NCBI GenBank assembly: GCA_947631845.1
Contig: CANRMY010000021.1
Coordinates: 1 to 38,749, forward strand
Length of the DNA: 38,749 nt
DNA from: an uncultured Oscillospiraceae bacterium
Lineage (GTDB): Bacteria; Bacillota; Clostridia; Oscillospirales; Oscillospiraceae
Direction of reading: 5' to 3'
Below the pieces are notes generated by a model. That model saw only the letters and a list, made by a program, of their open reading frames with translations. It was not told the origin of the DNA and did not search any database. A program made the translations under genes and the position numbers. Positions 1 to 38,749 of this stretch are shown piece after piece. How positions within the stretch are numbered: the first letter of the stretch is position 1; each line of letters starts with the position of its first letter.

Positions 1-197
1 CACACCGGCTCCCCTTTCGCCACCGTCACGGCCAGCCACAGTGCCAGCCAGGATTTCCCCACCTTCGGCGCGCCCGCCAGGATGTGGAGCCCCTGGGACA
101 GCAGAGAGTCCACAACAAAATTGGGCGGGCGGATGGGTTCGTTCATCAGCTCCTCGCCCGTAACGGTCTTCAGATGTTCGATGTTTACTGTCTTCAT
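1..197 (-). CDS. RepA-like AAA ATPase, N-terminal part (cut by window edge)
   Basis: This is the first 65 codons of a minus-strand gene that continues past the left edge. The start is ATG at 197, with AAGGAGG about 7 nt upstream. The reading includes 'LHILAGAPKVGKSWLAL', a P-loop (GAPKVGKS) of the type seen in RepA/AAA_25 ATPases of plasmids, prophages and integrative elements, where the protein acts as a replicative helicase-loader or helicase-like ATPase. The Walker B and later motifs lie outside the window, so the exact subfamily is an inference. It sits directly downstream of a small unknown gene in the same orientation, a usual arrangement in mobile-element replication modules. Confidence 0.75.
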   Translation of the reverse strand, partial: MKTVNIEHLKTVTGEELMNEPIRPPNFVVDSLLSQGLHILAGAPKVGKSWLALWLAVTVAKGEPV

Positions 198-250
198 TTT
201 TATCCTCCTTGTTAATTAAGTTTTAAAATTAATTCACTACCTTATGGCAG

Positions 251-553
251 CTAAAATCCCATGGTCATTGACGGCCCCACTGGGCGCTCCTGCGCCGTCT
301 CCACCTCTGCCAGCTTGCGCCGATTGGTGAGCAGCAGGCCGGAGGTTAGATCGCAGAGGTCCTCCTCGCCGGACTTGAACACGGCGACGGTGTATTTGCG
401 CGGACCGTACTCCACGCAGAGTTTCCGCAGGGTATTGCTCAGGCCCGGGTCGTCCCGCTCGGCCTTGCTTGCCCAGATCTCAATAAGTTTCTTGTCCTCT
501 CGAATGTTGATCTCCAAAAAGCCACGCCTCCAAAGGTCGATAATCCATTTCAT
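251..553 (-). CDS. Small hypothetical protein upstream of the RepA-like ATPase
   Basis: The 100-residue product begins MKWIIDLWRRGF and is mixed charged/hydrophobic, with no signal peptide or membrane helix. I do not recognise its family. The start is ATG at 553; the nearest GGAG is about 12-15 nt upstream, a weak ribosome site, so translation may be low. It ends 53 bp before the RepA-like start and probably shares its transcript. The middle of the protein ('KYTVAVFKSGEEDLCDL') looks like a small alpha/beta fold, but no function can be assigned. The gene orientation and position support a mobile-element accessory gene. Confidence 0.6.
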   Translation of the reverse strand: MKWIIDLWRRGFLEINIREDKKLIEIWASKAERDDPGLSNTLRKLCVEYGPRKYTVAVFKSGEEDLCDLTSGLLLTNRRKLAEVETAQERPVGPSMTMGF

Positions 554-587
554 GTGCCGATTATCTACTCCGAGTGTAACATACCCT

Positions 588-617
588 CTTGACTTTTGTC
601 AAGCGATAATATACACT
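588..617 (+). promoter_or_regulatory. Divergent promoter/operator with short dyad
   Basis: The dyad CTTGAC-TTTT-GTCAAG (588-603) overlaps a TTGACT -35-like box (589-594). AT-rich -10-like sequence (TATACA or TACACT) follows at 610-617. It lies between the divergent genes at 553 and 667 and would drive the plus-strand one. The dyad could be an operator. The spacing to the better -10 match is short (about 15 bp), so this is tentative. Confidence 0.4.
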
Positions 618-666
618 TAAAACGCATACACTACCATGTTGACCGCATTATCTACGGAGGTGCACT

Positions 667-1752
667 ATGGGCGTTTTGGGAAAAGACCTTTTTGATTTTC
701 GGCGGCCTATCACCCACACCAAGGTCCAGTTTGGCGAGGATGGGTATTGGGTCGAGGACGAGCCGGAGATCATACCGTACGGGACGACGCTCCTGGCCGC
801 TTTGAAGCTGGACGCCCGGAAATACTGCGAGCTTGTGGAGCGACTTGAGGACAGGATCGCCGCCCGTGACCGCGAGGGAACGCTGGAGGCTTTTTATCCG
901 ATGTTGGACGAATTCGTGCGTCTGCCGCTGTACAATCTTTTCATCAAGGAAGTCGGCCTTATGGAGGTTGAATTATTCCATAGGGCGTTCGCCGGGGAGG
1001 CGAGGACCGCGCTCGCGGACGATATAATAAATGACAACGGCGCGATCCTGAACAAGTACCGCTGGGCGAGGGACGACCTTCTGCTCATCCAGCGGCGGTA
1101 CGCCTGGTTTTTGGACGAGATGGCCAAGTCCCGGAGCAAAGAAAAAAAGCTCCAGAAGAAATTCTCTCTTCCGGAGCAGGTCTATTGGGGCAACGTGGAC
1201 GCCTTTGTCAGTGGCGTGAGCCTGGGTGAGGACTCTGAAGTGGACGCCCCGCAGATCAACGTGCAGTACGCCATCCGTACATTTAAGGGCGAGGAGGCCG
1301 ACGGGGTCTGTGTGGAGGTCGTGGAGAAGATGTACTTCGACCGACTCCGGGATTTTGTTTATGTGGAGCTGATGAAAGGATTGCAGAAGGGTTATGTGCC
1401 GCGCCGGTGCCTCAACTGCGGCAAATGGTTTTTGCAGACGCCGGGGGTGTCCTACTCCTACTGCGCCAACATCGCGCCGGGGGAGACGGAGCGGACCTGC
1501 CGGGACGTGGGGGCCCTCGCCAGCTTTCGGGAGAAGGTCCAGGAGAACGAAATCTGGCAGATCCACCAGCGGGCATACAAAAAATACTACGCCCGCGTCC
1601 TGAAAAAGAAGATGACAAAGCCCGAATTCGAGGCATGGGCACGAACCGCCGAACAGATCCGCGACGCCGCCCTCTCGCGCTACAACCGCGCCCACGGTGA
1701 GGCGCGGAGCCAAATCGCCGAGGAGGTCCGGCGGGAGCTGAATAAGCTGTGA
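667..1752 (+). CDS. Zinc-finger-containing hypothetical protein (DUF6076-like)
   Basis: The 361-residue soluble protein starts at ATG 667 with GGAGG at about 656-660. Residues 248-278 hold a probable treble zinc site, 'RRCLNCGKWFLQTPG' followed by Cys266 and Cys278, a CxxC...C...C pattern. The C-terminal 80 residues are highly charged and probably helical ('KKYYARVLKKKMTKPEFEAW'). This layout resembles the DUF6076 proteins of Clostridia mobile regions; the family name is from memory and not verified. The zinc ribbon suggests nucleic-acid binding, but no catalytic motif is visible. It is transcribed divergently from the RepA-like pair. Function unknown. Confidence 0.7.
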   Translation: MGVLGKDLFDFRRPITHTKVQFGEDGYWVEDEPEIIPYGTTLLAALKLDARKYCELVERLEDRIAARDREGTLEAFYPMLDEFVRLPLYNLFIKEVGLMEVELFHRAFAGEARTALADDIINDNGAILNKYRWARDDLLLIQRRYAWFLDEMAKSRSKEKKLQKKFSLPEQVYWGNVDAFVSGVSLGEDSEVDAPQINVQYAIRTFKGEEADGVCVEVVEKMYFDRLRDFVYVELMKGLQKGYVPRRCLNCGKWFLQTPGVSYSYCANIAPGETERTCRDVGALASFREKVQENEIWQIHQRAYKKYYARVLKKKMTKPEFEAWARTAEQIRDAALSRYNRAHGEARSQIAEEVRRELNKL

Positions 1753-1810
1753 GGGCGTGCACGGCAACAGCTTTTTGCGTAACCGCTCAATAATCACCCC
1801 TTCCAAAGCT

Positions 1811-1840
1811 CAATATTCAATTGGCCGGATTTGGAAAATC
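1811..1840 (+). repeat. 30-bp direct repeat, left copy
   Basis: This segment begins CAATATTCAATTGGCCGGAT and matches 28891-28920 at 29 of 30 positions in the same orientation; weaker similarity continues for about 10 bp to its right. It is intergenic, between the DUF6076-like gene and the minus-strand membrane protein. It could be a dispersed intergenic repeat or a target/attachment remnant. Confidence 0.7.
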
Positions 1841-1852
1841 GGCGGCGGGGCG

Positions 1853-2218
1853 TCAGGCCAAAACGTACCGCCAGTAGGTGAGGACGACGGCGAGGGCGAA
1901 GGCGTCGAAGGCGAGGTAGGCGAGGAAGCAGAGCCACAGGCCGAAGCGGGCCAGGGGGCGGCGGCGGAAATGGTAGAGGGTCCAGAGGGACGCGGGGATC
2001 AGGACGTATTTCAGCCCCAGCGCGGCCCAGGGGGCGCCGAGGACGCCGCCAAAGAAGGGGTTCATCTCGAAGCTGCCGGGGATGAGCCGGAGGCCGAAGG
2101 TGGTGTAGATGAAGTCCAGGAGACTTAAAATCTGCGTACCCACGGCGAGGGCCAGGTATAGCCTTGCGTGTACCTGGCCCTTGCGAGCTTCCCCGGTTCG
2201 GTTTTCTGCTTGCGTCAT
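1853..2218 (-). CDS. Small three-helix membrane protein (DUF5658-like)
   Basis: The 121-residue product begins MTQAENRTGEARKGQ. An upstream in-frame ATG at 2236 exists, but AAGGAG at 2227-2232 lies 8 nt before the ATG at 2218, so the shorter start is chosen. Three membrane helices are visible, near residues 19-38, 62-80 and 91-115, with the motif 'LIPGSFEMNPFFG' between the first two. That E-x-NP signature with an aspartate in the first helix recalls DUF5658 membrane proteins, whose role is unknown. It is transcribed away from the transposase gene at 2295. No partner genes suggest a function. Confidence 0.65.
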   Translation of the reverse strand: MTQAENRTGEARKGQVHARLYLALAVGTQILSLLDFIYTTFGLRLIPGSFEMNPFFGGVLGAPWAALGLKYVLIPASLWTLYHFRRRPLARFGLWLCFLAYLAFDAFALAVVLTYWRYVLA

Positions 2219-2294
2219 AAGGCGCGCTCCTTGCAATTATTTGTCGAAAATGATATGATACATATAAATTATGAAAGGTAAGGCGGCGAGGGTC

Positions 2295-3107
2295 ATGCCC
2301 AGACGGTCCCGGCAAATAAGCGAAAGCGGTATCCACCACATCATGCTCCGCGGCATCAACCGCTCCGCGATTTTCCACGACGAGGAGGACTGCGAGGTCT
2401 TTCTCCAGTACCTCTCCGAGAGCCTCACGCCCCCATCGGCGGGACTGAGGGACGGTTTTTTTGTCACACCGGAGCCGTGCGGAGGTGGGACTAAAGAACC
2501 GTCCCTCTGTAACGCCCGCCCCGCCCAGATCTACGCCTACTGCCTCATGGGCAACCACGTCCACCTTCTTATGAAGGCCGGGGACGAGCCGCTGTCCTCA
2601 CTTTTCAAGCGCTTCGGCGTTCGGTACGTCTACTGGTACAACCACAAGTACGACCGGGTGGGGCACCTCTTCCAGGACCGCTTCAAAAGCGCCCCGGTGG
2701 AGGACGATGCCTACCTCCTGGCGGTCTACCGCTACATTGCACAAAACCCGGTGAAGGCCGGACTGTGCGAAAAGCCCGGCGGCTACCGCTGGGCCAGCTT
2801 CGGAAACCCGAGGCCCGACCTTCGCTGTGCCCCGCTGCCCACGGATTACACGGAGGAGCAGCTGCGGGAATACGTCCTCTCCGACCAGCCGGACATCCAC
2901 CCCTTCCCGGAGCGCGTCACCGACCGAGAGGCAGAGGCGCTGCTGAAAAAGGTGACGGGGGTAAAGTACGCGGGGGAGCTGCAGGAGATGCCGCGGGAGG
3001 AGATCGTAAAAACCTGCGAACAGCTGGTAGCGGAGGGCGTGTCGCTGAGGCAGATTTCCCGGCTGACGGGGATATATATGAGCAATCTGTCGAGATGGTG
3101 CCAGTGA
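2295..3107 (+). CDS. REP-associated tyrosine (Y1/HUH) transposase, RAYT
   Basis: The 270-residue protein opens 'MPRRSRQISESGIHHIMLRG', the classic start of IS200-like/RAYT enzymes. It has the HUH pair in 'YCLMGNHVHLL' (His88, His90) and the 'YRYIAQNP' segment (Tyr145/147) that carries the nucleophile. These enzymes nick and rejoin single-stranded DNA at REP palindromes. The C-terminal 40 residues form an HTH ('SLRQISRLTGIYMSNLSRW'). The start is ATG 2295 with GAGGG upstream; an ATG at 2271 lacks a ribosome site. Residues 49-75 are not family sequence but a translated REP-like palindrome inserted in frame ahead of the HUH motif. More copies of that palindrome lie downstream, which fits RAYT biology. 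Confidence 0.88.
   Translation: MPRRSRQISESGIHHIMLRGINRSAIFHDEEDCEVFLQYLSESLTPPSAGLRDGFFVTPEPCGGGTKEPSLCNARPAQIYAYCLMGNHVHLLMKAGDEPLSSLFKRFGVRYVYWYNHKYDRVGHLFQDRFKSAPVEDDAYLLAVYRYIAQNPVKAGLCEKPGGYRWASFGNPRPDLRCAPLPTDYTEEQLREYVLSDQPDIHPFPERVTDREAEALLKKVTGVKYAGELQEMPREEIVKTCEQLVAEGVSLRQISRLTGIYMSNLSRWCQ
2439..2520 (+). repeat. REP-like palindrome inserted in frame inside the transposase gene
   Basis: The 82-bp segment has arms GAGGGACGGTT and AACCGTCCCTC around a spacer. It is a close copy of 3303-3387, 3 bp shorter, so the transposase frame is kept. It encodes residues 49-75 of the transposase. Confidence 0.85.
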
Positions 3108-3132
3108 CAAAACAGGTGCTCCTGCGGGGGGC

Positions 3133-3250
3133 CGGTGTGACACGGGGACGGTTCTTGCGTCTATCGTCCGCCGGTGTGACACGGGGACGGTTCTTTAGTT
3201 CCACCAGTGTGCGCACTGGTGTTACAAAATAACCGTCCCCTTTGTCCCAC
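3133..3250. repeat. Cluster of GGGGACGGTT / AACCGTCCCC palindromes
   Basis: Two direct copies of GGTGTGACACGGGGACGGTT (near 3133 and 3173) are followed by an inner dyad CACCAGTG...CACTGGTG and a closing AACCGTCCCC at 3231-3240. The whole stretch can fold into a large hairpin directly downstream of the transposase, as expected for RAYT-associated REP/BIME units. Confidence 0.8.
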
Positions 3251-3302
3251 CTACTCAGTAGAACGACGGAAAAAGAATCTATCGATTAGGAAGCACCTTC
3301 CC

Positions 3303-3387
3303 GCGGGACTGAGGGACGGTTTTTTTGTCACACCGTAGCCGTAAGGCGGAGGTGGGACTAAAGAACCGTCCCTCTGTCACGCCCGCA
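3303..3387. repeat. REP-like palindrome, intergenic full copy
   Basis: The 85-bp element has arms GAGGGACGGTT / AACCGTCCCTC and nearly matches the copy inside the transposase. The stretch 3108-3462 between the transposase and the minus-strand pilin gene holds no gene, only this palindrome family. Confidence 0.85.
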
Positions 3388-3410
3388 GGGGGTTGGATTA
3401 TATTATGTCA

Positions 3411-3452
3411 GGCTGTGACGAAGTTGGGACAAAAGAACCGTCCCCTTGTCTC
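3411..3452. repeat. REP-like half unit near the pilin 3' end
   Basis: It contains GGGACAAAAGAACCGTCCCC, the right arm of the same family with a short internal dyad (GGGAC...GTCCC). It lies about 10 bp beyond the stop codon of the minus-strand pilin gene and could help terminate or stabilise that transcript. Confidence 0.65.
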
Positions 3453-3462
3453 AATACAAAAG

Positions 3463-5028
3463 TTAATCATAAACTGTTACCGTAATGGTATTGATCTGAG
3501 ACCTTCTTTTTATTGTAATTGTATATGTTCCAGCCTCGGTAGCAGTAAATACACCATTTTCCGTATTGAATGTAGAATCAACATTTGCTCCATCTTTGGT
3601 GACAGAAACAGTAACTCCTCCTGATGTAAATCTGGATGGGCTGCCATTCATAATTGCGTTGAACTGGCAAGTTGTAATACCGGCAGTCATGCACAGATAA
3701 ACATTGTGACTGGCTGTTTTACCTAAATCAATCTCGATTGGTCCAGTTGTATGTTCATGATTGCATCCGCCCGCTGAGCCGATTGATGTTTCCGGCTTTA
3801 CTTCTGGCGGATTAGTAGTGATATTCAAAGACCCGTCAGCATTTCTTCCGTAGACAACAACCGTAACAACAGAGCCTTCGTCAGGTAGACTTTCCATGAG
3901 GCCGTCACGCTCGGACTGGGTCATTGCCGCGAGCTGCGCGGCGGTTGCGATATATCCGCCAGCATCAGTCCAGAAACCATTAACGTCTCCGGTGTATTTG
4001 TGGCGAGTAACTTTTTTGCTCGGATCCTCAGGATGAGAGGGATCCGGTTCCTCCCAGGATTCCAAATTGCCGTTGTACTTCTCGTACATCCCTTCCATGA
4101 AGGTATAATACGCCTCACAATCGATGTCGGCTTGCTTCATAGCTTTTCCGTCTTTGGTAAAGACTGTGTTAGTAAGGTACGCTTGGGCTGCGGCTTGGAA
4201 CTGTTCGTTTTTACCGGAATTGTTAGTGAGAAAATCCGTGGGACTCGTGGGATGATTCATAAGATTCTCAACTGAACGAAGCCCGGCGAGATCGTCCTCG
4301 ATTCCTTCATAGCTGTAATTCTTCTCAAGGTAATTGGCAAAAGCGTAGTTTCTTGCAAGGTAAGAGGGCAATGCGGAGCCAAATGTATCGTTGTTGTATG
4401 TGGGATTAAAATTTGACCATTCATACTCACTGGTATGGCCCTGGGCCTTCATGGCTGCCTCCATGACGAACATGACCGCCTCAGCGTTCAAATCTCCGTC
4501 ACTTTCGATGCCCTCCATCTTCTTAGTCAATATTTCTGCCGTCTGCTTTACAGCGTCCCAGCAGTCGGAGGCGACATCTGCGTATCCGATCTTTACAGTT
4601 CCGCCGTTACCGTCAGACTCTCCTACATAGCTGAGCTTATCTTTAATTTTACTGAAGATAATGCTCTTTACGGACACCGCGTCAGGCGCATTATCCCACT
4701 TCCCATATTGAAGTGTCGAGTTGAGTCCGGCATCGTCAAGAGCCTTCTGCGTGGCGGTCGTAGTGCCGACAACGCCCTCGGAACTCAAAACAACCATACC
4801 CTGAGGCTTATCCCCGAACAGCGTCGGGTCTGAGTAGTCCGCCAGCTCCAGGGCGTGGATGATCTCGCCCACGGTCGCTTTGTCCTGCCCTTTTTTGGCG
4901 TACTCGATGTACGCGCCGTACCCCACCGCGCCGACGCCGGCGAGGATCGCCAGAATGGCGATCACGACGATCAGCTCCACCAGCGTGAAGCCGCTGTTAT
5001 ATTTACGATTTGAAGAATTTCGTTTCAT
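3463..5028 (-). CDS. Large type IV prepilin with C-terminal beta domain
   Basis: The 521-residue protein starts at ATG 5028 with an AGGAGG ribosome site. Residues 12-35 read 'NSGFTLVELIVVIAILAILA', a textbook type III signal: cleavage after Gly before Phe, Glu at +5 and a hydrophobic helix that packs in the pilus core. After 'GYGAYIEYAKKGQ' comes a long globular head, far larger than the usual 130-180 residues. The last 100 residues ('GGVTVSVTKDGANVDST' then 'EAGTYTITIKRRSQI') look like an Ig-like or beta-sandwich module, a plausible adhesion domain. It is the last gene of the pilus cluster, separated from it by about 470 bp, so it may have its own promoter. It could be an alternative major pilin or an adhesive minor pilin. 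Confidence 0.85.
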   Translation of the reverse strand: MKRNSSNRKYNSGFTLVELIVVIAILAILAGVGAVGYGAYIEYAKKGQDKATVGEIIHALELADYSDPTLFGDKPQGMVVLSSEGVVGTTTATQKALDDAGLNSTLQYGKWDNAPDAVSVKSIIFSKIKDKLSYVGESDGNGGTVKIGYADVASDCWDAVKQTAEILTKKMEGIESDGDLNAEAVMFVMEAAMKAQGHTSEYEWSNFNPTYNNDTFGSALPSYLARNYAFANYLEKNYSYEGIEDDLAGLRSVENLMNHPTSPTDFLTNNSGKNEQFQAAAQAYLTNTVFTKDGKAMKQADIDCEAYYTFMEGMYEKYNGNLESWEEPDPSHPEDPSKKVTRHKYTGDVNGFWTDAGGYIATAAQLAAMTQSERDGLMESLPDEGSVVTVVVYGRNADGSLNITTNPPEVKPETSIGSAGGCNHEHTTGPIEIDLGKTASHNVYLCMTAGITTCQFNAIMNGSPSRFTSGGVTVSVTKDGANVDSTFNTENGVFTATEAGTYTITIKRRSQINTITVTVYD

Positions 5029-5247
5029 TGTTTACCTCCTGTTTTTTGGGCCGCGTCTCACACTCCCTGTGTCCCGTGCCGCCCCGTCCACGGCCGATCC
5101 GGGGCGATTCATACCAAATATCGCATAAATTTCCAATTTCCAATTATTGTACCACTGTTCGCGCCGATAATCAAGCCCCCCTTCCGCGCAAAATCATCGC
5201 GCCGCCGCTTCCGAACCGGGCGGCGGCCGCGCGGCCGCCGCTGTCCT

Positions 5248-5288
5248 GTTTACGATTTGAAGAATTTCGTTTCATGGCTTACCTCCTG
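5248..5288 (-). pseudogene. Duplicated 5' end of the large pilin gene
   Basis: The ribosome site, ATG (5275) and codons for MKRNSSNRK are repeated 247 bp upstream of the real pilin start (27 identical bases across the start plus a matching TTACCTCCTG). The pilin helix does not follow; the frame runs into a GC-rich palindrome (GGCGGCCGC...GCGGCCGCC, about 5222-5239). This is the remnant of a duplication or a donor cassette. The rest of 5029-5497 has no other supported gene apart from a REP-like unit. Confidence 0.7.
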
Positions 5289-5365
5289 AAAAAAATTTGT
5301 GATCTATTGCAGAAAGCGTATACCGCTGGCTGCCAAAATCAATCGGCGTCTACCCGGCGCCGGCG

Positions 5366-5421
5366 TCCCAAGGGGACGGTTCCGTGGGCCGCTTGGCGCC
5401 GCAAATAACCGTCCCCGGGAC
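5366..5421. repeat. REP-like palindrome in the pilus cluster
   Basis: CCAAGGGGACGGTT and AACCGTCCCCGGG form the arms of an inverted repeat of the same family as the units around 3133-3452. It lies in the gap between the HTH gene and the last pilin and may act as a transcript-end or mRNA-stability element. Confidence 0.75.
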
Positions 5422-5497
5422 ATGCCGCTATATGACCGCCCCGTTCCCCGCGGGGACTTCCGGGGCGAAGAAACAGCGTTTGTTCAGCCGGAGCCGG

Positions 5498-5908
5498 CTA
5501 TTTCAGGGCCGGCTCGCGTTCATCGGCCCGGAGGGCGCGTTTTGCCTCCTCGTACTCCTTCATGCGGAAGAAAAAGGTGCTTTTTGCCATACGGCACAGC
5601 TTCGCGGCGGCGTCGGAGGTGATGGCCCCTTCCCGGTACAGCCTGACCACGTCCGGGAAGTTGGCGGGCAGGGGCGTGGGACGGCGGCCGAGGGGGACGC
5701 CGGCCTCCCTGGCGCGGCGGATCCCGTTGGCCTGGGCCTCCTTATGGCGCGCCTTGCGCCCCTCCTCCAAAGAGGAGGCGATCATCGGGAGCAGCCTGTC
5801 CACGACGCCCTCCGCCGTCTCCCCGGCCCGGAGCAGCGCCCCCGCCTCGGAGACCAGCGCCTCGTAGGCGCCGGGGGTCATGTAGGTTTGATAGTCCTGC
5901 TTTTCCAT
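5498..5908 (-). CDS. Small resolvase-type HTH protein without catalytic domain
   Basis: The 136-residue product starts at ATG 5908, with GGAGG about 8 nt upstream; a longer frame to 5959 overlaps the upstream gene and lacks a site. The second half, 'GIRRAREAGVPLGRRP' then 'GAITSDAAAKLCRMAKST', closely resembles the linker and C-terminal HTH of serine recombinases (resolvase/invertase). The N-terminal 60 residues are a short helical segment instead of the catalytic serine domain, so it should bind DNA but not recombine it. Its place between pilin genes suggests a regulator of pilin expression or a domesticated resolvase fragment. The function is inferred. Confidence 0.65.
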   Translation of the reverse strand: MEKQDYQTYMTPGAYEALVSEAGALLRAGETAEGVVDRLLPMIASSLEEGRKARHKEAQANGIRRAREAGVPLGRRPTPLPANFPDVVRLYREGAITSDAAAKLCRMAKSTFFFRMKEYEEAKRALRADEREPALK

Positions 5909-5931
5909 TTGCTTACCTCCCTCCCGGCGGC

Positions 5932-6993
5932 TCAATCCGCGCCGGACGTCGATTTCCACTTCAACCGGCCATAGCCCAGGATGCGGGGGTCGTCCGGGGC
6001 GTAATTGCGCACGGCGACCCGGCCGTCGGTGTTCCCCTCGATGGAGTAGACGCGGCCATCCCTTTGCATGAGGAACACGCCCACGTGGTCGGCGGCGCTG
6101 TCGTAGTCCGGATCCGGATCCCCGTCCCAGTCGAAGAAGATCAGATCCCCGGGGATGGGGGCGGCGCCGGGATCCAGCCAGGCGCCGTTTTCGCCGCTCC
6201 GCAGCCGCTTAACGCCGGCGTCCACGTCGGAGAAGGACAGCGTCCTGTCCAGCGAATCGCGAACCTGGGCGATCCCCCAGGAGACGAAGCAGGCGCACCA
6301 GGGGGTGTTTTTGCTCCAGCCGGGATGGACCTCGTCATAGCCGCCGATGTACCATTCGGAGAAATACTTCCCCTCATCGTCGCCGCTGAGGATCTTGCCG
6401 GTGCTGCCGATTTGGAGATCCAGATTGGCGATCAGGGCAAGACGGGCGATCCACTCGTCGTTGGAGATGCCGTAGGCCCGGGCGTTTGCTGCGCCGGCGG
6501 CGGAGGATCTGCCGTAGACCCGGCCCACAATGCCGGTATTGAAGTTGAGGGAGGTGGAGATTTGTTTCTCTGTTATATCCTGGGTTCGGCAGTAGACGGA
6601 GGTTGTATAGGTTTGGTTCTCCGTTGTGAGGGTTATGGTAAGAAGTTTTTTATCCTCAGAAAGTCCAGCTTTAAACTCCGTCACACCCTCCATAATGACC
6701 GAGCCGCCGGCTGAAAGCTTATGTTCGTCTTTGTCGTATGTAAGAATGTTTTTATCATTTGTACCTAAAATTTTGCCATTCTCTATCTTCGTTATGCTCC
6801 CCTCACTGGCCAGATCCTCCATCAGCGTCAGGACGATGCGGGAGGTTTCCTGCTCGCCCGCGGTGGCCTGGGCCGAGGCGCACAGGCGGAAGCATACCAG
6901 CAAAAATGACATAGCCGCCAACGTCACAATGGACGTGGCGGCTATTGTTGCCAGAAGCTCCACAAGCGTAAAGCCGCCGTTACTGTTTTTCAT
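5932..6993 (-). CDS. Minor prepilin fused to a CHAP peptidoglycan hydrolase domain
   Basis: The 353-residue protein starts at ATG 6993 after AAAGGGGAA. Residues 1-35 contain 'NGGFTLVELLATIAATS', a prepilin signal cleaved before Phe8 with Glu12 at +5; residues 40-140 resemble a PulJ/PilW-type minor pilin head. After a Ser/Ala-rich linker (about 160-175), residues 180-350 form a CHAP (Cys/His amidohydrolase/peptidase) domain: 'TPWCACFVSWG' with Cys233, 'PGDLIFFDW', 'ADHVGVFL' with His303, and 'SIEGNTDG' with Glu319/Asn321. CHAP enzymes cut peptidoglycan amide bonds. All key residues are present, so activity is likely. It lies within the minor-pilin run. Modular pilins are known in Gram-positive bacteria; I do not know of one carrying CHAP. 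Confidence 0.9.
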   Translation of the reverse strand: MKNSNGGFTLVELLATIAATSIVTLAAMSFLLVCFRLCASAQATAGEQETSRIVLTLMEDLASEGSITKIENGKILGTNDKNILTYDKDEHKLSAGGSVIMEGVTEFKAGLSEDKKLLTITLTTENQTYTTSVYCRTQDITEKQISTSLNFNTGIVGRVYGRSSAAGAANARAYGISNDEWIARLALIANLDLQIGSTGKILSGDDEGKYFSEWYIGGYDEVHPGWSKNTPWCACFVSWGIAQVRDSLDRTLSFSDVDAGVKRLRSGENGAWLDPGAAPIPGDLIFFDWDGDPDPDYDSAADHVGVFLMQRDGRVYSIEGNTDGRVAVRNYAPDDPRILGYGRLKWKSTSGAD

Positions 6994-7009
6994 ATGCTGA
7001 TTCCCCTTT

Positions 7010-7441
7010 CTATTCCTGCGTAGCGGTTATGTTGTAGGATTGGTATTTATTTATTTGTTTGACTGTGTTATTGCTATCAACTTCGACCTCCATCACGGCG
7101 GTCACTGTTGTGCTTTTGGCTTTTGCGATGACGGTGATTATCTTTTCAGAGTCTACGGTACCGACCTCAACGTTCACATTAACGTTGTGGTTGTCCGTCA
7201 GGCCCCTACTCTTTGGATATTCTTCTATCTTTGTTTCATCATATTTCTGATCCTTCACCCATGCCTGGAACCTCTCGATCTCCCCCTCGGCCGCGTACAG
7301 ATCCTGCATTCTCTCGACCGCCGCCTCCTGAACCTGGAGGTTTCGCACAGCCACGGAGCCGACCGCCAGGGCCATGGCCGACACTACCGTGATCACGATC
7401 ATCACATAGGCCAGCACATACCCGCCATTGTTCTTTTTCAT
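7010..7441 (-). CDS. PilX-like minor pilin
   Basis: The 143-residue product starts at ATG 7441. It begins 'MKKNNGGYVLAYVMIVITVV', a PilX_N-type N-terminus in which Tyr replaces Phe after the Gly-Gly and the conserved Glu at +5 is absent. That is usual for PilX/GspK-like tip or minor pilins. Residues 33-60 form an amphipathic helix ('RNLQVQEAAVERMQDLYAAE'), followed by a small beta-rich head. It is 3 bp from the next minor pilin gene upstream and 16 bp from the CHAP fusion, so the three minor pilins are probably translated from one message and assemble together at the pilus tip. Confidence 0.75.
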   Translation of the reverse strand: MKKNNGGYVLAYVMIVITVVSAMALAVGSVAVRNLQVQEAAVERMQDLYAAEGEIERFQAWVKDQKYDETKIEEYPKSRGLTDNHNVNVNVEVGTVDSEKIITVIAKAKSTTVTAVMEVEVDSNNTVKQINKYQSYNITATQE

Positions 7442-7443
7442 TG

Positions 7444-7839
7444 TTAGGTACCTCCCGGGGTGGTGGTGTCGGCAGGGGCGGGGCAGATGTAGGTTTCGAC
7501 AGACACCTCGCCGTCTGTGCTTTTAACGGTCACTTTGTAGCAATCAGGGTCGGTGGTGTCTTCTGGCCCCACCTCGATCGTCACATCCAAGGTTGTATCC
7601 GAAGGATAATATGATGAGTAGTCTATCTTCCCTTTTTCTATCCCTTCGGCCATCAACGTCTCCACCGCGCTGGAGACGGCCAGGCGATCCTTGATGATCT
7701 GCTCGCTCCGGCTGTTGATGCGGTTGGAGACGACCAGGCTGCCCCCCAGGGCGGCGGTGACGATACCGAGAACGGTGATCGCCACCAGCACCTCCACCAG
7801 GGTGACGCCTTCTTTTCCTTTGACGCGCTTTTTCTTCAT
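7444..7839 (-). CDS. PilV/PulI-like minor prepilin
   Basis: The 131-residue protein starts at ATG 7839, with GAGGTAA just upstream; an in-frame ATG at 7857 overlaps the end of pilO and has no site. 'KEGVTLVEVLVAITVLGIVT' is a prepilin signal, with cleavage after Gly and Glu at +5; Val replaces the usual Phe at +1. The head is small, with two cysteines near the end ('PDCYKVTV', 'TYICPAP') that could form a disulfide. It is sandwiched between pilO and the PilX-like gene in one operon. Confidence 0.8.
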   Translation of the reverse strand: MKKKRVKGKEGVTLVEVLVAITVLGIVTAALGGSLVVSNRINSRSEQIIKDRLAVSSAVETLMAEGIEKGKIDYSSYYPSDTTLDVTIEVGPEDTTDPDCYKVTVKSTDGEVSVETYICPAPADTTTPGGT

Positions 7840-7849
7840 TGCCGTTACC

Positions 7850-8479
7850 TCAGTCAAAAATGGTTCCGCCGCCGCCGCCCGGGCCGTCCACTTCGGGACT
7901 CTGGTACTCCTGCCCGTAATCCAGCAGATACCGCACCAGCGTCACGGTGCCCGTGGCGGTATCCGTTTCGGAGTCGTAGCTCAACGTGCAGTATTGGACG
8001 GAGGTGATATACGTGTCGTCGGTCGCCAGACGGTCGATCATGTCCTTGAAGCCCTGATAGTTCGTCTCGTAGTTGACCGTGAGGGTCAGAACCTTCAGAT
8101 CGGAGCCGTCGTTGAGGGTGATGACATCGCTCTCGGTTCCGAAGCTGAAGGTGATGTCGTTTCCGAACAGCTCCTCCAGATAGAGGATGTAGAGGATCTG
8201 ATCCTCCTCCTTCATCTCGCCGGGGAACGCCTTGTAAAGCGCCAGCCGGCTCTCGTCCAGGGCCTTCTCCTCGCCCTCCAGAACGTCCTGGACGCCGGCG
8301 TACTGCCTGTTGTCGTTGATCTGCGCCTGAACGTTGGATATCTGGGTGTCAAGGAGGCGGTCGTTTGTCTCATACTCCGCTTTTTCGGGCTTGTAAAGCA
8401 TGAAAATCACGTAAGCCGCCGCGCCGAACAGGATCAGCGCGAAAAGCGCTATCCAGTATTTTGCCAGGAACTTCTTCAT
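7850..8479 (-). CDS. pilO: PilO-like pilus alignment protein
   Basis: The 209-residue protein has one N-terminal membrane helix (residues 8-30, 'YWIALFALILFGAAAYVIF'), a coiled-coil stretch (about 35-75) and a small ferredoxin-like C-terminal domain. This is the PilO plan: it pairs with PilN at the membrane to connect the assembly platform with PilM. Sequence identity to PilO is low, so the assignment leans on position and topology. Its ATG overlaps the stop of the upstream PilM-PilN fusion (ATGA), a sign of translational coupling. A Gly-rich tail ('GPGGGGGTIFD') ends the protein. Confidence 0.75.
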   Translation of the reverse strand: MKKFLAKYWIALFALILFGAAAYVIFMLYKPEKAEYETNDRLLDTQISNVQAQINDNRQYAGVQDVLEGEEKALDESRLALYKAFPGEMKEEDQILYILYLEELFGNDITFSFGTESDVITLNDGSDLKVLTLTVNYETNYQGFKDMIDRLATDDTYITSVQYCTLSYDSETDTATGTVTLVRYLLDYGQEYQSPEVDGPGGGGGTIFD

Positions 8480-11400
8480 TGATAATCCTCCAGATCGAGC
8501 TCTTCCCGTATCTCATCGCGTGAAAGGCCCTTGCGCTCCATCTCGGCCTGGATCAGCGACTCCTTATAGGGAATGGATACCGTGAAGAAGATCCGGGTGT
8601 CTACCGCCTCGCCGCCGCCCGGCAGATCCCCGATGCCCGGAAGTCCGCCGCCGCCGGGAGTCTGACCGTTCAGATTGGCGTAGATCTGCTGGAGCAGATT
8701 GTACATGTCCGTCTGGCCCGGATTGTCGATGTTGATCTCCCGCCAGTCGATGGTGCTCCAGTCGAAATCGTCGAGATCCACGCCGAGATACTGCTCCAGC
8801 ATACCCACCAGCTCCTTCAGCTTCGGGTCGGCGGAGGGATCCACGAGCTCCCCGGTATCCGCGTACTTCAGCTGGCCGGTAGCCGGATCCACGACGAAGC
8901 CGGCGCTGGGGGTCTGGCCGTTCAGATTGGCATAGATCTGCTGGATCAGTTTGGCCGCGTCCGCCTGGCCCGGGTTGTCGATGTTGATATCCCGCCAGTC
9001 GATGGTGCTCCAGTCGAAACCGTCGAGATCCACGCCAAGATACTGCTCCAGCATACCCACCAGCCCCTCCAGCTTCGGATCGGCGGAGGGGTCCACGAGC
9101 TCCCCGGTATCCGCGTACTTCAGCTGGCCGGTGGCCGGATCCACGACGAAGCCGGTTCCGGCGCCGCCCGGAAGATCCCCGATGCCGGGAAGATCCCCGA
9201 TGCCGGGAAGATCGCCGATGCCGGGAAGGTCGCCCGACGACAAATCCTTGACCTGCTTTATAAGCTCCATAACGTTATCCATGGACGCGAGATTTGACCA
9301 GTCAAACTTGCGCCAGTCGATCTTTGTCCAGTCGATCGCGTCCGTGTTCAGGCCCGTGAACTGCCCGACCATGGGCAGATACTTCATGAACTGAGAGAGC
9401 CTGCTGTCCGTCAGCGGGTCAATGGCTTTTCCGTCAGCGTCCACCAGACGGCCCGTGTCGGGATCGATATAGAGGCCGGTGTTCGGCTCGTAGAGAAGGC
9501 CGGTCTTGGAATCGACAACGAGGCCGGTATCCGGATCGATGGTCACGTTGACCTTCAGAAGCTTCTCGGCCTGCCGGCGCAGCGTATCGACCACTTCGTC
9601 CACCGACATGGTTCTCCAGGTGATGGGGGTCCAGTCGATCTTGCTCCAGTCGAGCTCGGAGATATCCCGATCCTGCTCCTCAAGCTGCGTCCTCAGGGGC
9701 CATGTGTACTTGGCCATTCTCATGTCGGTGGCCGGATCCAGATCCTCGCCGGTCTGCGGGTCGTACAGCTTCTTTGTCTTTTTGTCGATATACAGGCCGG
9801 AGCTCAGATCAAAGAGCGTGCCGGTACTCGGGTAGATGTACTCGTTTGTGGCCTTATCCACGTACAGGCGGTTGACCTTGTCGAAAAGAAGGCTGTCGTC
9901 GTCCGGGTCGATCAGGAGCCCGGTGAGCGGGTCAATGTCGAGGCCGGTATCCGGGTCGGTCTCGGAGCCTTCGGAAACGGTCAGGGGCAGTCCTTTCTTC
10001 AAACAGATATAGTAGGTCAGGACGCCTCTGAGCGTCGGGTCGCTCTTGACAAGCTCCTCGCACCGATAGTAATACTCGTCGTCGGCCTGGTACTTATCGT
10101 CGATAAACTGGATGAGAAGGGTCTGCATATCCGTCAGGCTGGCGTCCGTGAGCGAGCTGTAGTCCCCCTTTGCGATGGCCTGAAGGTCACGGGCGGAGAA
10201 GATCGCCTTGAACCAGTCTTCGTTGAAATGATCCCAGCAGAACACCTCGAGGTCGTCACGCATCGTGGAATTGCCGGATTCGATATCCGCCCGAACCAGC
10301 TCGGCAAACAGATAGAGGGCGAAAGGGTTGCCCAGCATACGCTTGAACCCGTTCTTCCTCTGGGCGACGGAGGAAACTCTTATGACCTGATCCAGCGAAT
10401 ACGTGATTTCCGTGTTGCCGGCGTTTGTGCCCGCGCACATGGCTCTGGCGATCTCGATCCGCTTGCTGTCCGATCTCACGTCCCCGAGGATCTCCTTGAC
10501 GCTCTCCATCTCGCGGTTGGAGACCGTGTCGCCGCGTGCCAGCTTTTCGGATATTTCCGTCAGCGTGCTCTGGTCGTCCGACGACAGGCCGCTGCCTTCA
10601 AAGACGTCCGCCGAGTTGTTGGAGCTGCCCTCGGTGGGGGGCGCCTCGGGGGAACCGGTGGCCTGGGCCAGGGAGGAGAGTACGGAAAAGGCCGACACGC
10701 CGGGGCCGATCGTCAGGTCGGAGATATACGTCGGCTCCTCCCCGTATTGCAGGGAGCGCAGGGTCAGGATGACGTAGGCCGCCGTCTGTTTGTCCTCGCA
10801 GGCGATCTGCAGGCCCAGCCCCTCCGGGGCGATGCCGATCTCGGTGACGCTGACGCCGTCGGGAAGGATCTGCTCCAGCTCGCTCAGCATCAGGGACAGG
10901 TTGTCATTGTAGGTACGCAGGGCGCCGACGCTCTCGGATCCCTCCTCGTCGGAGCCCAGCAGGGTGCGCCAGTCGGCGGCGTAGTTGAAGTAGTAAGCCT
11001 CATAATCCTCCCAGTTCTGCTTGAAGCCGCTGACGTCCGCCAGCGAATCCTGCAGATTGCCCAGCGCGCTTTCCTTCCTGTTCAGGGTGGTGCTCCAGTC
11101 CAGCGAATCCCCGAGGAACTGGAGGACTGTCAGAGCCAGAAGCCCGCCGCCCGCCAGAAGGAGGCCGTACTGCCAGAACTTCTGGAGCAGATTGGGCCGC
11201 CCGGGGAAGTTCAGGGCCGGGTCGCCGAAGTCCAGCCGCGTTACGGCCGCGCCGGCGCACAGGCACCATTCGTCCGCGGACGCTCCCGTCTGGGCCGTCG
11301 TGGGGAGGTTCAAAGCCTCCTCCACCCGCTCCACATACTCCGGATCCCGGGCGCCGGCGCCGCAGACAGCCACGAGAATGTCCCCGCCGCCCGAATGCTC

Positions 11401-12234
11401 GGTCTCATAGAGCTCCAGCACCATCCGGGCGTCCTCCAGCTCATCCATATAGGAGCTGCCGCGGTTCAGCAGCCGCTGGTGCGTCACCTGCCTGTCGCGG
11501 ACAAAGGTCATCAGCAGAAAGTCCTCCTCCGGGAGGAGATAGAGAACCGTCTCCTTTGGCCGCTCCTCCCCGGCGGGCGCGCCGGTAACGGGGGCCTTCC
11601 GGCCCTTGGAGGGCGTCTTTTTGTTTCCCTTCTTTTTCCCGGAGGGAACCGGGGCGGCGTATCCGGCCCTCACAAGGCCGGTGAAGCTGTTTCCGCAGTA
11701 GTCCACCGCCAGCACCTTCAGGCCGCAGGAGTTGGCCAACTTGTAGTATTCCTCCACCAGGGCGTTGGGTACCGCCCAGAGCTGTACGGACCGGGAGGTG
11801 CTTCCGTCCTCGTCGTCAAGGATGCCGACGGGGGTCCAGACCAGGCGGCTTCCGCGGGTGTCCACGGGAAAATACATGTCCCGGTTGGTGTCCAGGGTCT
11901 TTTCCATCAGCCGGTCCTCCGCCGAACCGGAGGACCGCCTGCTCTTGACGGTTCGGACGGCCACCGTCTCCGACAGCACCTGGGAGGAGCACAGGGTAAA
12001 CACCACGTTCCTGACGTGCCTGATCCCCGGCTCCGTCAGGGCGGATTTGAGCGCTTCCCGCAGGGCGTCCGGATCCAGAATGGCGCCGTCCTCCACCGCG
12101 CCCTCGGGCAGGGGACGAACCACGCGGGTTTTCAGCTTGGGCACGGAGCCCAGCTTCATACTGGCGACGCGCAGCTCCTGGCTGCAAAGCTGGACGACCA
12201 GGGCGCGTCCGGATAATTTCTTTTTGATTTTCAT
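8476..12234 (-). CDS. pilM: PilM-PilN fusion with a large repeat-rich C-terminal extension
   Basis: The 1252-residue protein starts at ATG 12234 with CGAGGT upstream. Residues 1-345 match a PilM-type actin-like ATPase (cytoplasmic) and include a Lys-rich insert near 199-212. One membrane helix follows (354-376), then a PilN-like coiled coil and ferredoxin-like domain (380-515). The rest, about 740 residues, should be outside the membrane: a helical region (550-750), tandem 'DPDTGLxxD' modules (757-840 and 898-945), repeated 'LDWSKIDW' motifs, a (DLPGIG) spacer (1002-1022), two 84-residue near-identical repeats (1028-1195), and a C-terminal helix. PilM and PilN are normally separate and far shorter. 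Two pilus subunits in one chain plus a long exterior arm suggest adaptation to a thick wall. Gene neighbours pilO and pilD confirm the context. Confidence 0.85.
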   Translation of the reverse strand: MKIKKKLSGRALVVQLCSQELRVASMKLGSVPKLKTRVVRPLPEGAVEDGAILDPDALREALKSALTEPGIRHVRNVVFTLCSSQVLSETVAVRTVKSRRSSGSAEDRLMEKTLDTNRDMYFPVDTRGSRLVWTPVGILDDEDGSTSRSVQLWAVPNALVEEYYKLANSCGLKVLAVDYCGNSFTGLVRAGYAAPVPSGKKKGNKKTPSKGRKAPVTGAPAGEERPKETVLYLLPEEDFLLMTFVRDRQVTHQRLLNRGSSYMDELEDARMVLELYETEHSGGGDILVAVCGAGARDPEYVERVEEALNLPTTAQTGASADEWCLCAGAAVTRLDFGDPALNFPGRPNLLQKFWQYGLLLAGGGLLALTVLQFLGDSLDWSTTLNRKESALGNLQDSLADVSGFKQNWEDYEAYYFNYAADWRTLLGSDEEGSESVGALRTYNDNLSLMLSELEQILPDGVSVTEIGIAPEGLGLQIACEDKQTAAYVILTLRSLQYGEEPTYISDLTIGPGVSAFSVLSSLAQATGSPEAPPTEGSSNNSADVFEGSGLSSDDQSTLTEISEKLARGDTVSNREMESVKEILGDVRSDSKRIEIARAMCAGTNAGNTEITYSLDQVIRVSSVAQRKNGFKRMLGNPFALYLFAELVRADIESGNSTMRDDLEVFCWDHFNEDWFKAIFSARDLQAIAKGDYSSLTDASLTDMQTLLIQFIDDKYQADDEYYYRCEELVKSDPTLRGVLTYYICLKKGLPLTVSEGSETDPDTGLDIDPLTGLLIDPDDDSLLFDKVNRLYVDKATNEYIYPSTGTLFDLSSGLYIDKKTKKLYDPQTGEDLDPATDMRMAKYTWPLRTQLEEQDRDISELDWSKIDWTPITWRTMSVDEVVDTLRRQAEKLLKVNVTIDPDTGLVVDSKTGLLYEPNTGLYIDPDTGRLVDADGKAIDPLTDSRLSQFMKYLPMVGQFTGLNTDAIDWTKIDWRKFDWSNLASMDNVMELIKQVKDLSSGDLPGIGDLPGIGDLPGIGDLPGGAGTGFVVDPATGQLKYADTGELVDPSADPKLEGLVGMLEQYLGVDLDGFDWSTIDWRDINIDNPGQADAAKLIQQIYANLNGQTPSAGFVVDPATGQLKYADTGELVDPSADPKLKELVGMLEQYLGVDLDDFDWSTIDWREINIDNPGQTDMYNLLQQIYANLNGQTPGGGGLPGIGDLPGGGEAVDTRIFFTVSIPYKESLIQAEMERKGLSRDEIREELDLEDYQ
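8656..9153 (-). repeat. Two 252-bp tandem coding repeats in the PilM-PilN extension
   Basis: Units 8902-9153 and about 8650-8901 encode near-identical 84-residue blocks beginning 'GFVVDPATGQLKYADTGELV'. Just to the right, 18-bp repeats encoding DLPGIG occupy about 9170-9235. The high DNA identity points to recent expansion, and copy number may vary between strains. Confidence 0.9.
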
Positions 12235-12346
12235 AGCTAAAACCTCGTTACACGCGGATACGGCACAGCCGGCCGGCATGGCCCGGCCGGTTCTGCGGCG
12301 TCCGCGGGTATATCTCTCTTTGCGGGTTATTTTCAGCGGCGCGCGC

Positions 12347-13099
12347 TTAGACCCCGAGAAGGCTCAGGTAGGCCGCGATGGCGCGGTCGCCCAGCAGGGC
12401 GGAGAGCCAGATCCCCGCCGCCAGATACGGCCCGAAGGCCAGCCGGCGGCCGGCGCCCCGGCACATCCGCGCCAGGTGTACCGCCGTGCCGATGATACTC
12501 CCCAGCGCCAGGGCCAGCAGGATCCTCCGCCACCCCAGCAGCAGTCCCGCCGCCGCCAGCAGCTTCACGTCCCCCAGGCCGATCATGGCGCCGCCGGAGG
12601 CCAGATGGAGCAGCAGCAGGGGCAGGCTCACGCACACGGAGCCTATGAGGTAGTCCGGCCAGTGCCAGACGTCCGCCGCCAGCTGGACGGCGCCCAGCAG
12701 CAGCATCGCCAGATTCAGGCCGTTGGGGATCTCCAGGGTGCGCCCGTCGACGACCGCCGCCACCAGGAGCAGGGAGGACATGGCGCAGTAAAGCGCGGCC
12801 CGCAGCGGGTCGCCCCGGAAAAGCAGGCCGCACGCAAGCCACGCCGCCGCGTTTGTCAGCTCCACCGCCGGGTACTGGAGGGACAGCCTGGCCCCGCAGG
12901 CCCGGCACCGGCCCCGCTGGACAAGGAAGCTGACCACGGGGATCAGCTCGTACCAGGAAAGCACGTGTCCGCAGCTCATGCAGTGGGAGCGGGTCCTGAC
13001 GAAGTCCTCCCCCAGGGGGAGACGGTAGATGAGCACGTTGCAAAAGCTCCCCACGCAAAGTCCCATGAGGGCCAGGAAGCACAGCGCAAGTTGGCTCAT
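12347..13099 (-). CDS. pilD: Prepilin peptidase / N-methyltransferase
   Basis: The 250-residue polytopic membrane enzyme starts at ATG 13099 with a perfect AAGGAGGTGA site. The N-terminal domain has both CxxC pairs ('HCMSCGH' and 'RCRACGA') that bind zinc in full-length PilD/GspO enzymes. The two catalytic aspartates are in 'VVDGRTLEIPN' and 'GLGDVKLLAA' (the GxGD motif). It cleaves the leader of every prepilin in this cluster and methylates the new N-terminus. Its location inside the operon, between the pilin gene and pilM, gives a self-contained pilus system. Confidence 0.95.
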   Translation of the reverse strand: MSQLALCFLALMGLCVGSFCNVLIYRLPLGEDFVRTRSHCMSCGHVLSWYELIPVVSFLVQRGRCRACGARLSLQYPAVELTNAAAWLACGLLFRGDPLRAALYCAMSSLLLVAAVVDGRTLEIPNGLNLAMLLLGAVQLAADVWHWPDYLIGSVCVSLPLLLLHLASGGAMIGLGDVKLLAAAGLLLGWRRILLALALGSIIGTAVHLARMCRGAGRRLAFGPYLAAGIWLSALLGDRAIAAYLSLLGV

Positions 13100-13185
13100 A
13101 CCGTCTCACCTCCTTCGGGTCTTGTCACAGTCTCCCGCCCGTCCGGTTGATAGGTCGCCGGAGGGGGGAGGAAAACTGGACTAAG

Positions 13186-13710
13186 TTATTCCCCTCCACT
13201 TTTCGCTTCTTCCCCTCCACTTTTCGCTTCTTCCCCTCCACTTTTCGCTTCTTCCCCTCCACTTTTCGCTTCCAACTTCCACTCGCCGGCAGACCATGTC
13301 GCCGATTTATTAGTTTTGGAATTAAGATCCATGCTAGGCATTAAGGTTTTGAAAGTCTCCGCAGCCGTATGTCCATCGCTACCCTCAGCGGGAGTGGATT
13401 CTCCAAAAATTACAAATACAAATCCATCCTTCACCTTATCAGTTTTGACATTAATTACGGGCTTAGCGCCAAAAGTAACCTCAATTTCTGTTACACTTCC
13501 AAGTGCGGGTTCGGACGCACATGAAGCCTGGACTGCGGTAAGGACACCGGATAAGTTGGTCAGATCCTTTGAACTGTTGGCCTTGTCAATATACCCCGTA
13601 TACGCGGGATACGCGACGGCGGCCAATATGGCGAGGATGGCGATGACCACAATGAGCTCCACCAGTGTGAAGCCCTCACGGGCGGCCATCCTCTTGTTGA
13701 AATTCTTCAT
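13186..13710 (-). CDS. pilA: Major-type prepilin with a C-terminal EAKSGGE repeat tail
   Basis: The 174-residue protein starts at ATG 13710 with AAAGGA upstream. 'REGFTLVELIVVIAILAILA' is a canonical prepilin signal and core helix. 'AYPAYTGYIDKANSSKDLTN' and a short head with few cysteines fit a major pilin of normal size. The tail is unusual: four perfect copies of EAKSGGE, charged and flexible, at the C-terminus. The gene stands between pilC and pilD with 132 bp ahead of it, room for its own promoter, which major pilins often have. The larger pilin at 3463-5028 is the alternative candidate for the main subunit. Confidence 0.88.
   Translation of the reverse strand: MKNFNKRMAAREGFTLVELIVVIAILAILAAVAYPAYTGYIDKANSSKDLTNLSGVLTAVQASCASEPALGSVTEIEVTFGAKPVINVKTDKVKDGFVFVIFGESTPAEGSDGHTAAETFKTLMPSMDLNSKTNKSATWSAGEWKLEAKSGGEEAKSGGEEAKSGGEEAKSGGE
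13189..13272 (-). repeat. Four perfect 21-bp tandem repeats at the pilin 3' end
   Basis: The 21-bp unit starts TTCCCCTCCACTTTTCGCTT on the plus strand and is repeated four times without a mismatch, directly before the stop codon. Each unit adds EAKSGGE in frame, so gain or loss of units would change tail length without a frameshift. Confidence 0.97.
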
Positions 13711-13842
13711 GGGTGATCAGTCCTTTCTCAAAATTTAAAGATATGTATCGAAAGTCCGGGGGGCCCGCGCGCCTACCCGCACAGGGCCCGCTCTGACGGG
13801 ATACCAGGGTAATGAATTAAAGGGGCTTCGCGCACGGCGGCC

Positions 13843-15060
13843 TCACAGGTATTGGTCGTAGCCCTGGGTCATGGCCAGCATGGGCAGGAAGATGGACAGG
13901 ACGATGACCACCACCATCCCCGCCATCAGCAGGATGATGGCCGGCTCCAGAAGGGCCAGGAGGCGGTCAGTGGCGTCCTTGACCTCGTCGTCGTAGTAGT
14001 CGGCGATCTTGGCCAGGGATCCCTGGAGGTCGCCGGCCTCCTCGCCCACCATCACAAGGTTTGACACCATGGGCGGGAACAGCCCCGTGTCTCTGAGACT
14101 CACGGCCAGAGACCAGCCCTGGGAGACAAGGCTAGAGACGGTGCGCAGGGCGTCCTCGAACCAGATGTTGCTCATGTTGGCGGCGGTCAGGTCGATGCTC
14201 TCCAGCAGGGTAAGGCCGGAGCCCAGGAGCAGGGACAGGGTTCTGGTGGCCGTGGCGCAGGCGGAGCGGACGGTGAGCCGCCCGAACACCGGCGCCTTGC
14301 GGGCGATGTAGCCGAAGAAGTGGCGCCCCTTGACGGTGCGGCCAAACAGCACGGCGGAGACGACCAGTCCCGCGATCACGCCCACCAGCACCATCCACCA
14401 TTTGACGAACCAATTGCTGACGGCCATGACGCCCCTGGTCAGGGCGGGCAGCTCCACGTCCAGCTGGTCGAAGGTCTCCATGAAGGAGGGGATGATGGTG
14501 GTCATCATCACGATGAGCACGATGACCATCACCACCAGCAGGATGCAGGGGTAGATCATGGCCTTGGTCACGGCGCTCTTGGTGCGCCGGGCCTTTTCAA
14601 AGTAGACCTCCATCTGCCGGAAGGAGTCCTCCAGGTTTCCGGAGTTCTCGCCGGCCTCCACCATGTTGGCCATCATGGACGGGAATACCTTATGCTGCTT
14701 GCGCATGGCCCCGGCCAGGGACTCGCCCTTTTCCACGTCCGTCTGGATCTCGCGGATGGCGGCGGCCAGCTGCTTGTTCTCGGTCTGCTGACCCAGCAGG
14801 GACAGCACGATGGACAGCGACTCCCCCGCCCGGAGGATGGAGATGAACTGCCGGCAGAAGATGGCCATGTCCTTGGAGGAGGGCCGCCCCATGAAGGGCA
14901 CGTTGAGCTCGCGCTCGAAGAGGCTGGGGGACCGGATGTCCACGATGGTGTAGCCCACGCCCCGCAGGGAGCTTTTCGCCATATCCAGCGTGGCGGCCTC
15001 GATGGAGCCGTTGACGCGCTTGCCGGTGGTGTTGATAGCGGTATATGTAAAAGCGGGCAA
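13843..15060 (-). CDS. pilC: Type IV pilus platform protein PilC
   Basis: The 405-residue membrane protein uses a TTG start at 15060, with GGAGG 8-9 nt upstream and no better ATG. It has two GspF-type cytoplasmic domains, in residues about 60-170 ('FCRQFISILRAGESLSIVL') and 270-370 ('LSLLLGSGLTLLESIDL', 'VGEEAGDLQGSLAKIADYYD'). Membrane helices lie near 167-193, 217-240 and 376-400. Length matches the family. PilC is the inner-membrane platform that the PilB and PilT motors act on. It follows pilT by 12 bp, so pilB-pilT-pilC is one transcriptional unit. Confidence 0.95.
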   Translation of the reverse strand: MPAFTYTAINTTGKRVNGSIEAATLDMAKSSLRGVGYTIVDIRSPSLFERELNVPFMGRPSSKDMAIFCRQFISILRAGESLSIVLSLLGQQTENKQLAAAIREIQTDVEKGESLAGAMRKQHKVFPSMMANMVEAGENSGNLEDSFRQMEVYFEKARRTKSAVTKAMIYPCILLVVMVIVLIVMMTTIIPSFMETFDQLDVELPALTRGVMAVSNWFVKWWMVLVGVIAGLVVSAVLFGRTVKGRHFFGYIARKAPVFGRLTVRSACATATRTLSLLLGSGLTLLESIDLTAANMSNIWFEDALRTVSSLVSQGWSLAVSLRDTGLFPPMVSNLVMVGEEAGDLQGSLAKIADYYDDEVKDATDRLLALLEPAIILLMAGMVVVIVLSIFLPMLAMTQGYDQYL

Positions 15061-15072
15061 CGCTTATCCCTC

Positions 15073-16134
15073 CTATAATCTGACGCGCTCCACGGCGGCC
15101 ACCGTGTCCGGGTCGTTGGCCGCGGCGGCGGCGTCCTTGGCCGAAACCTCCCCGGCGCGAACCAGGGCCGCCAAGGCGTCGTCCAGCGGGGCCATCCCCT
15201 GCTTCTTCCCCGTCTGCATGGCGTTGGGGATCTGGAAGGACTTGTTTTGCCGGATCAGGCTCTTTACGGCGGCGCTTCCCACCATGATCTCAAAGACGGC
15301 CCGCCGTCCGCCGCCAATCCTGGGCAGCAGCGTCTGGCCGATGACGCACTCCAGCACGTCCGCCAGCTGGATGCGTATCTGCTCCTGCTGTTCGGCGGGG
15401 AACACGTCGATGATGCGGTCCACCGTGTTGGCCGCGCCCTTGGTGTGCAGGGTCCCGAACACCAGGTGCCCGGTCTCAGCGGCGGTGATGGCGGTGGAGA
15501 TGGTCTCCAAATCGCGCATCTCGCCCACCAGGATCACGTCGGGATCCTGCCGCAGGGCGGCGCGCAGTCCGGCGGCGAAGCTGCCGGTATCCCGGCCCAC
15601 CTCCCGCTGGTGGATGACGCAGCTCATGGGCTCGTATACATACTCGATGGGGGCCTCCAGCGTGATAATATGGCGGCGGGAGCTCCGGTTGATGTGATCC
15701 AGAAGGGCCGCCAGGGTGGAGCTCTTACCGGAGCCCGTAGGCCCGGTGACCAGCACCAGCCCCCGGGGCTTTTCCGCCTGTTCGATGAGGATCCGCGGCA
15801 AAAGCAGATCCTTCGCCGTGGGTACGGTCAGGGGCAGCAGGCGAAGGGCCATGGCCGTCTCGCCCTGCTGATAAAAGATGTTGCAGCGCATACGCATACT
15901 GCCAAGAACCGTGACGGCGAAATCGGTCTCCCCGTCCCGCTCCAGCTCCCGCATGCCCTCCTCCCCCGCCAGGTCGCGGGAGGCGGCTTCCATCTCCTCC
16001 CGCGTGAAGGGGGGCATGTCGTCCTTGACCAGGGCGCCGTCCACCCGCAGTACCGGGGGAAAGCCCACGGTCAGGTGGATATCGGAAGCGCGGCGCTCCT
16101 GGGCCCGGGAGATCACCTGGTCAAGCTTTGTCAT
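15073..16134 (-). CDS. pilT: Pilus retraction ATPase PilT
   Basis: The 353-residue hexameric secretion ATPase starts at ATG 16134, overlapping the pilB stop (ATGA). It has the PilT start 'ASDIHLTVGFPPVLRVDG', Walker A 'VTGPTGSGKSSTLAAL', Walker B 'DPDVILVGEMRDLET', the His-box 'GHLVFGTLHT' and the C-terminal 'AVKSLIRQNKSFQIPNAM', equivalent to the AIRNLIRE segment needed for retraction. It depolymerises the pilus to power twitching or DNA uptake. Its presence supports a true retractile type IV pilus over a secretion system. Confidence 0.95.
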   Translation of the reverse strand: MTKLDQVISRAQERRASDIHLTVGFPPVLRVDGALVKDDMPPFTREEMEAASRDLAGEEGMRELERDGETDFAVTVLGSMRMRCNIFYQQGETAMALRLLPLTVPTAKDLLLPRILIEQAEKPRGLVLVTGPTGSGKSSTLAALLDHINRSSRRHIITLEAPIEYVYEPMSCVIHQREVGRDTGSFAAGLRAALRQDPDVILVGEMRDLETISTAITAAETGHLVFGTLHTKGAANTVDRIIDVFPAEQQEQIRIQLADVLECVIGQTLLPRIGGGRRAVFEIMVGSAAVKSLIRQNKSFQIPNAMQTGKKQGMAPLDDALAALVRAGEVSAKDAAAAANDPDTVAAVERVRL

Positions 16135-17861
16135 GACCTGTTCTCCCCGTTTCCGGAGGGCTCCGGGAAGTCGCCCTCCATGTTGATGCGGTGCAGCTCT
16201 CCTATGTGTGTGATCCCCTCCCGAACCAGGCGGCTGGCGCTCTCCCGCAGGGTGTGCATCCCCTCGCGGACGGCCTGCTCGCGAAGCTCGTCGGTGGAGG
16301 CCCGCCGGGCGATGAGCGCCCGCAGCGCCGGGGTGATCTCCATGATCTCATAGACGCCGATCCGGCCCAGAAAGCCCGTGCTGCCGCATCGGGCACAGCC
16401 CACCGGCTCCCACAGCACGGCGTTTTCCCGCTCCTCCTCGGGGACGTTCAGATAGTCGGCCTCGTAGGGGAGCATGGGGCGGGATCGCTTGCAATTGGGA
16501 CACAGCCGCCGCACCAGGCGCTGGGCCACGATGCCCACGGTGGCGTCGGCGATGAGAAAGCTCTCAACGCCCATGTCCAGCAGACGCGTGACGCTGCTGG
16601 CGGTGTCGTTGGTGTGCAGGGTGCTGACCACCAGGTGTCCCGTGATGGACGCCTGGACGGCGATGGCCGCCGTCTCGCCGTCGCGGATCTCGCCGATCAT
16701 GATGATGTCCGGGTCCTGGCGCAGGATGGAGCGCAGGACGTTGGCGAAGGTCATGTCGGCCTTGGGATTTACCTGGATCTGGTTGACGCCGTCGATATGG
16801 GCCTCCACCGGATCCTCGACGGTGACGATGTTCACCGACTCGCTGTTCAGGCCGCTCAGAGCCGTGTAGAGGGTGGTGGATTTGCCCGAGCCGGTGGGCC
16901 CGGTGACCAGGAAGATGCCGTTGGGCCTGGCGAGGATCTTGTCGAACTTCTCCAGATCCTCGCCTACAAGCCCGAGGCTCTCCTTGTCGCGGCTCAAGGC
17001 CCGCTTCTGGGCAAGACGCATGACGCATTTCTCACCGTAGGTGGTGGGAAGGGTGGACACGCGCAGATCGTACTCCAGGTGATCCACCGTGAGGGAGAAG
17101 CTTCCGTCCTGGGGCTTGTGCTTCTCCGAAATGCGCATACCGCTGATGATCTTGATGCGCGTGATGATGGCGGGCAGAAGGTTCATCTCGTAGGAGGCCC
17201 GCCGGTACAGAACGCCGTCCACCCGGAACCGCACCCGCACCTGATCCACGCCCGGCTCGATGTGGATATCCGAGGCGCGCATACGCACCGCCTGCTCCAC
17301 CAGGGAGTTGACCAGCACCACCACCGGCGAGGCGTTCACGTCCGCCTGCTGAAGCTCCTCCTCCAGCGTGTGGGGCGTCTCGCCCACCTGCGCCACGTTG
17401 AACTGCTCCGCCGCCGCCTGCATCTCCTGACTGCCGAAGTAGCGGTCGATGGTTCGCATGATATCCACGGAGGTGGCAAGATAGGGGCGGACGCGCATTC
17501 TGGTGGTGTGGGCCACCACGTCGCGGCCGCGCATGTTCATGGGGTCGCAGATGGCCACCCGCAGAGCGCCGGGATCGTCGGGGTCTATGTCAAAGGGCAG
17601 AACCTGGTTGGTTCTGAGAAGGTCGGGGGGAACCATCCGCCGAACCTCCGGCGGGATGGCGGTCTCGTAGAGCCGGATCCGGGGGATGCGGGACAGCTGA
17701 GACAGGGCCTCCACGATCCTGTCCTCCGGGACAAGGGCCTTTTCCACCAGCAGATCCCGGACAGACCGCCGGGCGCCGCGGTGCTCCTCCCAGAGCTCTT
17801 TTGCCTGCTCCGGGGTAATCAGCCCAGCCTCCACAAGGTATCTAATCAGTTTTTCGTTCAA
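16131..17861 (-). CDS. pilB: Pilus extension ATPase PilB
   Basis: The 576-residue GspE-family ATPase is given a TTG start at 17861, because GGAGG at 17869-17873 lies exactly 8 nt before it; a longer TTG at 17876 would place that site inside the gene. An N-terminal MshEN-like domain (about 1-145) is followed by the motor: 'VTGPTGSGKSTTLYTAL' (Walker A near residue 320), 'DPDIIMIGEIRDGETA' (Walker B), 'GHLVVSTLHTNDT', and the zinc tetracysteine (CPNC ... CARC). It drives pilin polymerisation together with PilC. It is the first gene of the pilus operon as laid out here. Confidence 0.95.
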   Translation of the reverse strand: MNEKLIRYLVEAGLITPEQAKELWEEHRGARRSVRDLLVEKALVPEDRIVEALSQLSRIPRIRLYETAIPPEVRRMVPPDLLRTNQVLPFDIDPDDPGALRVAICDPMNMRGRDVVAHTTRMRVRPYLATSVDIMRTIDRYFGSQEMQAAAEQFNVAQVGETPHTLEEELQQADVNASPVVVLVNSLVEQAVRMRASDIHIEPGVDQVRVRFRVDGVLYRRASYEMNLLPAIITRIKIISGMRISEKHKPQDGSFSLTVDHLEYDLRVSTLPTTYGEKCVMRLAQKRALSRDKESLGLVGEDLEKFDKILARPNGIFLVTGPTGSGKSTTLYTALSGLNSESVNIVTVEDPVEAHIDGVNQIQVNPKADMTFANVLRSILRQDPDIIMIGEIRDGETAAIAVQASITGHLVVSTLHTNDTASSVTRLLDMGVESFLIADATVGIVAQRLVRRLCPNCKRSRPMLPYEADYLNVPEEERENAVLWEPVGCARCGSTGFLGRIGVYEIMEITPALRALIARRASTDELREQAVREGMHTLRESASRLVREGITHIGELHRINMEGDFPEPSGNGENRS

Positions 17862-17955
17862 TGGTAGTTCCTCCAAATGCCGCTTCGCGCGCGACGCGCA
17901 GGGTGCGGAGCGCTAAAGCCGGAATCGAATATGCTCCGGTACCGGATTCAACGCT

Positions 17956-17987
17956 CCCCCCGGGGCCGCGAAAGCGGCCCCAAGGGG
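17956..17987. terminator. Hairpin between the SLH gene and pilB
   Basis: A perfect stem GGGGCCGC-GAAA-GCGGCCCC (17962-17981) with possible C4/G4 outer pairing follows the minus-strand SLH gene by about 40 bp. No strong T-run follows, so it may act as an attenuator or processing site between the SLH gene and the pilus operon. Confidence 0.45.
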
Positions 17988-18025
17988 ATCGTGTTTACAT
18001 GCGGGGTAGGGAAGCACTGTGACGA

Positions 18026-21000
18026 TCAGGCAACGATGTTTTTAAAGCTGATCTCCACGTAGAAGGTGTAGGAGTACTTGCCGGCCTCGACAGTGATCGG
18101 GGTGGTGGCAAGGGACTCGATGCTCAAATTGCCGATGTTGGCGGTGTCGTTCACGAACGTACGGAGAGCCTCGACCAACAGATCATAGGTGTCGTAGTCA
18201 TCCGTGAGAATCGCCCGGAGAGCATCCACATCGACCTTGTTGCCGTTGGTGCCGATTTGGATGGTGGCGCTCTCGGCGGTGTCGCCGAACCGGGAGTTCA
18301 GCACGCGGTTCAGAGCGTTGTTGGCCCTGGTCAGGACGCGCTCAACTCTGGCGGAGTAGTTCGCCCAACGATCCTTGGCAAGATTGCTGATGACCTCGGA
18401 CTTCATGCTGTCCACAGCGCCTCCGAGGGTCTTCTTCACCAGCTCGTCGGGATTCTTGGCATCGTCGAAGAGCTTGAGGGCTTTCTTCACGTCATCGATA
18501 TTTACATTATCGCCGAACTTATCCTTGATCTCTTTTTCGATCTCTTCAGTGTAGCCCAGCTCACCGGCGAACTCGAATATCTGTTCGGTGTTGTTCATCT
18601 GCTCCTTAATGGAGTTATCGACGAAGGTGTTCAGCTCGGTCTTATCCTCCGCCTTTTCCTTCACGGCCGCAGCCTTTGCCTGCTCAGCGGGATCAGTGAT
18701 CTCTTCCGCACGCTGATCATTGATTTTATCGGCCATAGAGTTGAACAGATGATCGACAATGCCCTCGTAACCGGCCTTCGGTGTAGTGCCGTCTGCCTCA
18801 AAGAAGGAGTCCGCGGAGGAGCCCAAGAACTCCTGGGCACCGCCCTTGGTGTCAAGCAGATCAGAGACTCTATCGTAATCGTAAGCCTTGTGGCCCTTGA
18901 TCTCATCCTGGGCCTTACCCACGGCTTCCGTGACCAGCTGGTCAACCAGCTCATCGATGGCCGAGTTGTCAAGGCCTTCGGTATCCAGACTCTTTTCGCC
19001 GATAAGGATGTCAACCATTTCTTCTTTGGTGAAATTATCCTTGTTGGCATCCTTCCACTTATCAATGGCCTTGTCAACGTGATCGTCTTCCTCGTTGTCG
19101 GTCACCTGCTTGAACATGTCGTCCAGCAGATGGATCAGCTCGACCAGAGTCATCTGACCGCCGTCCTCAGCAGAAGTGGGCACGGGAACACCGGCAATAG
19201 GAGCAGCGAAGCCAATGAACATGGCGGTATTGGCGGCGAAGGGAGCGGGCACGTTAGCGGCGGCAGGAGTACCAGGATTATTCTTCAGTCTATTAACAAC
19301 CCTGCCCCTGATACCGTCCAAGCTCTTAACATACTTATTCCACATAGCCTGCGTGGGGGCAAAGAGGAAGTGGTCGTTCTTGCCGTCATACTTGTACTGC
19401 AGGTAACTGCCGGTGCCGGTGGTGACGGTGAACGTCACTGTGTACTCGGCATCATAGTCGCCGCCAGCGGCCTTGTAGTTCTGCTTAATAGCATCAGCGG
19501 GCTCAAACACAACCTTGCCGGTGATTTTCTTGGCGATCTCGTCGATGGACTTATACTCTCCGCTGAACTCCGTCTCGGAAACCGTCTGGACAACCTCATG
19601 GGCCTTCTGGGCGGCGGCCTCAAGGTCATCCCTGGTGGGAGTATTGTCCTTCTTGACTTCCAGAAGCTTGGTGTCGTTGGCGCTGACGGTCACGCCCAGG
19701 ACAGAGGTAGTGCCGTTGCTCTCAGCGACCTTGTCCAGGTTCTTGAGATCAACATTCTTGAAGATCTCCTTCAGCTCGTCTCTGTACGCAACGGCCTTGC
19801 CCTTGCCCAGCTCAGCCAGGTCCCTGGCGGCGGTGTCAAGCTTCTGCGCCATAGTGTCGCCAGAGTACCCAATCTCCATGCGGTCAAGCATTTCCTTCAG
19901 GTGTTCCTTGATGTTCGCGGCAAGCTGATTCACATCCTGCTTGGTGCTGTCGCTGGCGTAAACTTCCTTGGCGTAATCCACGGCGAACTGAACCAGAGCC
20001 TGGAGGTTCTTATTGTCGCTGCTCAGGTCAGTTTTGAAGGTGACGTCAATGGTGTGGTCATTGAGGGCAACATTGAAGGTGGTCTCCTCCTTGAAGGCCG
20101 TGACATCGGCAAGAACAGAGGTATCAGCCAGCAGGTTCTTGATCTCTTCAAAAGCGCGGCTATACAGGCTGTCGGCCTTTTCGTTGGCGTATTTCACAGC
20201 GTCACCCACAGCCTTATTGATGTGGTCAACGGTGTCGAGCTCCCACTGGGCGTAGAGGGTAACCACTCCGGTAACGGATTCTTCAACCTCGTATACCTTG
20301 CCGCTGCCGTCTCGGTTTTCAGTCCATTTGGAAAACCTGAAGCCCGCGGGGGCTTCAAATTTCAAACCTTCGGAATCGTAGCTCAGTACGTGCAGCGAAC
20401 CAGTACCGGTCTTGGTCTCTTTTTTTTCGTCCTTTTCACTCTGGTTCTGGTAATAGGTAATGGAACTGACAATGGGAATAACGCCTCCGCCGCCGGTGGT
20501 GGTCCAGGCCAGACGCGAGATGACAGCGGCGACCTCGGCACGGGTGGCGGTGTCATAGGGCTTGAAGGTTCCTTCGGGAGTACCCTCGATCAGGCCGTAG
20601 GTGACGCACCTGTCCAGGGCGGCCTTGGCCTCGGCGTCAAGCCCGGAAATGTCGCTGAAGGTCTTGCCGCTTGAGGTGGTGGCGGGCACCTGGCCGGTCT
20701 TGGCCGCGTAGTAGGAGATGTAGCGGCTCATGATCAGGCACATGTCAATGCGGGAGATTGCCCGGTTCGGCTCGAAGTTTTTGCCGCCGGTGCCGAGAAC
20801 GATCTTGTTCTCATTGGCCCAGGTCACGGCGCCGGTGTACCACTGGTTCACCGGGACGTCGTCGAAGGTGGACTTGCTGTCATTCACCGTGGCTCCGTCC
20901 ACTCTGGACAGGACCGTGACGAACATGGCGCGGGTCATCTGCTTGTCAGGAGAGAAGATGGTGCTGCTTTCCCCTTTGAAGTAGCCCTTGGAGACCACTT

Positions 21001-21133
21001 CGTTCACGTAGTCATAGTACCATGTACCCTCTTTGACATCCGTGAAGTCTGCTGCGCTGGCCGCCATCGCCGTAGGTACCAGCGCAAGTACCAGGCATAA
21101 GACGATCAGCAGGCTGGTCAATCGTTTTTTCAA
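18026..21133 (-). CDS. SLH-domain surface protein with long helical region
   Basis: The 1035-residue secreted protein uses a TTG start at 21133 with GGAG upstream (TTGAAAAAACG). It has a signal peptide ('LLIVLCLVLALVPTAMAASA'). Three S-layer homology domains occupy about residues 28-80, 88-147 and 157-210 ('ADFTDVKEGTWYYDYVNEVV', 'STFDDVPVNQWYTGAVTWAN', 'TRAEVAAVISRLAW'), which bind pyruvylated wall polymer. A single InlB/Listeria-Bacteroides-type repeat follows ('GFRFSKWTENRDGSGKVYEV'...'VTLYAQWE', about 250-297), then roughly 730 residues of mostly charged helix with no known domain. It sits 165 bp upstream of pilB on the same strand. It may be an S-layer component or a wall-bound partner of the pilus; that link is inferred from position only. 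Confidence 0.9.
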   Translation of the reverse strand: MKKRLTSLLIVLCLVLALVPTAMAASAADFTDVKEGTWYYDYVNEVVSKGYFKGESSTIFSPDKQMTRAMFVTVLSRVDGATVNDSKSTFDDVPVNQWYTGAVTWANENKIVLGTGGKNFEPNRAISRIDMCLIMSRYISYYAAKTGQVPATTSSGKTFSDISGLDAEAKAALDRCVTYGLIEGTPEGTFKPYDTATRAEVAAVISRLAWTTTGGGGVIPIVSSITYYQNQSEKDEKKETKTGTGSLHVLSYDSEGLKFEAPAGFRFSKWTENRDGSGKVYEVEESVTGVVTLYAQWELDTVDHINKAVGDAVKYANEKADSLYSRAFEEIKNLLADTSVLADVTAFKEETTFNVALNDHTIDVTFKTDLSSDNKNLQALVQFAVDYAKEVYASDSTKQDVNQLAANIKEHLKEMLDRMEIGYSGDTMAQKLDTAARDLAELGKGKAVAYRDELKEIFKNVDLKNLDKVAESNGTTSVLGVTVSANDTKLLEVKKDNTPTRDDLEAAAQKAHEVVQTVSETEFSGEYKSIDEIAKKITGKVVFEPADAIKQNYKAAGGDYDAEYTVTFTVTTGTGSYLQYKYDGKNDHFLFAPTQAMWNKYVKSLDGIRGRVVNRLKNNPGTPAAANVPAPFAANTAMFIGFAAPIAGVPVPTSAEDGGQMTLVELIHLLDDMFKQVTDNEEDDHVDKAIDKWKDANKDNFTKEEMVDILIGEKSLDTEGLDNSAIDELVDQLVTEAVGKAQDEIKGHKAYDYDRVSDLLDTKGGAQEFLGSSADSFFEADGTTPKAGYEGIVDHLFNSMADKINDQRAEEITDPAEQAKAAAVKEKAEDKTELNTFVDNSIKEQMNNTEQIFEFAGELGYTEEIEKEIKDKFGDNVNIDDVKKALKLFDDAKNPDELVKKTLGGAVDSMKSEVISNLAKDRWANYSARVERVLTRANNALNRVLNSRFGDTAESATIQIGTNGNKVDVDALRAILTDDYDTYDLLVEALRTFVNDTANIGNLSIESLATTPITVEAGKYSYTFYVEISFKNIVA

Positions 21134-21508
21134 GTTTGGTCACTCCTTTGATATAAATATGTTCCTTTGTATAATCTCCGCCGAAGCGGGTATTATATAT
21201 AATGATGTGTTTCGCCGCTCCCCCCTACCCCGGACGGGGCCCGAAAAAGGGCGGCTGAGGATCCGCTCACGGCGGTTGTCTGCCGGTAAAGGCGGAAAAG
21301 GCGGGAGAGGCGCGGATGGAGAGTCCCTGAGTCGAGAGACGGTGCGTCACTCTGCTGGGATGCACAGGCGGCTGGCTCCTGTATCGCCCGGAACGGCCGT
21401 CCCTTTGGTCGCGCATATCAAACCACCCCCTTACATGTCGAGTCGCCTGAACGCCCGCGCCGATGAATCCTTTCCACCCATCCCGGACAGACTGTTTTCG
21501 TCCATCGT
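21134..21508. other. Gene-free upstream region of the SLH gene
   Basis: No supported gene lies here. On the minus strand, AT-rich sequence at about 21170-21210, including ATTATATATAAT, probably holds the SLH promoter, about 50-80 bp before the start codon. Open frames in the remainder have no ribosome sites or recognisable protein features. Confidence 0.5.
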
Positions 21509-21591
21509 CGTAGAACTTTTCCTTCTGCGAAAAAAGTGTCGCAGAACTTTTCCTTCTGCGAAAAAAGTGTCGCAGAACTTTTCCTTCTGTG
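21509..21591. repeat. 31-bp tandem repeat, 2.7 copies
   Basis: Units start at 21509, 21540 and 21571, with core CGCAGAACTTTTCCTTCTGC followed by GAAAAAAGTGT. Each unit holds the imperfect dyad GCAGAA...TTCTGC. The array lies about 75 bp beyond the 3' end of the integrase gene. An inverted copy lies on the gene's other side. Confidence 0.9.
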
Positions 21592-21667
21592 TATAACCTT
21601 CTTTTTACGGAAAAACAGCCCGATTTTACGCGGGAAAATGAACACATATCAAAAGAGTGACTGAAAT

Positions 21668-21684
21668 ATTTGACTGCTTAAAAT
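21668..21684 (+). repeat. Putative attachment repeat, left copy
   Basis: ATTTGACTGCTTAAAAT touches the integrase stop codon and matches 22847-22863 at 16 of 17 positions in the same orientation. A pair of direct repeats hugging a lone integrase is what att sites of a small or decayed element would look like. Confidence 0.55.
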
Positions 21685-22799
21685 TAGAATCCCGCCGCAG
21701 TCAGCAGGTTCATATTGCTTCTCTTAACCTCCATGGAGGAGTGAACGTAGCAGTCAAGAGTGATGGCCGTACTGGAGTGTCCGAGTATCTCAGAAAGGCT
21801 CTTGATTTCAAACCCTACCTCCATACATCTAGTGGCGAAGCTGTGGCGGAGGGTGTGAAAATGTACGCCCTCAAGCCCACACGCGCTTGTGAGCTTCTGA
21901 AGCCGCCGTTGAAGCTTTCGGGGTTCCAAATAATCCTGCGTTCCGGTCAGGACAAAGGCTGACGGGCAATGGGGGTCAAAACGCGCGCAAATACCGAGCA
22001 TGCTGGCAGGGATTGGGATCGTCCGAACAGAGGAATCGCTTTTTGGCTTGCCGATTACAATTTTTGTTTTTTTCTCCTGTCCGCCCTCGTCGTTGTGGAG
22101 ACGCTGCATGGTGGCCTCTACGCGTATCGTCTTGTCCCGGAGGGAAATGTTCTCCCATCGGAGGGCGCACAGCTCGCCGATCCGAAGCCCGGTCAGCAGA
22201 GCCAGCAGGATCCCGAATTTGCACAAATCCATATCCTCCCGCAGGCACTCCATGAATCGGCGCTGCTCCTCCACCGTCAGGACTCTCGCCTCCTTCTTCT
22301 GTTCCTTTGGGTAGTTGATCTCCACGGTGGGGAATATCCCCGGAAACTGCGACGCCGTGAATTTGAGTATGGAGCGCAGAACCACCAGCGTGTCCCGTAC
22401 CGTGGAAGCCGACATCCCTTCGTCAAGAAGCTCCTGCCCGAATTGCCCCACAAGGGAGGTGCTGAATCCCAAAGGGAAGACCCCGCCCAGCTTGGGGATG
22501 ATGCGCTTTGACAGGATCGTGTTGTATTTAATATAGGATGACTCCTTTACTTTCTTCTGCTGTGCTTTCAGCCATTCCTCGCAGAAAAAAGAAAAACGCC
22601 GGCGCTCACGGGATGACGGCGCGGGTGCGTTGTTTCGGAGCGCCGCCCTGCACTGTTCGGACTTCTCTCTGGCCTCCCTGTAGGTCTTGCCGTAGCAAAA
22701 GCCGTATTTGATCTTGCCAGAGATATCATGACCTTTGACATAACGAGCTTCCCAGCGGCCATCCTTGCGTTTAAAAATGTTTTCTCCTTTTCTTGACAT
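21684..22799 (-). CDS. int: Tyrosine site-specific integrase
   Basis: The 371-residue recombinase starts at ATG 22799 with GGAGGG upstream. The N-terminal arm-binding domain is 'GENIFKRKDGRWEARYVKG', the Tn916/phage-type AP2-like fold; the core-binding SAM-like domain spans about 68-160. The catalytic domain has Arg206 ('LTGLRIGELCAL'), Lys252 region ('IGKPKSDSSVRTIPI'), His315 and Arg318 ('HTLRHSFATR'), His341 ('LGHSS') and Tyr351 ('DCYVHSS'), so it looks intact. No excisionase, replication gene or cargo is next to it. It stands alone between short direct repeats and may be a solitary element or the survivor of a larger one. Confidence 0.93.
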   Translation of the reverse strand: MSRKGENIFKRKDGRWEARYVKGHDISGKIKYGFCYGKTYREAREKSEQCRAALRNNAPAPSSRERRRFSFFCEEWLKAQQKKVKESSYIKYNTILSKRIIPKLGGVFPLGFSTSLVGQFGQELLDEGMSASTVRDTLVVLRSILKFTASQFPGIFPTVEINYPKEQKKEARVLTVEEQRRFMECLREDMDLCKFGILLALLTGLRIGELCALRWENISLRDKTIRVEATMQRLHNDEGGQEKKTKIVIGKPKSDSSVRTIPIPASMLGICARFDPHCPSAFVLTGTQDYLEPRKLQRRLQKLTSACGLEGVHFHTLRHSFATRCMEVGFEIKSLSEILGHSSTAITLDCYVHSSMEVKRSNMNLLTAAGF

Positions 22800-22846
22800 A
22801 ATTAGCCCTCCATAATATAATTGGAACCGACCCCGTTTGACTGCCG

Positions 22847-22863
22847 ATTTGACTGCTTATAAT
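22847..22863 (+). repeat. Putative attachment repeat, right copy
   Basis: ATTTGACTGCTTATAAT matches 21668-21684 with one mismatch. A further partial unit, GTTTGACTGCC, precedes it at 22835-22845, giving two tandem TTTGACTGC boxes that could also be integrase arm-binding sites or autoregulatory sites upstream of the gene. Confidence 0.55.
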
Positions 22864-22994
22864 CTCCCGGCGTGGCATCCTGTCTGTGATTATAGTTTTA
22901 ATTTTCCATCTTTCCTATAATATTGTAAAAATGGGGCTTGCTTTTTTGGGGCGCATGTAGTAAAATAACAGAGAATAGAGCTTTAAGAACTTGT

Positions 22995-23017
22995 CACAGA
23001 AGGAAAAGTTCTGCGAC
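22995..23017 (-). repeat. Inverted 23-bp copy of the integrase-flanking repeat
   Basis: The reverse complement of this segment equals 21569-21591 at all 23 positions (it contains CAGAAGGAAAAGTTCTG). Together the two copies bracket the integrase gene as perfect inverted repeats about 1.4 kb apart. Confidence 0.9.
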
Positions 23018-23043
23018 AAAAAGAAGCAATCTGGACAATCGGG

Positions 23044-23104
23044 GCATCAAGGGTCCTTGATGCGTATTTTGGGCGGTTTCCGTGTTTACGGAAACCGCCC
23101 AAAA
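23044..23104. terminator. Two strong hairpins upstream of the sigma factor gene
   Basis: GCATCAAGG-GT-CCTTGATGC (23044-23063) is followed by a perfect 17-bp stem (23067-23083 with 23088-23104; core GGGCGGTTTCCGT) bounded by TTTT and AAAA. This is a bidirectional terminator form. It separates the integrase region from the sigma operon. The rest of 22800-23298 contains no supported gene. Confidence 0.65.
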
Positions 23105-23298
23105 TGCTTTAGTCTTATAACGCGCCGGCTTTTTTGCGTCAGAAAGCGCAAGGAACCGCCGGCGTATGCCGTTTTGATGAGAATTGTAACATTATTTTAT
23201 TTTTCTGTTCCCTGTTCCCTTTTCCCATCCGATATGATATATTAGCAGTTAAGAAACGCATTTTTCGACATTTTGCGATGTTTTGCGGAGGCGGCGCG

Positions 23299-23766
23299 AT
23301 GATAGAAAAGGAGTTTATCCACCAGCTTTATATAGAGAACTACAATACTTTGGCGCGCATAGCCCGTAATTTAGGGAAAAGCTGGATGGACGCGGAGGAC
23401 CTGGTACAGGACGTTTTCGTGATCGCGGCGCATAAGTGCCCTGAGCTTATGAAGCACAAGAACCCCAGAGCGTGGCTGGTCACAACCCTGCATAATCTGA
23501 TAAAGAATAACAACCGTCTCTATACAAACAAATTGAGCGTTTCCTTGGAGGACTTAGGCGATTTGGCGGCCCCGGAGCGTGCCGAGCCGCTTTCGCACGT
23601 CCTGCCAAGCCAGCTCCCCGCCGGTGACAAGGAGATCCTGATTTGGAAATACGAGAAGAAAATGGACTACAGGGAAATGAGCGAGACGTTGGGCATATCG
23701 GAGGCGGCGTGCCGGATAAAGGTGAGCAGGATCCTCAAGAAATACCGGAGGCTGATGGAAGAATAA
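23299..23766 (+). CDS. ECF-like sigma-70 family RNA polymerase sigma factor
   Basis: The 155-residue protein begins MIEKEFIHQLYIENYNTL at ATG 23299 with GCGGAGG 8 nt upstream. Region 2 is seen in 'NTLARIARNLGKSWMDAEDLVQDVFVIAA' (quoted in parts: 'WMDAEDLVQDVFVIAA') and region 4 in 'DYREMSETLGISEAACRIKV'. These two regions with nothing between match an extracytoplasmic-function type sigma factor. It directs RNA polymerase to a small regulon, often including its own operon. The next gene is a membrane-anchored protein in the place of an anti-sigma factor, 73 bp downstream. Confidence 0.9.
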   Translation: MIEKEFIHQLYIENYNTLARIARNLGKSWMDAEDLVQDVFVIAAHKCPELMKHKNPRAWLVTTLHNLIKNNNRLYTNKLSVSLEDLGDLAAPERAEPLSHVLPSQLPAGDKEILIWKYEKKMDYREMSETLGISEAACRIKVSRILKKYRRLMEE

Positions 23767-23839
23767 AAAAATATTTTCCCCTTGATAACATTATGCCATT
23801 GTAAAAACATGTACATATAGAGGAGAAAGGAGTGAAACC

Positions 23840-24694
23840 ATGGAAGACAAAGCAGGCTCCGGTAAAAACATATCAAACGATCCTCACGATATGGATGAGC
23901 TGGCAAAGGAGCTTGATTCCATGTCCGTCGAAGAACTCAAAGAGGAGTTAGAGATCCTCTTGTCCGAGATGGACGAGGACTCCTTTGACGGAGATCTTTT
24001 GGATGTTTACCTTGATGCCATCGAACGCAAGGACCCTCAGCCGCCGGTCATGGACGCACAGACGTCGTATGAGCATTTTCTGAAACGGCTGAAGGCCAGA
24101 GATTGGAAAGAGATGAGGCACCACCGTTTCCGCGACGCCCTGAAGGCCGGTATCATCGCTGCGGTGATCGCCGCTCTTCTGGCGGGGACCGTGGCCGTCG
24201 CCTACGCCCGGGGGATTGACCTGTTCGGCAGGATCGCCCGTTGGACGGTGGAGACCTTCGGCTTCTCCTCCGCCGGTGCGGCCGGCAAGGCCGGCGCGGA
24301 GCTCCCGCCGCAGCTGCAGGGGATGCAGGAGGCGCTGGAGACTTACGGCATCGGCGCCGATTTCCTTCCCACATATTGGCCGGAGGGATACGAGCAGTCG
24401 CAGATAATTTCTTCGGATGATCCCGAAATGAATATGATTTCAGGTGCGTTTGGTGAAAAAGGAAACCGTATTGTTTTATCCTACCTTAATTTCCAGTCGG
24501 GGACGCCTGAAGCATCGTACAGTATTGACGAAGAAAAATATCCCCCATATGTTCACAACGGTATTCGTTTTTATGTTACGACGAACGAAGGCGGTTATCT
24601 CGCCGTATGGTATCAAGGCTCCGTGGAGGGCAGTCTATCAGGCGTAAGCTCATACGAGGAGCTGATCAAAATACTTGATTCGATTGGAGGCTGA
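23840..24694 (+). CDS. Membrane anti-sigma-like protein with DUF4367-type sensor domain
   Basis: The 284-residue protein starts at ATG 23840 after AGGAGAAAGGAG. The N-terminal 105 residues are acidic and cytoplasmic; one membrane helix follows at about 108-127 ('AGIIAAVIAALLAGTVAVAY'). The outside domain (135-284) has the DUF4367 look, with 'DFLPTYWPEGYEQSQI' and a C-terminal strand-rich part. DUF4367 proteins commonly sit behind ECF sigma genes and are thought to hold the sigma factor until an envelope signal arrives. No classical zinc anti-sigma HxxxCxxC motif is present, so binding to the sigma factor is inferred from layout. Confidence 0.75.
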   Translation: MEDKAGSGKNISNDPHDMDELAKELDSMSVEELKEELEILLSEMDEDSFDGDLLDVYLDAIERKDPQPPVMDAQTSYEHFLKRLKARDWKEMRHHRFRDALKAGIIAAVIAALLAGTVAVAYARGIDLFGRIARWTVETFGFSSAGAAGKAGAELPPQLQGMQEALETYGIGADFLPTYWPEGYEQSQIISSDDPEMNMISGAFGEKGNRIVLSYLNFQSGTPEASYSIDEEKYPPYVHNGIRFYVTTNEGGYLAVWYQGSVEGSLSGVSSYEELIKILDSIGG

Positions 24695-24699
24695 CAGTT

Positions 24700-25134
24700 T
24701 TGAAAAAATGCGTAACCTATCTTGTCCTGCTGCTCCTGGCCGCTTCCGTCCTCTGTACCCCTGTGTCGGCGGCGGAAAATTCAAACGCATACGTCAGGTC
24801 GGTTTGCGCCTACATCCACAGGTGGGGCCCCGGGGACATCTCCGTTGAATATTACGTCACCGGTACAGATATTATGGACACGATCGGGGCCCATAAAGTC
24901 ACCGTCTACAGATTGACCGGCGAAACCCAGGACGTCTCGAAGGACGAGCTAGTCGCGAACTACTGGCACGAATATACCCCGGGAATGATGACCACCGGCA
25001 GCGTCGCTTACAGCCATTCGATACGGCTTCAGGTGGAGCCCGGCGAGAAGTATTACGCCGTGGTTATCTTTTACGCCACCCTTGACGGCGGTGGAGATGA
25101 TATGGCATTCAGCACAAAGCCCGTCATGGCTTAG
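24700..25134 (+). CDS. Small secreted protein of the sigma operon
   Basis: The 144-residue protein uses a TTG start at 24700 with GGAGG at 24686-24690, 5 bp after the previous stop. Residues 1-25 are a signal peptide ('CVTYLVLLLLAASVLCTPVS'), cleaved near AxA ('VSAAE'). The mature part is a compact beta-rich domain ('YIHRWGPGDISVEYYVTGT', 'EPGEKYYAVVIFYATLDGGG') of about 118 residues that I do not recognise with certainty. It is the last gene before a strong terminator. It may be an extracellular effector or signal-sensing partner of the sigma/anti-sigma pair; that role is inferred. Confidence 0.75.
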   Translation: MKKCVTYLVLLLLAASVLCTPVSAAENSNAYVRSVCAYIHRWGPGDISVEYYVTGTDIMDTIGAHKVTVYRLTGETQDVSKDELVANYWHEYTPGMMTTGSVAYSHSIRLQVEPGEKYYAVVIFYATLDGGGDDMAFSTKPVMA

Positions 25135-25157
25135 ATCCGCCTCCCCGCATAAATATA

Positions 25158-25193
25158 CGAGGCCGGGAGGCTGCCGCCTCCCGGCCTCGTTTT
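25158..25193 (+). terminator. Intrinsic terminator after the sigma operon
   Basis: A 13-bp perfect stem CGAGGCCGGGAGG / CCTCCCGGCCTCG with a CTGCCG loop is followed by TTTT. Confidence 0.92.
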
Positions 25194-25230
25194 AAACGCG
25201 GATCGACTGCAAAAACAGCGTGCGGGAATT

Positions 25231-25250
25231 GCCCCTTGAGGGGCTTTTTT
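25231..25250 (+). terminator. Second short terminator before the XRE gene
   Basis: GCCCC-TTGA-GGGGC is followed by TTTTTT. It lies 46 bp before the regulator gene and could back up the previous terminator or act as an attenuator in the regulator's leader. Confidence 0.7.
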
Positions 25251-25295
25251 ACAGGCATTTTACTTTAACCATTTAACGTAAGGAGTGCATATATT

Positions 25296-25859
25296 ATGAA
25301 AATTCAGGAAAATATCTCTGTCATCATGAACAAAAAACTCGGTGAGTACCGGAAGCAGGCGGATTTTATGCGGGATCTGGGCGTGGGACGTACGACTTTT
25401 CGCTCCTGCCTGGCAGGAAAAGGAAACCCCAGCGCGGACACCATCGAGCTACTGGCCAAGGGGATGAATATCTCCCCCGCCCAGCTGGTGGCCGGAGGGG
25501 CCGCTCCGTCCGACAGCGCCTTTGACATTATAAGCGGCATGGTGGATACCCTTCACCCGACGCTTCAGGCGGAAGCAGTGAACCATCTGGAGGCCCTGCG
25601 CCAGCTGTTCCAGCTTTCGGAGGAGCTTAACGCGAAGGGGGCTCGCTGGAAGTATGTTGTCGCCGAGCCGCGCCCGTCCTGCTATACGCTCAGAGCCATG
25701 GAGCGGGCAGGCGGCGGCTGGATGCCAACCTCCGCGGAGTCTGCGGTCTTCACCGGTGACCGCGGTGTCGCCGAGGCCGCCGCGGAGCTCTTTACCCGCA
25801 ACGCCCTTTCACCGATCCACCTTGAGGAGGCCATTGAGGATTACGTAAGTATCCTTTGA
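25296..25859 (+). CDS. XRE-family HTH transcriptional regulator
   Basis: The 187-residue protein starts at ATG 25296 with AAGGAG upstream. The N-terminal HTH spans about residues 14-65: 'KQADFMRDLGVGRTTFRSCL' then 'NPSADTIELLAKGMNISPAQ', the Cro/C1 fold. The C-terminal 110 residues, helical at first ('HPTLQAEAVNHLEALRQLF') then mixed, are not a domain I recognise. Regulators of this size often bind as dimers and respond to a small ligand or partner. The gene stands alone between two terminators, and its target is unknown. Confidence 0.8.
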   Translation: MKIQENISVIMNKKLGEYRKQADFMRDLGVGRTTFRSCLAGKGNPSADTIELLAKGMNISPAQLVAGGAAPSDSAFDIISGMVDTLHPTLQAEAVNHLEALRQLFQLSEELNAKGARWKYVVAEPRPSCYTLRAMERAGGGWMPTSAESAVFTGDRGVAEAAAELFTRNALSPIHLEEAIEDYVSIL

Positions 25860-25872
25860 ACAAGCCAAAATG

Positions 25873-25902
25873 CCCCCAGCGGGCCGGTGGGCCCGCTGGG
25901 GG
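25873..25902 (+). terminator. GC-rich hairpin after the XRE gene
   Basis: A 13-bp perfect stem, CCCCCAGCGGGCC / GGCCCGCTGGGGG, has a GGTG loop. It has no T-run, so it is either a weak terminator or an mRNA 3'-end stabiliser. Confidence 0.6.
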
Positions 25903-25999
25903 TCAAGGAGTTCTCCCGGTCTGTTGCGGTCACTCTCTCCGCATGATAGCGGTGATTGCCTGTGTCGTTAAATTGCGCCTTTTGGCAAGAAAAATCAAT

Positions 26000-26067
26000 C
26001 TTTGTCAGCAAATATTATAAGTATACTTTAAATGTTTGTTGACAAAGATGAAAGTTTGGGCTATAAT
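26000..26067 (+). promoter_or_regulatory. Consensus sigma-A promoter with operator-like dyad
   Basis: TTGACA (26039-26044), a 17-bp spacer and TATAAT (26062-26067) form a perfect consensus promoter. The -35 box is inside the right arm of a 13-bp inverted repeat (CTTTGTCAGCAAA at 26000-26012 and TTTGTTGACAAAG at 26035-26047; one mismatch), arms separated by 22 bp. A repressor bound there would block the polymerase. It drives the ATPase gene at 26089. Confidence 0.88.
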
Positions 26068-26088
26068 AACTGCAAAGGAGTGATTCTG

Positions 26089-27537
26089 ATGGCTATTATC
26101 AATAAAGAGGGCATCCTCAAGGTGCTGATGTCTTTCAATCCATGGTGGAGGACGGGGACGATCAATCCGAAGCTCTCAAAGACATACAAAAGATTTGCGT
26201 TTTATGAGGCGATGAAGCTGCTCACGCGGCAGGATATTCGCCGGATCGTTGTCTTGACCGGAACGCGCCGGGTGGGAAAGACTACGATCCAATATCAAAT
26301 GATTGAAGAGCTGCTCAAGAGGGGCGTTCCTCCGCAGAAAATCGTTTTTATATCCATGGACCACCCCATGCTGAAGCTCAGCGGATTTAATGATATTTTG
26401 GAGTGTTACCACGAGAATATTTACCCTGAACAGGATGTCTATTATTTTTTTGACGAGGTGCAATACGCTCAGGATTGGGACAAATGGCTCAAAACGATTT
26501 ATGATATGCAACCGGATACTAAGGTCGTCGCGACGGGCTCGGCAAGTCCCGCGCTGATAAAGGGCAATCAGGAAAGCGGCGCCGGACGTTGGTCGACGAT
26601 TCAGGTCCCCACAATGTCCTTTTATGAGTACTGCGAGCTCCTTGACGTTGACAGGCCCATACTTCCAAAGGAGCTGAAAATAACCCCACTTCTCTACAAG
26701 ACCCAGCAGGAGCGCACGAACATCATGCTCCAGCTGTCCAAGGTGCAAAATCATTTCAATCGCTATTTGCAGGTAGGCGGCTTCCCGGAGCTCGCGTTAG
26801 CTGACAACGACGTGATGGCACAGCAGATCATGCGGGAGGACGTGGTGGATAAGGTGCTGAAAAGGGACCTTCCGTCCCTCTATAACATCAGGAACGCCAC
26901 GGAATTGGAGCGAATCTTTTTATATCTCTGCAATGTCTCGTCCGAGGTCGTTTCCGTTGACGCCATAGCGAGAGAGCTGAGCGGAGTATCCAGGCCGACC
27001 GTAGAAAACTATATCCAATATTTAGAGAGTGCGAATCTGATATACCAAAGTTGGCCGGTCAACATGGCGGGGAAAAAGGTCCTGAAAGCAAGTCCCAAAA
27101 TCTATATTGCGGACGCCGCTATAAGAAACGCCGTTTTGATGGATGATTCACTGCTGACTGACCCCGTTGAGATGGGAAAGATCGTAGAAACCGCCATATA
27201 TAAGCACGTAGCGGCATTTTACTATCAGCAGGCGACCGCCGTGGGATATTATCGCGGCGGCAGGAATGGAAAAGAAGTCGATATAGTCGTAGAGTACACG
27301 AACGCAAAGAATATCCTGATAGAGGTCAAGTATCGTGAAAACGCACCGATTGCCGATGACGACACCATCTCGGAGCTGTGCGGCGATGCGGCGGCGTCCA
27401 TCGTCGTGACAAAAAACGCAAACGACTTCGGCGTCCACAATACGAAAACAGGGAAGGACCTGATCCGCATCCCCGCCTTCGCTTTCCTGTATCTCTTAGG
27501 CCACGCTGAAAAAAACGGGTATCGGGGGATGGAGTAA
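26089..27537 (+). CDS. AAA+ ATPase with DUF4143 domain
   Basis: The 482-residue protein starts at ATG 26089 with AAAGGAG at 26074-26080; an in-frame ATG at 26032 overlaps the promoter and is rejected. The N-terminal ATPase has Walker A 'LTGTRRVGKTT' (58-65) and Walker B 'VYYFFDEVQYAQDW' (Asp122, Glu123). A winged-helix segment is in 'VDAIARELSGVSRPTVENYI'. The C-terminal DUF4143 part contains 'GRNGKEVDIVVEYTN' and 'ILIEVKYRENA', a PD-(D/E)xK nuclease-like arrangement of D and ExK residues. Such proteins are common and scattered in gut bacteria and archaea; the role is unknown, with nucleic-acid processing or defence suggested. It is a single-gene unit. Confidence 0.88.
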   Translation: MAIINKEGILKVLMSFNPWWRTGTINPKLSKTYKRFAFYEAMKLLTRQDIRRIVVLTGTRRVGKTTIQYQMIEELLKRGVPPQKIVFISMDHPMLKLSGFNDILECYHENIYPEQDVYYFFDEVQYAQDWDKWLKTIYDMQPDTKVVATGSASPALIKGNQESGAGRWSTIQVPTMSFYEYCELLDVDRPILPKELKITPLLYKTQQERTNIMLQLSKVQNHFNRYLQVGGFPELALADNDVMAQQIMREDVVDKVLKRDLPSLYNIRNATELERIFLYLCNVSSEVVSVDAIARELSGVSRPTVENYIQYLESANLIYQSWPVNMAGKKVLKASPKIYIADAAIRNAVLMDDSLLTDPVEMGKIVETAIYKHVAAFYYQQATAVGYYRGGRNGKEVDIVVEYTNAKNILIEVKYRENAPIADDDTISELCGDAAASIVVTKNANDFGVHNTKTGKDLIRIPAFAFLYLLGHAEKNGYRGME

Positions 27538-27578
27538 CTATTATTTTGTTTAAATTCGATTGAAATTAAAATGCGAGG

Positions 27579-27603
27579 CGCGGAAGTTGTCACTACTTCC
27601 GCG
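27579..27603. terminator. Hairpin between convergent genes
   Basis: CGCGGAAGT / ACTTCCGCG stem with a 7-nt loop sits between the DUF4143 gene and the minus-strand hydrolase gene. On the minus strand it is followed by an AT-rich run (GCATTTTAATTTCAA), so it may serve both genes. Confidence 0.6.
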
Positions 27604-27629
27604 TCCTGACTTATTGATTCCTCCCGCTG

Positions 27630-28484
27630 TTACCCTCTCTGCTCCGCCCTATACCGCTCACATGCCAATTTAAACCGCCGGATAAACCGCTCCGCCGCCA
27701 GCTTCGCGTCCTCCGTTTCCGGGCGCATCATGTCATAGGCGTGGTAGAAGCCCGGATACACATCTACCTCCGCCGGGACGCCGGCGGCCCTGAGATGCTC
27801 TACGTACGCAATCGTCTCATCCCGGAAGGGTTCAATATCCCCCACGAAGGTATAGCACGGCGGCAGGCCGCTGTGATCCTCCCTCCTCGACGGAGAGGCG
27901 TAAGCCGGAACCGCAGTCTTGTTCTTCAGGCCGCGCAGATACAGCCTCCAGGCCAGATGGTTCCTCCGGGTATTCCATATCTTTTCGTGATTATCTCTGG
28001 AGGACTCGGTGTCATAACAATCGAGCATGGGGTAGAGCGGCATCTGGAACGCTATATTCACCGTACGGTGATCCTTGGCATACATACACAGCGCCGCCGC
28101 AAGACCGCCGCCCGCGCTTTCCCCGCCAACCATGATCTGATCCGTTCTGATGCCAAGCTCCTCCGCGTGATCCCTCATGTAGAGCAGCGCCTCGTGACAT
28201 TCAAGCAGCGCGGCCGGATACGGCCTTCTCAGCGAAAGCGTATAGGCCGGGGAGACCACCACCGCGCCTCCGGAAGTCACAAGATCGACAGCGCGGGACA
28301 TATACGCCATCTCCGGCATCCCCGTAACATAGCCTCCGCCATGGATCCACAGCACGCCGGGCCTCTTTCCGTCCGGCTTCTCTGGCTTCACAATGAGCAG
28401 CTTGAGCTTTTTCCGGTCTGCCGGGATCTTGATATACTCCGCCCTCACATTATCAGGCTTTCTAAATGAAATCACGTTTGTCAC
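27630..28484 (-). CDS. Alpha/beta hydrolase, HSL/carboxylesterase family
   Basis: The 284-residue protein is given a GTG start at 28484; an AGGA lies about 10 nt upstream and no ATG fits better. The oxyanion motif 'VLWIHGGGYVTG' (His48-Gly-Gly-Gly), the nucleophile elbow 'GGESAGGG' with Ser123, Asp222 ('IEPFRDE') and His248 ('YPGFYHAYD') form the full catalytic set of the hormone-sensitive-lipase family. These enzymes cut short-chain or acetyl esters, here probably of a small molecule or sugar in the cytoplasm; there is no signal peptide. No pathway genes are adjacent, so the substrate cannot be named. Confidence 0.92.
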   Translation of the reverse strand: MTNVISFRKPDNVRAEYIKIPADRKKLKLLIVKPEKPDGKRPGVLWIHGGGYVTGMPEMAYMSRAVDLVTSGGAVVVSPAYTLSLRRPYPAALLECHEALLYMRDHAEELGIRTDQIMVGGESAGGGLAAALCMYAKDHRTVNIAFQMPLYPMLDCYDTESSRDNHEKIWNTRRNHLAWRLYLRGLKNKTAVPAYASPSRREDHSGLPPCYTFVGDIEPFRDETIAYVEHLRAAGVPAEVDVYPGFYHAYDMMRPETEDAKLAAERFIRRFKLACERYRAEQRG

Positions 28485-28654
28485 CGGCTCATCCTGTTTT
28501 CGATATTGCTCACAGAGACGCTTTTTCTTCCAAAAAACACCGCCGCAAGCATGAATATCACATCAGTCTGATTATATCCTCAAAAAATGTTCTTTGCAAC
28601 ACGTCATATTCCCTGTTGGTCGGATTTCACCCGCCCGTTCTGTACAAATATGTA

Positions 28655-28831
28655 CTATTCCGCTTCGATTCTCTCCTTCAGCGCCATCATGGCAAGGCAA
28701 AACCGCTCCCACCGTGTCAATGCTGTCAGCGACGGGTCGCCGTCGCGGATGCGCAGGGTGCGGCGGATCTCCTTGGGGATGACCACGCGGCCCAGGTCGT
28801 CAATACGTCTGACTATTCCGGTTGCCTTCAT
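28655..28831 (-). CDS. Short AbrB/SpoVT-type regulator
   Basis: This 58-codon gene starts at ATG 28831 with a perfect AGGAGG 7-8 nt upstream. It reads 'MKATGIVRRIDDLGRVVIPK' then 'EIRRTLRIRDGDP', the swapped-hairpin AbrB DNA-binding domain, matching the SpoVT/AbrB N-terminus. Where normal members continue with 'LEIFTD...VILKKYSP', this one turns into 'SLTALTRWERFCLAMMALKE' and ends. That tail is helical and not an AbrB tail, so the protein is either a short variant with a new dimerisation helix or a fusion after a deletion. AbrB proteins regulate the transition to stationary phase and sporulation. Start and ribosome site look functional. Confidence 0.82.
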   Translation of the reverse strand: MKATGIVRRIDDLGRVVIPKEIRRTLRIRDGDPSLTALTRWERFCLAMMALKERIEAE

Positions 28832-28890
28832 TTTGAAGTCCTCCTGTCTCTATTTGTTTCGACAGGAATTAGTATCCGCCGTTCTTCCGC

Positions 28891-28920
28891 CAATATTCAG
28901 TTGGCCGGATTTGGAAAATC
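28891..28920 (+). repeat. 30-bp direct repeat, right copy
   Basis: It begins CAATATTCAGTTGGCCGGAT and differs from 1811-1840 by one base in 30. The pair lies 27 kb apart in the same orientation and at the outer limits of the chromosomal gene block. Confidence 0.7.
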
Positions 28921-29007
28921 CACGGCAGGGAGCGAACGCGGCGTTTCCAGGTGAAAAACTATTTTTTGATTTAGCATTGCCCGTCGGCGGGATTTTCGTT
29001 TTGTCCC

Positions 29008-29036
29008 TTGACAAGCGCGGGAAATCCGGGTAAAAT
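29008..29036 (+). promoter_or_regulatory. tRNA promoter
   Basis: TTGACA (29008-29013), a 17-bp spacer and TAAAAT (29031-29036) lie 12 bp before the first tRNA 5' sequence. It is the native promoter of the tRNA-Arg locus and must read through both truncated units to reach the intact tRNA. Confidence 0.85.
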
Positions 29037-29047
29037 ACATCATACAC

Positions 29048-29153
29048 GCCCTTGTAGCTCAGCAGGATAGAGCGTTCGCCTCCTAAGCACACGAACCATC
29101 AATCGCCTTTTCCTTCAAAAGCGGACAATCCGCTGTTCAACTTAAGTCAATAT
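29048..29153 (+). pseudogene. Truncated tRNA-Arg unit 1 (5' half plus 65-bp spacer)
   Basis: Positions 29048-29088 equal the first 41 nt of the intact tRNA, through the anticodon and its 3' flank. The sequence then switches to an unrelated spacer starting ACACGAACCATC, which includes the small hairpin AGCGGACAATCCGCT. No 3' half, T-arm or CCA exists, so no functional tRNA can form. Confidence 0.92.
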
Positions 29154-29259
29154 GCCCTTGTAGCTCAGCAGGATAGAGCGTTCGCCTCCTAAGCACACGA
29201 ACCATCAATCGCCTTTTTCCTTTAAAGCGGACAATCCGCTGTTCAACTTAAGTCAATAT
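29154..29259 (+). pseudogene. Truncated tRNA-Arg unit 2
   Basis: It repeats unit 1 with exactly 106-bp period and only a few changes in the T-rich part of the spacer. Its spacer runs straight into the intact tRNA, so the tRNA's upstream flank is spacer sequence and not the native promoter. Confidence 0.92.
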
Positions 29260-29336
29260 GCCCTTGTAGCTCAGCAGGATAGAGCGTTCGCCTCCTAAGC
29301 GAAAGGCCACGCGTTCGAATCGCGTCAAGGGTGCCA
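29260..29336 (+). tRNA. trnR: tRNA-Arg (anticodon CCT)
   Basis: The 77-nt cloverleaf has acceptor GCCCTTG / CAAGGGT, D-arm GCTC...GAGC, anticodon arm TTCGC-CTCCTAA-GCGAA, T-arm GCGTTCGAATCGC and an encoded CCA. The anticodon CCT reads AGG arginine codons. The discriminator is G. The first acceptor pair is a G-T wobble. Confidence 0.95.
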
Positions 29337-29340
29337 CCGA

Positions 29341-29400
29341 AAAACACCGATTTTTGCCCCTGTTTTCGTCAGAAAGCACACAAAAACCGGTGTTTTTTTG
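29341..29400 (+). terminator. Terminator of the tRNA transcript
   Basis: AAAAACACCG pairs with CGGTGTTTTT, with an inner TTTTTG / CAAAAA extension, followed by a run of T. It lies 4 bp after the tRNA. A second inverted pair, TTTTCGTCAG / CTGACGAAAA, overlaps it. Confidence 0.85.
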
Positions 29401-29759
29401 TTTGCCCTGACGAAAATCGTCCTTTGTGCAAACACGGCAAACTTCGTACACTGAACCATATGTCGATTGGCACTTCAATTAGCAAAAGTGGTCCGCCTCA
29501 GATGAGGATTGCGTAAGTTCAAGGTATGTCACCCGTGCCAAGAGAAACCAATATTTTACTTTCTGCTAATCAAATTAGCAGGAATGGAAGATTTTTTGGC
29601 CCGAAAAGGGGCCTCCAGCTAATTTGAGGTTTAGAACCCTCAAAAAACTGCTAATTCCCAAGGCGGATGATGCCAGTACAAACAATTTCAACAGTGCATA
29701 TGACATATCCAGCCGGTCCCAACAGGGCCGGCTTTTTGTATTTCAAGGAGGTTTTTAAA
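29401..29759. other. Gene-free region after the tRNA with inverted repeats
   Basis: No gene is supported. CTGCTAAT-CAA-ATTAGCAG (29563-29581) is a perfect hairpin, and further CTGCTAATT/ATTAGCA half sites lie at about 29477 and 29647, so this could be a binding region for an integrase, excisionase or partition protein at the element's end. At 29711-29737 a stem (GCCGGTCCC / GGGCCGGC) with TTTTT lies just before the next gene and looks like a terminator or attenuator. Confidence 0.5.
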
Positions 29760-30146
29760 ATGGTAAAAATCAAAGTCAGATTCCCTGAATCCAAGAAGAA
29801 GCAACGCAAGATCGCGGACGAGGTGCGGCACACGGCCTACGAGTGCGCGGAGGAGCTTTGGGAGGCCGTGCTGGACGTGATGGATGTCCGCACCGCCCGG
29901 TGCTTCGAGAGCGCGCTGCTGCGGCTCCTTGACCGTGGCGACTGCGACGACGTGGACGACGCCGTTGGTATGATTCGGGGCCTCTACGCCCTCTGCGACA
30001 TGGCTGTTCCCGGCAAAGTCGAGGAATACAAGGCCCGCCCCGCGCTTCTCAGGATGTTCGTGGACGAGTTTATGACCGAGACGAACGAGTACCTCTATGA
30101 CCGTGGCGCGTCCGAACTGTATTTTGAGATCGACGATCAGAGCTGA
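29760..30146 (+). CDS. Small hypothetical protein upstream of parA
   Basis: The 128-residue product starts at ATG 29760 with AAGGAGG at about 29745-29751; upstream in-frame sequence covers a hairpin and is rejected. It is helical and charged ('KKKQRKIADEVRHTAYECAE', 'RALLRMFVDEFMTE'-like segments), acidic at the C-terminus ('ELYFEIDDQS'), and lacks a signal or membrane helix. I do not recognise the family. It precedes parA by 74 bp in the same orientation and may be the first gene of the element's maintenance operon. Confidence 0.7.
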   Translation: MVKIKVRFPESKKKQRKIADEVRHTAYECAEELWEAVLDVMDVRTARCFESALLRLLDRGDCDDVDDAVGMIRGLYALCDMAVPGKVEEYKARPALLRMFVDEFMTETNEYLYDRGASELYFEIDDQS

Positions 30147-30220
30147 CCCGTGGGCCGGCGGCCCACATACATATTCGCCTCGCCGTAAGGCGGTATTTTA
30201 TGAGGAAGGAGGAAAAAATC

Positions 30221-31051
30221 ATGGACAACAAGTGTAAAGTCATTGCCGTCACCAACCAAAAGGGCGGCGTTGGCAAGACGACGACCACGCTCAATCTCGG
30301 TGTGGGCCTCGCACAGAAGGGATACAAGGTCCTCCTGGTGGACGCCGATCCCCAGGCCAGTCTCACGGTGAGCATGGGCATCAAACGTCCCGATGAGTTG
30401 GACACAACCCTCGCCGACGTGATGCAGACGATTGTGGACGTGGGAGATTTCAAGTCCTTGGACGTGGGGATCATCAAAAATCTTGAGGGCGTGGACCTGA
30501 TGCCAGCCAACATCGACCTTGCCGGCTTGGAGGTGCGGCTTATGACAGCCTTCTGCCGGGAGTACACCATGAAAAGCTGGCTGGGCGCGGTCAAGAGGAA
30601 GTACGAATATGATTACGTCCTCATTGACTGTATGCCGTCCCTCAATGTTCTCACCGTCAACGCCCTCGCCGCCGCCAACAGCGTCATTATCCCCTGTCAG
30701 GCAAGCTACCTCTCCACCAAGGGCCTGCAACAGCTTATGGGCTCCGTTGCCAAGGTGCGCCGGAACATAAACCCCGGCTTGAAAATCGACGGGATACTGC
30801 TGACGATGGTGGATAACAGAACAAACAACGCCAAGAGCATCATCTCGTCTCTGCGGGAGATCGGCGGCCTGCGGGTGCTGGACACGGAGATACCGTTCTC
30901 TGTCCGGGCGGCGGAGTGCAGTGTGGAGGGCAAGAGCATCTTTGCCCACGACGGCAAGGGCAAGGTTGCGGCGGCGTACACCGCGCTGGTGGAGGAGGTG
31001 ATGGAGCTTGAAAAAGAACGGGATAGACCTGGGACTGAGAGAGGCATTTGA
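30221..31051 (+). CDS. parA: ParA/Soj-type partition ATPase
   Basis: The 276-residue protein starts at ATG 30221 with GGAAGGAGG upstream; a longer frame from 30200 covers that site and is rejected. The deviant Walker A 'KGGVGKTTTT' with the signature lysine, 'VLLVDADPQAS' and 'DYVLIDCMPSLNVLTVNAL' are the ParA motifs. It binds DNA nonspecifically, hydrolyses ATP with ParB and moves the element at division. It lacks an N-terminal HTH, so it is the Soj-like type. parB overlaps its end by 44 bp. Confidence 0.95.
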   Translation: MDNKCKVIAVTNQKGGVGKTTTTLNLGVGLAQKGYKVLLVDADPQASLTVSMGIKRPDELDTTLADVMQTIVDVGDFKSLDVGIIKNLEGVDLMPANIDLAGLEVRLMTAFCREYTMKSWLGAVKRKYEYDYVLIDCMPSLNVLTVNALAAANSVIIPCQASYLSTKGLQQLMGSVAKVRRNINPGLKIDGILLTMVDNRTNNAKSIISSLREIGGLRVLDTEIPFSVRAAECSVEGKSIFAHDGKGKVAAAYTALVEEVMELEKERDRPGTERGI

Positions 31052-31958
31052 CGACCTGTTCTCCACTCAGGAGGACCGGGACAATGCAAAACGCACATTC
31101 CTCCGGGATATTCCCGTTGCGGAAATCTCGGACTTCCCCGACCACCCTTTCAAGGTGCGCATGGACGAGGACATGGAAAACCTCGTGGAGAGTGTCAAGG
31201 AGCGCGGTGTCCTCAGTCCCGTGCTTGTACGGCCTTTGGAGGACGGCTCCTATCAGATGGTGTCCGGCCACCGCAGAAAGCGGGCAAGTGAGCTGGCGGG
31301 GCTTGAGACTGTCCCGTGTATCGTGCGGGAGCTGACCGATGACGAGGCCACCATTCTCATGGTGGATTCCAACCTTCAAAGGGAGAGGGTACTGCCGTCA
31401 GAACGCGCCCACGCTTACAAGATGAAGCTGGAGGCCATGAAAAGGCAGGGGCAACGCACGGATTTAACTTCCGACCCAGTGGGTTGGAAGTCAGCCGGAG
31501 TTGAATCTGCTGAAATAGTTGGAAAAGGTTCGGGTGACAGCCAGACACAGGTACGCCGATATATCCGCCTCACCAACCTTATCCCGCCGCTCCTTGACCT
31601 TGTGGACGAGGGAAAAATCGCTTTCCGTCCCGCCGTGGAGCTTTCCTATCTCACGGAGAGCGAGCAGTCGTCTCTGGCGGAAAACATATCCTACGACGAG
31701 GCCACGCCTTCACTGGCACAGGCAATCAAAATGAAGGACTTCTCAAGGGAAGGCCGTCTCAACCCCGACGTTATACTGTCCATCATGTCGGAGGAAAAGC
31801 CCAACCAGCGGGAAAAGTACAGTTTTCAGGCGGACAGGCTGAGACAGTACATCCCCGTTGGCCTGACACCACAGCAGAGGGAGGATTATGTTGTGAAAGC
31901 ACTGGACTACTACAAGCGGGTCCGTGAACGTCAGCGTGCGCAGAACGAGGCGCGGTAG
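31008..31958 (+). CDS. parB: ParB-family partition protein
   Basis: The 316-residue protein begins at a TTG (31008) inside the end of parA, with GGAGGAGGTG 8-10 nt upstream. It has the ParB/Srx CTPase fold: 'LVESVKERGVLSPVLVRP', 'YQMVSGHRRKRASELAGLE' (arginine-rich box) and 'NLQRERVLPSERAHAYKMKL'. A central HTH ('GDSQTQVRRYIRLTNLIP') would read a parS site, which I could not locate. The C-terminal part is helical. A tract 'TSDPVGWKSAGVESAEIVGK' inside the HTH region is typical of plasmid/ICE ParB. The overlap with parA couples translation. Confidence 0.92.
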   Translation: MKKNGIDLGLREAFDDLFSTQEDRDNAKRTFLRDIPVAEISDFPDHPFKVRMDEDMENLVESVKERGVLSPVLVRPLEDGSYQMVSGHRRKRASELAGLETVPCIVRELTDDEATILMVDSNLQRERVLPSERAHAYKMKLEAMKRQGQRTDLTSDPVGWKSAGVESAEIVGKGSGDSQTQVRRYIRLTNLIPPLLDLVDEGKIAFRPAVELSYLTESEQSSLAENISYDEATPSLAQAIKMKDFSREGRLNPDVILSIMSEEKPNQREKYSFQADRLRQYIPVGLTPQQREDYVVKALDYYKRVRERQRAQNEAR

Positions 31959-32159
31959 CGACGCCTGGGGGAAAGTGGGCCTTTTGCCGACCGGCAGAAA
32001 AGGCGCTTGCCTCGCCCCTCTCTCACACTCTCCCCCCGTTACCGGCTGAAAGGGCAGGACAAACCAGCTGAAAAGAAAGACTTTTTCTCAGCGGGTAACA
32101 CTCCGGGAGGTGAACGGAATGAAGTAACCACGGAAAACCAAACAGGAGCGGAGTTTGAC

Positions 32160-32181
32160 CCCACGGGAGCGTGGTTTTTTT
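32160..32181 (+). terminator. Terminator after parAB
   Basis: CCACG-GGAG-CGTGG is followed by TTTTTTT, in the 256-bp gap between parB and the surface protein gene. No gene is supported in the rest of that gap. Genes after it need a promoter or read-through. Confidence 0.85.
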
Positions 32182-32214
32182 ATGCTCAAAAATAAAGGAA
32201 CGGAGGAAAAAACA

Positions 32215-33288
32215 ATGAAGTGGAAAACCGCAAAAAAGGCGGTGATGCTGTTGTGCGTCTTTACCCTTGTTATCAGCCTGTCCACAGTGGCCTTCGCCGA
32301 GGGGCCGGATACGCCGGACGAACCGCCTGACACGCCGAAAATCAAGGTGTTCTATCCCACCGCCGTCACTACCAGCGAGGATAAGACGGAGATAAGAAAG
32401 ATGTACGACCTGGACCCGGAGGACGACCCAGCCGGCATCCCGCGTTCGGACTTTGAGCAGGACGGCTTCTCCTACACCCTGGTGGACCTTTTGAAGCAGG
32501 AGCTTCCCGAAAATGAGAGCCGCCAGCACACCGAAACTGTTACCGTGGACAGTAAAAGCAAGGACATGGCCACCGTCCTCGGATTGCTCCCGCAGACAAA
32601 GGAGTTCATCACGGAGGACGGCTTTATCGGGGTTTTGGAGCTGAGCCTTGAGTCCATCAACGTGGAGGTTGCCGGGTACAGCAAGTCCTCGAAGTCCCTG
32701 TCCGTCACCCGGAGCTATCCGGGCCTTACCGACCAGGACCTCTCCTACATCCCCAAGTCCATAGAGGATAACGGCAGCACCCTGACGCTCAATTCGGTCA
32801 ACTGGACGGAGGACGCCTCCGGGCATTTCACCGCAACGGCCACCTACACCGGCTCCAAGACCACAAGCTCCGTCAAGGGCTACACGGTCACGGCAGATTA
32901 CATCGGTACGGTGGGTAAAACCAACCTCCACCGTATCCGCTATGTGGCTATCTTCCACGGTGAGCAGATCGTGGAGATCACGCCGGTGAAGCCGGAGATA
33001 CCGGAGGAATCCATGCACCCCAACAACCCGAACGTCTCCGATGAACCTGACGATCCTGATGGGTCAGGTAGTTCAAGCACACCCGTGGGTACGGTGGACC
33101 CGGATGTTCCCGATGTGCCGGATATTCCAGATGACACCACGCCCTCCGGGGCAACGGAACCGACCACACCGTCCGAGCCGGACGCTAAAGGAGAAAGCCC
33201 CCTGGTGCCTATTATTATCATTGTCGTGGTGATCCTGGTAGTTGGAGGCATCCTGTTCATCAGATGGAAGAAAGGAAGGTATAACTGA
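32215..33288 (+). CDS. Membrane-anchored extracellular protein of the sortase cluster
   Basis: The 357-residue protein starts at ATG 32215 with CGGAGG upstream. It has a signal peptide ('AVMLLCVFTLVISLSTVAFA'), an acidic, Pro/Asp-rich start, and a beta-rich domain (about 45-265). A long Pro/Asp/Ser/Thr stalk follows ('PDVPDVPDIPDDTTPSG'), then a C-terminal membrane helix and basic tail ('IIIIVVVILVVGG', 'RWKKGRYN'). There is no LPxTG, so it is anchored by the helix itself. Its stop overlaps the sortase start (ATGA), which links the two in expression. I do not recognise the ectodomain; it may be an assembly partner or surface receptor of the element. Confidence 0.8.
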   Translation: MKWKTAKKAVMLLCVFTLVISLSTVAFAEGPDTPDEPPDTPKIKVFYPTAVTTSEDKTEIRKMYDLDPEDDPAGIPRSDFEQDGFSYTLVDLLKQELPENESRQHTETVTVDSKSKDMATVLGLLPQTKEFITEDGFIGVLELSLESINVEVAGYSKSSKSLSVTRSYPGLTDQDLSYIPKSIEDNGSTLTLNSVNWTEDASGHFTATATYTGSKTTSSVKGYTVTADYIGTVGKTNLHRIRYVAIFHGEQIVEITPVKPEIPEESMHPNNPNVSDEPDDPDGSGSSSTPVGTVDPDVPDVPDIPDDTTPSGATEPTTPSEPDAKGESPLVPIIIIVVVILVVGGILFIRWKKGRYN

Positions 33289-34082
33289 TGAAAAAGATAA
33301 TCACTATGCTTACAACTCTTTGCATGGTCGTGGCGCTGGCCGTTCCCGCCTTTGCGCTGGAGTATGAGATTGACGGCCCCGGCTACGAGTACGGTGAGGA
33401 CACGTCCATTGAGGTCGTTTACACCAACGAGCCGGATATGAACGTGGACGTGAGCAAGAATGCCGCTCTTGTTCCTCCTGCCTTTGGGAGCGCCAGCGCG
33501 TACACCCTGAACACGGGTTATCTCCTGACCCCGAATCTCGCCCCCGGATATATGACCAACAGCGGGGCGATGGTCAACGGGAGCAGCGCCAATGTCGTCC
33601 CTCCCGGCATAAGCGGAGGCGCGACCTCCGGCAACACCTCAAACACCAGCTCTTACACCGGGGGCGGTTTTACGGAGGTGACGAGCAGCCTCAAGTATTC
33701 GGACGGCTCCCTGGGGACGCTGACCATCCCCGCCATTGGCGTGAATACGAAAATTTATGAAGGGACCAGCACGGCGTCCATGGCAAAAGGGGCCGCCCAC
33801 TTCTCGGATACGAGCATTTGGGACGGCAACGTGTGCTTGGCGGCGCACAACAGAGGCACCAACGCGATTTTCGGAAAGATTCACACATTGACAGCCGGAG
33901 ATACCATCACCCTCACCACCAAGCTGGGTACAAGGACTTACGCCGTCGTGAGTATCGAAAAGGTGCAGGAAACAGATACAAGTGGAACGGCGGCAACGCC
34001 CAATAATCAAATTACCCTCTACACCTGCGTGATGAACGAGCGTCCCTACCGCTGGTGCATTACTGCAATCGAGATTTCATAA
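33288..34082 (+). CDS. Sortase with N-terminal signal peptide
   Basis: The 264-residue protein begins at ATG 33288, overlapping the previous stop. Residues 1-23 read as a cleavable signal ('MVVALAVPAFALEYE'), and residues 60-130 are a low-complexity Gly/Ser/Thr linker. The catalytic domain (135-264) has His187 ('CLAAHNRGTNAIFG'), Cys247 ('ITLYTCVMNERPYRW') and Arg255, the sortase triad, and ends as in class D-like enzymes. It would join surface proteins to peptidoglycan or to each other; the Cna-B adhesin two genes downstream is the likely substrate. Most sortases keep an uncleaved helix as anchor, so a cleavable-looking signal is a point to check. Confidence 0.9.
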   Translation: MKKIITMLTTLCMVVALAVPAFALEYEIDGPGYEYGEDTSIEVVYTNEPDMNVDVSKNAALVPPAFGSASAYTLNTGYLLTPNLAPGYMTNSGAMVNGSSANVVPPGISGGATSGNTSNTSSYTGGGFTEVTSSLKYSDGSLGTLTIPAIGVNTKIYEGTSTASMAKGAAHFSDTSIWDGNVCLAAHNRGTNAIFGKIHTLTAGDTITLTTKLGTRTYAVVSIEKVQETDTSGTAATPNNQITLYTCVMNERPYRWCITAIEIS

Positions 34083-34084
34083 CT

Positions 34085-34113
34085 TTGACCGCCCTCCTGA
34101 TGGGCTATATAAT
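34085..34113 (+). promoter_or_regulatory. Sigma-A promoter for the stalk-domain gene
   Basis: TTGACC (34085-34090), a 17-bp spacer and TATAAT (34108-34113) start 3 bp after the sortase stop. The -10 box is the centre of the palindrome GGCTATATAATATAGCC (34103-34119), which may be an operator. Confidence 0.8.
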
Positions 34114-34147
34114 ATAGCCATAAAAGATATACGAGGAGGGCATACCG

Positions 34148-34987
34148 ATGAAAAAAGGGACCATTCTTTACGGCGCTGTCTGCTTCGCCCTGGGCGCGGC
34201 CATTTGTGGCGGGACCGCTGCCTACGCCGCCGGGGTCATGGCGGAGCGCAGCACTAACGCCTTCTACGTTGACGGTGAGCAGGTGGAGCTTCCGGCCTAT
34301 GCCATCAACGGCAATAACTACGTCAAGCTTCGGGATGTGGGCGAGGCCGTCGGCTTCAATGTCTATTGGGACGAGGAGAATCGGACGGTACAGATCGAGT
34401 CGGACAAGCCCTACACCGGCGTGGCCCCCGCGAAAGCAAGCTTCCTTGCGAACGGCCAGCCCGTGACGGAGGAAAACGTTCTGACGCTCCTGCACCAAAT
34501 AGAGAAGGACTGGCCTACGGGAACCGTTTGGGGCACCAAGTCCACACCGGGGACCGGTAAGAACAGTATCCCCTGCAAAGAAGCCGGGGAGGTCATGGAT
34601 CGTTACCGCGTCAGCAGGACATACGGCTGCTCCGGATACGCCGCCATGGTAAACACGCTGCTGTTTGGCGATGAAGGGAATCCCGCGCGACGGGTAGAGG
34701 ATCTCTCTCAGATCCGTCCCGGAGATATACTCATCCTCGTCCGCAATGACTCCGGTAAGGTCTGGCATGTGACAGTGGCGCTGGAATCGCCAAACGCAAA
34801 GAACGCGCTCCACTATACGGACGGGAACAACGGCGAGGCCGTCTACTGGCCGTCCGGCCAGAGCCCGTACAGCCGTGAATGCCTGGACTGCTACGGGGAG
34901 GACGGAAAGACCTACCGTATAGAGGCATGGACACGGTATCCGGAGGACGTGCCCTTTACCGGCGAGAGCGCAGAAGCGTGGGGATGA
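34148..34987 (+). CDS. Stalk-domain protein with Cys/His peptidase-like domain
   Basis: The 279-residue protein starts at ATG 34148 after GAGGAGGG. A signal peptide or anchor ('LYGAVCFALGAAICGGTAAY') is followed by a copper-amine-oxidase-N-type stalk domain (38-85: 'FYVDGEQVELPAYAINGNNY', 'LRDVGEAVGFNVYW'), which binds no copper and serves as a surface spacer in Firmicutes. The rest (120-279) resembles an NlpC/P60-CHAP fold: 'TYGCSGYAAMVNTL' with Cys161, 'IRPGDILILVRNDSG', and His207 in 'KVWHVTVAL'. A wall peptidase or amidase role in opening the wall for transfer is likely but not proved; the third catalytic residue is not clear. Confidence 0.75.
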   Translation: MKKGTILYGAVCFALGAAICGGTAAYAAGVMAERSTNAFYVDGEQVELPAYAINGNNYVKLRDVGEAVGFNVYWDEENRTVQIESDKPYTGVAPAKASFLANGQPVTEENVLTLLHQIEKDWPTGTVWGTKSTPGTGKNSIPCKEAGEVMDRYRVSRTYGCSGYAAMVNTLLFGDEGNPARRVEDLSQIRPGDILILVRNDSGKVWHVTVALESPNAKNALHYTDGNNGEAVYWPSGQSPYSRECLDCYGEDGKTYRIEAWTRYPEDVPFTGESAEAWG

Positions 34988-35007
34988 TCCCCGATCCCAT
35001 ATCTACA

Positions 35008-35034
35008 GGGCCGCACAGAAATGTGCGGTCCTTT
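35008..35034 (+). terminator. Intrinsic terminator before the adhesin gene
   Basis: GGGCCGCACA-GAAA-TGTGCGGTCC is followed by TTTT, with one G-T pair in a 10-bp stem. It ends the stalk-domain transcript, 36 bp before the adhesin start, so the adhesin probably depends on partial read-through. Confidence 0.88.
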
Positions 35035-35069
35035 TATATACCCATTTTTCAAATTAAGGAGGAACCATC

Positions 35070-38000
35070 ATGAAGAAAACAACGCGCACATGGAGGGCGC
35101 TTTGCCTCCTGCTGGCCGTAATCGCGATCATAGGCGTCTTTCCTCTTGCGGGACTTGCAGCGGGAGACACCGGCGGCAGCAACCCCGGAAGCCCTGGAGG
35201 CGCCACACCGGGAAAGGGAGATATTACGTGGACGACTGACCCTGAGAGGACGTTCCTGCGTTTTACCCTCATTGAGTTCCCCAAGGGCGTTGTGCAGGAT
35301 CTCAATACGAACGACCCCGGCATCTGGAAGGCCATCGGCACACTGAATGTCGTATGGGATGAGAAGACCGTCACGAACATGAGCGGCGACGAGATCCGCC
35401 AGAAGATCAACTGGTATGACTCCAACGCCATGCAGTTCAACGGTCGAGGAAATGACGCTCCCCAGCTCATGGGCAGCGCCATTGTCTCGTATAACGCCTC
35501 CGAGGGCGTAAACCAGCGCAAGGTCATGTCCGCCAGCGAGTTCGCGGACGCGGCAGGACTCACCCATGAGCAGAAGGAACAGATGTTCCATCTCAACTCC
35601 AAGTCCTGGTCCTCCGGCTGGCTGTATGGGGATTACACGTCCATGTGGGGCGACGACCCCCATCCCGTGACCGATGGGAATGAGTATAACGTCTACACGG
35701 CCAATAAAGCCTTTATTTATCTTCTTGGGCGTCTCGGTCAGGACGCCGGCTGGAACGAGGACAACGCCATCGCCAAATGGGGCGAGAAGACCTATGACGA
35801 CGATGGCAATCTGCGGACGAAATACCGCGTCATCGTGGAGACCGGCGCTGTCCTGACTGACCCGGATAAGGTCAGAAGGGCGTATACGCTCCGGGAGATG
35901 ATGGCGTATTCGCTCTACAACAATGAAAAGAACGAGCAGTACAAGCTCATTTGGGATCAGGGCCCGACGATCATCAACGCGGCCCAGTGGATGCGCCAGT
36001 CCGTAGATAACCAGTTCGTGGAGTATCCCCTGGATGAGAGCGGTGTCCCCACCGGGGAGGAGCTTCACTCCACCAACGGCTTCAGGGAATGTGACAGCTT
36101 CGTTAGCTCCGTCTCTCCCGCCAAGGTCAGAAATACCATCTTCTCTGAGCGCCGTTCCTACGGCCTCCATATCCTGAGTCCCTTCAACTTTGAGAGCGTC
36201 GAGATCGATGCACCCAGCCGGCCTACGCTTGAGGTCAAGAAGGTGGCCAACAGCTCCGTGTCTGCGGACACGCCCTGGAGCTTTACTGTCACCTACACCG
36301 CCGGTAAGCCCACCGGCTTTACCGCCACCAGAAATGGCGAGGACTGCACCGATGAGATCACAGATAACGGCACCGGCCTGCAATTCTCCCTTCGTGGCGG
36401 CGAGACTGTCCGCATCGCTTTCGAGGTGGAGGGAGAGTTCCGGTATGAAGTCCAGGAGGACGATTACTCGGAGCTTACCGCCCTCACCGGCACAGGCGGT
36501 ACAGCGGAGCTTGCTTCCGGCAAGTTCACCGGTACAGGCGATTCCGTCGCCGTGACCTTCACCAACGGGGAGGGCGGCGGCGAGCCTGATCCTGAGCCGG
36601 ACCCCGAACCGGAGCCTGAGCTTGAAAAGCCCGGTCTGAAGATCGTCAAGTATGACCGTCTGACCCATACCCCCATGGCGGGCGTGACCTTTGAAATATT
36701 TCATGACGCCCTCTCCCTGGGCAGATACGAGACGGACGGCAACGGCGAGATCGTTCTGGAGGAGGTCGAACCGGGTACCTACGCCGCCGTTGAGGTGGAT
36801 ACCGGGGATGGCAGCCATATCCTGGACGGCACATACCAGCAGATCGAGCTTGCCGCCGGGGACGGTGTGCGCGAGCTCATTTTCTTTAACGATTCCAAGC
36901 CCGGTATGCGTTTGGTCAAGGTGGACAGCGAGACAATGACGCCCCTGGCGGGGGCGAAGTTCCGTGTCGAGGCCGTGGACGGCTCCTTTGGGCCCAATGA
37001 ATATACCACGGACGCCAGCGGCGAAATTGACCTCTCCGACCTGCCCGAAGGCTCCTATGTGGTGACGGAGATCACCGCCCCGGACGGGTACCTCATTGAC
37101 GACGCGCAGAGGATCATCCATCTCCATGCCAATGACACGGCGGAGTTCGTGTTCACCGACACCAAGCGGCCCAAGCTCATCGTAGAGAAAAGGAGCGCCA
37201 AGGACGGGACGCCTCTCGCGGGCGCCACCTTCCGGATTGCTCCCATCGACGACCCCGACAGCTTCGTGAACAAGGTCACGGATGACCAGGGGCGTATCAC
37301 GCTGGAGGGGCTTGACGCCGGGGTGTACTCCGTCCTGGAGGTATCTGCCCCGGAGGGGTATGTCCTCAACGCAACGGAATACCATGTGAAGCTCAAGCCC
37401 GGTGAAACAAGTACCATCGTTATTGAGAACGAGAAGCGTCCCGCCCTGCGGATCGTCAAGTATGACGCTCAGACGAAGAAGCCCCTGCCGGACACCACCT
37501 TTGAGGTCTACAGGGATACCGAGCTGATCGGCACTTACACCACCGATGCCAACGGAGAAATTCTGCTTTATGACCTGGACCCCGGCACCTATTTGGTCAA
37601 GGAGGTCTCCGCGCCGGATAGTCATGTCTTGAACAGCACCCCGCAGGAGATCGAGCTGGAGGCGGGAAAGACCGGGACGCTGGTGTTTCTCAACTACCTC
37701 AAGCCCGGTATCTACCTTGTGAAGCTGGACAGCCAGACCATGGAGCCGCTGGCAAATGCCAGGTTCCGTATTACCCAGGTGGGCGGGGACTTCTCTCAGG
37801 AGTACATTACCGATGCCAATGGTGAGATCGACCTGTCCGGCCTGAATCCCGGCACCTACACCGTGGAGGAGCTGGCCGCCCCGGACGGGTATCTCATTGA
37901 CGACGCCCAAAGGATCATCAAGATCGAGGGCGGCGAAAAGGCGCAGTTCGTATTTACGGATACGAAGAAGCCCAGCTTCAAGCTCATAAAGTTGGACGAG

Positions 38001-38749
38001 CTCACGGGCCAGCGGCTCCCCAACGCCACCTTCCGCATCGCCAAGATCGAGGACGGCACCCACTACCTCGACCGTGTCACCGACATGAGCGGTGAGATCG
38101 TCATTTACGACCTTGAGCCCGGCGTGTACTCCGTCAAGGAGATGGCGGCTCCCAACGGGTACGTCAGGAACCCCGTTGAATACCATGTGGAGCTTGTCCC
38201 CGGCAGGCAGGCGGTGCTGGTGGTATCTGACGCCCAGCGGCCCAAGCTCACGGTCTTCAAGCATGACGCCGACACGGGAGAGCCCGTACCCGGAACCGTC
38301 TTCCAGGTAAAAGCCGCTGACGGTCACAGCGTCAATGAGATCAGGACCGACGCTGACGGCAAAGCCTCCATAGACTTCCTGCTCCCCGGCGTCTATGAGA
38401 TCTCCGAAAAGTATGTCCCCGCGCCTTACCTGATGGACGCTGAGAGCCAGCTGGTGACGCTCTATCCCAATCGGGAGCACACGGTCTACTTTAAGAACCA
38501 CAAGAGGCCCACGATCACGGTCAACAAGATCGACAGCATCACCGGCAGCCCCATCAAGGGCGCGAAGTTCCAGGCGTGGTACGGCAGCAATAGTACGACC
38601 ACCGGGGAGGTAAACGACCTCGGAACCTTCTATACCGATGAAAACGGTCAGTTCTTCCTGGATGAGCTGAGAGACGGCTGGTACAGGATCACCGAGCTGG
38701 AGCCCGCCGCGGGCTACACGATGAAGGAACCCTCTACCCAGGAGTTCTA
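35070..38749 (+). CDS. Giant Cna-B repeat adhesin (SpaA-type), C-terminus outside window
   Basis: The gene starts at ATG 35070 with AAGGAGG and stays open for 1226 codons to the window's end. After a signal peptide ('LCLLLAVIAIIGVFPLAGLA') comes a roughly 350-residue N-terminal domain of unknown type, a beta domain (385-500), a 'EPDPEPDPEPEPELE' linker, and eight Cna-B/SpaA repeats starting near residues 520, 610, 700, 790, 878, 967, 1057 and 1146, each about 89 residues. Each has the 'VKYD/VKxD...PLAGxxF' start and 'PGTYxVxE..AP.GY' end that support lysine-asparagine isopeptide bonds. The expected sortase signal lies beyond the window. It is a surface stalk adhesin and the likely substrate of the upstream sortase. 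Confidence 0.93.
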   Translation, partial: MKKTTRTWRALCLLLAVIAIIGVFPLAGLAAGDTGGSNPGSPGGATPGKGDITWTTDPERTFLRFTLIEFPKGVVQDLNTNDPGIWKAIGTLNVVWDEKTVTNMSGDEIRQKINWYDSNAMQFNGRGNDAPQLMGSAIVSYNASEGVNQRKVMSASEFADAAGLTHEQKEQMFHLNSKSWSSGWLYGDYTSMWGDDPHPVTDGNEYNVYTANKAFIYLLGRLGQDAGWNEDNAIAKWGEKTYDDDGNLRTKYRVIVETGAVLTDPDKVRRAYTLREMMAYSLYNNEKNEQYKLIWDQGPTIINAAQWMRQSVDNQFVEYPLDESGVPTGEELHSTNGFRECDSFVSSVSPAKVRNTIFSERRSYGLHILSPFNFESVEIDAPSRPTLEVKKVANSSVSADTPWSFTVTYTAGKPTGFTATRNGEDCTDEITDNGTGLQFSLRGGETVRIAFEVEGEFRYEVQEDDYSELTALTGTGGTAELASGKFTGTGDSVAVTFTNGEGGGEPDPEPDPEPEPELEKPGLKIVKYDRLTHTPMAGVTFEIFHDALSLGRYETDGNGEIVLEEVEPGTYAAVEVDTGDGSHILDGTYQQIELAAGDGVRELIFFNDSKPGMRLVKVDSETMTPLAGAKFRVEAVDGSFGPNEYTTDASGEIDLSDLPEGSYVVTEITAPDGYLIDDAQRIIHLHANDTAEFVFTDTKRPKLIVEKRSAKDGTPLAGATFRIAPIDDPDSFVNKVTDDQGRITLEGLDAGVYSVLEVSAPEGYVLNATEYHVKLKPGETSTIVIENEKRPALRIVKYDAQTKKPLPDTTFEVYRDTELIGTYTTDANGEILLYDLDPGTYLVKEVSAPDSHVLNSTPQEIELEAGKTGTLVFLNYLKPGIYLVKLDSQTMEPLANARFRITQVGGDFSQEYITDANGEIDLSGLNPGTYTVEELAAPDGYLIDDAQRIIKIEGGEKAQFVFTDTKKPSFKLIKLDELTGQRLPNATFRIAKIEDGTHYLDRVTDMSGEIVIYDLEPGVYSVKEMAAPNGYVRNPVEYHVELVPGRQAVLVVSDAQRPKLTVFKHDADTGEPVPGTVFQVKAADGHSVNEIRTDADGKASIDFLLPGVYEISEKYVPAPYLMDAESQLVTLYPNREHTVYFKNHKRPTITVNKIDSITGSPIKGAKFQAWYGSNSTTTGEVNDLGTFYTDENGQFFLDELRDGWYRITELEPAAGYTMKEPSTQEF

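Follow-up and report, generated by a model that had tools for sequence, protein, structure and literature searches.

Among the type IV pilus (T4P) assembly genes of an uncultured bacterium of the Oscillospiraceae, a family of gut dwellers, we identified a modular pilin whose head is of a new kind: pilW-CHAP encodes, in one reading frame, a minor pilin and a CHAP-type hydrolase domain, and is neither ComGF nor LytF. The DNA analyzed (the window, 38,749 nt) makes up one complete contig of a genome of 2.59 Mb in 119 contigs. On its minus strand, positions 5932-6993 form a single ORF of 353 aa with its ATG at 6993, its stop at 5932-5934 and no internal stop; a ribosome-binding-like AAAGGGG, spotted by eye, lies 9 nt before the ATG, directly past the pilX stop. 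The original prediction, which gave these coordinates without a strand, had claimed a prepilin leader cut before Phe8 with Glu12, followed in frame by a CHAP domain with Cys233, His303 and "Glu/Asn" residues, and every one of these elements was recovered. The leader reads MKNSNGG, with FTLVE following the cut, so that Gly7 precedes Phe8 at +1 and Glu12 is Glu5 of the mature protein; the Gly cut, Glu5 and hydrophobic stretch of a class III signal peptide are all present. Pfam N_methyl matched residues 3-28 (23.4 bits, cut-off 21.2) and Pfam CHAP (PF05257) residues 228-321 (30.5 bits, cut-off 26), and the loosely named pair corresponds to Glu319 and Asn321. The C-terminal extra domain is thus CHAP, of a kind not specific to pili.

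Table 1. Features of the pil locus in the window, with the basis of each assignment.
Feature	Position	Strand	Basis
pilW-CHAP, modular minor pilin with CHAP, 353 aa	5932..6993	-	ORF, Pfam
Pilin part, aa 1-136: leader aa 1-7, cut before Phe8, Glu12, long helix 10-63, beta head	6586..6993	-	sequence, Pfam, model
Linker, aa 137-177; model confidence low at 137-153	6463..6585	-	model
CHAP-type hydrolase domain, aa 178-353 (Cys233, His303, Glu319, Asn321)	5935..6462	-	Pfam, model, alignment
pilX, minor pilin without Glu5; model nearest S. sanguinis PilA	7010..7441	-	sequence, model
pilV, minor pilin with Glu5	7444..7857	-	N_methyl 27.1 bits, cut-off 21.2
pilO-like	7850..8479	-	position and relatives; no family match
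pilM-pilN fusion, large insert in outer PilN part	8476..12279	-	PilM and PilN models under cut-off
Conserved domain of PilN insert, CHAP loci only	9988..10365	-	profile search
pilD prepilin peptidase	12347..13099	-	Pfam over cut-off
pilA-like pilin	13186..13710	-	Pfam
pilC platform protein (T2SSF)	13843..15060	-	Pfam over cut-off
pilT retraction ATPase	15073..16134	-	TIGR01420 (NCBIfam), 449 bits, cut-off 319
pilB assembly ATPase	16131..17876	-	best model TIGR02538, 551 bits, cut-off 676; T2SSE and MshEN over cut-off

The operon runs pilB, pilT, pilC, pilA, pilD, pilM-pilN, pilO, pilV, pilX and pilW-CHAP (17876 down to 5932), PilM, PilN, PilO, PilV, PilX and PilW being named from position, size and weak or absent family matches. 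Directly before pilW-CHAP stand pilV and pilX, both in the window and in all 16 relatives having upstream sequence, which is absent for G249 (L006/L038) and L040. PilX lacks Glu5 in all 20 loci with a PilX match (two of 22 loci gave no match), as expected for a tip position, and in each of the 20 the J-like pilin is encoded beside this Glu5-less minor pilin. The anticipated co-occurrence with pilB and pilT held in part: the operon of the window carries both, but L135 and L136 have no pilT between pilB and pilC. In L132, L134, L138 and L202, pilD is found away from pilMN. The pilB gene is adjoined by a gene for an SLH-domain (S-layer type) protein.

The structure predicted for PilW-CHAP, with moderate confidence (pLDDT 79.8, pTM 0.56), joins a GspJ-like minor pilin to a papain-like NlpC/P60-CHAP fold. 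The modeled pilin part has the J-type fold of GspJ, XcpW and EpsJ, and the C-terminal part is predicted to be of the expected NlpC/P60-CHAP type, not an unrelated fold. Foldseek gave no match at E 0.001 or better, and a sequence search of solved structures gave none with the protein (E 1) or with a 24-row profile (E 0.01). PilW thus resembles the J-type minor pilins and ComGF in predicted pilin fold, place in the minor-pilin gene set and a weak ComGF profile match; that match (NF041002, 22.2 bits), however, stays under its cut-off of 80. To our knowledge, neither the J-type minor pilins (GspJ, XcpW, EpsJ) nor ComGF carry an enzyme domain. Operon position and predicted fold together point to a tip-type minor pilin.

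All 19 pilin-linked CHAPs conserve the Cys233, His303, Glu319 and Asn321 of this head. These residues form the same Cys-His-Glu-Asn quartet as in LysGH15, matched by sequence alignment and E-x-N spacing without superposition. Mutants of LysGH15 in Cys, His or Asn are inactive, and a Glu mutant has lowered activity (PMC4022735, accessible part). Judged from its sequence, the head of PilW is apparently an intact wall-cutting enzyme.

Pilin and CHAP share one frame in at least 18 distinct loci, found by searching the proteins of 300 family genomes and by a scan of genome contigs with 80 of 470 loci listed. Besides the window (genome G000), these are G020, G286, G238, G249, G159, G088, G270, G149, G388, G440, L032-L037 and L041, where G and L labels denote sampled genomes and loci; L038 and L039, whose contigs match those of G249 and G270 in length and proteins, were left out as duplicates. 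The contig scan contributed the full architecture in at least nine loci (L032-L039 and L041), L040 starting within the gene. All 18 aligned members matched both CHAP and N_methyl (E up to 0.1). The G-labeled carriers belong to three families (f1, f7, f13) within one order; L032 and L034-L037 are Oscillospiraceae, L033 is Dysosmobacter (Oscillospiraceae) and L041 is assigned to Bacillota.

With the pilin part as query, 24 of the 300 family genomes matched at 1e-6, 13 of them strongly (E < 1e-23): nine with CHAP (G000, G286, G159, G088, G020, G249, G270, G238, G149) and four without (G148, G042, G192, G131). The order sample gave 35 matches in 394 genomes at 1e-6, and CHAP was present in four of the seven strong ones (E < 1e-34; G000, G388, G020, G440) and absent from three (G042, G508, G131). 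Five relatives therefore have the pilin without CHAP: G148, G042, G192, G131 and G508. Full-length matches were limited to G000 and G020 among 391 genomes of the class (cut-off 1e-38) and to G000 among 199 of the phylum (1e-36), cut-offs strict enough to miss divergent members such as G149. Within the genomes sampled, the fusion is thus patchily distributed in one order, and a wider spread was not borne out at these cut-offs.

A tree built from 111 CHAP domains places the 19 linked to pilins on one side of a branch, apart from the 92 others (support 99/91; 98% of 200 bootstrap trees), in an analysis of 146 columns with an unsettled bootstrap and long-branch warnings. Forming a single clade, the pilin-linked CHAPs look like one separate lineage and not like the outcome of several fusions by chance. 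A phage or plasmid origin was considered and rejected: tblastn matched 4 of 50,697 phage and 5 of 72,556 plasmid records, with coverage of at most 48% and always from residue 177 on. A candidate pilin leader, sought by pattern, was found in none of 80 CHAP ORFs among the 80 viral-contig loci listed.

Modular pilins are widespread, with more than 1,200 proteins in 264 architectures, S74 and M26 peptidases included (PMC8179133, accessible text). Like PilW-CHAP, S. sanguinis PilB (vWA) and PilC (lectin) consist of a class III signal peptide, a short pilin module, a linker and a C-terminal functional domain, and they are also encoded beside a Glu5-less minor pilin (PMC8179133, PMC9934059, both in part). 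The heads described in the available text are ligand-binding, without clear function, or S74 and M26 peptidases, in contrast to the CHAP-type hydrolase of PilW. The literature searched, few subscription papers included, contained no CHAP pilin. Likewise, neither "CHAP" nor its InterPro number "IPR007921" nor "amidase" occurs in the main text of the modular-pilin survey, taken without its Dataset S1 of 264 architectures (PMC8179133). Within these sources, a CHAP head on a pilin is undescribed; the original prediction likewise knew of no such head. If the head acts as proposed below, modular pilins would extend from ligand binding to wall enzymology.

How monoderm T4P cross mesh-like peptidoglycan was listed as a question to answer in a 2019 review, which speculates on PilO (PMC6916266, accessible part). 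A hydrolase built covalently into a tip-type pilin offers a concrete, testable answer for one lineage. In our leading explanation, which we consider somewhat probable and which the original prediction also offered, the tip CHAP opens peptidoglycan for its own pilus; catalysis, tip position and own-wall target are what we infer. PilW-CHAP would serve as a modular minor pilin in the retractable T4P of a monoderm member of the Oscillospiraceae and, with PilX (no Glu5) and PilV, may form the priming complex that makes up the leading end of the filament. Carried on a J-like subunit, the CHAP head would sit at this end, under the wall, and would be the first part to meet its inner face. It could then cut peptidoglycan stem peptides where the pilus pushes, making a pore at the exit point, and either travel out with the filament or come back when this is retracted. 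With a single enzyme per pilus, tethered to the filament and withdrawn by PilT, damage would be limited.

That a tip CHAP serves wall passage is made more credible by LytF of S. sanguinis, a stand-alone CHAP hydrolase reported in 2026 to promote Com-pilus extrusion (PMC13192262, accessible text). LytF loss lowers extracellular ComGC and transformation, and a catalytic mutant transforms like the deletion, with no complementation from outside (PMC13192262). Both are CHAP hydrolases tied to T4P passage through the wall, by proposal for PilW-CHAP. However, LytF is a separate secreted protein with Bsp repeats that serves the Com pilus, whereas PilW-CHAP is a pilin of a pil operon with pilin and CHAP in one frame. 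AtlA of the gonococcal T4SS is also an enzyme that clears the wall for a machine, again as a separate protein and not as part of a filament subunit (PMC13192262, in part). Nevertheless, LytF is not essential for extrusion, which argues against a strict need for a tip CHAP (PMC13192262). The five CHAP-less relatives, together with a second T4P locus of the same genome in which no CHAP was found, indicate that a tip hydrolase is not required for every such pilus, and with no pilT between pilB and pilC in L135 and L136, retraction is less well grounded there.

The CHAP head may have a counterpart at the base of the machine. Past the membrane helix of PilM-PilN, 16 CHAP loci have 459-878 residues versus 153-180 in four CHAP-less loci, in a count made without L041 (cut by the contig end) and independent of any profile of the insert domain. 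In a partial view of the alignment, the insert lies in the part past the membrane helix, not far before the C terminus, between PilN-domain strands by eye. A conserved stretch of ~125 aa within it, helical by eye, occurs in 17 of 17 CHAP loci with pilMN and in none of four CHAP-less ones (Fisher P 1.7e-4, rising to 0.0012 once near-copies are collapsed; kinship ignored). The profile that found it was built iteratively from the matches themselves, which makes the E-values non-independent. The large insert is carried by the window, L132-L138, L200, L202, L032-L037 and L041; L141/L201 (G508) gave no PilM match. Across whole genomes, the insert domain was present in 4 of 4 with CHAP and in neither the five with a CHAP-less pilW nor three congeneric ones that lack a strong pilW match; since the four positive genomes supplied profile rows, it is the eight negative genomes that are informative. 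In three PilM-N proteins of CHAP loci, Pfam had no family over cut-off for the conserved stretch, and the sole insert match over cut-off was to OCRE repeats, further along the window protein.

A quick pil-locus tree pairs G148, which has neither CHAP nor insert, with G286, which carries both, as sisters (SH-aLRT 100), and the other three CHAP-less loci with pilMN form a second group (SH-aLRT 81); L141 is a long, gappy row in this tree. From this contrast and the second group, it seems that two or more lineages have gained or lost CHAP and the PilN insert jointly, a link that rests on few independent events. G286 and its sister locus G148 offer a ready natural comparison. By topology, the insert would lie outside the membrane around the base, where its likeliest jobs are holding the waiting CHAP head or anchoring the machine to the wall; in the mechanism proposed above, it may hold or gate the head there. 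We regard as plausible, if somewhat short of probable, a two-part module for monoderm wall passage, gained and lost together, in which CHAP in the tip pilin is matched by a cognate docking or restraining PilN domain. If true, this would give the pilus a dedicated, spatially confined route across its own wall.

A link at the base also fits a different role, in which the hydrolase acts from the membrane pool of prepilins, trimming the wall to place PilM-PilN-PilO before or without assembly, with tip display incidental. Pilins do wait in the membrane before assembly (PMC8179133, accessible part). A plain membrane-anchored hydrolase would suffice for such a task, yet CHAP is kept on a J-like pilin in one clade, and we estimate that a linker of ~40 residues limits reach from the membrane. 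We consider this role unlikely.

Comparison of the window with its close relative L032 bears on whether the head faces the cell's own wall or that of others. Identity is 172/176 aa in the CHAP domain, 111/136 in the pilin part and 31/41 in the linker, with dN/dS of 0.40, 0.93 and 1.55, respectively. At the nucleotide level, pilW identity is 1.00 over aa 1-60, 0.77-0.82 over aa 61-160 and 0.97-1.00 from aa 161 on; pilA (0.65), pilV (0.87) and pilX (0.87) also differ, versus 0.986-0.997 for pilC, pilD, pilMN and pilO. In this pair, pilin heads thus vary and CHAP is spared. Between these loci, ~99% identical elsewhere (6993-13710 compared with L032), the heads of pilA, pilV, pilX and pilW (aa 61-160) differ, with sharp borders in pilW, a pattern that suggests exchange or diversification of heads. 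L135 and L136, a second close pair, do not show a head mosaic: pilW identity is 0.94 throughout, above pilM and pilO. In two further comparisons, dN/dS for CHAP and pilin was 0.30 and 0.45 (window versus G020) and 0.18 and 0.22 (versus G388).

Variable heads between two near-identical loci are what an exposed structure would show, and a tip enzyme would face outward. The tip CHAP could therefore attack neighboring cells, the pilus touching a bacterium and cutting its wall for killing or for nutrient or DNA release, as in competence, when pneumococcal CbpD, also a CHAP enzyme, causes lysis of related cells (PMC13192262, in part). The genome has comEC, but 10 of 14 control genomes also gave a match, and a competence link was rejected. 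One tethered enzyme per pilus makes a weak weapon, an unsystematic look at the operon recognized no immunity gene, and CHAP stays constant in the closest pair (window and L032) while the heads vary. Moreover, the PilN insert, at the base, fits action near the cell's own membrane better. Attack on neighbors is, in our estimate, rather improbable.

A CHAP that binds instead of cutting could anchor the pilus to peptidoglycan or other ligands. Known modular pilin heads are mostly ligand-binding (PMC8179133, accessible text), and the NlpC/P60 relatives in our fold-match list include RipD, titled non-catalytic. The catalytic Cys, His, Glu and Asn are nevertheless kept in 19 of 19 domains, and dN/dS of CHAP is 0.18-0.40 in three pairs; we hold a pure binder to be quite improbable. 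A misassembly, frameshift or functionless, unexpressed fusion, conceivable in an assembly of 119 contigs, is highly improbable and as an artefact ruled out, since at least 18 distinct loci share the architecture with an invariant quartet in one clade: L032, from another assembly and 98.6-99.7% identical in pilC, pilD, pilMN and pilO, carries the same gene, as do at least 16 further distinct loci.

The second T4P locus of the genome (G000:C17, L208) has pilB-, pilT-, pilC- and pilD-like genes and pilin genes. A CHAP profile matched neither this locus nor any of the CHAP-less pil loci among the seven stretches searched (L139, L140, L141, L198, L199, L201, L208). Beside pilB of L208, an ORF resembles by eye a D-alanyl-D-alanine carboxypeptidase. 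In the window, a small gene directly downstream of pilW-CHAP (5498-5959; no Pfam family over cut-off) has the same neighbor in L032 and L137. Further downstream, 3463-5028 encodes a 521-aa large pilin (N_methyl 34.8 bits) whose C-terminal part has no family; a related gene also follows in L032 and L033. At 34148-34987, a copper amine oxidase N-terminal domain precedes a stretch without a family that resembles by eye an NlpC/P60-CHAP active site. At 32155-34082, a sortase gene follows one for a protein that looks, by eye, secreted and C-terminally membrane-anchored. An IS200-like (Y1) transposase (2271-3232) both contains and is flanked by RGRFF-type repeats that recall, by eye, REP-associated elements, and a phage-type integrase (21684-22799) with ParA and ParB genes (30200-31958) may mark an integrated mobile element beside the pil locus.
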